Positions 1 to 64,000 of a DNA stretch of 64,000 nt are shown here, piece after piece (within the stretch, counting starts at the first letter, position 1; each line of letters opens with the position of its first letter). The DNA is taken from the NCBI GenBank assembly GCA_037043015.1, contig CM073329.1, positions 14,152,648-14,216,647 of the forward strand, read 5' to 3'. A program made the translations under genes and the position numbers. The notes below the pieces were generated by a model, which saw only the letters and a program-made list of their open reading frames with translations, was not told the DNA's origin and searched no databases. The stretch comes from Bryum argenteum (taxonomy: Eukaryota; Streptophyta; Bryopsida; Bryales; Bryaceae).

Positions 1-298
1 GTGAAGCAAACTAGAGAGATTCTTCATGAGCCACCTTTAGATAATCCCTCCATGGAAGATGCACCACTATATGAGCTACTTAGTGATGAGGAAGATGATC
101 TTCACCAATTTGTGGAACCCATGGAGGTTTGCAATCAAGATAAGAGGGTGTCAAAAAAATCGGCATAGCCGTGTATTCAATCCGGCGGAGGAGTATGATT
201 TGTGGTCCGATCTTTTGCACTCTCCAAGCTAATATCTCTATAGCCCAACTCATCCAAGTTGCTCCTTCTTTGAGGAAGGAATTTAAAGAGGAGCCACA

Positions 299-1342
299 AT
301 GCCTCGTAGACCTAAACAAAAGATCATGACTACAAGGGTGTATGTAGAGAGCTTGATTGATGATGGAGCTTTTGAAATTGATGTCTCTATTCTAGACAAG
401 GTGATTCCACATGCCTTGATAGATGGAGGAAGCGGTATTAATATCATGCCACTTTCTACAATGGAGAGTTTGGGTTTGGTACTAACCGGTCCTTCACCAT
501 ACATAGTGAAGGTGGCGGATGAGCGCTCCATCAAGCCACTTGGCCAAATTGTGAATTGTCAAATGGAAGCCGGAGGAGAAATCTACACATTGACTTTTCA
601 TGTTTTGAGGTTGTGAAAAGAGGGGGCATATCCTCTTATTTTAGGCCGAGATTGGTTGAGGAGGGCCAATGCTTCCGATTGTTGGTCTATTACTACATCC
701 GCCTTGACATTTGGTCCATTTGATAACCGGGCCTTGGTGACGTTGGGTACTCCAACCACTTCACAAAGTTCAATCATAGGAGAGAAACCAAAAACCAAAG
801 ATGAGCTTAGTGTTGAGAAGGTGGGTTATGTACATCCTATGTTGACTGTGGGAAAGAATCCTATTGATTTAGGGCCAATTAAGAATTTAGGTCCCGGCCT
901 TTATGATTGGGAAGATGATGGTGAATTCACTACGTGGCTTCAAGAGCATCTTGAGGATCATGAGACACCTCGAGTCCAAGCGGTGCATGTCATTTCCACG
1001 AGGAGAGAGGAAGTACATGAGGTTGACATTGATTCCGGTTTGGTGACCTTGCTTGATGAAGTGGAGTATGAAGCGGTGTATAATCTTGAGATTGATGGCA
1101 CCCAACCTCATGGTATGGAAGGATTGTTGAATGAAGAGGACATTCTACCACCACCACTTCATTTCCGCAAAACCTCCACAAGTTTGGAGGTTGGAAGTGA
1201 CCTCCTATATACCCCGCGGTTCCTAGTGATTGGTATCATGGCCCTACAAATCCAATTACGGTTCCTATTAATGATTGCCAAGATGTGGATGTTTCATTGG
1301 AGAATGAGGAGGCACGATTCATCAAAATGGGAGCTCAATTGA
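299..1342 (+). pseudogene. Retroviral-type aspartic protease of gypsy pol
   Basis: The frame contains ALIDGGSGINIMP, the plant gypsy form of the catalytic D-T/G-G/S-G loop, and downstream YPLILGRDWLR, the conserved ILG-R-WL block that closes the fold. An in-frame TGA at 614-616 separates the two halves. The same frame runs on through an acidic linker to 1342, where it overlaps the reverse transcriptase frame in a different register, indicating a frameshift. Family membership is clear from the two motifs. The copy cannot make a full polyprotein. Confidence 0.8.
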
Positions 1343-2345
1343 CAAAGGAGGAGATAGCAAAGTACAAAGAGCTAGTGCTAGAATTTCGAGACATTTTTGC
1401 TTGGTCTTGTAAGGATCTCAAGGGCATTCCACCGGAGATAGTGCAACACACTATACCTCTTCTTCATGGTACTCAACCGGTTCGACAAAAGGAGAGGCGT
1501 ATGAATCCCGTCTTCATCTTATTGTGAAGACAGAGTTAGAGAAGCTTTTGGAAGCGGGATTCATTAAACCCGTAGAGATCATGATTGGGTGTCTCCTATG
1601 GTCCTTGACAAGAAGACCACGGCAAGGTTTATGTTTGAGCATATTTTCACTCGCTTTGGAGTCCCCAAAATATTGATTAGTGACCGTGGTACTCATTTCC
1701 TCAATGACCTTATTGAGGAACTCACTAACGCTTATGGCATTGATCATAGGAAGACCACACCCTATCACCCACAAACCAATGGCTTAGCGGAAAGAGTCAA
1801 CCAAACCATTGTAAGGATTCTAAGAAAGACCGTACATGACAACAAGAGAGATTGGGATGCTAAACTTAATGCGGCGTTGTGGGCATATCATACTACCTTC
1901 AAGGTCACCACAAAGCAAACTCCATTTGCTTTGGTCTATGGCGTGGAAGCCATCTTGCCAATTGAGATTGAAATTCCTTCATTACGCATTGCCCTCAATG
2001 ATAGATGGCGGTTTCAAAATCAATTCATGATAGGGTGCTCATGCTAGAAGGCTTAAATGAAACAAGGAGATTTAGTGCTCAACACATAGAGACGGCTCAA
2101 CGGAGGAAGAAGGCCGCATTTGACAAGTCCCACAAGAAACGAACTTTGATCCCGGGACCATGGTGATGTTACAAGATGGTAAGAAGCTTGAATTTCCAAG
2201 CAAGCTTGATGCAATTTGGTTGGGACCATATTGGATTATGGAGGTGTATCCAAACAACACAGTTCAATTGGCAACATTGGATGGGACATATTTTCCCCAC
2301 ACGTACGAATGGCGAGAGATGCAAGACATACCATGTGTGACCGTG
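1285..2345 (+). pseudogene. Reverse transcriptase stub joined to integrase (deletion derivative)
   Basis: The first part carries FRDIFAWSCKDLKGIP and PVRQKERRMNP, the usual start of gypsy reverse transcriptase. After DWVSPMV (about 1590-1610) the reading jumps directly to integrase: RFGVPKILISDRGTHF, then YHPQTNGLAERVNQT with the second acidic position, and the region before the chromodomain position (LVYGVEAILP). The tail near 2160-2330 has the GPY-type block (WLGPYWIMEVYPNNTVQL). The catalytic YxDD region, RNase H and the integrase HHCC finger are absent, so one deletion removed about 2 kb of coding sequence. The frame changes again near 2040. Confidence 0.85.
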
Positions 2346-2433
2346 CTTGCCCAATGGGGAGCCTCTTGCCTACGAGGCTTCAAGACTCTAGGCCCGTTGC
2401 ATTCTCACGAATGCCCCCGCAGATGGCCGACAC

Positions 2434-2759
2434 TGTGAGCCATACAAATGGCTCACGTATTAGTTATTGAATATCTAGATACAAAATACATTTGATTATA
2501 GTAGTTTGTGTGGTTCCTATAGGCTAAATGCATTAAATTTGAATTTATAGAAATAGGCTCGGAAGTTATTAGAATAATTAAGAAAAGCATTGAGTATGGC
2601 AATTTAGTGACAATTACATGATTTTATGTTAGGGAGGATAACTAAATTGTTAGAATTGAAGAATATTTGATGTGAGGTAGTATTAGAGTTAGAGGTAGAT
2701 AGGCAATTTAGAAAGTAGAAAGGTAAGAAGGAAGGTGAGGGAGTAGGATTTCTCCCTCA
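2434..2759 (+). repeat. LTR-like repeat, start identical by eye to 63675-64000
   Basis: The repeat starts TGTGAGCC, and its first bases form a perfect 9-bp inverted pair (GTGAGCCAT and ATGGCTCAC, 4-base loop). I could find no mismatch with the last 326 bases of the window. The flanks differ: gypsy pol here, gag of another element there. It is therefore a mobile repeat and not part of a larger duplication. A TG start and long non-coding length suggest an LTR, but no matching end or target duplication could be fixed. Confidence 0.7.
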
Positions 2760-3890
2760 TGCTTCCCCTCTCCCCTTTATCTTTTCTTTCTTTCTCATTT
2801 CTTTTTACTTGTCTCTCTCTTTTTGCTAGGGTTTGCTAGTTTTGTCTCTCTTGTTTTTGGTGTATGTGTGTGGTTTTTGAGATGCTTCTAGGTTGTGGCT
2901 ATGGAGAATGGAGTTAGTGATCTAAGATGGAGAAAACACACAAGTAGAATGTGTGGAGTTGTTGGATGTGGGTGTGAGTGTGGGTAGGTTAGGGTAGAAG
3001 ATAGGAGAGTGGATTTCCCGACCAAGATCTGGATCTGCCAACTTTGGGAAGGTGTAGCGTTTGGCTGGAGACGAGTTTGAGCAAGCCCTTTGGAGGAAAG
3101 GAGCGTCTTGAAGCCAGCTTTCCAACGAGCCCAAGCGCGCGGTCATAGGAGCAGCGACGGGGGAGCTATGGCGGATCTCCCAAGAGGACTTCACCGGCTT
3201 GCGGCGGACGGCGAGAAGAGGCGGCGCTGACTTGAAGAACGATTTCTATCGGTAGGAGACAAATCTGAGCAAGCCCTTTGAAGGAGAGGAGCGCCTTGAA
3301 GCCAGCTTTCCAAAGAGCCTAGGCTTCCTCTTTTTGGATCATGGACGGAGGAATGGTGATCGATTAAGTGAAAGCATGTCTACTGTGGAGGGCAAATTGA
3401 AGGCCTGACTTTGAGGCCGCATAACTCAAGTTTTAGGAAGAACCACGAGACGTGCTTCCGGATTCAAGTACATCATCAAGCTAGCTCTCTGTAGACTCCT
3501 AGCTTGCCTCAAGAAGAGCAAGGACGAGGGAGATACGGCCATTTTAGTGGCCAAGGGTCCAGCTGAGGTTGGACCCCAATTGTACTTCTTCTTCCCCCAT
3601 TGGTTTTCTTGTGATGTTTATTGCATCTCGTGTCTTGATGATCGTGTGATGGTGGATGCATGGTGTTTGTGAATGCTTGTTAGGATTTAGAGTCCATTGC
3701 TTGGAAGGGCTAGGTAGGTGTCTCCACTCTCAACCGGCCCAACTCTAGGGCTTTTCTTCCTACGGGTTGAATTGCTCATACATTGACAACAATTCGTCCA
3801 TCTAATTGTGGGGAAACCCGAAGGGGGGCTCGACCACCCTCAACACGAATTGTTGCCATGTTTGGCAATCATAGGGAAAGTTCAAATTTG
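2760..3890. other. Probable continuation of the LTR-like repeat, no gene
   Basis: Starts with a pyrimidine-rich run (about 2755-2850) and continues as moderately GC-rich non-coding DNA. A phrase around AGCAAGCCCTTTG-GGA-GGAGCG occurs twice (about 3079 and 3268), as does AAGCCAGCTTTCCAA (3111 and 3300), an internal duplication of about 190 bp. No coding pattern is visible. The window ends before the partner copy reaches this part, so the right end cannot be set. Confidence 0.45.
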
Positions 3891-5140
3891 GAAAACAGCA
3901 AAGGGAGAGAATACTAGAACGAGCTTGGTGGAGGAAGAAGGTGTTCGAAGATCACTGACAAGCTGATATTGATGACATTGAGGGTGGGGATCGTCCTCCA
4001 CTATGAGGCACATTATTGGGCCAACGCCAAGGGAAAATGACGGCCAATGCATCCTACGTGGCATCCACCAGAGCCCCCACTCCCTCATGAAAGCATGAGC
4101 ATTTAATGACCTGACACTGCCGCAAGGAAATGGAAAGGAACGCTCATGTAAGTCCGGCTTTAAAGTAGTTGTCCCATTGGTGTAGAAGTTAACCTTGAAC
4201 GACATGGGGATTGAAAGGGGCAGCCCGAAATTGGATCACAACATCTTTTGGTCTTGGGCATCATGAATAGTGCACTTTTTGTAATTGGGCATCATGCTTA
4301 GGTGTTTAGGGGGTAAGGCCAGCCCCATTGAGAAGAGGGCTTCCACCTTCCCCTCGTCCTTGAATAGAAAATGAACCAATTATGTCTCCAATTGTAGCAA
4401 TTAGAGACAAGGATATAGTCCTTGCCCTACCATCTTGCGCTGAGAATAATTGTTTTTGTTTGTCAACAGGAAGTGGCATTAGTTTTCATTTGGCCTTGGC
4501 CCCGATCTAAACCCGACCTCATTTGAGAGGCTTGGGTACATTGTCAATGGCTTTGACATGCAAAAACAACTAATAAAAAGAGTAAAGTTGGAGAGCGTAA
4601 AAATCGCCGGTCACCATTTATGTAGAATGACTCAGTTGTATGGCCCCATTCTTGAAATTAGGCCTCCACACCACATTTAGGTCGCCTTTATCGACATCTT
4701 TAAAATGGTGGCTCAAAGACTAACTTCGTATAGTACTTGTAAATTAATAGTACTTTCGGGGATGAGAACGTAGTTAATTGATGAGACAGCGCGCCTTGAT
4801 AGTTCTAATTCCACCATTCTAAGTGTCATGGTAAAGAACTTCAATCATTCTTTGAACTGTTTCACATCCAATGACATTACACATTGTCGTAGTCCGTGAT
4901 GCCGGAAGCAATAGAAGTAGATCAAGTAAGCGGCGAGAAAGCGAGTTCTTTCGGGGAGGCTATTCTTTTCGAACAAGAGTACTAGGAGACGAATGACGCG
5001 CAAGGACAATGAAAGAAGTGCAATGGGAGAAACAAAGAAAAGCTCTTTTGCCAATTCTAGAGAACGTTCTTCAAGATTCTCGAAGTGCGTATACGAAAAA
5101 TGACCACTAATCGAGGAACCATCGGATGAGGTAAACTGTT
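3891..5140. other. No gene recognised
   Basis: Open frames here are short and show no known motif. Base composition is similar to the surrounding MULE-2 DNA. Nothing else was seen. Confidence 0.4.
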
Positions 5141-6725
5141 TAAATTTTAGTGTTCCGTATTTTCTTGCGCTTGTTCTTTGTGTTAATAATTGTTAGGGTC
5201 GATTCACGGTACATTCTAGGGAGAAATGTTTGTGACCGATTGTTTTGGGGGCTTCTTTGTAATCCAACGTGCAGGAATTTGAAAGTGGTGATTCAGGAAG
5301 TGAAGAAGAATTTGGTGAGTTCTGATGTGACCTTAATGTACCTTTTCGGCTGATTTGACATGTCGAGTGGAGGGTCATGTCGAGGGTCACATCAAGTCCA
5401 GTGTCACGTCGAGTGGAGGGTCGCATCAGCTCTTGACGGCTGCGGCACCTTCTTCTTGACCTAAAACCCCAGCAGCCTTTTGTTTTCTTCTCTCCTCTTC
5501 TCAGCTGCTGCGTTGATTGCCATTCTCGGGAGTTTTTCCGTCTCTCTTGCTCCACCCGATCACTTGTTTCTTCACCCGTGGAGCCTCATCAGCAGAAATT
5601 TGAGTTACCTTCAACATTAGATCAGTCGTTCGTTGTCGGTGTGAATTTTGAATATGTTGCAATTGTTGGCTAACCTTGGGGTCGACGCCCCACCTCCTCC
5701 GACTGATCCAGCGGACACAGCAGATGAGAGGACACAAGAAACGCAGACTACAGCAGGTAATGCTCATAAACACTTTTGCTTTGATCTCGAAATTGCAGCG
5801 ATCTCAGTCTCGCACTTCCCATCAGTCTCGCAGCGCTCTTATTCTCCCTGCTCGAGCTCTTGCTTTGACCTGCTCCGGAGCTCATGAATGAGTTTCATTA
5901 TCCATATAAACTAGTTTTTGTTGAAGTAGAGGCAACGCGGAAATGGCTGAGCTTGGTTTCAACGTGGTTGCTTCATTGACTATCAGAGGACTCAGGAGAT
6001 GATCGAAGGAATTCCCCAGGTAATATAATTCAGTTGACCTAATTTGATTTCTGTTCAAGTCCAATTCTCGGTCATTGGAGCTCAAGAAATGAACTGGAGG
6101 GCGGAATGAGAGCTGCAGCATGGCCAAATGACCAATCCTTGACAAGGTAATTCCTCCTACATTTTCAATCAGTGATGTTTCTGATCCTTACAAAAACTCA
6201 ACATGTTACGTTTGCTAACAAAGAAATACAGCTTTTGCGAGGTGTGGTGACGGAGTGTCTTGCACAAGTCAAAAACTTATGGAGCGAATGCTTCCCATTT
6301 GACCCCATTGGGTGCCCGACCGCCCCAAAGTAGTGGACCTCTACTGCCAACGCCCTCCCCACTTGGTGTGGACGGGGTTACTCGGACGGTTTACCACTCG
6401 ATGTTGCAATCAGAACTCAAGGCGGGATAGGGCGCCTGAGACAGTTCATGGAGTCCCAAGCTTGAATTCGTCCTGTATGCGCCAATCGACTGCCACATTC
6501 TTATCTCGAATCTGGCTTCCAATGAGGTTAGTCTGGCCCTAAGATTTGTATGTGTTTCACTCTAAATGGCCTCGTACAATTTTGCATTCGAGTTTGCACT
6601 TTTATGGAAAGAATTGCGGTAAATAGTATGATTTTCACCCCCTCGAGTACCCGAGTGTGCCAATCGTGTCGATCTGTACCGAAACTAAGCTTGTTATGAT
6701 ACTTTGCAGGGACTTTTTACAGTTA
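5140..6725 (+). other. Possible non-recognised upstream exons of the ParB/methyltransferase-like gene
   Basis: Several exon-like pieces end in consensus donors: a frame from about 5654 with a run of prolines (DAPPPPTDPADT) ends at CAG|GTAATG near 5757, and further CAG|GTAA or AAGGTAA sites lie near 6018 and 6145; an acceptor TACAG is at about 6229. No domain is recognisable and the pieces do not join into one clean frame. They could be the 5-prime part of the gene that follows, whose first clear exon begins at an acceptor at 7953, or a separate decayed gene. Confidence 0.25.
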
Positions 6726-6726
6726 G

Positions 6727-7765
6727 GGAGGGGGTCGGGCGCCCGACGGGGTGCTATGTGGTCTTCACGTCCCGCTCCAGCGCCCCACGCCGGAGCCCCA
6801 AGGCCTCAATGGAGGGGTCGGGCACGGATGGGGTGCCAAAGGCCTCTGTGGTCTTGCCCCCAGCCGACCCACGCCGGAGCCCAACGGCCTCAGTGGAGGG
6901 GGTCGGGCACCCGACGGGGTGCCAGGGACCTCCGGGGTCGCGCCCCCAGCGGCCCCACGCCGGAGCCCCACGGCCCCACGCCGGAGCCCCACGGCCCCCA
7001 TGGAGGAAGTCGGGCACCGGACGGGTGAGGGCCTCCGAGGTCCCGCCCACGCCGGAGCCTTAAGGCCCTGTGGCTGAGGGGTCGGGCACCCGACGGGTGC
7101 CGGGGCCTTCGTGGTCCCCGCTCGCAGCCGGCCCCACGTGGAAGCCCCACGGCCCCAGTGGAGGGGGTCGGGCACCCGACGGGGTGCCAGGGGCCTCCGG
7201 GGTCGCGCCCCCATGCCGGAGCCCCACGGCCCCAGTGGAGGGGGGGCGCACACCGACGGGGGGTGCCGGGGGCCTCCGGGTCGCGCCCTGGGGCGCCCCA
7301 AGCCGGAGCCCCACGGCCCCAGCTGGAGGGGTCGGGCACCGACGAGGTGCTAGGGGCCTCCGGGGTCGCGCCTTCACGCCAGAGCCCCACGGCCCCAGTT
7401 GAGGGGGTCGGGCACCCGACGGGGTGCCAGAGGCCACAGGGCACCCGCCCTGGGCCGCCCACTCGCTTTAGCACAAAGGCCCCCCGGGAGGGGTCGGGCA
7501 CCGGATGGGGTGCCAAGAGCCTTCTTGACACGCCCCGCCCCCATGCCGGCGCCAAGGAAGGAAGGTGCGGTTGAGTCGGGCACCGACGGGTGCCGCATGG
7601 CAATCAAGCCCGGCCACCGCGGCGCGCCCACGCGCCCCAAAAAAGAAGCGATGTTGAGGGTCGGGCGCCCGACGGGGTGCTTAGGGCAAGCAAAGGCCCG
7701 CCCCCACGCAGGCGTCCCAAGGCAGCTGGGAGGTGGCGTGGCACCCGACAATGGCTTCCAGGGGC
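6727..7765. repeat. GC-rich minisatellite built on GTCGGGCRCCCGAC
   Basis: About a dozen imperfect units of roughly 65-90 bp, each with the near-palindrome GTCGGGCACCCGAC followed by GGGGTGCC, a GGCCTC-CGGGGTCGCGCCC block and GCCGGAGCCCCACGGCCCC. The stretch is far richer in GC than either flank. All six frames are open for long distances because stop codons are rare in this composition; none of those frames is treated as a gene. It lies just upstream of, or in an intron of, the ParB/methyltransferase-like gene. Confidence 0.85.
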
Positions 7766-7953
7766 CTCTAGTGGCGACTTTTGCACCTCAGAATCATCAA
7801 CCTTTGTCAGCTTCAAGTTCAAAGACCATATGTTTCAGCTCTCATTCCCTGCCCTCACTGGAATGAGCTCCATTACTATAGCAACGTCAAACAAGTTGGT
7901 CCCAAGTTTTTAGTCAAATCCATATGTACTGACGTGACTATTTTGTTTCTCCA

Positions 7954-10900
7954 GATGAAAAGCATGAGCATGAGCACGACTCAACACCGATACCCCAGAG
8001 AAAACCAGCATCAGTTGGGGATGACGATGCCCCAGCTGAGCGAAGCGAGAAGCATTTGTCATCCATGAGGCAGGATAAGGGCAAGCTACCCGCTGAGGAG
8101 AGAACTGAAGGTGGAGGGCTTGGTGAAGTGTCTGGCGCAGTTGAGCCCAGAATGGTTCACGCTACACAGCCTGCTGAGGAGACGCACTCACCGAGTGTGC
8201 ATCATCTTTGGACCCTCTACTTCGATCACGCAAAACAGTGAGGGCGCGGTGGATGTTGATAGCATTCCCCTGACGGGGGCTGAGGTCGAAGAGAAGTTGG
8301 TGCGTCTTGTAAGCGAAGAGGCTGTGCACACTGGATCCCGTGTTGACTCACTTCGTTTCAAACCCAAGGAGAAGTCTCGTTTGACCATTCCTCTCTGCAG
8401 GCTTAAGGGGTTAACAGCTGTTCGACCAGCAATGAAGAATGACATCGAACTTCTTCAAAAGCGATTTGTCAATGGAGGATATATTGAAGGCATCATTGTT
8501 TTCTACGTCGCAATCGAGGACGACGAATCTAAGTCCCATGACGTCACTGAGGACGACGTTTTGTCCTGGAGCGACAACTGGCGTGCTGTCAACAATGAGT
8601 TTGAGGCCAAATTGACTGCAGATCCAGTGTTGCAACAATTCTTAAACAAAATGTTTAATGTTTGGGATGGCAATCACAGGTTGCAAGCTTGGCTACCAAT
8701 CATCAACAAGAAGCATCCTCACGATATTGAGTGGCACTTTTGAGTTGATTGTATCATTTTGGACGTCAGAGGTAGAATTATGGATACGCTCTCCTTGCTG
8801 TATGACATAAATCAGTAAGTTCTCTTCCAATTTCTTTCAACGCTCCTAAGTTTATCTCATTTCTGGACCTTATTCATCAAATGTTTTCTCAGGCGCAATC
8901 AAAACAGCCATGTGAAGGAGAATCTGGTGCCCAAGTTGTACCGACTGTATGCAGTTGGAAAGAAGCCTCTTGAATATTTCAAGGGCTTGGTGTCACAAGC
9001 AGATTATTCCAAAGCTGAGGCTAAAAGTGGAACCACTTGGTTCTCGCTTACAGTTACAGGGCTCACGAACTTCCTTCACCAGGTTAGTATTCAAACGAGT
9101 CCGGAAACTTAACATACACTAGAGAACCGTCACTAATTCACTTTGTTTACTTGCAGAGTGATTTATCAGAGGCTGCTGACGAGGCAGCGAAGAATTTTGA
9201 GAAGAATTTCCCCGATAAGGACGACTGGACTGGGCAGGGGATCAACGAATACATCCACAAGCATGTATCAGCCCGGAGAGGTACCCTGGAACGTGAGCTG
9301 AAAAAGTTGCTTCCTATGTGTGATGACAAATACGAAGGCAAGTTCATTGAGAAGGTGAAGGAGCATTACGAAAAATTTCATCCCCCTGAGATGCTCATCG
9401 AGAAGCTGTACTCGTTGGCAACCACCGCAATGGACATCAACTCGAAGCTCACCTGGTTGGATAGGTGGAACTGGGACCCCAAGTCGAGGGAGGAGCTGAA
9501 ATTCCCAAAATTGAAGTTCTCGGATGAGCAATTCAACACGTTCTTAAACAAGGCAACTTTCTGGGCACAGGTAAATCCTTATATCATTGACAATTCTGAA
9601 TTTGGAAGCGAGTTGAGGGCCTAATACAATCTGGATTTCCCTTTTGTGCAGCTCTCGGAAGATTGTCAAACCCAAGTAGTTGGGGCTCTGAAGACGTTGA
9701 AGGTCATTGTTGAGTACGAACCTGAGGGTCGAGAGCGCATTCAGACAATCGAGGACTACGTAGAGCAGATGCGCTGCAGACTCTGGGCTCCGGCGTTCTA
9801 CCGAGAATTCCGCCCAAAAGTGGATCCCAAAGACCCCACCTCAGTTGGCATCTACAAGGGCTACAAAGCCGAGGCCCAACTTGGATTCAAAGAGGCAAGT
9901 CGTCGAGTTTTATACCGCTACTTCAAGCACGTGTTGCTTCCAGCGAAAGCAGTGCCCAAGCTTCCGGTGTATTTCGAGAACTGGACTGATCCTACTCAGG
10001 ACACGTGCATGTACACCGCCGCTATCCAATCAATGTACGGGCGTCAGCACTTTGATTTCTGTGGGTGGTATTTGGACTGCCAAAGGAACAAATGCCCAAG
10101 TTGGGAGTTGGACGCACTCAACCGCATTGAGCCAGGCTTCTGCAATGTTAGCAAAGACGTCGTTGACTTGGACGAAGTCGAGGATACCACGCCTCCACCA
10201 CAGCAGAAGAAGTCAAAGAAGCGCCTCAGAAAGGGTGAGACACCTCCTGACAATCCAGCTCCAGCCCCTGTTCCTACAACACCAGCACCTGCAGATCCTA
10301 CGCCAGGACCGCAGCCAACTCCAAGGCAATCAGCAGCGCTTCAGGATGTTGCGCTTACTCAGAGCCAAGTGGTACAAGATTCGACTCCCCCTGAATCTCA
10401 GCTTGGAGAGGTGAATGTGCCATTGCTGACCCGACATCGCCAACGAACGCTTCAGTTGCCTCATTCAGACGAAGACGAGGAAGTCGAGCCAGCCGAGCGT
10501 CCACGCTGTGTGATGCCCCTCAACCTCCCTGGAGAGTCATCACGGCCGAAACGCACCAAGCACGGCCCCAGCGAGTCTCCTGGCCCCGCTACCCAGCATT
10601 GCCCGCACTCTATGTTGCGAATGATGGTGGATCCCCAACAAGTTCGCACCAAATCCACCGCTCGTTGCCTCGTCGTCAATGATTCCATTGTGCGCTGGAT
10701 GGAGTTGAAATCTATGAAACAGCCTTTTCCAAAGGAATACGACGACATGAAATCTTTCTTGGCTGAGGTATGTCATCGATTCCATACTCTTTGGAATTGT
10801 AGCTATCACCTAGTTTTTGACTTTTCCAATTTGGCTAACAGGTTGTGCAAGGAGGACGTTCTTCAAAGATGGCAAGTGATGAAGCCGAGTAGCACAGAGC

Positions 10901-12141
10901 CCATTATAGCGATCGATCTCATCATAGCTGATTATCCAGACGGCCCGAGGGTGCTGGTGTCTACGATCCACCACAAGTTTGTTCAATTGGAACCAAAGAA
11001 AACGTTGGCTTCTTGAAGAGTGTTATGCAAAGATTGAGAAGGTATTTGCATGACGACGGCGTGATGTTGCTATTTTACCCGACTCAAATGAAAATCAAAA
11101 AGGAAATAGTGTCCTATTTCAACAACTACAAAGTGAAGTTGTATGACGAATGGAACGTGTTTCAAACACTTCCTCTAGCGACCATGTCAACAAATCAAAG
11201 ACGGTATGTTCTATCATCCCATTTTAGATGCTAAACTTGACCATGGCACTGCTTCTAGTTTCTCAATGTGATTTACCTTTTTGAGACAAACATGTTCAAA
11301 GCTCTTCTTCTTGTTCGCTCAATCGACAAGAAGATCGCAAGGCGACCAACCCCACTTCATATCAACCCCACACAATACGTTCCGGATGTTGATCTTACCC
11401 ACGACGATATCTTTGTACAACCTTCTAGGAGTTGATGACCTTGTCTCGCAAGCAATCCGATGGTACACCATGGCGTGGTGCAGCGTAAGTCTACTCTCCT
11501 CTTGAAGACACTAATTCATGGAATTAGTCCTGAGAACGCAACAATTGTGGACTTCAAAACCGGAGTGGGTAAGTGGCTCAAACTCCTTTCATTTTCCTCT
11601 GTCGTGCTCACTCAGAATCAAAAATTTGACAATTTCTCCCCACACCAGGATCGTCCGTGACAGCAGCCATGACTCTGAATCGCAACATATTCGCTATGGA
11701 GAGTGAAACCAAGCTATACGAGGAGGTTCTTGTACCTCTTCAAAAAGGTCTTCCAGATACACCTGAAACTCCTCAGGCAGCTGCGTCAGCTGACATGGAA
11801 GATTCTCCGGTTTCAGATGCTCCGTATGAGGCCTGCTGTAAGTAAGTTACCCCAAAGTCTTTATTTTTGAGACCTCATTAATCCTCACTTCTAACAAAAC
11901 TACTTTCACTTGCAGTTTAAAGAGTCCAGCGTTCACATCCAGAAAACGAGGATTTCAAGCCACTTTTCGAACCCCATCACCTTCGTTCCGGCTCCCAAGT
12001 TATGCAGCATCTCTGGCTCGAGCGTTTGCAAGTGTTATATCCGATTCTAGTGATGGGCCAACTCCACCACCTCGTATTCATAGTCGTGTTAGGCAGTACT
12101 TTGACTTAAGTGCAGCAGAGTCAGACTCAGAAACTCCATAA
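7954..12141 (+). pseudogene. ParB-like plus beta-class DNA methyltransferase-like gene, copy 1 (MULE-2), damaged
   Basis: Eight exons can be placed by homology to copy 2 at 44665-48981: about 7954-8814, 8893-9082, 9157-9570, 9652-10767, 10842-11203, 11286-11568, 11649-11841 and 11916-12141, separated by introns of 69-82 bp. Exon 1 holds VWDGNHRLQAW, like the GxHR core of ParB/sulfiredoxin-type domains. Exon 4 has a Pro-rich, acidic linker. Then come IIADYPDG (position of the DPPY motif IV) and, further on, SDGTPWRG and VDFKTGVG..SVTAAM..NRN..AME (position of motif I). Motif IV before motif I is the beta-class order of N4/N6 DNA methyltransferases. DPPY is degenerate and motif I partly kept. 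A TGA at 8741-8743 replaces a serine conserved in copy 2, and frame changes occur near 8200, 10890, 10990 and 11487. Inferred role: DNA binding or modification for the transposon; not active as read. Confidence 0.6.
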
Positions 12142-12684
12142 GCCAACTATTAGTGCATGTTATAACCATATTGTTAAGACTCTCCTGTCTTTGCTTTTTT
12201 AAAATGTGAGCATTGAGTTCTACCATAACTCTCCAGTTATAGCACCCTCACTGCTTTAGCCCCTTGTGATTGGGGTCCTCAGCTGCCCGACGAGGTTTCT
12301 CGTCGCCCTGCTCGCGGCATGGGGGATATAGGCATACAGATCAATGATTTGAGAGATCACGCACTCACTTGTAAATCAACCAAATGAAGTTGTCAAATTA
12401 CTAATTCAATTTGAAAGAGTGTGGATTTTTTCCAACTCATAATCTTAATATTACTTAGGTATCACATATGTATTCACAATATTTATTCACAATATATATT
12501 CACAATAGGTATCTACATCAAAATTTGAAAATCAAAACACGTCCGCATCGTTCTGCCAAAGTACTTGGGACCTAAACATTTGTGTCTACATATCTATGGC
12601 ACGTCTTTTAGTCTTTCACTACTACTGCTCATTTGCTGCCTGGATGTCCAAAACGGCATCACGCTGACTACACTAACAAAGTTC
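12142..12684. other. Convergent intergenic stretch between methyltransferase-like and ADD genes
   Basis: No gene. Contains short repeats of the phrase TATTCACAATA near 12470-12505. The genes on both sides end here, so the interval presumably holds both 3-prime untranslated regions. Confidence 0.5.
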
Positions 12685-13281
12685 CTAGCGACATTTAAAT
12701 AGAATGCCATGGTTGCAATTTGCATCATGGCCATTCTCAGCTGCAACATCCATGAAGAAATCTAGCTCGTCTTTCACACCATGAAGGAGCTCTGGGGAGC
12801 ATACGAAGCACGTCCACCAGTAATCTTCGTCGATTTCTACCAGCGATTCGTCACCAATATTTCGGAGGATGCACCTCAAGCACCACTCCAGATCGCAGCA
12901 GCTGCACTCATTCAACTCTTCATCTGATCCACACCAATAGCATATGCCATCCATCGTGACCTGTAGCACCAAATTCAAGTTGTGATTCCAACTACATTAA
13001 CATGTCACCACGCACCAAATAAATGTAATACTTACTGATTTCTTGTTGTTGTTCATGGTCGTTCGTCTGTCCTCCAAGGCATTCAAGCAGGTCTCGCACA
13101 TCATTACGGCCAAATCTGGGTGGAGTTTGACCGCATTGACTTGCATTAGCTCTTGAGCACACACTGTGCACCATACAGCTGGCTCAGTTGACCTGAGCTG
13201 TGAGACATTCGATATCTCGTTTGAAAGAACCACGGACTCTTTGGATGCAGCAGTACACGATTGCACCTGTGAATGAAACAT
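12685..13281 (-). CDS. Small ADD-domain (GATA-like finger plus PHD finger) protein
   Basis: Two exons join in frame: 13281 (or further upstream) to 13036, donor TCA|GTAAGT, then 12960 to 12685 after the acceptor CTACAG. Exon 1 encodes CTVCAQELMQ..LHPDLAVMMCETC, a C-x2-C..C-x2-C finger. Exon 2 encodes CYWCGSDEELNECSCCD, WCLRCILRNIG and WWTCFVCSPE. This order and spacing is that of the ADD domain of ATRX and DNMT3, which reads the unmodified histone H3 tail; the role here is inference. The first ATG in frame (13281) gives about 173 residues; the frame is open to about 13347, so an upstream exon is possible. No SNF2 or methyltransferase domain is attached. It runs tail-to-tail with the methyltransferase-like gene. 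All eight or more zinc ligands appear present and no frame break was seen. Confidence 0.7.
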
Positions 13282-13347
13282 GGGCTCCACTGCTGCGCAA
13301 ATTCGAGATTCATTGTCGGATACACATTGTTGCTCTACCAAGACCAC

Positions 13348-14480
13348 ATCCAGTCAGTTCTTCCATATTCGGCAGCGCACAGCGTTCAAGCACATGCCAA
13401 CATTCCATCACACCAAACAAACGGTAAAACTAATGTCCATCGCTACACAACGTGAACTCCAATCAGCAAGAACATGGTGACCACTGCTCCGAGGAATCCG
13501 GTCCGATTTAGAATCACGATGACTACTTGGAATAGTTCATTGCGTCAAACAGGCAAACAGCATTGTCGAACCACACCACCGATGACACTAACCTCGTGAA
13601 CCCGACCACATCTGAGAAAATCTCCGAATGCTTGGCAGCCACAATACAACGATAGTCAATCTCACTACAATTCAGAGAGTTTAGTTCCGACAATACTAAC
13701 CTCGAGCATACGAGCACCAAGACGTAATCTCCGAACCCATTGTGTTGACAGAGGTGTGAAAATCGCTCACTACAATCAGTCACTACAATCAAGCAAATAG
13801 AGGAAATCGCTCAAATGCTCAGCTGGTCGAAAAAACTAAGAAATGTGTTAGATGCAGGTCCTGCTGGGTGAGAGATGAAGTCCGTGGTGCTTCTGGTCTA
13901 TATTATAAGAGAGGTCGCCTCGATAATCCAAGATGCAATTACTACATTGCGTCATATCACCTTACGTTTCACGTCAAGCGAGGATTTCAGGTGACATCTC
14001 ACGCGCCCCAAGGATTTCAGTCGATTCATGGGTCACATCTGCCATAATGGGTTCAAAATATCTTCTTATTTGCGACATATAATTAAATCCATTCACTTAC
14101 AAGGAGGCTCAGTTCTAAATAACCACCACAGAAATAACCATATTACCCTTCTTTCGAGAGGCTGCATAAAAATATGCCTTTGGAGAATCTCTAAACTTGG
14201 GTGATGAAAAAGCTTGAATTACGGCCAAGAATTGACTTGATGAAACTGAACATCACAATTGTTGCATTATAGAACCTTACATAAGAGAAGTAGGAATTCA
14301 TCGTAATGGCCCATTCGCACTTCGCTTTGGTACTTAGCGTGCTTTAAAAATTTAATCTGAGGGCATTGCCTTATTTTCGAAAACGGTGTAGAATTGACCA
14401 CCATCCATGGTCGTGGGAACATATTAAATGTGATCATAAAAATCGTACTCCACTAAAAAGTGTCATACTTAGTCTCCATA
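13348..14480. other. Upstream region of the ADD gene, no confirmed gene
   Basis: Holds loosely repeated phrases (ACTAACCTCG, TCTCCGAA, TCACTACAAT) between about 13540 and 13800. A TATA-like string lies at about 13903-13911 and could serve the minus-strand ADD gene if it has further 5-prime exons. No coding pattern is convincing. Confidence 0.4.
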
Positions 14481-14485
14481 GAAAA

Positions 14486-14613
14486 CCTAGTCTCTGTATA
14501 AAAAAAATGTTTCCACTTACATGCTATGTGCTTGATTGGGGGGGTCTTATGACGAGGTGTTCAAGCACATAGCATGTTGGTGGGAACAGATTTTTTTATG
14601 GAGACTAACTAGG
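14486..14613. repeat. Long hairpin: foldback element or microRNA-precursor-like structure
   Basis: Two arms of about 50 bases pair imperfectly around a loop of about 24 bases. The inner 17 bases are perfect: ACATGCTATGTGCTTGA at 14519-14535 with TCAAGCACATAGCATGT at 14560-14576. The outer part pairs CCTAGTCTC..AAAAAAA..TTTCC with GGAACAG-TTTTTTT-GGAGACTAACTAGG. The size fits either a tiny MITE or a plant microRNA precursor; the sequence alone cannot decide. Confidence 0.65.
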
Positions 14614-14673
14614 AACATTCAAGGACTTTTGTTTATACAAATAAAACTACTTCAAATACAAAATCTCACTCTA

Positions 14674-16080
14674 GATCATGAGACTCAAGCTCTAATAACA
14701 ATCCAAACTGCATAGTTGCAAGAAACTGACATTCACTGTTGATATAGAGGAAGGCCACAAATTCCCTAATTGGAACACCACTCCCTAATATTGAGTTACC
14801 CCCTTAAGTAGAATTTCTAGACCAAAGTGCACGCCACGAAATTGAGGAATCCTAGAAATCAACACTACATGTAACTTCATGGGTTGGATGCGAAGACACT
14901 ATGTTAGCTTAACAAAGGCGTGGGTTCGACTCTCGTCGTGCTCGTGTGAGCAGCGCGTTACGTAAGAGGCCACTATCCAAGAATGTAGTGTGGATCTGTA
15001 GGGTTCTTTGATTTTGTGGAGTATTTTTTGTATTTCCATGATGACGTCAGCCCTAATTTATAACTAAACCTTTAACCACAAGCCACATGCCAAATACTCA
15101 AGTCAATAGTGAATTCGAGAACATAAAATACCTTTGACCTTAATCATGAGACTAAATCATGAGACTTAATCTTTGATAACAATAGACACTGCATAGTAGT
15201 TAAAATTTGATATGTTCTGTTAATATAGAGAAAAGTCACAAATACACTAATAGGAACTCCACTCCATGATATTGAGCTACCCCTTAAGAAGAATTTGTAG
15301 AATGAAGTGCACGCCACGAAATTGAGGAATCCTAGAAATCAACACTACATGTAATCTCATGGGTTGGATGCAAAGACACTATGTTAGCTTAGCAAAGGCA
15401 TGGGTTCGACCCTCGTCGTGCTCTCGTCGATTAGCGCGTTACGTAAGAGGCCGCTATCCGAGGATGTAGTATGGATCAGTAGGATTCTTGGATTTTGTGG
15501 AGTATTTTTATATTTCCATGATGACGTCTGCCTTAATATATAACTAAACCTTAAACCACAAGCCACATGCCAAATACTCAATATTGATTTGGAGAACTTG
15601 AAATAACATTGTCCTAAATCATGAGACTAAATCATGAAACTAAATCTTTGATAACAATAGAAACCGCGTAATAGTAAAAAATTGATGTTATGTTAATATA
15701 GAGAAAGGCTACAAATTCCAAGCTTGTAGTACTATTACGAACACGAATTCCAAGATATTGAGCTACCACCTTAAGAAGAATTTGTAGAGTGAAGTGCACG
15801 CAGTGAAAGTGACGAATCCTAGAAATCAACACTACATGTAGATTTCATGAGGTGGATGGGAAGACACTATGTTTGCATAGCGAAGGCGCGGGTTCGACCT
15901 TTGTCGGGCTCGTATGGGCAGCGAATTACGTAAGAGGCGCATTACATCCGAGGATGTAGTATGGATCTTTAGGGTTCTTTGCTTTCAATGTATTTTTGTT
16001 GTATTTCCATGATGACGTCAGCCCTAATTTTTCCCTGAACCCTAAACCACAAGCCACATGCCATATACTCAAGGAAATGG
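14674..16080 (+). repeat. Three tandem units of about 475 bp with a tRNA-like B box
   Basis: Units begin near 14674, 15157 and 15630 with ATCATGAGACT. Each contains GTGCACGCCACGAAA (or close), a tRNA-like stretch with GGGTTCGACYC (RNA polymerase III B box consensus) and, near its end, TGATGACGTCAGCCCTAATT or a variant. The B-box part is similar to the reverse complement of 49405-49470 in MULE-1. A SINE-derived origin is likely, but no complete tRNA fold and no poly-A tail was identified. Confidence 0.6.
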
Positions 16081-16449
16081 TGTTTTAGAAAACCTAAAAT
16101 ACCATTGTTTTTAAATCCGACAAATTTACCAAACTATGGTATTTTACTGAGACGGGGAATATAACACATTGATGACGTCAACCCTAAGTTTCTAAACTAC
16201 CATATATATGACGTCAGCCCTAATTCCTATAAAACATAATTAGAGACGTTCCAGTCTAAACAGTAATATGTCACGGTCATAGGCACCCTAAACCACGGTT
16301 TTACACACTCCTTCTCTAAACTCTTAGTCATCATATCGTTCATTATTCAACCCAAATTGGAGCAACGTCTAATTTATTTCAACTAAAAGCAAGAACCCTC
16401 ATAATTGATCCAAATAAGTTGACCCAAACTCAGTCAAAACTTCCCTCTA
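16081..16449. other. Subterminal DNA of MULE-2 with TGACGTCA motifs
   Basis: No gene. TGATGACGTCAACCC and ATGACGTCAGCCCTAATT occur at about 16171 and 16208, continuing the motif series of the preceding tandem repeats. The same motif occurs near the right end of MULE-1 (49204 and 49580). Confidence 0.5.
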
Positions 16450-16544
16450 GAAACGGAAAACTGCTCACGAAAATCTGCTCACCGCTCATGAAAGTCTGCT
16501 CACCGCTCATGGAAATCTGCTCACTGCACGCACCGTAGCAATCC
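16450..16544. repeat. Right terminal inverted repeat region of MULE-2
   Basis: Contains TCTGCTCACCGCTCATG twice and then CACTGCACGCACCGTAGCAATCC up to the boundary. MULE-1 has CGCTCACCGCTCAACGCTCACA near its right end, and its left end reads GGACGTTGCTACCG, close to the complement of this terminus. The host repeat unit resumes with TGGCCCTTTC at 16545. Confidence 0.65.
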
Positions 16545-16610
16545 TGGCCCTTTCACGAACTGCTTCACCCTCCACCCCACGTTTAACTGACAGTCTCCTA
16601 TCCAACTAGC

Positions 16611-17069
16611 TATATAAACCCAATGTTGAGCCTCATTCTACAAACACATCTTCGGCTGCTCTTGGTGTCAACCTTGAGCCTTGTTCGAACTTCCTTCTTA
16701 TGAACGGTGAGTTCTCCTTGTCTTTTGAGTGTTTGAGTTTATTGAGTCTTATTGCCAAGGGTGTGCAAAACTCGTCGATACGTGTGCGGATTCATTTGAA
16801 GGTTTTTTGTTATTACGTTGTTTTATTTGTGCAATATTGTGAAGTAGTAGCATATCAGTTTATGTAGTATGGAACCCTTACCCTCACACAAGCTTTACTT
16901 ATGATACTCTTGCACACTTGCTCCACGTTTGTTGAGTACTTAGTAAACCAAAACAAACTTTTCCAAAAAGCATTGTGATAGTACCCAAGTGATTGACGCA
17001 TTATTTTTTTATGATGGCAATGCTACCATAGCTTGGAAGATTGACATCGCCTCGTGTGCTTGCGTGTAG
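16611..17069 (+). promoter_or_regulatory. Promoter and leader intron of secreted repeat protein, copy A
   Basis: TATATAAA at 16611-16618, a short leader ending ATGAACG, donor GTGAGT at 16707 and acceptor TGTAG at 17069. The leader ATG opens a short frame across the splice that stops 10 codons later, overlapping the main start at 17086. Confidence 0.7.
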
Positions 17070-17085
17070 GATCAAAGGCACAAAA

Positions 17086-17857
17086 ATGGCAATGAGAACC
17101 GTGTCGGTTGTGTGGAGCTTGTGGCTCTTACTTTTTGTGGTAGGAGCACTTGCTCGTAGCTTAGTTGATAATGCGGTTCCGGAGAAGGTTGAGCGTGCAG
17201 CAGCACCGTGGGGCAAGAACAACGACGACCGACCGCCAAAGAAGCCCTAAGTTGATATTTGATGGGCCCGCACCACCTTGGCTCAAGAAGGAGGAGCGTG
17301 CAGCGCCGTTGAACGATGACCGTCCGCCGAAGAAGCCGAAGTTGATCCTTGATGAGTCCGTAGCGCCGCTCAATGATGACCGACCGCCAAAGAAGCCCAA
17401 GTTGATTCTTGATGAGTTTGTGGTGCCGCTCAATGATGACCGACCGCCAAAGAAGCCCAAGTTGATTCTTAATAAGTCTATGGTGCCGCTCAACGATGAC
17501 CGACCGCCTAAGAAGCCCAAGTTGATTCTAGATGAATCCGCATTGCCGCTCAGCGATGATCGACCGCCGAAGAAGCCTAAGTTGATTCTTGATGAGTCGG
17601 CGGTGCCGCTCAACGACGACCGACCGCCGAAGAAGCCGAAGTTGATTCTTGATGAGTCTGTGGTGCCGTTGAACGACGACCGACCGCCAAAGAAGCCTAA
17701 GTTGATTTTGGATGAGTCTGTGGTGCCGATGAACGACGATCGACCGCCTAAGAAGCCTAAGTTGATTCTTGATGAGTCCGCGGTGCTGCTCAACGACGAC
17801 CGACCGCCAAAGAAGCCCAAGTTGATCTTTGATGAGGCCGCACCACTAAGGGGTTAA
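17086..17857 (+). pseudogene. Secreted 20-residue-repeat protein, copy A (one frameshift)
   Basis: Same gene as the intact copy at 60618-61448. The signal peptide region is intact (MAMRTVSVVWSLWLLLFVVG). One extra T near 17249 (GCCCTAAG instead of GCCCAAG) closes the frame just after the first DDRPPKKP, while the remaining nine repeats stay open in another frame. It has 10 repeats against 11 in copy C. The single event suggests recent inactivation or a sequence error. Confidence 0.8.
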
Positions 17858-19754
17858 GAAAATAGTGTTGGAGCCTCAAGGTTAGGTTGAACCTGTTGTA
17901 GCCTATAGGCGATGATGGTAGTTGTTAGCAGGAGTGGAGAAATAATGATCTTCAAGAATGTGAAGTCATTGATGGTCGTATTCTTGTTATAATACACATG
18001 TTTTGGATGGTTGCAAAGTGATGGTATAATTTTTGTAATGAAACTTCTGCGCATTTACCCAAAGTCATGGAGTGCTTGCAAGTAGAAAGTAGTGCTTCTT
18101 CTAATGCCCAATGTGTGTATTAATTGAGCTTAGACTATAAGAAGTCTCAAGTTGGCAATGTGGTGGTTTTGCTTTTGTTTTTACAGTTGGTGGATGTGTG
18201 AAAAGTAGATTAGAGCTTCCTACTTATTTTGAGTAGACAAGGGAGCCTTCCTTATACGAATGTCCAATGCTTTACAATCGAAGTTTGTATTTTCTTCCTA
18301 ATCACATAGTTTGTTTTCAGAAGACAAGAGGACAAGGGATTTAGATTCTCTTCACTAAAGTCCAACACTATACGATCATAGTTTTTATTTTCCTCCTAAT
18401 CAGAATGTTGGATATGTAATATTCTTCACGTATGGTGCAATGCATGACTTACGAGTTTTTTTGCCTCTTTCTTGTAAATACAAGCCTTTAAAACAACAAC
18501 ACTTGGAATGATATTTCTTGTACTCATGTTGTGCATAAGCAAAGTTGGTGAAGGCTCGAGGCCAGGGGACAAATTCGTATTGATAGCTACGTTTTCAGCT
18601 TTTGATGATTTATGAGCAATATGGTAAGAGAAATAAAAAAAATATTGTATAGTTTAAGAGAGTGGACACTCTTAAGCATATTCTTAAGCGCCAGACGTCC
18701 TCAAAAATTGACGAGGCTTCTACTAACTACGCTTCTATTAAATTTTGTTGTGATTCTAACTCCAATGTTTTGTTTTTGGTTGTCGAACATTCTGATATGC
18801 ACTATAGTTTCAAGCCTCTATTGGCTTACTATTTCGTCAACAACTGATTTGTGACGATCAAATAAATTCAAACTACAATCAATGTACCTTTGCATAAACC
18901 TCTATCATTTATTGGTTGAAACTAATTTCCTTTTTATGACTTTGAGGCACTCATTTGTGTGATTGTGTCTGACTCTTCAACACCTAATTTGTGTTGCAAA
19001 GCTTTGTAAATTCAAAAAAATAATAATCTTCATACTTGACAACTCAACTACATAATTAGCCCCTAAGAGTCCTTGTGTTTGTAGAGTTTGAAACCTCAAT
19101 ACTTGTCATTTTCGACCGTTATGTATTTTCACATGTGTGAATTGATTCTTTCTTCTCTTTTTTATCTTTAAATTGTAAGATCTTACACCTAAGCCTATTT
19201 TTAGTTATTATTCCAAAGATGGACCGTTGGATGTTTTACATTTGGAAGATCATAACACACAAAGTTTGTGGAAAAGCCTTTTTGGGTATTGTTCATGAGA
19301 CATTGTCTCCATGGTGCAAAGGGAGATTCGAAAATGGTAACTCCAAATTTTTTGGTCATATTTTTTTCCTTGTGGGTCTCCAAGTTGCGTACACTTGTGC
19401 AAAGTTTTAGAGACGCATTCCGCTCTTTTGACCTTCATGAAAAAAAATTACAAACGAGAGGTCTAAAGACAACAATATAGAAAAACATGCACCCAGATTA
19501 AATAAGTTTTCATTTTGAAAAATCTTAAACGGTGAGGATGTGCCTCTATAAGTTTGTGAATCCTGAGAAAAGAAATTATGGAAAAATTACTAAACCCTAA
19601 ATTTAGACATATATAGAAAGAAAAAAATATAAAATTACTATAAATTGTTAAGATTGATTTTGTGACTATTTAGAGGCTGCCCTTGTAGTTGTATGGTGAA
19701 CTTCTTGACTTAGGTCACTTTAGGTATGAGATGTTGCTACATAGTGACCTTCAC
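17858..19754. other. 3-prime flank of array unit A, no gene
   Basis: AT-rich DNA almost identical to 55992-58678 apart from the solo LTR in that copy. Short open frames recur in both copies but show no domain and no better conservation than their surroundings. It holds the uninterrupted LTR target ATACGATCATAG at about 18374. Confidence 0.6.
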
Positions 19755-19840
19755 CTGGGTTGTCTTATTAGACACAATTTTGGGAATGTCTGTCTGATTT
19801 GTCGTATTGGACATGTCTGTTAGACGTCGAGTCGACGAAA
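19755..19840. repeat. Left terminal repeat of the hAT-like element
   Basis: CTGGGTTGTCTT at the tip, then GACACA and repeats of TGTCTG (TGTCTGTCTGA, ATGTCTGTTAGA). The partner end (53115-53201) shows the same order on the other strand, with about 18 of the first 21 bases matching. Confidence 0.85.
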
Positions 19841-19966
19841 ATGTCGACCGTACCAAAAATTACATAGTAAAAACTTCTTTGAGATTTACCTTGAGGTAAA
19901 AAGCTATTTTCCTACGTGGCGTAGGGTTGATAATGACGTGGAAAATCAAAATACACGTCACAGTGG

Positions 19967-20291
19967 GCGACCGCCGGTGGGCGACCTCGCTAGGTGACTG
20001 ACGGTCGCACCGGGGCGAACGTCGGTCGCCTACTGCGACCGCCGACGCTCGGCCGCCATGAGAAGGCGGCCGCGGTCCGAAGATGGAGACCGGCGGTCGC
20101 CACGGCAACCGCTAGTAGGCGATCACCGGTCGATCTTGGCGACCGACGATCGCCCAGGGCGATCGTCGGTCGCTTATAGCGATCGGCGGTCGCCCTGGCA
20201 ACCGCTATTAGGCGACCGCCGGTCTAGTACTTAGCGATCGACGACGCCCCAGGCGTCGTCGGTCGCTTATGGCTATCGGCGGTCGCCCTGG
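19967..20291. promoter_or_regulatory. Dyad cluster 1 (left subterminal)
   Basis: Many copies of GCGACCGCCGGTC, GCGAACGTCGGTCGC and GACGATCGCC-type variants of the dyad GCGACCGNCGGTCGC, starting about 210 bp inside the left end. No gene begins next to it. Position suggests a transposase-binding subterminal array. Confidence 0.7.
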
Positions 20292-20660
20292 GAGTAGCGC
20301 TCATGTGGCGATGTGTGTGGTGACCAGCACTATGGTTGTATATGAAAAAAGAAAAATATATCCATATTGGTACAAAATGAGCTTCAAAGCATTTTTATGA
20401 ATACCTTTTTATCGGAAACAAGGTCAATGGTGCATTTCATAGTACAAATTTGCGCATGTCTATAATCATAGTATTCATATATATGATGTAACTATTACAT
20501 ATACCAAACTATATGTATTATACTCCCGAAACATACTAGGATACCAAAGTATTGTAAGCTAATAGTTGCCCTACTTGCAGTACATTGTAGTATTGTACCG
20601 AGTACTAACAATGAACTTCGTGCTTCCAATCCATAATAACAAAATTCTAATAACCCGTCT
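20292..20660. other. AT-rich spacer, no gene
   Basis: Lies between the left dyad cluster and the 3-prime end of the transposase remnant. Nothing recognisable apart from AT-rich runs. Confidence 0.5.
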
Positions 20661-23075
20661 TTAGGTATCCTTCAATGTATACGTATCGTCGCTTGATACT
20701 TCATCTGCGTTTGGATCGGTTTCACCTAGAGAGTCATCAGTGCTTTGGTCGCCATCCTCGTCTTCATCCTCTGTCTCATTGCGTACTTCACACTCAACCT
20801 CACTTGCCAAATTGCGCCATTCCGTGTCCGTGGTTGTTTTCTTGTTCACTGTAACGAGGCGCTTCAAGGGCCGTGAAGCATTAGTGATCCCGTTTGCGTT
20901 CAGTGGTAGATGGCGCATTGTACGTGTATTCGGATTATTGGATGAAGCAATCCCAGCATGGACTTCTTCATGTACGCGTGCTCCTTTCCGACATCGTCGA
21001 TCGTGTGCCTTCCTCAAACGCTTCTGGCCTCGTGTAATACGATTGCAAGGTTGTGTAGATGGCTCGACGTCTCGTGCCACTGCCGATGCCCGGTTGCATG
21101 TTGGACTTGTTGGTTCTATCTTGACCTCCATCTTCGGCAATACCATACGAGTTGTATGGGCCCCTTTGGGTTGGGTAACCCTTGGGAACAATTGTTGTAG
21201 AGGTACATCGGAGTCATCTCCGTTAAGAGTTGAATTCCTTGATCGAATGGTTGAAACTCTAGGTGACCCCACTTCCATGCAACCTGAATTGGATACATCG
21301 TCAGGTTCCACTTTAATTTGGTCCATTTGAACTCCTGTCGTGGTAACCGTGCCCTTCACACTCTCAAGTTTATCGTCGTTGTTAGAGTGTGGGCTGCCTT
21401 TAAGTGGACCAATGTTCTCTTCATCCATCCGGTTTACCAAGTCTTGTTTCGCTAGGCGGTACTCTCTCTTGAGTTGTAAATTTGCCACTCCTTCTCCTTT
21501 CGTGTGTTTGGCAAATACCGCAAACCCGGCGAGGCGGTTGTGGAACATCCTGGTCGTCATCGAACTCAAACGGGTCCTTGACATGAATAGTCATGTTTCC
21601 TTCGTTGTCGTTCCAATTCTCTAGGTCGTCGTGTTCGCTACCGTCATTGACATAATTGTCGTCATCCGCCTCCGAGTTATCCATGAATACACCATCATCC
21701 CATTCATTGTCCAAGACATAGTCTTCTTCGCCGAGTCCTCTTCTTCTAAGTAATTTTCGTACCACGTGCTCGGCGATTTGGTACGTTTCTGGCGCTCGAG
21801 TTTGGCGTTCGCATAGATGTACACAAGGTCCTCTGCTTTGGAAGTTGACAACCGATTCCTCACTTTGTTGTGCACGAAAGAGTACATGCTCCAATTCCTC
21901 TCACATGATGAAGCTGAACATGTCAATGCCAAAATCCTCTTCGCAATTTTTGGCAAGGCATTCCCCCCGACTTGATGCCACCATTGATGTGGTAACAAGT
22001 CACAGTGATCTGGATCAGGGGCCTCTGAATTGGTGTTAAATGGACCCGTCCTCTCCTCATATTGTATGAGTTCCCGCACCACTTCCTCATAGACCACTCC
22101 CATTGGGGCGCTAAGCTTCCTTATGACCCGGTTTAAAGCTCTTCTTGCTTCTCCATTGTTTTGAATTGCTCCAATATTTGTCAAATAAGGGTTCAACAAA
22201 GCTGCTGCATAGTGGAGGTCTGTGAGCATCATCTCCCATCGTTTTTGAAATGCATCCTCGTATTTTGTAGCAATGTCGGGGGATAGTTCGAATGGAGGTT
22301 CACACAAAGAGAACACGTGTTCCTTAAGGTCCGACATGATCACATACGCCCTGGGCATGGCTGGTACTTCCCCGTCGAACTCCCTAATGCTAATCCGCAC
22401 ATTCCTTGTCTTTGTCTGTAACTGGTGACTGTTTTGCCTGTTGAACAATGTTTGGACAAACACATGCCACTCCGGATCGATCACCATGTTGTTCAGAGGT
22501 TGTTGTAGCTTTAACAACCGCTCTATCATCAAGTAGTTTGTTGCAAATCGAGTCTGAGGTGGTACCTTGAGCTGCAGCTTCGGCGAGTACTTCCTGAATA
22601 GAGCAAGGGGGACGTGGGACCCCTTAATAAATGTGCACACTCTCTTGGCTTGCTCCACCAATTGCTTAACCCACGCCTCTTTCCCCCAATCTTCCAGAAG
22701 GAGGTCTAGAATATGTGCCGCACAACCTTGTCCATACAAGTGAGGATAGTCTATCTGCAACTTCTTCACAACACCTAACATGGAGCTTGCATTGTCGGTG
22801 CATATCTGCACGATGTTTTGTGGTCCAACCTCCTCTATGTACTTCGCCATTTCATTTGCCACATAAGCAATGTCCTTTTTCTTCCATGTAGTATCCACTG
22901 ATCCCAAAAACACCTCTCCCACTGGGCAAACGAGCATCATGTTAATGAGTGGTCTGCTTGTGACATCGGACCACCCATCTGAGCATATTGTTCCTCCGTA
23001 CTTCTCGATAGAAAGTTTTGTTCGATCCTCTACCGACCTTTGCACAGCCGCCTTCTTCGCATCGAGAAGGGCTTA
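20661..23075 (-). pseudogene. hAT-family transposase (DUF659-like core and dimerisation domain), truncated and frameshifted
   Basis: Reading from 23075 down: CSDGWSDVTSRPLINMM and VQICTDNASSMLGVVKKL (first and second catalytic D regions), GCAAHILDLLLEDWGK (CxxH block), then near the C terminus ALTCSASSCERNWSMY and VHNKVRNRL, the hAT dimerisation region. A long acidic tail follows in two other frames (frame changes near 21740 and 21560), ending at 20661. A stop closes the frame just upstream of 23066, so the BED zinc finger and N-terminal part are absent. It is the best candidate for the transposase of the surrounding element, about 0.9 kb from its left end, but this copy cannot be functional; the possibility that it is a nested fragment remains. 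Confidence 0.8.
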
Positions 23076-23293
23076 CAACACCTAGGGCACACAAAGGAGG
23101 AATCCCTGATGAGGACATAGTTTGGTCAGATTCGGAAGAAGAAGGGACCGAAAGCCGAGAAGTGGGTGAAGGGGAGCCGAACCAAACGATGGAGGAAGGT
23201 CAGGCACATTTTGATGAAGGGGGGCCAAGCCAAGTTTGTACAGAAGGGGGGCCAAGCCAACTTTACAATAAAGGGGGCCCAAGCGAAGAATGA
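23076..23293 (+). other. Short acidic frame with EGGPSQ repeats, unrecognised
   Basis: An open frame on the opposite strand begins where the transposase homology stops. It encodes an acidic stretch (WSDSEEEGTESREVGEGE) and three GGPSQ/GGPSE repeats before a stop at 23293. The nucleotide repeat GGGGGGCCAAGCCAA underlies it. It may be the tail of a lost gene joined at a deletion point. Confidence 0.25.
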
Positions 23294-23849
23294 CTGGTAG
23301 TTAGTTAATCACGTTTTTTTAGCAATTGTAGAAAAGTAGTGTACTCAATACCAAACACTAAGTGCAATTGCCATTTTGTATGCAAAAACGTTGAATGTGA
23401 ATATGAAGTTTTTGATTTTCTTCAATTTAAATATTCTTGGTGAATGAAATCTCACTATTGCATGTGGTATAAGCATAAAGGAAAAACCTTCAATGTCCGA
23501 GGTACCATCATTGATACATGGCAATTTTTATCATTCTTAATTATTTAGGAAACGTGGATTGAGCAATATTCATCCCTTTATTTTTTGGATTTGGAGCAAG
23601 AGAAGTTAAAACTCTAGTTTCTAATATGAGTCCTTATTGTTCTCTCTCTTGCCTTCGCATCTTCCGCTCCTGGCTAGACGTCATGGTCACCCAAATGCTA
23701 ACCAAGGAAGAAAATTTTTAAACTAACTCAAAACAAAGTTATATCTATTCCGTGGACTAACACATAATTTAGAAAACTCGAAAATCCGGCAGCATGTATG
23801 TGTAAAATGCACACGTGTGGCACGTGTGTGCCAATCACCGCACGCTCTA
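23294..23849. other. AT-rich spacer, no gene
   Basis: No coding or structural pattern was seen. Confidence 0.5.
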
Positions 23850-23930
23850 GCGCTCGAACAAGCAGGCGGCAACCAGAGGTCGACACCAGACAATGCGCAA
23901 GGCCCGACACGTGGAGGTGAAAAATGGCGA
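23850..23930 (-). promoter_or_regulatory. Conserved leader without an EWCH gene
   Basis: Read on the minus strand it contains a CCACGTG box, then TTGCGCATTGTCTGGTGTCG and TGCTTGTTCG. The same sequence order precedes EWCH-1 at 28566-28660. A TATA-like TTACATATAC lies about 50 bases upstream at about 23950-23960. No EWCH coding sequence follows, so this is a stranded promoter. Confidence 0.6.
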
Positions 23931-24235
23931 CTGGCGGTGTCCGCGCGCGTATATGTAACCCTGGTTCTAGGGCGACCGCCGATCCAATTTGAAAAGGCGA
24001 GCGTCGGTCGCTGAGGCGACCCGCCGATCCACCCGATGGGCGAACGTCGGTCGCGTGGCGACCGATCCGGCCGGATTGGCGACCGCCGGTCCCCAGTGTC
24101 GCGACCATTGGTCGAGGGCGCGACCTCCAAATGGGAGGGCGCGACGTATGCGTGGGCGCGACTGATCGCGCGATCGCCGATCCGGTGGTCGGTCGGGCGA
24201 CCGTAGGTCATCGGGCGATCGCCGGTCCACCTCGC
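23931..24235. promoter_or_regulatory. Dyad cluster 2
   Basis: Clear copies of GCGACCGCCGATCC and GCGAACGTCGGTCGC and several relaxed forms (GCGACCATTGGTC). Sits upstream of the stranded leader on the minus strand and about 0.9 kb upstream of the transposase remnant. Confidence 0.65.
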
Positions 24236-24337
24236 GAGCAAGTACTAACCTTCCTCCCAGCGTGTGTGTCAGAATTTTCAAAGTAGTAACGAATGTATAT
24301 AATGACTTTTGGTGGCAAGTATTTGGAACCATCAAAA

Positions 24338-24339
<2 letters not shown>

Positions 24340-24382
<43 letters not shown>
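24340..24382 (+). repeat. Run of 43 A followed by alternating AT
   Basis: A pure A run followed by CATATATATATATG. It may be the tail of a retroposed element, though no body with recognisable features precedes it. Length in the assembly may be unreliable. Confidence 0.7.
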
Positions 24383-24383
<1 letters not shown>

Positions 24384-24399
24384 ATATATATATATGTGG

Positions 24400-25700
24400 G
24401 GCAATAATGTGATTTTAATACTTGGACTTCCTAATAATGACCCTATGAAAATGATAGAATCAAAAAAAAAAACCATAGGGAAATCGCATCCATATGTCAT
24501 AATTTAGGTGCACCCACCACAACTTTGAATGATAAGGGAAAAGAGAATGAAAGCATACAGGAGGTGATACGAACACTTGAATTAGGTAATAAGGGCCTCA
24601 TAAATGTAATGGAAGAATTCATAAAACCATGGGAGAATGCCAACTAAGTGGTTGAGTTTATATGGGGATATTTGAATTGCGGGGTCTGAAGAACGGGGGA
24701 ATATGTAAATATATAAGTAAAAAGGGAGTAGAAGGGGTGTTGATAACTTTCCTAGGTGATTCATATTGTGTAAAAAATATAATATAAATCTTAGGGGCAC
24801 AGCAGGAATGAAAGTATTTTTCCCGAATTTCCAAAAATTAAATAGTCATGTGAAAGTAGGCGTTGTGCGCACATGCATACGAAAACAAAGTGGGGAATGT
24901 AATTTGAACATTTGGACTACACTAAATAAGTACATTAGTGTTAGATTTTTATAAGATTTGAAAATGCTACAAGTTTTTACTTTTGGGATAAAAATTTTAC
25001 CAAGAGTATCGATTCCAATACTATGTAAGGATCCCCATCTTCACCTTTGTAGAGGGTACAAATATTGACTAATAGTAAAAACTTATAGCCTATTTATGTA
25101 TATTAGTGTATCTAACACTAATCTACCTATTTAGTGTAGGTAATATGGATCATATAAAAATGATGGAACCATCAAAAATATTATAGGACAACTGTACTAT
25201 TTTTCCCAAATTAATATAGAATTTTCAAGTAAGTAGAGCTTTAAATAAAAGATAAAAAATAGTTAAATGGAGAGAAAAAATATTTTAAAAAGAATTGGAC
25301 TATGTAATAACTACCTTATGAACATGATGGAGCTATAAAAAAGAATCGTTGGAGTAAAGGATCTATAGGTTGGATTTTGGTTACAAGCACTTACAAACAC
25401 CAAAACTTCAAAAAATAAGAAAAAATAGATAAAGGGGGTAAGAGGATAATTTAAACCCTTACACTACCTAATGATGACCCTATGGAAATGATGGTGTTAT
25501 TTAGAAAATCGTGGGGATATGTCATCTATAGGTCATCATTTACTTGTAAGTCATTTGAATGAGTAGAATATTGAATGATATACGGAAAATAGATTTGTGG
25601 AAAGAGATAACGATTTTAAAACTTGTGTTGACTAAAAAAGACCTTATAAAAATTATGGAAGAACAAAATTTCCCGTAAAAGAAACGTATCTACATGTTAT
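24400..25700 (+). repeat. Degenerate tandem repeat with a period near 160 bp
   Basis: A phrase close to ATGACCCTATGAAAATGATGGAA recurs near 24436, 24595, 25155, 25315, 25475 and 25630, usually followed by AT-rich text and GTCAT--TAGGT or similar. Spacings are near 160 bp or multiples of it. Units are diverged and two expected positions are unclear. No gene is present. Confidence 0.5.
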
Positions 25701-25922
25701 GATTTACTTTGACTTTGTAGGATGCTAAGTAATAGAGGAAGTTATACTAAAGGGGGGAGGAGGTGGTTTTATTATTTTCTCTAACCGTATTAAATATATT
25801 AAATCATGAAAGAAGCCACATGGAACTTGGATTTACATGGAAGGAAATACTTGGTGTTAATTTGATTCAACCCTGGCATGGTATAGGATACTTGGTGTTA
25901 ACTTCATTCAAAACCTCAAATC

Positions 25923-26205
25923 GCGCGACCGCCAATGTCGGCGGATGGAATTAACGTCGGTCGCTAGGGCGACCGCCGATCCGGTGATGCGGGGGCGAAC
26001 GACGGCGGCAGGCGACCGGCGGTCTACTTGATGGGCAAGCACCAAGGAGAAAGTGTCCGCGAGCCTCCGCGCACCCTCCTGCTGGGGCGACCGCCGATCT
26101 AGGCGATGGGCGAACGTCGGTCGCTTGGGCGAACGTCGGTCGCTAGGGCGACCGCCGATCCAGCTCATGAGCGAACGACGGTGGTGTGGCGGCCGGCGGT
26201 TCACG
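25923..26205. promoter_or_regulatory. Dyad cluster 3
   Basis: About nine copies of GCGACCGCCGATC or GCGAACGTCGGTCGC. No gene or conserved leader follows on either side within 600 bp. Confidence 0.65.
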
Positions 26206-26894
26206 TGATGGGCGCGAATATCCGCTTCCCCTTTTGCTACAAATCTTTTCTCGCATATTTGAAATCATGTACGAATCATTGCCTTTCGAGGTTTTGGGGG
26301 GTTTGTAAAAATATTCATTGACTCTAAATACTTGCAACTAAATCCCACCATATATTTATACGTAACTTCAACAACTTAGTTACGATTCCAAATTTTTACA
26401 AATTATTTATCATTACTTCATCGTGGATTAATACTAATCAAAGCTTTCCAAAACTCAATATCATTATATATACATATGGAATGGTATACACGACATAATT
26501 TTCTAAAAGACCTTTGTCCAAAGTATCCACCAACCTACCAACATACAAACCTACCAACTTAAATAATTACGAACCTACATACCATTCTAAGAACCTTTTT
26601 TAGATATTTCCAAATCATGCATTTCAAATAAAAATAAACAAATTAAAAGAATAAACAAGATGATTAAAATAACACCGTGCGCATATATACAAATAATAAA
26701 CATAACATCGTTCAACGGGTATCTTACTAGTAAAAACATATCATATAATCAAAAAGATACATTGTATAACATCCACCTAGCACTTATCTCCCAACTTTCG
26801 GTTCACAAATAAAATAAAGTAAATGGATATAACCAACACACCAACGTCTTTCTAAAATTTGATTCCGCTTACTCTAATCTTCTTCCATTGTACT
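26206..26894. other. AT-rich spacer, no gene
   Basis: Presumably contains the 3-prime end of EWCH-1. Nothing else seen. Confidence 0.5.
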
Positions 26895-28487
26895 TTAGAT
26901 TTTTTTTAGATGGTACCAGCTCCGACATTTCTCCTTTGTCTTATTTGCAATACATAGATCTTCGATCCTTGCATTTAAGAACCTCTCCTCTTCTGCGAGC
27001 ACAAGTAGCTTTTTGACCAACTCCTCAGTTGTTTCATTGCGCTGTGAACTTTGACCCTCTTCTGCAATATCCACGGTTCCATCTATTCTATTGAGGACTA
27101 ACTTTTCCTTGTTCCCCTTCAATCTTATTGATGCTAGGTTCACCCTTTCGATCTCAGCTCTCAAGGCATCGCATGCCGAAATGAGTTCCTTTAGCTCCTT
27201 CTCAAAATGACCTTGGTCCTTGGCTCCTTCAACCATAAAATCCTTCTCGCGACCCCAATCATTGACCACAAACCATTCGTCGACGCGCTTGTATCCCCTA
27301 TGTACATCCTCGAAATGTTTCTTCTTCTTTATGAGCTCTTCCTCATAATCGACCTGATCTGATGCAACCAGAGCTGGGAGAACATTCGTCGCCTCCTCTT
27401 GGATCTTCTTTTTTGCATCCTTGATTACCTCTATGTCATGTTGGAGTTCAACACACTTTGCCCGTTCGTATGACAAAGCATGAAACAAATATTCATAATC
27501 CTCATAAGCCTTCTTCAACAACTTCATCCACGAATCATCGTTTTCATTCGGGCGTTTCGCTTTGAAGACTACTTGAACTTCCTTCTCCAGCTCTACTTCT
27601 TCATTTCCTTCTCTTTCTGGCTGTTCAATCGTTTCCATTGGATATTCTAGAGTCCCATCCTCTACGCTAACATTTGTTTGAGGAGAGGCGCTCATAACGG
27701 GCCGAACTATAACTTCGGGTGTTCCCAAAGTACAAGCACCAAACATTGCTTCAACCTCCATGTATTCAATGCCATCCGCTTCTCCTTCTATTCGTAGGTC
27801 CTCGATGTGCTTCACAGGTGCATCAATCACATCCAAATCTTGCACGCTTGTTTCACCCACATGAAAGTGTTCAACGCCACCAATAGAACCTTCTACAAGA
27901 GGAGTATGATGCTCCCTCTCCTTAACCTCTTCTTCATCAGAATTAGGATTTACCCAAACATACACATCATCAGCATCCCCATCTTTCCGATGCCTTGCTG
28001 CCGTAAGTCCTTCTCGTGGGTTTTCTGTCAATGGGGCTCTTGGAATATCTTGCTTGGTTGGAAGGAAGAATTGAGGCGATTTTTTCATTGAGCTCCAATC
28101 CACCACTTTCTCCAATATTACCTCTGCATACACCATTTGAGCAATATGATACGAAACCTCGTTCTTGGTGACATTCTTGCCTTTATAAAGGAACCTCCAC
28201 ACTTCAATACATCGTTGCACGAATTCGTCATGCTTACAATAGTGCAGATTTGCAGCATTTAATTTCAAGTGCGTCTCATGTCGAAAGTGTGGAAACAACT
28301 TGCTGATGTGGCACCAGGCGATGTAATTCTTCATTGTTGTCTGACTCCACACACCCTCTTCGGTCTCCCACCCCGGAAAAGCGCGTTGAGTGGCATCTTG
28401 GAGAATACGGTGATTCCTCTTCTGTGTTTTTCCTCTCTTCTTGCGTCGCTCCCCAAGTACTATTTTACGTTCCGCAATTGTAGTCAT
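26895..28487 (-). CDS. EWCH-1: unrecognised coiled-coil protein, intact (530 aa)
   Basis: A single uninterrupted frame from ATG at 28487. I do not recognise the family. Three members in this element share an N-terminal block of about 130 residues: basic start, FPGW/FRGWE, W......YI-WCHI-K-FP, H....N.A.L..C....F..RC...W..LY, and AQMVYAE..L.K.VDW. It is followed here by an acidic middle (DEEEVKEREHH and similar) and a long Glu/Lys-rich C-terminal half likely to form coiled coils. The pattern W..W..C with spaced His and Cys may suggest a DNA- or metal-binding fold, which is inference. A conserved leader and dyad cluster 4 lie directly upstream. No signal peptide or membrane segment is evident. 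It is the only member without damage. Confidence 0.75.
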   Translation of the reverse strand: MTTIAERKIVLGERRKKRGKTQKRNHRILQDATQRAFPGWETEEGVWSQTTMKNYIAWCHISKLFPHFRHETHLKLNAANLHYCKHDEFVQRCIEVWRFLYKGKNVTKNEVSYHIAQMVYAEVILEKVVDWSSMKKSPQFFLPTKQDIPRAPLTENPREGLTAARHRKDGDADDVYVWVNPNSDEEEVKEREHHTPLVEGSIGGVEHFHVGETSVQDLDVIDAPVKHIEDLRIEGEADGIEYMEVEAMFGACTLGTPEVIVRPVMSASPQTNVSVEDGTLEYPMETIEQPEREGNEEVELEKEVQVVFKAKRPNENDDSWMKLLKKAYEDYEYLFHALSYERAKCVELQHDIEVIKDAKKKIQEEATNVLPALVASDQVDYEEELIKKKKHFEDVHRGYKRVDEWFVVNDWGREKDFMVEGAKDQGHFEKELKELISACDALRAEIERVNLASIRLKGNKEKLVLNRIDGTVDIAEEGQSSQRNETTEELVKKLLVLAEEERFLNARIEDLCIANKTKEKCRSWYHLKKI

Positions 28488-28565
28488 TGTTACCTCCGAT
28501 CACGGAAATGCCGCTATGATGTGATGTTAGATACAAAACACCAAAAATGGTGCAGTCCACGTTGG

Positions 28566-28660
28566 CCTCCAATCGAGCAAGCAAGTGGCAACTTTGAGTC
28601 GACACCAGACAATGCGCAATTCCACGGCACGTGGACTGAAAAGTGACGACTACGGCCAAT
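28566..28660 (-). promoter_or_regulatory. Conserved leader of EWCH-1
   Basis: On the minus strand: TTTTCAGTCCACGTGCCGTGG, then TTGCGCATTGTCTGGTGTCG and CTTGCTTGCTCG, with a TTAAATAC box about 60 bases upstream. The same order occurs at 23850-23930, and partly at 30491-30538 and 50233-50270. It probably marks the transcription start. Confidence 0.65.
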
Positions 28661-28688
28661 TACGATTGTATTTAACCTCCTGTGGCAG

Positions 28689-28915
28689 GGCGACCGGCGG
28701 TGTCCCGGCGACATCGTTAGGGCGACCGCCGGTCCAGTGTTTCTTGCAAGACTCGCTCCAGGGCGACCGCCGGTCCAGTGTTTCTTGCAAGACTCGCTCC
28801 AGGGCGACCGCCGGTCCAGCTGCAGCAGACCTCCGGGGCGACCGCCGGTGCAGCTTCAGAAGAGTTTCGATCCAGCCTCAGCGGAGCGCTTCGGGGCGAC
28901 CGGCACTCTGCAGGG
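28689..28915. promoter_or_regulatory. Dyad cluster 4, upstream of EWCH-1
   Basis: Copies of GCGACCGCCGGTCCAG spaced about 40 bp; part is an exact tandem repeat of about 41 bp (GGTCCAGTGTTTCTTGCAAG within each). Lies about 200 bp upstream of the EWCH-1 start. Confidence 0.75.
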
Positions 28916-30222
28916 GCGACTTCGCGAGAGCTCCCGCTCTTTTTCTTGGATCCTCTTTATGCAATATTCAAATTTTGAATTAACCGATTCAAGCATCTCC
29001 CCCATTCCCCCCTTCAATCCCCCTCATCCCCCCTCATTCCCTCTCATTCCCACTCACTTCTTCCTATATCTCATTCCCAATTGAAAATGATTCTCATGGT
29101 CATGGGCATTTTGCCAAGAGCGGTGACCATGATACATGAAAAATGATTTTATTCTCAGTGGATACTCTTGTGGTGTAATATGGATTTAGATCGATACAAG
29201 TTTAATCACAATTTACAAAATTATAATTTTCAACATTCTCTTTAATTCTCAACATAAAATACTCATCAAATATTGGTTCCAAAAGTACGCTCGAGAATGG
29301 GTTGATAAGAATGTCCGCAAATCATTAGTCTTCTTCACTTCAAATATTTACCTTTATATACTGGTCACTCATTTTTTCTCCAAACATATAATATGTCATG
29401 ATATATCACCTTTTAATTTGGTAAGCAACTATTTCTCTTAGTGCTTTCTAGGGTATATGCACTAATTCCATTCACTTAATTGTATTTCAAGACCTTATTA
29501 TTTGACTTGCCAAAATTTTCAAATTCCTCCCCCCACTCAATTTAACCAATTTCATAATGTTATGAGCCCATAAACTCATTGCAAGGATAATGTATCGATC
29601 GGATATTATATACGGAGATCTTATAATATATTAAAGGCTCCTTTGATATAAAAAGAAACTAGAAATTGTTCTTGAATGTGATGTTAAAATATGAGGTGCA
29701 GTTTTGTACAGAAATGGTATCTTATTTAGATGCTAGGAATTGACTACCTAGGATTACATGCTTAGATTGTAGGTATTGAATCGTTAGATTCATTAAAGTG
29801 TTTTCATGCATTGAAGAGGTCGATGCTCTATAAATGATTTCACATTTTATCAATTATTATAATCGATTAGGCACGATATGACTTCTTAAAATATACACCA
29901 TACAAAATAATATATACCATTCATGCCTACAAAGAGGACGAAAAACTCTCACCCCATCCTTCCTCCCATTCATTATTATCCATTTACACATCTCTTGTCC
30001 ATTTCTTAGGAATTGAATGATCATAAAATGGGAATTATGGGACCCACGATCCGAAATTCCTACCCTATGCATACATTCCTAATTTTTAAATTAATACATT
30101 ATAAACTAAAGGGCTCTTATATTCCTCCCCCATTCAATATTCATCCTCATCTCATGATTCTCATCCTCGTAGGAGCTGCTATGAAACCTGATGCCCTCGC
30201 ATTCAACATAAAGAGGTGAAAT
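28916..30222. other. Intergenic, no gene
   Basis: Starts with a C/T-rich run (about 28998-29070), then becomes AT-rich. A TTTAAAGGCTCCTTT-like and a GGGCTCTTATATTCC-like phrase bracket 29630-30130 and could be remnants of a small inverted-repeat element, but the ends do not match well. Confidence 0.4.
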
Positions 30223-30437
30223 AGGGCGACCGCCGATTCAGCTCATGGGCGAACGTCGGTCGCTAGGGCGATCGGCGGTCCAGCTTTGGGCGAACGTCGG
30301 TCGCTAGGGCGACCGCCAGTCCAGTTCATGGGCGAACGTCGGTCGCTGGGGCGATCGGCGGTCCAGATAGGGCGATAGCTGGACCAGCGGGCGACCGGCG
30401 GTGCACATTTTGTAGACCGCCGGTCGCCTTATCACTG
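30223..30437. promoter_or_regulatory. Dyad cluster 5, upstream of EWCH-2
   Basis: About nine dyads in 215 bp, alternating GCGACCGCCGATTC-type and GCGAACGTCGGTCGC-type copies. Ends about 55 bp before the conserved leader. Confidence 0.75.
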
Positions 30438-30490
30438 TGCTTAAGAACGCGACGGGCAGTCCATTTTCACACTTTGCGAGTTCCTCCTTT

Positions 30491-30572
30491 TCGCGCATTG
30501 ACTAGTATCGACTTCAGAGTTGCTGCTTGCTTGCTCGTAGAGGGACTTTGCGTTTTTCTACGAATTTTTCTT
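30491..30572 (+). promoter_or_regulatory. Conserved leader of EWCH-2
   Basis: TCGCGCATTGACTAGTATCG, then AGAGTTGCTGCTTGCTTG, matching the EWCH-1 leader on the other strand. Followed by the ATG at 30573. Confidence 0.6.
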
Positions 30573-31943
30573 ATGGAGGCACTACCCGTTGTAGCGGGCA
30601 CATCCATGGTGCGCCATGAGCGAGGTCGGATTGCGAAGAAGCGCAGAGCTATCTTGAAGAATCCAAAGTTAGTAGTGTTTAGAGGATGGGAGGAAGAGAG
30701 GGGGCCGTGGTCTTTTGCCATATGTGAGAAATATGTGGAGTGGTGCCACATCAACAAGCTCTTTCCTCTACATTGGCACAATTTTCATCGGCACAAGAAT
30801 GAAGCTAACCTCCGAGAGTGCCATCATTACGATTTCAAAGCGAGATGCATCTATGCTTGGCATATGATATACGGTAACAACCATATTTTTAAATATGAGG
30901 TTTCCTACTTTTTGGCACAAATGGCATATGCGGAAATGATTCTCGGGAAGAACGTGCATTGTTGGACGCATCCACGTTTGCCTATACAAGAGAAGACCGA
31001 ACCAATAGAGGTTGGAGAGACATCAAAGACTATTGAAGGAGATGGAATTGGAACGCTACCTATAAGTCCTAAGGCCGACGCGGAATTTTACACAGCAGAG
31101 TCTTCTTCTAAATCCTCGGAGGATGAACACACACACGAATACGAGCTCGATGAACCAACTGGTCCTCCAATGCATTGGATTGAAGGAATATCCTTTGAGG
31201 TAAATCCATTCCGAAAAGTGGGTGGAAGATTATCCAAAGCCATGGATACTTTGATCATTTTGCACAATTTAAGTATAGCAAAATGCATGGAATTGGATTT
31301 AGTACAACAGAATATAAAGAAATTGGAAGCCCTCAAAGAAAGAGCCCTTTCTACACCATACGATGTACAAGAAGAATGTCGGGAGGTTTTCGAAAAAGCT
31401 CTAGACATCATAGCTGACATGGAGACCATGCTTGTGCTACGAAAAGAGGCTAAGGAGAAGTTTTTCGAGAAGAAAAATTCAAACAGCCTTTCCATAGAAG
31501 ACTACGTAGAGTTCGGGATGACTAAACATAATTACGGAAGGGGTCCTAGGCGAGAGGAGGGATCGGTTGACGGATATTGAAGAATCTATTGCTCTAGAGG
31601 TAGATAAAGAGATGCTACGCATTCGGGATTTGGCATTAGCGGGTAAGTATGGCAAGACTCAGAGGAAGTTGACAAATTAAAGAGGCTGGTGAAATGGAGT
31701 GAAGACCAGAATGTAAAACTCGCAAAGCAACTACGTGTAGCTGAGGAGAATGCTCGATTTGAGGACGCATGGGCAGAGTGGGCTCATCGTAAAAGTAACG
31801 CAAAAGATGACATCAACATAAACGCAATCGACGTTGATTTGGAACCGCAACGATCACTTTTTCAAAGGGCAAGGAAAAAGTTGAAGATTCTTAACGTAGA
31901 GGCGATGGACTTACAACCCCAACATTCACCAAACGATATTTGA
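30573..31943 (+). pseudogene. EWCH-2: second family member, two frame changes
   Basis: The ATG at 30573 aligns with the starts of the other two members; the frame is open further upstream but that part lies in the conserved leader. The N-terminal block has VVFRGWEEE, YVEWCHINKLFPLHW, NEANLREC and LAQMAYAEMILGKNVH. An acidic middle (SSSKSSEDEHTHEYE) and a Lys/Glu-rich C-terminal part follow. The frame changes near 31535 and again near 31650, after which the coding pattern continues (VKWSEDQNVKLAKQLRVAEE) to the stop at 31943. Without these changes its length would be near 455 residues. Sequence errors at two places are an alternative explanation. Confidence 0.65.
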
Positions 31944-32329
31944 TTTACGTTATTTAGGTGTAGGGAAAGTGTACGTAATTTCTTCTATGTACTTTTTTGC
32001 ATACTCTTTATATATGGAAGTTTGTTTTTACCTTTCATCATGCGTAAGTACGTGTTTGTGCATTGGTACAAGGGGTTGGGCGGGTTATATGGACTATGAA
32101 GATGTAAGATACAATAAAAAGTCGACAAAGTACAATCGATAGACCACAAGCAAAGGAGCGAACCAAATACATACCATTGATTTAATCGATGCAAAAAGTA
32201 GTACAATAGGAAATGAGATACATTGTTGCGCAAAAAGCTACCACTCGATAATACTATAATGAAATATAGTCCTATATAGCTAAAACCATACGCTATGCTC
32301 GAGTGTATGGATTCACAATATCGTAATTA
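31944..32329. other. Convergent spacer between EWCH-2 and the RING gene
   Basis: AT-rich, no gene. Genes on both sides end here. Confidence 0.5.
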
Positions 32330-33121
32330 TCATTCACTAGGCTGAGGGTTGGAGCATTCTCCAACAAGAAGTTTGCGCTTTGCACGAGTTCGATTGAATG
32401 GACCATCTGCATTTAAGATCAGATCTAAAACTCTAGAGTCTTTCAAGTCCTGCAAAGTCCTTCTTGTGAGGGGACTATGTACATCCAGTAAATAGTCTAG
32501 AGCTTGAGACTGGTATCGTGGCCCCCAAGTAGACTCAGCATATTGACACTCTTCCAAATCTTCCATGGAGGCACGACCTTCACCGTCGGTTACTCTCTTC
32601 CCATATTGATTCCATCGATGTCCCATTGGATGGGGCCCCCACTTGAATGTATTAGAGCTCACATCAAAATAGCCTCCAAGGCATTGGAAGAAGAACATCC
32701 GATTACCCTCATGCTGTGGACCGTGTCCGGCAAGTATTGGAGCAACTCTTAGAATCTTGTTTGGATCAGTCTCCCAATTCAATTGGGAGCTAGGAGTACT
32801 CTTCTCGAGATCATGTTCACCTCTACGCCAACTCCAAATAAGGTCTTTACCCCAGAATCGAACCTCGTCAGTAGTCTCAGCATTGTGTTCCCAAGAAGGC
32901 GGCATATAAGTTCTTAGATTGAACATCTCGTAGAACCGCTCGTGAAAAGGCGCTTTGCATATAGCACAACGACTTTGAGTCAAACAATGAACTAAAAGAC
33001 ACTGCGGATGATACATATGGGCACAAGAGCCTAAAGCCCATTCACCCTCAGGTCCAAATGGATTTAGGCATATGGGACACGTAGAGTGATCCAATACAAA
33101 CTGCGGAGGGTTGGGCCACAA
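32330..33121 (-). CDS. RING-H2 zinc-finger protein, probable E3 ubiquitin ligase
   Basis: A 263-residue frame. Residues about 15-60 carry STCPICLNPFG, LGSCAHMYHPQC and SRCAICKAPF: C-x2-C, C-x-H-x2-H, C, C-x2-C, a complete RING-H2 ligand set. The remainder has no recognised domain but is rich in Trp. RING-H2 proteins usually bring an E2 enzyme to a substrate; the substrate here is unknown. It lies about 200 bp downstream of EWCH-3 on the same strand. A frame between them (33282-33122) in another register could be its true N-terminal extension, so the start is uncertain. It is part of the cargo of the hAT-like element. Confidence 0.7.
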   Translation of the reverse strand: MWPNPPQFVLDHSTCPICLNPFGPEGEWALGSCAHMYHPQCLLVHCLTQSRCAICKAPFHERFYEMFNLRTYMPPSWEHNAETTDEVRFWGKDLIWSWRRGEHDLEKSTPSSQLNWETDPNKILRVAPILAGHGPQHEGNRMFFFQCLGGYFDVSSNTFKWGPHPMGHRWNQYGKRVTDGEGRASMEDLEECQYAESTWGPRYQSQALDYLLDVHSPLTRRTLQDLKDSRVLDLILNADGPFNRTRAKRKLLVGECSNPQPSE

Positions 33122-33318
33122 TAATGTCCGGATTCTACATCAACATGTGCCGACATGTGGTGTTTGAAATTCCACCCGGCCTTGCTCCAATCTACAACCT
33201 CTGTAGAAGTGTCATCTTGCATCTTGATGTCCATCATAGGAAGATTATCAAACAATGTATCCACACTCGGCCACGAGGTCATACCAAACGTTCACGACCG
33301 ACTTCACTAGTAAAATTC

Positions 33319-34436
33319 TTATCGATCTTCTCGGCTCGCCGCAACTTGTCTCCCTCTATCCACCGAAAGTATACATGCCACCTTCCAATGGTAGTAAGTG
33401 GCAGACAACTGCTCCAAACGGGCTTGCAATTGTTGCTTTTCCTTTAATAAGGAGTTGTATCCATCAGACGACATGAAAGGGGGATTACGAATAGGGGGGA
33501 ACAGCGGTAAAGATAAAGAATCTTGAGAATCACATCGTACATCTTCTTCTCGTTCGAGGCCCGACATATTAACAACACATGGCTGAGCTTTCACAGGACG
33601 GCGCAATGTAGGGCGTTGCGGTGACATTTCTCCAAATGCCAAGTCCTCTGTAAGGTTCATGACAACTCTATCAACATCCGCCATGTTAGGTTTCTCTACA
33701 TCTCCACGAATGTTACGTGCGTGAGATAGTTCTTGCATCTTCTCGCGCATGCGTGCATATTCCACGGAAAGCTGCTCCCCTTCTTTCACCTTCTCCTCAT
33801 ACATTGCTCGTGTTTTTTCGAGATCCGCTTCCAATCTTGCTATGACGTCGTCTTTACTCTTCAGAAGAGCTTTGAGATCAGAAGATGTGTCAAGTTCTTC
33901 CAATGGTAAGATGCAAGTACCATGGGGCTCTACTACGGGTGGATGATTACTTGCTATTGGAGGGCGAGAGCCACCTATTTCAGGAACGCGGCCAGGTAAA
34001 TTACGACGATGATCCGCATCAATCACAACGCTGGCGGGAGGAAGAGGTTGTCGAACTTGACGCACCGCCTTACGAGGCCGCGAACCATCCGAGTCATCGT
34101 CCTCTTCCGATGTAGCACTATGATAGGCAGCCTCTTCCATAGCCTTGGTAATAGACCTCATCACCGCCATGCCACCATTAGGAGCGTCAGGGAATCTTAG
34201 AATGCCTGTCGGAATGTCACTCGTTGAAGGTCGTGTTACATGCTTCCCCTCTTTGACAGTTGTCCAATCCACTTGTTTACCAAGAGCAACCTCGGCGTAT
34301 ACTCCACGAGCAAGAAACAATGGAACCTCGTTGCGCTCCACACATGGCATGCCATACAAGACTTGGTAAGCCTCAATGCATCGTTGCTTGAAGTTTGGGC
34401 ATTCGCAAAACTTAAGATTTGCCTTGTTGGTGCGCC
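33319..34436 (-). pseudogene. EWCH-3, 3-prime part, split off by MULE-1
   Basis: The frame enters from the MULE-1 boundary and reads TNKANLKFCECPNFKQRCIE, then VYAEVALGKQVDW and a PSTSDIP stretch shared with EWCH-1 (PTKQDIP), an acidic block, and a coiled-coil-like C-terminal half (LKSKDDVIARLEADLEKTR). The first exon lies 15.5 kb away at 49954-50186. Apart from the insertion the frame is open to 33319, with a possible frame change near 33380 before a better C terminus. Confidence 0.8.
34427..34436. repeat. Target-site duplication of MULE-1, left copy
   Basis: TTGGTGCGCC, repeated at 49954-49963. The direct repeat can be extended to 12 bp (TTGGTGCGCCGG), so the duplication is 9-12 bp, the MULE range. 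Joining the flanks through one copy keeps the EWCH-3 frame and gives the conserved FHRR-TNKANL region. Confidence 0.85.
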
Positions 34437-34484
34437 GGACGTTGCTACCGTGTGAGCATTGAGCGGTGAGCGGTGAGCGGTAAG
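34437..34484. repeat. Left terminal inverted repeat of MULE-1
   Basis: Contains GTGTGAGCATTGAGCGG followed by two more GTGAGCGG units and TAAG. About 35 of the innermost bases match the right repeat with one or two differences; the outer 14 are less similar. Confidence 0.9.
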
Positions 34485-34903
34485 ATTTAGAATTTTTAGG
34501 GCTGAGTTTGTATTTTTAGTAAAAACATTACTAAAAATAGATTTTTAAAAAAAATTGAGAATAATTTTCGAATATTCTCAAGAATATTCGAATATTCTAG
34601 ACTTATAACCGTGGATTTAGTGACCCAAACCCGTGGAAATAAGGCTTAAATTCCCTGAATTTATGAGACTTGAGCTACAAAACTGTACAGTAAATCACAA
34701 ATTTTTAAATGTCAAGAGGTTTCTAAGGTAATATTTCTAAGTGAATAGTACTCCGAGTTAGACAAATTGGCAAGGTCTGCTGTACATGTAGGTACTGGTA
34801 TAATAATTTTTAATAAGTTTGTGAAAAAATATCACATATAGTGTGGAGCACCCAATCATAAGACTAACACATAGCGTACGTAGATGAGGAGATATAAGGC
34901 ATT
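34485..34903. other. Subterminal AT-rich DNA of MULE-1
   Basis: No gene. Contains nested GAATATTC palindromes at about 34568-34595. Confidence 0.5.
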
Positions 34904-37900
34904 CTAATATGTAGCATGGTCTAGGATTCCTCCCTCCAGAATCTTTTTCACCTCGTTGAAACTAAGAGTGGCCGCGTGGATGAAGAAGTCAGCATCCGGA
35001 TTAGGTTTGCAAACCAATTTGCAAACCAATACTGTGATGTAGTATAGGTGCTTGCACGGTCGATATGGATCTCTCCTTCCTAACATAGAAATTGTTTTCT
35101 TGAACACTGGGCATGAGCAATCCGGGAATTTACTAATTGAAAGTCTATAAACTGCATCCGAATCCGACTCCAAGTCTACGATACATCCAAAACCAGGCTG
35201 CGGGATCATGGTCACTTTCAAAATTTTGGCCTGCATTGAGGTGGCAGACTCAATATTCTTCATGTGCTTTGAAGTCATAGCTGGAATGCGTTTCATGTTC
35301 TTCGATCTTCTTGACCTAGGGAACACGTCCGGCTTCTCCGGGACGGGAATATGGGACAAGTCTCTTGGTGGGGCAGCATTATTGAAAGTGCGGTTCGTAG
35401 GAAGCTGTTCTTTTTGTGGTAGTCGAAAGCCCGCATTCTCCAACGCCTCCATTTCATCACGTATAAGGTTAGTCCCTATCTTTACAGGCCATATTGAAGG
35501 AATAGGGGGTCTGTCCTGGCTTAGAGAGAACGGCTCAATCCACTTGCGACGATGACCCTTCACACACCTCTCAATATTATCTGCACAAAAAAAGAACTGA
35601 TCAATTTTTCTTGGCCCCTCTTGAGGGCGTTGCCATACTCCGGTGTAAGTTGGAGCTGCGGTCGCCTTCCCCTTCTGAATAATTCGTGAGTCACATCTTT
35701 TTTTACTCTTTCGCATGATACCCCAACATGCCTTGGCAGAATTCTCTCTCAAACGGGCAATGTGCCACAGCCTCTCGTCTACTTTAGTCTCCTGAACAGC
35801 GGTCACACGTTCAATACTAGGTCCAGCAAAAGTGGATGGTATTGTCGGTAGCTCTTCAACTTCATCCTCCTCATGGATAGTACTCAGATTTTCAGTACAA
35901 GCTCGGGTAACCCTTCTTCCAATTCGAGGACGTGAGTAGCTCAAGGTGTCAGGTCTGTGCGTTTCATCATCAGCTCCAATCGGAACATCAGCCTTACGTT
36001 TCTTGGATCCGAACACCTCGGCCCCCTCAAGGTGGGCGTCTCGGGTACAAATCTTTTCCGCTCCTGGATAGTCAGAAACTGCCTTTGTGAGGCTCGATGG
36101 ATCGCCGATCATTTGAGCTTTATGGGCAAGACGAAGTAAGAGTTCTTCGGATGTTGGTCCACTACCACCCTTGCCACCTCCGTTGAAGTCGCGGTAACCG
36201 ACAACTTGGAGGAAAGCACGAACATAATCATCAACAGCTGCAACGTACAAGTCCCCACCCTTGTTGCCGGACGCTTGCAACCATTTGTTATGGATAGATT
36301 CCGCAAGGTTACATGAAGGCATCTCCGCCAACTCCTCTGCTGAATATTTATTTTCCTGCAAGGTGCAAAGACAATTGACTTAGTAACAAAAAAAGATGAT
36401 CACAATATCCACAGCGGGTTAGACTTGCGTCACAGCAAGTCTGATCTAAAAATAGAATATTATTATTTTTTAAATGATTGATATTGAAAAAGATTAAGAA
36501 AGCAGAATATTCTATACTAAAAAAGTAAATATATTTTACGTAATTATTAGACATCAATTCACGTGTATATAATAGCTACGATGGATTGTGGACTCACCAA
36601 TTCCATGAAGCCACCCCACTGCCTATATCGGAAATGTCAGAATGCAAGCCAGTGTTCGAGGTGACCTAATCCAACTTCGGAGGTGGCTTGCGCCGACGCC
36701 CACCACGCTCGGATCGCCCAGTATTTTGTCTCCGCCTCAGCCATGGTGCGTGCATCTTTGTATTGCTTACAAAGATGTCGATGTTGATCCTGTAGTTCGT
36801 GCACGATGTATTGTTTGGTGTGTTTCTCTAGGGATTGCGTCCAATGGAAGTAGCAAGTCCGCTCGCGGCCTTCCATGGGCACTTTAGGGTCTCCGGAGCT
36901 ATAAATGATCCACACAGCGTTCCAGTTGGCTTGCGCACTGTCGGCCATGAACCCTTGAAACTGCGGCGCTTCCACTCCGTTCCTGCCCATGACGTGGTTA
37001 AGATTCTTCCAGAAGACGATTTGAGCATCCCCGTCTTCAGATTGGAAATCACAGCATGCAATAGTTAGAATGCGGCAGATTTTCGAGTCATAAACGTGGC
37101 ATGCCATGGTGGTCCAGTTCTTGACACGCTTGACGTGGTCGAACATCATCCAAGCATGTGACAAGTCGCCCCCGGGCTGCATACGACGAACAAGGTCAAC
37201 ACCGCTTCCGGGGTCGACCTCGGACATCTTGAAAATGAACACTTTGTCACTTTCATCTCCCTGGCCCGGGAACTGGTTACGTTGGATGTAAGCCCAGTTG
37301 CTGAGGCCTCGAAGCTTGGTGATCCCATCAAGAACACCGTATCTGCGCAAGTGCTTAAAAGTGGTAATACGATTCCTGACGCTGGGAGAGTTCAGCTCTT
37401 TACACTGATCGAAGATAGGTTCTAGCTCCTGGAGGGTGAGCTTAGAGGTTACAGGGTCACCTTCTTCACGGAGAAGTAAGTTTCCGAGTAAGTCCTTGCT
37501 AGCCTCCATGACTATTTTGGATGTGGTAGCTTGTGGGTTACGTTCTACGTGCTCCTCTATTAACTCATCAATCATTTTACGTGCACATCTGTAGTCTCCG
37601 ACCTTAACAGGATGTTCGTGCGTACCAATATGCACACATGCCCTCTCTTGACTCTCTTCTCCGAATACGTAGAAAATTTTAGCAGGGCATAAAGCAACAC
37701 AAATGGGAGGTTCTTTGCAGATCTTACAGACAAGTGATGACGAAGGAGGAGGCGCTTGGCCGACCGAGAAGGGGTCCTTGGTAAAGCCCTCAAAATCAAC
37801 CTCATTAACTTGTGATCTACGGTCAGGTCTTAGCAAGAATCCGCAGTTCCCATTGTGGCATTGAAGATGACCTACACAGTTAGAGTAGCGGAAAGACAAA

Positions 37901-38713
37901 CCGAGGTTGTTCTTGATGTTAGTAGTCATTGTCTGGTCCACACATGGCCGTCGTATCTTTTGTCCATCCCTTCCATAGATTTGGCTACCTTGGCGGCAGA
38001 GTTGGTAGAACGGGAGGGAGAATGTAGAGGACATCACCATTGAAAGTGTGAGGGGGAAAGAGACGCTATGAGTTCGGATGGAATGGAAATCTATTTTTTT
38101 GAGTATAGTTTTGTTGCGAGACATACTACCTAGTCTACGGAGCGAGAAAAAGAATGTTTTTGGGTTTTACGACTTTTGACACGGGAAGAGAAGCGGGGGT
38201 GGTTCTCGAGGCGTGTTGAGTAACCCGAGGAGGGAATAGGCGGTCGATGATATTCGACGGGACTGGATGGACGCTTTTCTTTCATCGTCGATGAATCAAA
38301 TATCGATTCGAACTTGAGTCGGGTTCGACCTTGACACGAGCGAGAACCGGAACAATTGTGGAGATGGTAGAAGAACTACGAGGAGTGAGGAGGACGGTGG
38401 AGGCGTTCATGACGGACTCTGTCAAGCCGAACAGTCGATACTGACTGGGCCGTAGCCTATACATTTTAGAGTTACTCTCTAAGGCGACTGGTTCGACAAG
38501 GACAGAGTAGTCGACAAGATTAGTGTTTGGATCCAAGACCTGATTCTCCAACCAGAGAGAGGACTCATCAAACCCGAAACGAACTGCTAGCCAAGACGGA
38601 GTGACTTCTGCCAACCCATCCACCCCCGGAGGAATGCAGAAGGGAGGACTTAAGTCTTCAGACCTAATGGCAATGACGTTTGCAGCGGGAGGCAGGGGAG
38701 CGGATGATGCCAT
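34904..38713 (-). pseudogene. MULE transposase with SWIM zinc finger (one nonsense codon)
   Basis: Three coding blocks on the minus strand: 38713-38282 (no recognised domain), about 38124-36598, and 36355-34904, the last two joined by an intron with donor TTG|GTGAGT and acceptor TTGCAG. Block 2 has GHLQCHNGNC and VCKICKEPPICVALC cysteine clusters, then the DDE region: TMACHVYDSKICR, and FMADSAQANWNAVW with the second D. Block 3 ends in a SWIM finger, CSCPVF....CKHLYYI (CxC..CxH). A TGA at 36637-36639 stands where a Trp codon would fit (HWLAF-stop-HFRYRQW), so this copy looks inactive. The connection of block 1 to block 2 is not clear. The enzyme would move MULE-1 by cutting at its inverted repeats. 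Confidence 0.8.
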
Positions 38714-38779
38714 GATAGACGAAGGCGAGAAAGAGAGCATCAACAAGCGCGCGGAGAAAGAGAGTCTTAGTTGTGTCAC

Positions 38780-39263
38780 GGAGGTTCAAATACGGGAAAT
38801 TAATGTAAGGTACATGCATACGTATTGCACACTTATTTGTCGTAATTTCATATAATACAACGTACAGATACTCGATACTTCTAATCGTGAGCATGATAAT
38901 TTGAAGCAAGTTGCTTAGGATACTTAAAATATCTCGACTGACACAATTGCATTAAGTACTTAGGATTATAAATATGAGATCCTTCGATAAAAATAAGTTG
39001 GTGCAGAAGGTAAAGTGACGGCGGCAGTCATTGTCAGATATTTAGTTGGATAATAGATACTTTCTAAATTAGTTTATTTTGGCAAGTCAGTCACCGTCAT
39101 AGCCGTATGTTAGGCAATCTGCGGCGGCTGATTAGGGTTTTTTAGCCGCAATTGGGGACCTTATGTAATGGAGTTGAAACTCATAGTTCGACCTCTTTAT
39201 TTGCAGTGAGACCTCTTGGACTCGTTTGGAAGAACGTGTAATAAGTTATCTCATTGCAAGCAA
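38780..39263. promoter_or_regulatory. Bidirectional promoter region between transposase and unknown gene
   Basis: The two genes diverge from this 0.5-kb interval. It is AT-rich and without further repeats; no certain TATA box was identified. Confidence 0.35.
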
Positions 39264-42200
39264 CATGGACGAAACTGCTAGCGGTAGTGAGAGAGGAAAG
39301 GAAATAGGTCAGAGAAAGAAGAAGAGGAGGGGTGGTACGAAGTTCACTAATTCTAAAGCACAGAGGCGTAGTGCTTTGCGGAAGCGCGACGGGATAAGCT
39401 CTAGCGGTGAATATCGAGAGCCAGACGGGTACGATCTCTTGATCGATGGTGATGTGCTACCGCCGTTTAGGCGGACTATTAAGATGCGATCGCTCAACCT
39501 CGACACTGTCCAGGAGAGTGTCGCGACGGACGAAGGCGAGAAGAAGAGGAGGATGAAGGGCGTATAGGGGCGATCAAAACGCCTAGTGAGGTTGTTTGCG
39601 TGGATGGGGACGACGATGGAGGTGTAGACTCTACATATGAGGTAATTAAGTTTTGTATGGTATAAACCCGCGGATATTTCTAAAGGTTAAATTATTTCTG
39701 AATATTTATATTGATTTATATCGACTTGTGATGTCTCCAGAGCCCCAAAGGATCGGAAGAGGAAGACAATCGATCAGGAGATGAATCAACGATGTTTGAG
39801 GAGAAAAGAGTCACTGACACTGGCGAGAGAGGAGAAGCTTCTTCTCATCCGAAAACAATGGATGATACAACGGATGGATTTGAGACAAGTGCTGAAGAAT
39901 TAGAGGAGGTACATGAAAAACCCTACTTCCTGGTTTACTAGGAGGACCTAGGGTGGATTAAGTATACAGTCAACAAGAGTTCATTTTTCAATATAAGTAG
40001 TTCTGAGTTTTGACATGATATAATTTCATGATTTGTATGGACCGGAGATTGAATAATATATATTATATTCATTTTTATCTTTGCAAATATTGTTTTGATA
40101 GTGGAATAAATCGTACTAATATGAAGTGCACTGACTGAGTTCGGTGATCAAAAAAACAGTCTCTAGTAATTTTAAAAATATCACGGAAAAAACAAATAAA
40201 TAGTCCTTACGAAGTAGGTTTAGTCAAGTTGCCGGGTAGGTACGGTCAAGGTTTAAAGAAACATGTAGGAATTATATTCGGCCCAAGTAGGATCCGGCTA
40301 ATCGGGTATGGGCCGGGTAGGAGCCAGGTTGGATAGTCCGGTTATCGAGCGGGTAGGATCCGGGTAGGAGTGGTCGGGTAGTCTTGGCCTTGGTAGGGAG
40401 GAGGTAGGGTAGCGTGCGGGTAGGGTCCGGGTAGGGGGTCCGGGTAGGATCCGGCACGAGGGTCCGGGTAGGAGCTTGCGGGGGCGCTTATCGGGTAGGT
40501 GGAATCCACGAGGTCGCCGTCTCCTCTTCGCCGCGCCGATGGCGGCCTGCTGCTCCATCGGGCCGTGTCCCCGCTGTTCTGTTGCTCGGTCTTTGTTCCA
40601 CTCCAGTGCCGTAGCCCCTCGGCCCGATGAATGTGCCGTCCCCTCCGGCGAACATCGGGGCGGCGGCGGGCGCTCGCTACGCCAGGCTTCAAGCCTCGGA
40701 TGCGGTCCTCGACATCGTGTTGTTGTTTTTTGCGGGAGAAAAGTGGACCGCAAATTGGTTGGTGATGGTGCAAACGGTGGAGAATAGGACAAACGGGATA
40801 AATTGACCCTAACTTTGGATTCCAATACGCCGGCGCAATAATTAGTTCCAAGTTGATAACGTAGTATTTTTAGCGATTGAGGATCTGTCTTTGACAAAAG
40901 CGATTCAAGATGGTTGTCGGTGTTGACTATGGAATGTGGACCTCATTTGAGAAGTTGATGAAACCAATGAAACAGTTGTGTTGAGCGCCGTGGTTGGATT
41001 ACTTGTGCATATTTCAAATTGAAGCAAGGAGGTGCTCATCTCGAAGAAGAAGGAGAAATGGCAGACATAGTCCAAGAACAGATGGGCCGGGTGCGTGCAG
41101 AGGAGGACGACATGCTGCGTGGAGAGGAGGGAGTCCCCAAGGATCAGAGAATGTGAGTTATCAATCTTCGGACTCAAGTTTCTTCTCTTCCATTTACAGG
41201 ACCGATCCGTATTGGGGCCAAGCAATCAAGCCTCCAGCCAAGGTTGAAAACATCAACTCCGAAAACATCAAGGTATGGAATTCTAATAAACCCTAATCAT
41301 TTGAAGTAGTTTCTCTGCCCATGCTCTGTTTGGCTTCCAGCTCGTGCTTGTTGTGAAGGAGGGCCCTCGAGGGTGCGCATGAAGCCCCCAGCTCCTGCTT
41401 GTTGGGAAGGAGGCCCTCGAGGGTGCGCATGAAGCCCACAGCTCGTGTTTGGCTGGTCACCATCCCGGTGATGAAGTCTGGCGATGAAGGAGCTCTGGCG
41501 ATGATGCCCAAGGCTGAGCCGGCCTTTTCCAGAGCCTGTGGGTCCTCGTGGTGAATGGTGTGCGCGGTTTTTTGTTTCGTGGAAGCAGAATTTGTCCTTA
41601 AAATGAAAAATGGTCCGACAAGCGTCAGACTTGCGTCGACGCAAGTCTGGACCGAATTCGTCACATTGGTTTTGAAAAAATTTTGCTCGCTCGGTTTCCG
41701 TTGAATGTCTTGCTTTGTTTGGCTTGAAGCTAACTGTGATGTGAACGACGGCCCTCGAGGGTGCGCATGTAGCCCCCATCTCCTACTTGTTGTGAAGGAG
41801 GCCCTCGAGGGTGCGAATTCAGCCCACAGCTCGTGCTTGTTGTGAAGGAGGCCCTCGAGGGTGCGCATGAAGCCCCCAGCTCCTGCTTGTTGGGAAGGAG
41901 GCCCTCGAGGGTGCGAATTCAGCCCACAGCTCGTGCTTGTTGTGAAGGAGGCCCTCGAGGGTGCGCATGAAGCCCCCAGCTCGTGCTTGTTGTGAAGGAG
42001 GCCCTCGAGGGTGCGCATCAAGCCCACCGCTCGTGCTTGGCTGGTCACCATCCCGGTGATGAAGTCTGGCGATGAAGGAGCTCTGGCGATGATGCCCAAG
42101 GCTGAGCCGGCCTTTTCCAGAGCCTGTGGGTCATCGTGATGAATGGTGTCCGGGGTTTTTTGTTTTATGCAAGCAGAATTTGTCCTTTAAATGAAAAATG

Positions 42201-44524
42201 GTCCGACAAGCGTCAGACTTGCGTCGACGCAAGTCTGGACCGAATTCGTCACATTGGTTTTGAAAAAAATTTGCTCCCTCGGTTTCCGTTGAATGTCTTG
42301 CTCTGTTTGGCCTGAAGCTTACTGTGTTGTGAACGAGGGCCCTCGAGGGTGGGCATGAACCCCCAGCTCCTGCTTGTTGTGAAGGAGGCCCTCGAGGGTG
42401 CGAATTCAGCCCACAGCTCGTGCTTGTTGTGAAGGAGGCCCTCGAGGGTGCGCATCAAGCCCACCGCTCGTGCTTGGCTGGTTACCATCCCGGTGATGAA
42501 GTCTGGCGATGAAGGAGCTCTGGCGATGATGCCCAAGGCTGAGCCGGCCTTTTCCAGAGCCTGTGGGTCATCGTGATGAATGGTGTCCGGGGTTTTTTGT
42601 TTTCTGCAAGCAGAATTTGTCCTTTAAATGAAAAATGGTCCGACAAGCGTCAGACTTGCGTCGACGCAAGTCTGGACCGAATTCGTCACATTGGTTTTGA
42701 AAAAATTTTGCTCCCTCGGTTTCCGTTGAATGTCTTGCTCTATTTGGCTTGAAGCTAATTGTGTTGTGAACGAGGGCCCTCGAGGGTGGGCATGAAGCCC
42801 CCAGCTCCTCCTTGTTGTGAAGGAGGCCCTCGAGGGTGCGAATTCAGCCCACAGCTCGTGCTTGTTGTGAAGGAGGCCCTCGAGGGTGCGCATGAAGCCC
42901 CCAGCTCCTGCTTGTTGGGAAGGAGGCCCTCGAGGGTGCGAATTCAGCCCACAGCTCGTGCTTGTTGTGAAGGAGGCCCTCGAGGGTGCGCATGAAGCCC
43001 CCAGCTCCTGCTTGTTGGGAAGGAGGCCCTCGAGGGTGCGCCTGAAGCCCACAGCTCGTGTTTGGCTGGTCACCATCCCGGTGATGAAGTCTGGCGATGA
43101 AGGAGCTCTGGCGATGATGCCCAAGGCTGAGCCGGCCTTTTCCAGAGCCTGTGGGTCCTCGTGATGAATGGTGTGCGCGGTTTTTTGTTTCGTGGAAGCA
43201 GAATTTGTCCTTAAAATGAAAAATGGTCCGACAAGCGTCAGACTTGCGTCGACGCAAGTCTGGACCGAATTCGTCACATTGGTTTTGAAAAAATTTTGCT
43301 CGCTCGGTTTCCGTTGAATGTCTTGCTCTGTTTGGCTTGAAGCTAACTGTGATGTGAACGAGGGCCCTCGAGGGTGGGCATGAACCCCCAGCTCCTGCTT
43401 GTTGTGAAGGAGGCCCTCGAGGGTGCGAATTCAGCCCACAGCTCGTGCTTGTTGTGAAGGAGGCCCTCGAGGGTGCGAATTCAGCCCACAGGTCGTGCTA
43501 GTTGTGAAGGAGCCCCTCGAGGGTGCGCATGAAGCCCCCAGCTCCCAACTCCTGCTTGTTGGGAAGGAGGCCCTCGAGGGTGCGCATGAAGCCCACAGCT
43601 CGTGCTTGGCTGGTCACCATCCCGGTGATGAAGTCTGGCGATGAAGGAGCTCTGGCGATGATGCCCAAGGCTGAGCCGGCCTTTTCCAGAGCCTGTGGGT
43701 CCTCGTGGTGAATGGTGTGCGCGGTTTTTTGTTTTGTGCAAGCAGAATTTGTTCTTAAAATGAAAAATGGTCCGACAAGCGTCAGACTTGCGTCGACGCA
43801 AGTCTGGACCGAATTCGTCACATTGGTTTTGAAAAAATTTTGCTCCCTCGGTTTCCGTTGAATGTCTTGCTCTGTTTGGCTTGAAGCTAACTGTGTTGTG
43901 AACGAGGGCCCTCGAGGGTGCGCATGAAGCCCCCAGCTCCTGCTTGGCTGGTCACCATCGTTGGTGATGAAGATCTGGCGATGAGGCAATTGGGTGAGCC
44001 TGTGTTTTTTACTGCATGTGGGGGTCCTCGTCTTGAATGGCTGTGAGTGATTTGTCTCAATGTTTCATGGCAGAATATGAAATAGGATGTGAATTATTTA
44101 TTCATGTGTATACTTTATGAGACAAACGTATATTGTTTTATTTGTTTTATCTTTTAAAATGATGTTTTTTGTTGTTCAGGATTTGATTATTAAGTTGGCG
44201 GTGATTTTGCAGGATCCTATCAAGCGACTTGTGCTTCATCCGGATGAGGAATCTGATGCAGATAGTGACCTCTCTGTTTTGAGAGAGAATGTGTTGGCTT
44301 ACGTTGAGTCCCGTCGATTAGTAATAGCATGTTCGTCAGTTCCGGAAATTCCACCTCCTTCCTCATCTGTCCGTCACACTTCGCGAGTTGACGTTGATCG
44401 ATTAGCAGTTCACATGGGCATAAAAAATAATGAGGCCAAGGCCCTTCGTATTCAGGCAAAACAATTTGCTAGACTTGCACCTAGACGTTCTCCGCGACTT
44501 GCCGCAAAAATGCATCAGCCTTAG
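39264..44524 (+). CDS. Unknown multi-exon gene of MULE-1 with a minisatellite intron
   Basis: Exon-like blocks with good borders: 39264-39641 (donor GAG|GTAATT), 39741-39908 (acceptor CTCCAG), about 41028-41152 (donor AT|GTGAGT), 41200-41272 (acceptor TTACAG, donor AAG|GTATGG) and 44213-44524 (acceptor TTGCAG). Exon 1 is Lys/Arg-rich (GQRKKKRRGG, KAQRRSALRKR); later parts are acidic; the last exon ends in RLAPRRSPRLAAKMHQP. Exon 1 shows a stop at 39565-39567, in a frame different from that leading to its donor, so a frameshift is likely. The link between 39908 and 41028 is uncertain, and two genes are possible. I recognise no domain. Low-complexity charged composition suggests a nuclear protein (inference). 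Confidence 0.4.
40255..40500. repeat. Short GC-rich repeats of GGGTAGGATCCGG
   Basis: About ten degenerate copies of CGGGTAGG-TCCGG in an intron of the unknown gene, followed by GC-rich DNA to about 40740. No coding pattern is supported. Confidence 0.6.
41330..43990. repeat. Higher-order minisatellite inside an intron of MULE-1
   Basis: Two levels of repetition. The short unit is about 51 bp with GGAGGCCCTCGAGGGTGCG and the CCCTCGAGGG palindrome. Runs of these alternate with a block of about 270 bp (CTGGTCACCATCCCGGTGATG onward), seen near 41453, 42038, 42476, 43064 and 43609. Each block ends with the perfect palindrome GACTTGCGTCGACGCAAGTC. Since 51 is a multiple of three, long frames remain open on the minus strand, but their text is only the repeat. 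Confidence 0.9.
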
Positions 44525-44664
44525 TATTTTTGGAACATTATATGATACGTTTATCATATTCTAATTTACAACAAGATTATGTATTCATTTTTATTTAATC
44601 TTGTTCAGTTCACACTATTTTATGCTTATTGTGATGTGTTGAATTTGGTTTACTGATTTGCCAG

Positions 44665-47600
44665 ATGAACATAGCTCAAGTCCAAGATGACGGAGCCAAC
44701 CTGCCTCATCTTAATGCTCTCCAAATTGTACCGTCCAACGAGAATGACCTCATTTTAGAAGAGTTGGGAAGTGGAGTTCCACATAACAGCCCTTTGGAAA
44801 GTGATCGCCAACCTGTGGAGGGCGATTGCAATGCGGTTTCAAGTGACAATCCTCCGAAGCGCGAGATATTCATCAAGCAACTGAAGACAATGATGCGCAC
44901 CAATCCCTCTCGGAAGACGAAGAATCTACATTGCCTGAAGGTGTCAACGTGGGCATCAGTCACATGCCCACCCATCTTCAGAACAAGGACCCCGACTGGA
45001 GTGCAAACGAGATGCGAATGCTCCACAAGAGTGATTCGATTGCTATCATTAACAGGTTACGCTACAAACCTGTTAAGAAGTCTCGTATGCTAATTCCACT
45101 CTGCCGCCTCGTTTGTTATCCGAAGGTTCGCCCGATCTCAGAACAAGACGTCAGGAAACTCGAGAACGAGTTCAACAAGGGATACCGCGAAGGCGATCGG
45201 GTAATGTACGTGTCTCCCTTCGACAGGAAAGGCCGAGAGAAAATTGTTGACACTGAAGATGAACTTTGGAAAAACCCGCTTTGGGCAGCCGCGAATGAGG
45301 AGTTCGAGAGTACGCTGCGGTCTGATCCAGATCTTCGTAACCTTAGTGACAAATATTTCTATGTCTACGAAGGTAACCACCGTGTTACAGCCTGGATGCG
45401 CCATATAGAGAGGTACCACAAGAATGATCCCTCGTGGTACATTTCGGTTGATTGCATCGTCCTCGATGCCCGTGGAGAGAGCAATCTCCTCCTCGATGCT
45501 ATGAACGATATTAACTGGTAAGCGAATGTCGCATTTTTAAGAATTTGTTCCTTTTATGATATTGTCATCTTTAAATTATCTCATCCTTCGTCATATGTTG
45601 TAGGTCTACTGAACATGATCACGTCGAAGACAGTTTGTGTGCGAAACTCCAACGCATGAGGAAGTTTGGAAAGTTGAAACTTGAAGATTTCAAGGACCTC
45701 ATTTCTCCAGAAGATTACAGGATCTGTAAGAACGCCAAAGCAAAAAGAGAGACTTGGTATCCTGTCACAATAGACGTATTTGTAAAGTTTCTATACGCGG
45801 TAAGCTCACTACATATGTGCTCGACTCCTCTTCTCCAATTTGATTTAAAACAAATTCTCATTTGTGTTCTGGTTGTTATTCAGAGGAGGTTAGCGAAAAA
45901 ATCTGACGATGCTGAGGCTGCGTACTACGCCGCGGTTCCAAAAGATAAACAAACTGGACCGGGAGTATGGAGTGCCATGGATAACGCTATTAAGGCTGAA
46001 ATCAAATTAATTCGTGGCAAAAATTTCGACAAGATGGTGGCTGTGGCCAATATCAAACTCGGGAAGGTTTTTGCGAAAGAAATATTGGTCGTTTGGTTCT
46101 TTGATTTCTAAACTGTATCTTTTTATACGTTCTGTTCCTCCAATCAACACTATGGGTCTGATGTGCAGATTAACTCTCATTACAGCCAAAACCTAAAACC
46201 CGACATGACGCTTGATCGCTTACACATGGTCGCCACTACGAATGTGCACTTCGATTTCAAGGCAAAGTGGCTGCAGTGGTGGAACTCATCAAACGACGAT
46301 CGACGATCATTTCGCTTCCCTGAAGATCGCCCTATGAAAGATAAAGCTTTGCTTTCATTTCTTCATCGTGCTTCTCTTTGGGCACAGGTAACTTGGATTT
46401 TTGTTCCGTCATTACAGAATTTGAGTTTATATGTTACTTGAAATATTAACTGGTTTCCTGTATTCTCAGCTTGAGCAATCACTAGAAAGTGAATTGCAGA
46501 ATCTTATAGACGACGAGAACCTCAACATTGAGTGGTCTAGTGTTGTCCTAAAGCCATCTGAGTATGTCGAGAAGTGGAGGCTACTCTTATGGGAGAAGGC
46601 ATTCGGAATCTATCTTGCTCCGAATGCAAGTCCGAAGTTCATTAAAGGCTCGGATCTTCGAAAAATTACTGGAGGCAAAGCTACAATTAAGCGGCTTGTA
46701 TTCCGGTATGTATTCCTTTTCTTATATAATATTATAGAACATTGTTCAACGTAATCAATTTTCCCTATCTAATTTGTTTACTTCCTTGTAGGTACTTAAA
46801 ACAAGAGCTCGTTGCCAAGGGAGCATTACCTTCGTTCTCCATTCCCATGGAATTCGAGGACGTCGCTGTAACGAATGATCCCCGCAGCTTTTTCTCCTCA
46901 GCCCAACAATAACGGTTTACTAACTCCCAATTGTCGACCGGTGGATGGTTCCTTGAGTGCCACGACAACTACGTCCACAAGGAGGAGAAGCATCTTCTTC
47001 GAAATCTGGCTACAAACCCAGCTGACTCAGCACCGATGGAGATTGACGACGAGGACGATGACGACTTGTCCATTTCACCAGATGCACCAGATCCAATCTC
47101 CTCTCCTTCGTCACCAGTTGCAGTGCCCAAGTCTCGTGCAACCGGGAAGCGACGCATAATCTTTTTTGCGGAACCCGTAGTCGATCTCGAGCAAGAATCG
47201 GAAGAAAGCGCTCCCCTCCCGGATGACATTGCAGGGCCAGAAGATGCTGATCTGACTCAGGCTTCAGAGGGAGTGACAAACAATGCAAATCGTCGCAATG
47301 CAAGACTGACTCAGCTTTCGACAGGTGAACTTACGAATGCAGGGTCCCCTCCTCAATCGTTCACCGTGGACCACAACTCACGCTAGATCTCGCGTCGCAT
47401 CGGCCCGACCATTGTTTCAAACGCCTCTTCCGAAACCCAATCACATTGGTAGCGGCTCGTCGTCAAAAATTTCGGTGACTTTGCCAATGTATCTCGAGAA
47501 GGGCAACATTGGAGACTTGGTTCATCGATCGTCAAGATCGCAAAATGGGATTCGCAAATCCTCGATATCGTTGAGCACATCAAGAAGGTATTGTTTCATA

Positions 47601-48981
47601 CATTTGTCATTTATATTTTCCATATGTAAGTTGAGTACTTGTGAATCTAGTAGCCAGTATCTAAATTTTCACTTCTATCTCAGATTGGCAAAGAACGTAA
47701 GTACCGTGTGTTCGCGATGGAGTATGAACCCAAGCATCCAGGAATTGATCTCATTTTTGCAGATGCCCGAAAACTTGCCTGTTCCGGGTGTGTCTCCAAC
47801 AGAAATTCCATCCTGGAATCGGCGTGACAAAACCTACTTTGAGAGCCTCTTCGTGTTTGCCGCTTATCATTTGACGGACGTTGGAGCCATACTTCTCATG
47901 CATCCAAAATGTCGTAGAATCGAGCGTACTCTCGATTCTCGAGTCCGCAACATATGGTTTTAAATGCAGTTCGAGACCGGTGGGGATATAATCCCCTTCC
48001 TATGGCCTCTACCGTACCCAAACCGAAAAGAGTACGTAATGATTCCAATTTTAAATTTCACGATTCATGATTATTTCTGACTATGCTTCTATGTTAACGT
48101 ATTTTTACTTGTGTTTTGCAGACTCACTGCTTCCACATCAAAGTCTATGTTCGTAAAGAGTATGTTTCGAAGTTCCAGACTCGGCAAGTGGCACACGCAT
48201 ACGGAGGTGTGGCAATCGTATCTGATGAGGAAGACCACCTCTGTAACTTTGCAGAGAAAGAAACATTACGTTATCGTCCGGACGGTACGCCCTGGCGTGG
48301 CTCACGAGAGAAGGACCCCTCCTTCATTCAGTGTTTCGTCGATTGTCTCACGGACGACGGAGGTATAGTCTTCGATTGGAGCGCTAGTACAGGTAATGTT
48401 TCCGTAAACACTACATTCGAGTTCGTTTATACACACTTCGCTTTTCTAACGTGGGCTTCTGTATTTGTAGGTGCATCTGTAATTGCTTGCGCGCGCTCCA
48501 ACCGACACCTCATCGCCATAGAACCTGACGAAGAAATCTTTGATGGTGTGCTAGCCGATTACAAGAATGGTCCTCCCGGTGATGAAGAAAGTGGAGAATC
48601 TGCCCCTCCCGCGGATTATGACTCTGACGAACCGGTCGTGAAGAAGCCACGAAAGTTCATTGGTGCGTAATTCCATCTTGTGTTCTTTTTCTCGATTTTT
48701 TATTTAGCACTTACAAATCTGTTGAACTGACTTTCTTTGCAATTTTAGGATCGCAGGTCTGAAGGAGCGATTGACTCGCAACGCTCATCTCTACAAGAGC
48801 CCTCCATCAAAATTCACCCTACCATCATGACGAGCGACTTGCTCAAGAGTTTGTTCAAGCTCCATCTCCCATTCTCTCGGACACTCCACGTCGACGTTAT
48901 AACAATAGTGTGCTTAAGTTTATAGACTTTGAGGCTGATCAGTGTGATCAGCACTTTAATGGTTCAACACCTTCTGCCTAG
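44665..48981 (+). pseudogene. ParB-like plus beta-class DNA methyltransferase-like gene, copy 2 (MULE-1), damaged
   Basis: Intron positions mostly match copy 1 (first exon 44665-45517, next 45604-45799, then from 45884); copy 2 has at least one extra intron, in the middle region. The first exon has KSRMLIPLCRL and FYVYEGNHRVTAWM, the ParB-like core, with SVDCIVLDARG after it, the point where copy 1 has a stop. The middle region ends in SLWAQ like copy 1 (TFWAQ), followed by an acidic linker. GIDLIFAD at about 47740-47763 is the motif IV position, but the frame changes there. YRPDGTPWRG, FIQCFVDCLTDDGGIVFDWSAS (motif I region) and ASVIACARSNRHLIAIEPD complete the catalytic fold. DPPY is not visible and the first Gly of motif I is Ser. 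A TAA at 46910-46912 and frame changes near 44880 and 47760 break the gene. Function is inferred; a binding or anti-silencing role is as possible as methylation. Confidence 0.6.
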
Positions 48982-49891
48982 AGTGTGATTTGTTTTCTGA
49001 TAGGTACTAGACATGGTACTAGAGTATTCGTTTATCTCGATCTATTACTGCTATAGCATGTATTTGTGTTTTTCAATATATATGGTTTTATATATTTATT
49101 TATTGTGATTATCGTTTATAGCTTAAGCTACACTAAGTGTTTCAAGTATTAATTTAAGTATCTCACTACAATGTAATCTAAAGCCATGCTTGACTGTAAC
49201 GAAGACGTCAGCCCTAATTTTGATGTAACTTCTTAAACTCCAGTTTCGATGCACCGGTGTATGTAAATGCTTAAGTTCTAAACTAAATGCAGACCAAAAG
49301 TTTGAGAAGGTCTTTTTTTATTTCCATTGGAGTGATTGAATTTTGCCAATGTTGGTAGGGGCTATAGTCCAGTATTTGTATAGCTCATGATAGCTGATTT
49401 AAGACGCAGTGCAACGCTCAAACGAGGCCGAGGAGAATCGAACTCGGACCACTGCAATGCCACGTGAATGTCTTTTCGTACACCTTACAAGGGGACACGG
49501 AAAGACGACGTGTCTTGATAATTTTCAGTTAATATATGCCGAAGCATTTACATATAATTCTTACAAGTGCAATACGCTATTGATGACGTCAGCCCTAATT
49601 AGTCTCTAAAGCTTACTGTCGATAAATTAAACTTATTGATTACCTAAATGGATCATCCCTAATTTCGGTTTATATTTTGGATATGATTTGAATTGTGTTG
49701 GTTACACATGATGATGCTAGTCCATAATTTAATTAACTTTTATTTAAACTTACAAGTGTGGATAATTTTTGAAATATTGTATGACCTATGTCCACGGTTT
49801 TGGGTACTTTTATGCCTAAAAATGACCATTTCAAAAATTCTAAACCACCCATTCCATGGTAATAGGGCCATTAACTTTAATTTTTTTTTTC
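48982..49891. other. Subterminal DNA of MULE-1 with a tRNA-like segment
   Basis: On the minus strand 49405-49470 reads CCGAGTTCGATTCTCCTCGG, a polymerase III B-box-like T arm, similar to the tandem repeats at 14674-16080. GACGTCAGCCCTAATT occurs at 49205 and 49584. No gene. Confidence 0.5.
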
Positions 49892-49953
49892 CTTACCGCT
49901 GAAACTTTACCGCTCACCGCTCACCGCTCAACGCTCACACCGGTGGTTTCCCC
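49892..49953. repeat. Right terminal inverted repeat of MULE-1
   Basis: Reads TTACCGCTCACCGCTCACCG then CTCAACGCTCACACCGG and TTTCCCC at the tip; complement of the left repeat. The duplication TTGGTGCGCC follows. Confidence 0.9.
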
Positions 49954-50186
49954 TTGGTGCGCCGGTGAAAATGGTGACAAGACAGAGGGAATTTCTTGTC
50001 AATGTGACACCATTCAATGAACGATTCGCAAGTGGCCATCGTCCACATATCTGGTTCATCTTCCCAACCTCTGAAGGCAAGCTTATTTGGATTTAGAAGC
50101 ACGTGTAATCTTTTCTGTTGTGGAGCGCCCTTCCTCTTCCTCTTCTTGTCGTTTTCTTCCTTCCGAAGTTGCCCGAGAGTAGCCAT
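49954..50186 (-). pseudogene. EWCH-3, 5-prime part, split off by MULE-1
   Basis: ATG at 50186 (MATLGQLRKEENDKKRKRKG), then LAFRGWEDE, FIEWCHIDKKFPLSCHHFHRR up to the MULE-1 boundary. It aligns with the starts of EWCH-1 and EWCH-2. In its own leader the sequence GCGCGTTGTCTTACATC (50253-50269, minus strand) corresponds to the conserved leader of the other members. Confidence 0.8.
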
Positions 50187-50232
50187 GGATGAAAAAGCCA
50201 AAAATGGCAAATAGTTATTACCTACCCCGCAC

Positions 50233-50320
50233 GAGCATGCAGCCAATTCAATGGATGTAAGACAACGCGCTAGGCCAGTAAACCCAAATAACAAGTTTAG
50301 GTACGATGGGGGAATATATA
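50233..50320 (-). promoter_or_regulatory. Leader and TATA box of EWCH-3
   Basis: On the minus strand a TATATATTCC box lies at about 50311-50320, followed by the diverged conserved leader (GCGCGTTGTCTTAC, then GGCTGCATGCTCG). Dyad cluster 6 starts immediately upstream. Confidence 0.55.
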
Positions 50321-50325
50321 CGCGG

Positions 50326-50642
50326 GGGCGACCAGAAATCCAAGGCGACCGGCGGTCCAGATAGAGGTATCACGTTGCGTGGCGACCGCCGGTCCAGTGA
50401 GAGCGCGACCGCCGGTGCAGCTAATCGCGACAGCGGGAGGCAGGGCGACCGCCGATGCAGCTGTTCGCGACAGCGGGACGTAGGGCGACCGCCGGTGCAG
50501 CTGTTCGCGACAGCGGGACGCAGGGCGACCGCCGGTCCAGCTGTCGCGACTGCGGGACGTAGGGCGACCGCCGGTGCAGCTGTCGCGACAGCGGGACCTG
50601 GGGCAACCGCCGGTGGGCGACTGTAGGGCGACCGCCGGTCTC
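50326..50642. promoter_or_regulatory. Dyad cluster 6 in the divergent promoter of EWCH-3 and the kinase
   Basis: About ten copies of GCGACCGCCGGTGCAG or GCGACCGCCGGTCCAG, spaced about 40 bp, several separated by CTGTTCGCGACAGCGGGACG. It fills the space between two divergent TATA boxes, so it could serve both genes. Confidence 0.8.
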
Positions 50643-50648
50643 CAAGGA

Positions 50649-50656
50649 TATATAAA
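50649..50656 (+). promoter_or_regulatory. TATA box of the kinase gene
   Basis: TATATAAA, 7 bp after the last dyad and about 180 bp before the ATG at 50835. Confidence 0.65.
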
Positions 50657-50834
50657 CCCCAACGCGCGGGTTTGATATTACTTTTCCCCAAACCGCTACC
50701 GAATTCTCCTCCGCCCTGTGTCCTTGCTCATCTTAATGATGCGCACTGCCGGGTCGTCTGAGGAGTTTTTGGGGTTTGGTGCACATTGATAGCAGGGGGG
50801 AGATTTTTTGCCGGTTTTTTCAAGAAATTCAACG

Positions 50835-52386
50835 ATGAGTAAATCCAAAAAGCACGGGAAGGGACAACGAGCATGGGATCTGGATGCCCCCGAAACATTT
50901 GCACCAGACCTTGGTATGCAACAACCTAGTGGAAGTGGAGGCCATAAGAGGAAGAGGAGACACCCAAAAGAAGAAAGACCCGGATTCCCAACAACAGATT
51001 ATACTAAGTTTGCGGAAAAAGCATGCATGGATTGGTATGAGGAAACGGAGGCTCAATTCCTAGAGCACAACTACCTCAGGAATGTTAGCACGGGCAAAGA
51101 GAGACTGAAGAAGAAATTGGCGGCCGTAATTTTGAAGGCCATGGAGGAAACGGATAAATACCAAGATGTGGATTATCATTCGCAGATGCAGCGTTGTGGA
51201 TGGATAATACTGATTGAACAATGCATCTTCAATGTAAAGGAGTTGTGGAAGAAGCGATTTGGAACGAGGCGTCTAACACAAGAGGAGGACCAGTTTAAAC
51301 GCAAGATGGATTGGTGGCAACACACAATCCAAAAGCTTAGCAAGAATAAAACCCGAGGGAAGTCATGGGAAAAAACCGCTTTGCTCGCCACATTTGAACG
51401 AGACACAGGGTCGGGGGTGGTGTGGATTCCTCAAGACGCTACGATAGAAGCTCTATCAGGCCGCAATATGGAGGGAGGCCATGGACTGGTGCGGAAGGTG
51501 AAGATACTTGGAGTAGACCACGTTCCAGAAAATGTCGAGTTTAAAGAAAGCTTTCCAAGAATATGAATCTTGAGAAGAGGAGGATAGAGACTAGCGCAGA
51601 AGCTCTTGTATGTCCTTTGAATCATCCAGGAATTATCAAGTTTTGGGCGTTGCATACAAGGACATTCGAAGCTTACTCATATTGGTGGAATGGGGGATCA
51701 CTACACGAGATGTTGAAGTTGGATGAGAAGGTCGGGGACAAACATCTTCACTGGTCGAAAGTGAAGGAAGTTCCGAGTCTCACTCCAGAGGAGGCTTTCA
51801 GAATTAGCCTTTTCCGTCAGCACATGATGAAGTTAGCTTGGGGTTTAGTGTACATCATGAATCTCGTGCATAAGACAAAAGTTCTTCACAACGACCTATC
51901 CCCCTCGAACATACTGTTGCATTTCCCAACTTTCGGAGGAACCAAGATTTGTATTGGACTGTGTGACTGGGGGATGGCATCTCGTATAGTAGAACAACAG
52001 CCTTCACGTTACGAATACCAGACGACGCCAAAAAAAAAGAAGATATGACACGTCGATGGTGGGTGGCGCCCGAGTTGTTCTATACTTATGGACCTGAAGG
52101 TTCTGATACAAATTTGAACGTCCAGGAACTTCGACATCCAACCACGGTAGCATCAGATTCGTATGCGGTTGGCAAGCTCATCCAGCTGATTGGTGTGCAT
52201 AACGAATTCGACGAAGAATTATTACCGAATTCGACGGTGCGAGATTCATTCCTAACGAAAGTGTTTTCAATGACCAGGCATGAATTAAATGAGAGAATGA
52301 CCTGTGCGGAGGTGGTGAACCACTTGATGGCGAAACCATATCATATGCTTCCACCGGAGCTTGTATTTAGAGAGGACAGTTATTAG
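50835..52386 (+). pseudogene. Divergent protein kinase, three frames
   Basis: Three consecutive frames make one kinase. The first (50835-51566) has a Lys-rich N-terminal extension and ends with a Gly-rich loop (MEGGHGLVRKVKI) and VEFKE. The second (from about 51563) holds the alpha-C region, HPGIIKFWAL, a hinge with WWNGGSLHEML, the catalytic loop VLHNDLSPSNILL (HND for HRD; Asp and Asn kept) and LCDWGMAS (DWG for DFG). The third (52045-52386) gives RRWWVAPEL (APE motif), ASDSYAVGKLIQL and the final helices. Frame changes lie near 51555 and in an A-run at about 52029-52040. The key Asp residues remain, so the ancestor may have been active. Sequence error at the A-run is possible. I cannot name a subfamily. 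Confidence 0.7.
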
Positions 52387-52797
52387 TTTATAATATCAGT
52401 ATATCTTCTTGCAATTTATAGACTCCTTTGGATGACCATCTCACGTCATTGAGTGCTCATTTAGCCATGTAATTCACATTTCATACTTGCAATATATACA
52501 ATCTACTTTTTGACATATTGTTCCAAATCTAATAGATTTTTGCAACTCTTATAATTATGTTCCCTTTTTACACTAGTCACGTATGTATGTCACCACATTT
52601 TGTGTTACATGAGTTTCAAACCTCATGGTAGATGTTAGCCTTTTCTTTAGGGGTTTGTGGATTGTTGTAATTTGTTTCATCTTGAATTCTTAATGCTTCA
52701 TCTACGTTTAAAAACGTGAACGGAAGAATTTTGGATAATGTTGGATAAAAAAATTTACTTATTCTACTCGGGGGAAGCCTCCAATGCAAGGCCAGCC
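52387..52797. other. AT-rich spacer after the kinase, no gene
   Basis: Nothing recognised. Confidence 0.5.
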
Positions 52798-53030
52798 TAG
52801 GCGACCACCGGTCCAAGGGCCAGAATAGGCGACCGCCGGTCCAGCGAGACCGCCGGTCGCTCATGGGCGATAGTCGGTCGCTCATGGGCAATCGTCGGTC
52901 GACCCTGGGCGATTGTCGGTTGACATGGGCGATCGTCGGTCGCTAAGGCGACCGCCGGTCCGGCCAAGGCGACCGCCGGTCTAGATGACGCGACCGCCGG
53001 TCCAGTCCTACGTGGCCCGGTCGCGAACCG
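52798..53030. promoter_or_regulatory. Dyad cluster 7 (right subterminal)
   Basis: About ten copies, including GCGACCGCCGGTCCAG, GCGATAGTCGGTCGC and GCGATCGTCGGTCGC. It ends about 170 bp inside the right end of the element, mirroring cluster 1 at the left end. Confidence 0.75.
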
Positions 53031-53114
53031 TATTGCTGCGCTGTACATGCCACGTGGCAGCCACGTAGGATGCAACGTGGACAGAGTAAATCCAGGGTAA
53101 AAAAAAGATTCTGT

Positions 53115-53201
53115 AGATTCTATTAGACATTCTGAGGCTCAATGTCTGTCTGACATGTCGTATCTGTCTGACCTCCGTCTGTGTCTAGCAAGACAACCCT
53201 G
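53115..53201. repeat. Right terminal repeat of the hAT-like element
   Basis: On the complementary strand it reads CAGGGTTGTCTTGCTAGACA, then GTCAGACAG-type repeats, matching the left end. The duplication ACCTTCAC follows at 53202. Confidence 0.85.
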
Positions 53202-53389
53202 ACCTTCACTATGCAGCAACATTAATTAATAATTCTACGGCCTTTCTTGCCACATGCACCCCCTTGAGGGGGTGCCACATGGACCCCATGTGTGCATTTA
53301 TTATTGAAATTCTATTCTTTGAGTAAGGCCCCCAACTCTCTTGTACTTTCTCAGAGGAAGAAGTAGCTACAAATGTGATGGGATAAATA

Positions 53390-53850
53390 GCCTCGCCCCC
53401 ACGACTCCCGCCCCAAGACCCCTTGCCCTGAAGACCCCCCTTCCCCAAAACTCCTTCTCCTGAAGACTCCCTTGCCCAAGACCCCTAGCTCCCACACCCC
53501 CTGCCCGACCCCTACCCTAAAAACCCTCTACCCCAAGACCCCCTACCCCCAGACCCCCTACCCCCAAGACCTTCTACCCCAAGAGCCCTCGAGCTCGACC
53601 TTCTAGACCCCCTACCCCAAGACCGCCTGTTCCAAGACCCCTGCCATAAGGCCCCTCGAGCTCGACCCCCCGGACCCCCTACCCCAAGACCCCCTACTCC
53701 AAGATCCCAAGACCCCCTACCCCAAGAGCTCCTACCCCAAGACCCCATGCCGGAAGAGTCTTCCAGCTGGACCCCAGACTCCCAGACCCCCTACCCCAAG
53801 ACCCCATGTCTTAAGACCCCTCTAGCTGGACCCCTCTTCTCGGCATTTTC
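53390..53850. repeat. C-rich minisatellite, unit B
   Basis: Degenerate repeats of CCCCTACCCCAAGACC, about 14-20 bp each, strongly strand-asymmetric. A near-identical stretch occurs at 58866-59290. Frames through it are artefacts of composition. Confidence 0.85.
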
Positions 53851-54682
53851 AGGCATATTTTGCGGCTCGCATTTCAAGGCGTTACTGAGATTTTGACATA
53901 TAGTCACTTTGGAGTTTGAGTAGTGCTTTTGTGATGAAGAATGTATCTAGAAAGAAACACCTCAAAAAGAAACTGTACTTAAACCACCCGTTTTGAACTG
54001 ATGACCTAAAACAAATAGCTCTGGCGACATATCCACCAAAAATGTAGCGGAGATGTATAGCTTATATTGGATCTTAATAAACCACAATTTGGATCTGCGC
54101 GTGATTAACTACAAACTAATGAAATTCGAACAAAATAATTGCAACTTGCCAATAAAAGAAAAATAAAATAAAGCAATGCTATACTAACCCTCCTTTGCTA
54201 AGTGACCCATTGTATATAAAGTCAAGTTATTTTTAGAATCCAAAGAGGGCAAAAATCACGTAATAACTTCACTCAAATCCATTCACACCTAAAGCGTCCC
54301 TACGAATAGCTAATTCCAGGGATTTAGCTTGTTTTGTTGAAGATGATCCAAATATAAAAAGTCACTAGGTAGCATATTCTTTACGAAAAGTCAAACATTG
54401 AAAAAAAATAAAAAATAAAAAAATAAAAAAATATAGAAGATTGCAATAGAGATACATTGGGAGATCAGAAGGCCGTCGTCTCCAGAGGGCCGTCCAATTG
54501 TCCCAAGAGTATTATGGACGCTTCACATGAGTATTAATGTGACCTCTCATGTGATTGGTTCACTTCTTAAAAAATCTTGAAATGACCAATTACACGAGAG
54601 GACACTTGGCCTCCTTTGGCCCTTTCACGAACTGCTTCACCCTCCACCCCACGTTTAACTGACAGTCTCCTATCCAACTAGC
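53851..54682. other. Upstream flank of gene copy B
   Basis: AT-rich DNA shared with 59300-60142. It includes an A-rich run near 54400-54430. No gene. Confidence 0.55.
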
Positions 54683-55143
54683 TATATAAACCCAATGTTG
54701 AGCCTCATTCTACAAACACATCTTCGGCTGCTCTTGGTGTCAACCTTGAGCCTTGTTCGAACTTCCTTCTTATGAACGGTGAGTTCTCCTTGTCTTTTGA
54801 GTGTTTGAGTTTATTGAGTCTTATTGCCAAGGGTGTGCAAAACTCGTCGATACGTGTGCGGATTCATTTGAAGGTTTTTTGTTATTACGTTGTTTTATTT
54901 GTGCAATATTGTGAAGTAGTAGCATATCAGTTTATGTAGTATGGAACCCTTACCCTCACACAAGCTTTACTTATGATACTCTTGCACACTTGCTCCACGT
55001 TTGTTGAGTACTTAGTAAACCAAAACAAACTTTTCCAAAAAGCATTGTGATAGTACCCAAGTGATTGACGCATTATTTTTTTTTATGATGGCAATGCTAC
55101 CATAGCTTGGAAGATTGACATCGCCTCGTGTGCTTGCGTGTAG
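54683..55143 (+). promoter_or_regulatory. Promoter and leader intron, copy B
   Basis: TATATAAA at 54683-54690, donor GTGAGT at 54779 and acceptor TAG at 55143, as in copies A and C. Confidence 0.7.
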
Positions 55144-55159
55144 GATCAAAGGCACAAAA

Positions 55160-55991
55160 ATGGCAATGAGAACCGTGTCGGTTGTGTGGAGCTTGTGGCT
55201 CTTACTTTTTGTGGTAGGAGCACTTGCTCGTAGCTTAGTTGATAATGCGGTTCGGAGAAGGTTGAGCGTGCAAAGAAGACCGTGGGGCAAGAACAACGAC
55301 GACCGACCGCCAAAGAAGCCCAAGTTGATATTTGATGGGCCCGCACCACCTTGGCTCAAGAAAGAAGAGCGTCTGGCGCCGTTGAACGATGACCGTCCGC
55401 CCGAAGAAGCCGAAGTTGATCCTTGATGAGTCCGTAGCGCCGCTCAATGATGACCGACCGCCAAAGAAGCCCAAGTTGATTCTTGATGAGTTTGTGGTGC
55501 CGCTCAATGATGACCGACCGCCAAAGAAGCCCAAGTTGATTCTTGATGGAGTGCGTGGTGCCGCTCAACGATGACCGACCGCCAAAGAAGCCCAAGTTGA
55601 TTCTTAATAAGTCTATGGTGCCGCTCAACGATGACCGACCGCCTAAGAAGCCCAAGTTGATTCTTGATGAATCCGCATTGCCGCTCAACGATGATCGACC
55701 GCCGAAGAAGCCTAAGTTGATTCTTGATGAGTCGGCGGTGCCGCTCAACGACGACCGACCGCCGAAGAAGCCGAAGTTGATTCTTGATGAGTCTGTGGTG
55801 CCGTTGAACGACGACCGACCGCCAAAGAAGCCTAAGTTGATTTTGGATGAGTCGTGGTGCCAATGAACAACGATCGACCGCCTAAGAAGCCTAAGTTGAT
55901 TCTTGATGAGTCCGCGGTGCTGCTCAACGACGACCGACCGCCAAAGAAGCCCAAGTTGATCTTTGATGAGGCCGCACCACTAAGGGGTTAA
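55160..55991 (+). pseudogene. Secreted 20-residue-repeat protein, copy B (several frameshifts)
   Basis: Same gene as 60618-61448. Single-base losses or gains occur near 55253 (GGTTCGG for GGTTCCGG), 55274, 55400, 55550 and 55853. The signal peptide is intact, but the frame closes at 55426. All repeats are still recognisable at DNA level. The number of small indels is high compared with the otherwise near-identical copies. Confidence 0.8.
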
Positions 55992-56507
55992 GAAAATAGT
56001 GTTGGAGCCTCAAGGTTAGGTTGAACCTGTTGTAGCCTATAGGCGATGATGGTAGTTGTTAGCAGGAGTGGAGAAATAATGATCTTCAAGAATGTGAAGT
56101 CATTGATGGTCGTATTCTTGTTATAATACACATGTTTTGGATGGTTGCAAAGTGATGGTATAATTTTTGTAATGAAACTTCTGCGCATTTACCCAAAGTC
56201 ATGGAGTGCTTGCAAGTAGAAAGTAGTGCTTCTTCTAATGCCCAATGTGTGTATTAATTGAGCTTAGACTATAAGAAGTCTCAAGTTGGCAATGTGGTGG
56301 TTTTGCTTTTGTTTTTACAGTTGGTGGATGTGTGAAAAGTAGATTAGAGCTTCCTACTTATTTTGAGTAGACAACGGAGCCTTCCTTATACGAATGTCCA
56401 ATGCTTTACAATCGAAGTTTGTATTTTCTTCCTAATCACATAGTTTGTTTTCAGAAGACAAGAGGACAAGGGATTTAGATTCTCTTCACTAAAGTCCAAC
56501 ACTATAC
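55992..56507. other. 3-prime flank of copy B before the solo LTR
   Basis: Same as 17858-18370 and 61449-61964. No gene. Confidence 0.6.
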
Positions 56508-56512
56508 GATCA

Positions 56513-57309
56513 TGTTACCCGACTGACGTCATCGGGTAGCCACGGCGGCCAAAGCGGGAGCAAAGAAAGCGGCAACGGGATAGTAGTAGTTTTCGGTGGA
56601 GGCACGGTGATTAGCTGCAGATGCCTCGGCGATCGATAAGGGGCACCGTTCGGGTTCGGGATATCCCGGCGGCCGTAGTATAAAAGGTTGTAGAAAAATA
56701 GGAGAGGGGGACTCGTGTTTTGGGGTAGTCATCGTAGAAACATAGTTGCGCTATATACACCGAGCACGCACACTCACTTGTATTCCGATCGATGTTTGAA
56801 TAAACCGGCCGAGAGCCGAAACCTTCCTCTCCCATATCTCAGATCTTTGTAAAGCTCTCTCTCTCTTCTTCTCTCTCTCGCACACTCGATCCGCTAGCAA
56901 GGAATACCGTGGTCGGCGTTGATAAGAACCCTAACACATTTGCAAGATCGTGTGACTTTTGGGTGTCACATTGCGTGGAGCTAACCGTGGTTATCATAAG
57001 ACAAAGATTGACAAGTACCCGAGCCCACGGCATGACCTCGGAGGCCTTCGGTAGCTCGGAGTTTCGAGACTCACCCATTACCACTGTTGACCGGTGGGTT
57101 AACACCCCTTCCCTCGGTATCGGTGTTAACCGTGGTTGTCATGGCGGGACCTCCGCTTTCCACGAACGTCCCTCGAAGTCAACCCTTGCCTCTTGGGTAG
57201 ATCGAGTAAGGCTCACCCCCCCCCCTTTTCGGCTATCTAAAAGCACGAGAAGAATAACCCGGCATCCGAGCTCGTAAAGCATTTCATCCTTTGATAACCC
57301 AGGACAACG
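56513..57309 (+). mobile_element. Solo LTR of a TGTTAC-type retrotransposon
   Basis: Starts TGTTACCCGACTGACG and ends GGACAACG. It is flanked by GATCA on both sides (56508-56512 and 57310-57314). Unit A shows the empty site ATACGATCATAG at about 18374. It contains a TATA-like GTATAAAAGG at about 56678 and AG-rich text near 56850. It arose when the two LTRs of a full element recombined. The last base differs from the expected CA end. Confidence 0.9.
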
Positions 57310-57314
57310 GATCA

Positions 57315-58678
57315 TAGTTTTTATTTTCCTCCTAATCGAATGTTGGATATGTAATATTCTTCACGTATGGTGCAATGCATGACTTACAAGTTTTTTTGCC
57401 TCTTTCTTGTAAATACAAGCCTTTAAAACAACAACACTTGGAATGATATTTCTTGTACTCATGTTGTGCATAAGCAAAGTTGGTGAAGGCTCGAGGCCGG
57501 GGACAAATTCGTATTGATAGCTACGTTTTCAGCTTTTGATGATTTATGAGCAATATGGTAAGAGAAATAAAAAAATATTGTATAGTTTAAGAGAGTGGAC
57601 ACTCTTAAGCATATTCTTAAGCGCCAAACGTCCTCAAAAATTGACGAGGCTTCTACTAACTACGCTTCTATTAAATTTTGTTGTGATTCTAACTCCAATG
57701 TTTTGTTTTTGGTTGTCGAACATTCTGATATGCACTATAGTTTCAAGCCTCTATTGGCTTACTATTTCGTCAACAAGCGATTTGTGACGATCAAATAAAT
57801 TCAAACTACAATCAATGTACCTTTGCATAAACCTCTATCATTTATTGGTTGAAACTAATTTCCTTTTTATGACTTTGAGGCACTCATTTGTGTGATTGTG
57901 TCTGACTCTTCAACACCTAATTTGTGTTGCAAAGCTTTGTAAATTCAAAAAAATAATAATCTTCATACTTGACAACTCAACTACATAATTAGCCCCTAAG
58001 AGTCCCCTGTGTTTGTAGAGTTTGAAACCTCAATACTTGTCATTTTCGACCGTTATGTATTTTCACATGTGTGAATTGATTCTTTCTTCTCTTTTTATCT
58101 TTAAATTGTAAGATCTTACACCTAAGCCTATTTTTAGTTATTATTCCAAAGATGGACCGTTGGATGTTTTACATTTGGAAGATCATAACACACAAAGTTT
58201 GTGGAAAAGCCTTTTTGGGTATTGTTCATGAGACATTGTCTCCATGGTGCAAAGGGAGATTCGAAAATGGTAACTCCAAATTTTTTGGTCATATTTTTTT
58301 CCTTGTGGGTCTCAAGTTGCGTACACTTGTGCAAAGTTTTAGAGACGCATTCCGCTCTTTTGACCTTCATGAAAAAAAATTACAAACGAGAGGTCTAAAG
58401 ACAACAATATAGAAAAACATGCACCCAGATTAAATAAGTTTTCATTTTGAAAAATCTTAAACGGTGAGGATGTGCCTCTATAAGTTTGTGAATCCTGAGA
58501 AAAGAAATTATGGAAAAATTACTAAACCCTAAATTTAGACATATATAGAAAGAAAAAAATATAAAATTACTATAAATTGTTAAGATTGATTTTGTGACTA
58601 TTTAGAGGCTGCCCTTGTAGCTGTATGGTGAACTTCTTGACTTAGGTCACTTTAGGTATGAGATGTTGCTACATAGTG
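57315..58678. other. AT-rich flank, no gene
   Basis: Matches 18375-19754 of unit A. Two short open frames (57536-57787 and 58152-58412) are also present in unit A but show no domain. Confidence 0.55.
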
Positions 58679-58865
58679 ACCTTCACTATGCAGCAACATT
58701 AATTAATAATTCTACGGCCTTTCTTGCCACATGCACCCCCTTGAGGGGGTGCCACATGGACCCCATGTGTGCATTTATTATTGAAATTCTATTCTTTGAG
58801 TAAGGCCCCCAACTCTCTTGTACTTTCTCAGAGGAAGAAGTAGCTACAAATGTGATGGGATAAAT

Positions 58866-59290
58866 AGCCTCCCCCACGACTCCCGCCCCAAGACCCTTGC
58901 CTCAAGACCCCCTTCCCCAAAACTCCTTCTCCCGAAGACTCCTTGCCCAAGACCCTAGCTCCCACACCCCCGCCCGACCCCTACCCTAAAACCCTCTACC
59001 CCAAGACCCCTACCCCCTGGACCCCTACCCCCAAGACCTTCTACCCCAAGAGCCCTCGAGCTCGACCTTCTAGACCCCCCTACCCCAAGACCGCCTTTGT
59101 TCCAAGACCCCGCCATAAGGCCCCTCGAGCTCGACCCCCGGACCCCCTACCCCAAGACCCCTACTCCAAGATCCCAAGACCCCTACCCCAAGAGCTCCTA
59201 CCCCAAGACCCCATGCCGGAAGAGTCTTCCACTGGACCCTGCACTCCTGCACCCCTACCCCAAGACCCCATGTCTTAAGACCCCTCTAGC
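58866..59290. repeat. C-rich minisatellite, unit C
   Basis: Counterpart of 53390-53850, with small length differences in the C runs. Confidence 0.85.
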
Positions 59291-60142
59291 TGGACCCCTC
59301 TTCTCGGCATTTTCAGGCATATTTTGCGGCTCGCATTTCAAGGCGTTACCGAGATTTTGACATATAGTCACTTTGGAGTTTGAGTAGTGCTTTTGTGATG
59401 AAGAATGTATCTAGAAAGAAACACCCAAAAAGAAAATCAGACTTAAACCACCCGTTTTGAACTGATGACCTAAAACAAATAGCTCTGGCGACATATCCAC
59501 CAAAAATGTAGCGGAGATGTATAGCTTATATTGGATCTTAATAAACCACAATTTGGATCTGCGCGTGATTAACTACAAACTAATGAAATTCGAACAAAAT
59601 AATTGCAACTTGCCAATAAAGAAAAATAAAATAAAGCAATGCTATACTAACCCTCCTTTGCTAAGTGACCCATTGTATATAAAGTCAAGTTATTTTTAGA
59701 ATCCAAAGAGGGCAAAAATCACGTAATAACTTCACTCAAATCCATTCACACCTAAAGCGTCCCTACGAATAGCTAATTCCAGGATTTAGCTTGTTTTGTT
59801 GAAGATGATCCAAATATAAAAAGTCACTAGGTAGCATATTCTTTACGAAAAGTCAAACATTGAAAAAAATAAAAAATAAAAAAATAAAAAATATAGAAGA
59901 TTGCAATAGAGATACATTGGGAGATCAGAAGGCCGTCGTCTCCAGAGGGCCGTCCAATTGTCCCAAGAGTATTATGGACGCTTCACATGAGTATTAATGT
60001 GACCTCTCATGTGATTGGTTCACTTCTTAAAAAATCTTGAAATGACCAATTACACGAGAGGACACTTGGCCTCCTTTGGCCCTTTCACGAACTGCTTCAC
60101 CCTCCACCCCACGTTTAACTGACAGTCTCCTATCCAACTAGC
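59291..60142. other. Upstream flank of gene copy C
   Basis: Counterpart of 53851-54682. No gene. Confidence 0.55.
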
Positions 60143-60601
60143 TATATAAACCCAATGTTGAGCCTCATTCTACAAACACATCTTCGGCTGCTCTTGGTAT
60201 CAACCTTGAGCCTTGTTCGAACTTCCTTCTTATGAACGGTGAGTTCTCCTTGTCTTTTGAGTGTTTGAGTTTATTGAGTCTTATTGCCAAGGGTGTGCAA
60301 AACTCGTCGATACGTGTGCGGATTCATTTGAAGGTTTTTTGTTATTACGTTGTTTTATTTGTGCAATATTGTGAAGTAGTAGCATATCAGTTTATGTAGT
60401 ATGGAACCCTTACCCTCACACAAGCTTTACTTATGATACTCTTGCACACTTGCTCCACGTTTGTTGAGTACTTAGTAAACCAAAACAAACTTTTCCAAAA
60501 AGCATTGTGATAGTACCCAAGTGATTGACGCATTATTTTTTTATGATGGCAATGCTACCATAGCTTGGAAGATTGACATCGCCTCGTGTGCTTGCGTGTA
60601 G
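60143..60601 (+). promoter_or_regulatory. Promoter and leader intron, copy C
   Basis: TATATAAA at 60143-60150, donor GTGAGT at 60239, acceptor TGTAG at 60601. The ATG at the end of the first exon (ATGAACG) joins exon 2 in a frame of 10 codons that ends at the TGA overlapping the main ATG region, so it is an upstream open reading frame. Confidence 0.75.
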
Positions 60602-60617
60602 GATCAAAGGCACAAAA

Positions 60618-61448
60618 ATGGCAATGAGAACCGTGTCGGTTGTGTGGAGCTTGTGGCTCTTACTTTTTGTGGTAGGAGCACTTGCTCGTAGCTTAGTTGA
60701 TAATGCGGTTCCGGAGAAGGTTGAGCGTGCAGCAGCACCGTGGGGCAAGAACAACGACGACCGACCGCCAAAGAAGCCCAAGTTGATATTTGATGGGCCC
60801 GCACCACCTTGGCTCAAGAAAGAGGAGCGTACAGCGCCGTTGAACGATGACCGTCCGCCGAAGAAGCCGAAGTTGATCCTTGATGAGTCCGTAGCGCCGC
60901 TCAATGATGACCGACCGCCAAAGAAGCCCAAGTTGATTCTTGATGAGTTTGTGGTGCCGCTCAATGATGACCGACCGCCAAAGAAGCCCAAGTTGATTCT
61001 TGATGGGTCTGTGGTGCCGCTCAACGATGACCGACCGCCAAAGAAGCCCAAGTTGATTCTTAATAAGTCTATGGTGCCGCTCAACGATGACCGACCGCCT
61101 AAGAAGCCCAAGTTGATTCTTGATGAATCCGCATTGCCGCTCAACGATGATCGACCGCCGAAGAAGCCTAAGTTGATTCTTGATGAGTCGGCGGTGCCGC
61201 TCAACGACGACCGACCGCCGAAGAAGCCGAAGTTGATTCTTGATGAGTCTGTGGTGCCGTTGAACGACGACCGACCGCCAAAGAAGCCTAAGTTGATTTT
61301 GGATGAGTCTGTGGTGCCAATGAACAACGATCGACCGCCTAAGAAGCCTAAGTTGATTCTTGATGAGTCCGCGGTGCTGCTCAACGACGACCGACCGCCA
61401 AAGAAGCCCAAGTTGATCTTTGATGAGGCCGCACCACTAAGGGGTTAA
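60618..61448 (+). CDS. Secreted protein with eleven 20-residue repeats, intact
   Basis: The 276-residue product starts at the ATG at 60618, just after the splice acceptor. An in-frame start 45 bases upstream lies in the intron. Residues 1-25 form a signal peptide (MAMRTVSVVWSLWLLLFVVG then ALA-RS). After a short spacer come eleven repeats of DDRPPKKPKLILDESVVPLN with small changes; the first is followed by a different linker (PAPPWLKKEER). No cysteines or membrane segments follow the signal. Two explanations fit: a Pro/Lys-rich extracellular structural protein, or a precursor cut into many similar peptides; the PPKKP and acidic/basic alternation suit either. I do not recognise the family. It is one of three tandem copies and the only one with an open frame. 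Confidence 0.85.
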   Translation: MAMRTVSVVWSLWLLLFVVGALARSLVDNAVPEKVERAAAPWGKNNDDRPPKKPKLIFDGPAPPWLKKEERTAPLNDDRPPKKPKLILDESVAPLNDDRPPKKPKLILDEFVVPLNDDRPPKKPKLILDGSVVPLNDDRPPKKPKLILNKSMVPLNDDRPPKKPKLILDESALPLNDDRPPKKPKLILDESAVPLNDDRPPKKPKLILDESVVPLNDDRPPKKPKLILDESVVPMNNDRPPKKPKLILDESAVLLNDDRPPKKPKLIFDEAAPLRG

Positions 61449-61964
61449 GAAAATAGTGTTGGAGCCTCAAGGTTAGGTTGAACCTGTTGTAGCCTATAGG
61501 CGATGATGGTAGTTGTTAGCAGGAGTGGAGAAATAATGATCTTCAAGAATGTGAAGTCATTGATGGTCGTATTCTTGTTATAATACACATGTTTTGGATG
61601 GTTGCAAAGTGATGGTATAATTTTTGTAATGAAACTTCTGCGCATTTACCCAAAGTCATGGAGTGCTTGCAAGTAGAAAGTAGTGCTTCTTCTAATGCCC
61701 AATGTGTGTATTAATTGAGCTTAGACTATAAGAAGTCTCAAGTTGGCAATGTGGTGGTTTTGCTTTTGTTTTTACAGTTGGTGGATGTGTGAAAAGTAGA
61801 TTAGAGCTTCCTACTTATTTTGAGTAGACAACGGAGCCTTCCTTATACGAATGTCCAATGCTTTACAATCGAAGTTTGTATTTTCTTCCTAATCACATAG
61901 TTTGTTTTCAGAAGACAAGAGGACAAGGGATTTAGATTCTCTTCACTAAAGTCCAACACTATAC
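61449..61964. other. 3-prime flank of copy C
   Basis: Same as 55992-56507. No gene. Confidence 0.6.
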
Positions 61965-61969
61965 GATCA

Positions 61970-62755
61970 TGTTACCCGACTGACGTCATCGGGTAGCCAC
62001 GGCGGCCAAAGCGGGAGCAGCAGCGGCAACGGGGATAGTAGTAGTTTTCGGTGGAGGCACCAGCAGTTAACTGCAGATGCCTCGGCAGTCGATAAGGGGC
62101 ACCGTTCGGGTTCAGGGATATCCGCGGCAGCCGTAGTATAAAAGGTTGTAGAAAATAGGAGAGAGGGACTCTCGTGTTTTGGGGTAGTCATCGTAGAAAC
62201 ATAGTTGCGCTATACACTGAGCACGCACACTCACTTGTATTCCGATCTGATGTTTGAATAAACCGGCCGAGAGCCGAAACCTTCCTCTCCCATATCTGTA
62301 CTGTAAAGCTCTCTCTCTCTTCTTCTCTCTCTCGCACACTCGATCTGCTAGCAAGGAATACCGTGGTCAGCGTTGATAAGAACCCTAACACATTTGCAAG
62401 ACTGTGTGACTTTTGGGTGTCTGACTGCGTGGAGCTAACCGTGGTTATCATAAGACAAAGATTGACAAGTACCGAGCCCGGCGCGACCTCGGAGGCCTTC
62501 GGTAGCTCGGAGTTTCGAGACTCACCCATTACCACATTGTTGACCATTTGGTTAACACCCCTTCCCTCGGATCGGTGTTAACCGTGGTTGTCGCGGGCGG
62601 GACCTCCGCTTTCCACGAACGTCCCCCGAAGTCAACCCTTGCCTCTTGGGTAGCGAGTAAGGCTCACACCCCTTTTCGGCTATCTAAAAGCACGGAAGAA
62701 TAACCCGGCATCCAAGCTCGTAAAGCATTTCATCCTTTGATAACCCAGGACAACA
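61970..62755 (+). mobile_element. 5-prime LTR of the TGTTAC-type retrotransposon in unit C
   Basis: Starts TGTTACCCGACTGACG after ATACGATCA, the same base as in unit B, and ends GGACAACA. A primer-binding-like TGGCGACCATCTTTGGGG follows from 62759. It differs from the solo LTR by many small indels. Confidence 0.85.
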
Positions 62756-62781
62756 TTTTGGCGACCATCTTTGGGGATGGA

Positions 62782-63674
62782 ATGTTGAGTCGGCCCGAAG
62801 AACAAGAAATAAAAACTCAAAACAACACAATGCCTCCACGAAAAGCAACCGAAAAAGCTACGGAACCCGAGGAGGCCGCACCCCAAGATGACCAAGATAC
62901 CACAAGGGAATTGCTCCAGTGGATGAAACAACAAATGACAGATTTGGCGACAAAAAACGACGCCACCAATGCCAAGATTGAGTTACTAAACTCACATTAT
63001 CTCCAAGGGGGGGGAACCTCTACAACTGCTCCACCCATCGTCAACCTGGCCGGACCATCACAGCTACCGCCAATTGACCCAGCCATGACCGCTTCTATGG
63101 CATCCAGAGAACGAGAACGACTAATCAAGTTGCCAAAGATACCTTACCCAGTCTTTGACGACTCCGGTGACCCAGATTGGCACGTACGCAGATTTAAGGT
63201 GATAGCACGGACCAACGGTGTCACACCAAAGACCAAGACTTACGAGAATATCTTGAACCACACTCCAAGGTAACCACATCATTTGGTACATCGATTTGAG
63301 ACCGAGCATTTGCTACCAACATGGGAAGAAATGGAGCGTAGTTTTTGCAAAAATTCGAAAACTAAAGACAAGCTCGGAAATACTCCGAGCTTTAGGCAAC
63401 ATACAAAGAAGAAAGAAATGAAACGTCGACAAGTTCTATGGATTGATTCAAGCGGTGGCCGACAAACTCAGCCAACGGCCTGAAGAAGACTACCTTTGTG
63501 AATGGTTCAAAAAGGGCTTACTACCGTGGATACAACAAGGCATCATTATCCGCGGTGTCAAAACATTACAGGACATACTCACAGCTGCCAATGACATCAG
63601 CAGGGAATTTAGCGTCATCGATAAAACACAGGCACCGTTGCTTCCACTACCAACACCAAGAATGCCTAGCCGGG
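62782..63674 (+). pseudogene. Gag region of the TGTTAC-type retrotransposon, broken
   Basis: A first frame (62782-63273) starts near MLSRPEEQEIK or MPPRKATEKA (62830) and has the charged N-terminal part and LPKIPYPVFDDSGDPDWHVRRF, typical of plant gypsy gag. After a frame change the second part (about 63430-63674) has LCEWFKKGLLPWIQQGI and LQDILTAANDISREF, another gag block. No zinc knuckle, protease or pol follows, because another repeat begins at 63675. Confidence 0.75.
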
Positions 63675-64000
63675 TGTGAGCCATACAAATGGCTCACGTA
63701 TTAGTTATTGAATATCTAGATACAAAATACATTTGATTATAGTAGTTTGTGTGGTTCCTATAGGCTAAATGCATTAAATTTGAATTTATAGAAATAGGCT
63801 CGGAAGTTATTAGAATAATTAAGAAAAGCATTGAGTATGGCAATTTAGTGACAATTACATGATTTTATGTTAGGGAGGATAACTAAATTGTTAGAATTGA
63901 AGAATATTTGATGTGAGGTAGTATTAGAGTTAGAGGTAGATAGGCAATTTAGAAAGTAGAAAGGTAAGAAGGAAGGTGAGGGAGTAGGATTTCTCCCTCA
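63675..64000 (+). repeat. LTR-like repeat, second copy, running out of the window
   Basis: Starts TGTGAGCC inside gag and looks identical to 2434-2759 to the last base. The same orientation at both ends of the window shows recent activity of this family. Confidence 0.8.

Follow-up and report, generated by a model that had tools for sequence, protein, structure and literature searches.

A gene encoding a fusion of a ParB-like and a methyltransferase-like domain belongs, as an accessory gene, to MULE-like DNA transposons of the moss Bryum argenteum. Two copies lie in the window, the whole 64,000-nucleotide stretch analysed here (C9:14152648-14216647; assembly of 258.8 Mb, 25 contigs), at the positions given by the first-pass annotation, 7954-12141 (family 1) and 44665-48981 (family 2). 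Their carriage by a transposon, proposed in the same annotation, is borne out by termini, target-site duplications (TSDs) and a pairing of exons with element ends on contigs C1-C3. In the reading that we prefer, with a probability of roughly 0.55, the encoded accessory protein would dock on palindromes of its element, mark or cover the element and protect it from silencing.

The family-2 gene (44665-48981, plus strand) has ten exons, placed from aligned copies with splice sites taken from an alignment of 21 copies, namely the window copy and 20 fetched of 40 scored places. Exons 1-5 are located at 44665-45517, 45604-45799, 45884-46081, 46169-46387, and 46470-46705, and exons 6-10 at 46792-47587, 47684-48031, 48122-48392, 48471-48662, and 48757-48981. 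Under this model, the reading frame stays open over 1170 aa in two copies of the 20 fetched (L024 and L027); that of L023 is likewise open, but with one non-AG acceptor. The window copy displays 32 stop codons in its spliced reading and is thus decayed, and the true start codon of the gene is uncertain, L027 having no ATG at the 44665 start. Comparison with family copies revealed the gene at 7954-12141 (plus strand) to be a decayed fusion gene of family 1. Read by eye, six of the nine family-2 introns are found at the same place and in the same phase in family 1, a seventh lies nearby in a different phase and the remaining two are absent from family 1, in line with the earlier observation that the copies share most intron positions.

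The transposon carrying the family-2 gene extends over 15.5 kb (34437-49953), with the left terminus GGACGTTGCTACCGTGTGAGC and the right terminus GCTCACACCGGTGGTTTCCCC, as delimited by genome-wide terminus matches and flank comparison, the latter also revealing the TSD TTGGTGCGCC on the left (34427-34436) and on the right (49954-49963). Likeness between copies stops at the right end 49953, ...CACCGGTGGTTTCCCC, with different flanks, in 19 of 20 loci; L012 is without the last few bases of this end. The left end 34437 pairs with the right end through the 10-bp TSD, and exact TSDs of 10 bp (11 in one) were found for the window element and 7/10 other paired elements, the remaining ones comprising two with one mismatch and one without TSD. 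Of 11 mismatched end pairings used as a control, two share an 8-bp word and nine share none of 7 bp or more. Genome-wide, the right-terminus 25-mer gave 248 matches with up to two mismatches (130 + 118) and the left-terminus 27-mer 266 with up to three (136 + 130), both backwards controls giving 0. On contigs C1-C3, where right ends were taken as exact and left ends with at most one mismatch, 41 of the 83 right ends among the matches listed have a left partner 3-30 kb off in the correct orientation. Among the methyltransferase-exon matches listed for the same contigs, 36/84 have an exact right end at a downstream distance of 0.5-4 kb when the same strand is considered, and 0/84 when the opposite strand is.

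On the minus strand, opposite to the fusion gene, the element carries a transposase gene (34904-38785) consisting of three ORF pieces (34904-36379, 36637-38166, and 38282-38785), which were recognised as ORFs and by homology to the family-3 transposase (29-68% amino acid identity, depending on the piece). Read by eye, it displays a SWIM-like CSC...CKH and a D/D/CxFHW pattern. A second plus-strand gene, encoding a basic protein, spans 39187-44524 (ORFs 39187-39567, 44093-44524, and others). Pfam transposase models did not match any of five transposase pieces, so that the name MULE rests on the termini and the TSD length. MULEs have TSDs of 8-11 bp and terminal inverted repeats, and here we found 10-bp TSDs and related inverted termini.

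Both genes had been described as lying near the right end of a MULE with related termini. This is correct for the gene at 44665, with its element ending at 49953. The right terminus of the family-1 element, CACGCACCGTAGCAATCC (16520-16546), was placed where homology with the deletion derivative L031 stops; the end at about 16546 is common to both and L031 also carries the terminus motif, so the family-1 gene lies 4.4 kb from the end and does not adjoin it. The family-1 terminus does resemble the left end of the family-2 element, but the pattern is weak by itself (three matches with up to two mismatches, 1.5 expected), and a left end of the family-1 element was not found.

In total, three families of the fusion gene are present in this one genome, with domains 27-38% identical between families. 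First looks at copy number yielded 433, 1324, and 1559 candidates, the best 40, 150, and 150 of which were scored. Family 1 is represented by five places at 98-100% and 35 at 81-83% among its best 40 scored, while a Pfam search of the genome revealed two copies of family 3 (L035 and L036) and a partial third. In the family-3 element, the transposase likewise lies on the opposite strand, to the left of the ParB-methyltransferase gene.

The domain relationships of the fusion protein are visible at both of its ends. GxxR is the nucleotide-site motif of the ParB/Srx superfamily, and the GNHR-type motif noticed in the first reading is retained as EGNHR in 21/21 aligned family-2 copies (45369-45383 in the window) and as DGNHR in families 1 and 3. 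An AlphaFold model of 44847-45518 (pLDDT 78) has a predicted ParB fold over model residues 78-224 according to VIA-align, placing the domain at 45078-45517 on the plus strand. Pfam ParB_N (PF02195) had 0 matches in the moss genome, with the control giving a signal in 10/14, and was not among the Pfam families matched by the 26 members of alignment A4, nine of which match a PHROG ParB-like model (best 0.0027). A miss of the ParB_N model does not exclude the fold, and we therefore speak of a ParB-like fold and not of ParB.

Exons 7-9 encode the methyltransferase-like domain (47684-48560, plus strand), in which DAPE at the position of motif IV comes first and WSASTG at motif I last. This circular, beta-class order had been pointed out before and is real, as CcrM aligns in one stretch in the same order. 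Family 3 exceeds the PF01555 cut-off with a near full-length match (32.0 versus 26.7 bits). The fold assignments of the first-pass annotation hold for both domains, for ParB by way of the predicted structure. A family-2 member stays below the cut-off with 16.5 bits; with an E limit of 10, matches are obtained for all four members of alignment A1, the best at 4.3e-5. Raw pieces of the window had no useful matches in Pfam scans. The consensus of the catalytic motif IV is [DNS]PP[YFW]. DAPE is found in 19 of the 21 aligned family-2 copies, the others showing a gap and a DAPK, and a DPPY-like motif in none; family 1 carries DYPD. Since DAPE and DYPD replace the consensus, we call the domain of both families methyltransferase-like, and the DNA modification factor suggested by the first-pass annotation is doubtful for the two families of the window. 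DTPF of family 3 is nearest to the consensus, and, together with similar algal transposon proteins interpreted as methyl-writing in PMC12477816, it would suit an active enzyme writing 6mA or 4mC on the element, where the mark itself, and not coverage, antagonises silencing. Against the degenerate motif of the abundant families, which is under purifying selection and suggests a non-canonical or non-catalytic role there, we consider such an enzyme unlikely.

The family-2 gene is under purifying selection. Over seven copies (21 pairs), dN/dS is 0.21 overall. By part of the protein, the mean is lowest in the middle (0.09), followed by the ParB domain (0.11) and the methyltransferase-like domain (0.21), and the N-terminal 85 residues reach 0.55. 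Stop codons and gapped codons were dropped, and the copies had been chosen as open or little broken, although 19 stops are present in L013 and fewer in some copies that were left out. Gene capture is frequent in MULEs (described in PMC6446971), and a host or bacterial gene picked up by chance might travel as passive, Pack-MULE-like cargo. The large copy numbers, the low dN/dS, the recurrence of the same fusion in three divergent families of one genome and the presence of its C-terminal part in Ceratodon speak against this, and on the grounds of selection and recurrence we rejected passive cargo as very improbable. CpG depletion as a sign of methylation evasion was also dropped: 20 copies of the family-2 gene part have observed/expected ratios of 0.98-1.15, compared with 0.95 in an ordinary stretch of the window and 0.74 in families 1 and 3, for which reason the ratio was not used as evidence.

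Upstream of the family-2 gene, repeat analysis revealed a tandem-repeat array with units of 50 bp and about 437 bp (41337-43946), and the 24-bp palindrome CAGACTTGCGTCGACGCAAGTCTG occurs there at five sites (41626-41649, 42214-42237, 42651-42674, 43239-43262, and 43783-43806), versus 0 in shuffles. The idea of a palindrome arose post hoc from inspection of the arrays. The genome holds 189 exact copies (backwards control 0), and the 50 sites listed for the first 32.6 Mb of C1 form 21 clusters, at least ten of which are within 12 kb of an element end or exon, compared with 8.5% of random positions. The 20-bp core is exact in 14/20 family-2 loci, and near-copies occur in L013 (seven) and L021 (one, at three mismatches); neither the core nor near-copies were found in L012, L014, L020, and L025. 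Several subfamilies have longer perfect palindromes, reaching 58 bp, whose outer letters differ. For 28 aligned sites (26 distinct), hand-picked for an exact core so that core invariance is by choice and only the arms are a test, the arms covary at 14/30 pairs versus 9.5 when shuffled (2 of 500) and in 38 cells versus 20.2 (0 of 500), counts which are inflated by kinship among the copies. The covariation score is 0.156, versus 0.055-0.073 with the partner slid, one slide reaching 31 cells. The diverged element L062, whose ParB gene shows 72-78% protein identity, has retained the 24-mer without change. A further palindrome of the 50-bp units, CCCTCGAGGG, was not counted, being no better than shuffled units (p about 0.2-0.4).

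The family-1 copy of the window is preceded by an array of a different palindrome, GTCGGGCNCCCGAC (6734-7673), with exact sites at six positions (6734, 6902, 7081, 7167, 7407, and 7660), 0.3-1.2 kb before the gene, and 13 strand-matches with at most one mismatch versus 0.05 expected. Each of the 31 exact genomic matches of extended GTCGGGCNCCCGAC lies upstream of one of the five family-1 copies that are closest (98-100%); two more distant copies have only looser variants upstream. With up to one mismatch, 66/73 matches are within 6 kb of a ParB exon among the matches listed (random 0.3%), ten of the 66 on the far side of the gene, and 7/73 are without a listed gene within 6 kb. The exon list comprised all 40 family-1 places and 21 of the best 150 among the 1559 candidates, four of these 21 having been noticed beside GTCGGGCNCCCGAC matches, so that only the 31/31 result is free of this post hoc element. 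In family 3 the gene is followed by a 21-bp repeat containing TACTTGGGCATCCCAAGTA, a motif which also forms arrays elsewhere.

The arrays and their conservation suggest docking sites of the encoded ParB-like domain, and they make a targeted, element-specific role of the protein more likely. Their position between the divergent transposase and ParB genes, both in L062 and in the window (41.6-43.8 kb), and the G-U type of some arm changes would also fit palindromes that are recognised by the transposase or a host factor, for instance as a bidirectional promoter, or that form hairpins or cruciforms, with the fusion protein acting elsewhere, e.g., in replication or repair of the excised element. 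However, a hairpin would not require a core invariant in letters (in the 28 sites chosen for it) and 189 exact 24-mers, the palindromes of families 1 and 3 are different ones, and the motif clusters on both sides of the gene in some family-1 relatives do not fit a promoter element alone, making this explanation rather unlikely. Less probable still is a ParB-like domain serving as a sequence-nonspecific nickase or NTPase that aids transposition or replication, as reported for a Bacillus ParB-methylase; nonspecific nicking has been reported for such a fusion (PMC5512222), but conserved palindrome arrays argue for specific recognition.

In the preferred reading, the protein of about 1170 aa, with its N-terminal ParB-like domain and its C-terminal domain resembling beta-class N4/N6 amino-methyltransferases, would bind as a dimer to the palindromes of its own element and possibly spread from there, as ParB does, which would bring the methyltransferase-like domain to the DNA of the element itself. 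Marked or covered in this way, the element, or the promoter of its transposase, might be protected against silencing by the host, an effect that VANC achieves for VANDAL elements by other means. In the abundant families, this domain has probably lost or changed its catalysis and may act as a DNA- or cofactor-binding module; methylation may have been retained in the rare family 3. A ParB-like domain, purifying selection, and family-specific arrays are what ParB-parS-like self-recognition is expected to look like. Going one step further, a self-contained ParB-parS system, in which a family-specific clamp coevolves with its matching array and takes a methyltransferase-derived domain along the element to keep silencing away, has in our view a little less than an even chance.

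Sequence-specific evasion of silencing by transposons is little known outside the VANDALs of Arabidopsis, and a protein of recognisable fold, a palindrome defined over 24 bp and copies that are intact make the question testable in the moss element. Should the palindromes serve as loading sites of the ParB part, transposon self-recognition in land plants would be a new use of a bacterial partition mechanism. The degenerate catalytic motif would also raise the question of whether methyltransferase domains can be employed as passive modules.

As named relatives, only three hypothetical proteins of Ceratodon purpureus came up, predicted by others, which align from exon 3 to the end and are without the ParB part (E 9.7e-265 to 2.8e-241, with 72-73% of the query covered at 52-55% identity); an AlphaFold model of one of them (P0001, 10-row alignment) reached a pLDDT of 34. 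Among viral contigs, 72 and 132 pattern matches to the methyltransferase and ParB profiles included no confirmed relative, and of 119 pattern matches in prokaryotic contigs one was a relative, a Treponema methylase whose 322-aa ORF was read as having no ParB part. The moss proteins share the presence of both domains in one protein with bacterial and phage ParB-adenine methylase fusions such as Bce_0392 (described in PMC5512222), but the family-3 methyltransferase is 21-22% identical to phage methylases covering most of its length. Bdelloid N4CMT, as presented in PMC8885841, is likewise a bacterial-type amino-methyltransferase in a eukaryote, whereas the moss gene is transposon-borne and fused to ParB. 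With ParB-parS, Noc, KorB, and PadC, the moss system has the N-terminal fold, the GxxR motif and palindromic target-like arrays near the gene in common; it differs in having no ParB_N Pfam match, other palindromes and a eukaryotic transposon as carrier.

The first-pass annotation had considered such a gene as not described in plants. No land-plant report was found in the open-licence literature that was searched, with Iyer 2011 and Petroll 2025 possibly mentioning bryophytes, but a brown algal transposon does have one: Sola1-1_Ec32 of Ectocarpus carries a ParB-methyltransferase accessory gene, and similar proteins are cited there for green and red algal transposons (PMC12477816, main text). 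As in the moss, a ParB-like and an N4/N6 methyltransferase domain are combined in one protein (1104 versus 1170 aa here), encoded opposite to the transposase strand of a giant DNA transposon. Compared by description, the moss carrier is MULE-like with 10-bp TSDs and not Sola1, its families have large copy numbers with a degenerate motif IV in the abundant ones, and its palindrome arrays lie in cis, the term "palindrom" being absent from the main text of that paper. VANC of the Arabidopsis VANDAL elements binds short motifs, which have accumulated as tandem repeats in introns and upstream within its own element (PMC5735166, as far as described there), and thus resembles the moss system in being a MULE accessory gene with repeated short targets; VANC motifs such as YAGTATTAY are, by description, non-palindromic, and the moss protein has bacterial-type domains. 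By analogy, the layout of the moss element would have a functional precedent in plants, realised with different parts as described. New as far as seen are the occurrence in a land plant and in a MULE-like carrier, the numbers of copies, the degeneration of the catalytic motif, and the arrays of palindromes.

The ParB-methyltransferase (ParB-MTase) fusion gene is present in other genomes, as seen from its ParB exon in proteins P0026-P0037 of ENA assemblies. These ParB-exon proteins are alike among themselves and come from assemblies whose contigs reach 675 kb; the genomes encoding them are probably eukaryotic.

Among the 40 places listed for family 1 in Bryum argenteum, 31 fall on the longest contig seen (C1, 44.1 Mb), which is enriched in copies of this family. 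At positions 1300-5400 of L033, a family-1 genomic locus, the ParB-MTase gene is broken by an apparent gypsy-type retrotransposon, recognised by eye from its gag/pol-like frames. Between the family-1 gene of the window and the right end of its element lies an ORF region on the minus strand (12685-13353), which may represent a further accessory gene of the element.

The proposal that family-specific palindrome arrays beside ParB-MTase genes serve as putative docking sites of the ParB-like domain has to be treated with caution, since short palindromes (CGGTCGCTAGGGCGACCG, GCTGTCGCGACAGC) also occur in tandem arrays at 30222-30366 and 50405-50615, outside both window elements. The family-3 palindrome forms two arrays of mixed orientation, C2:9953831-9954155 and C8:15695891-15696215, and no adjoining ParB match was found for them among the matches listed (the best 150 of 1559 candidates).

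One 60-bp coding-like repeat (GCCGCTCAACGATGACCGACCGCC...) makes up three further window arrays of about 9-10 copies each (17305-17840, 55374-55974, and 60836-61427), with long ORFs on both strands. Immediately beyond the left end of the family-2 transposon sits a RING-finger-like ORF (32330-33139, minus strand), recognised by its cysteine pattern, and pieces of a protein-kinase-like ORF (LHNDLSPSNILL) are found at 51545-52386 (plus strand), both by eye. Remains of a gypsy-type LTR retrotransposon, likewise identified by eye, occupy positions 1-2450 and display a CpG observed/expected ratio of 0.52. Inspection by eye also revealed a transposase-like ORF (21621-23072, minus strand), whose C-terminal region we take to be hAT-like from its motif.
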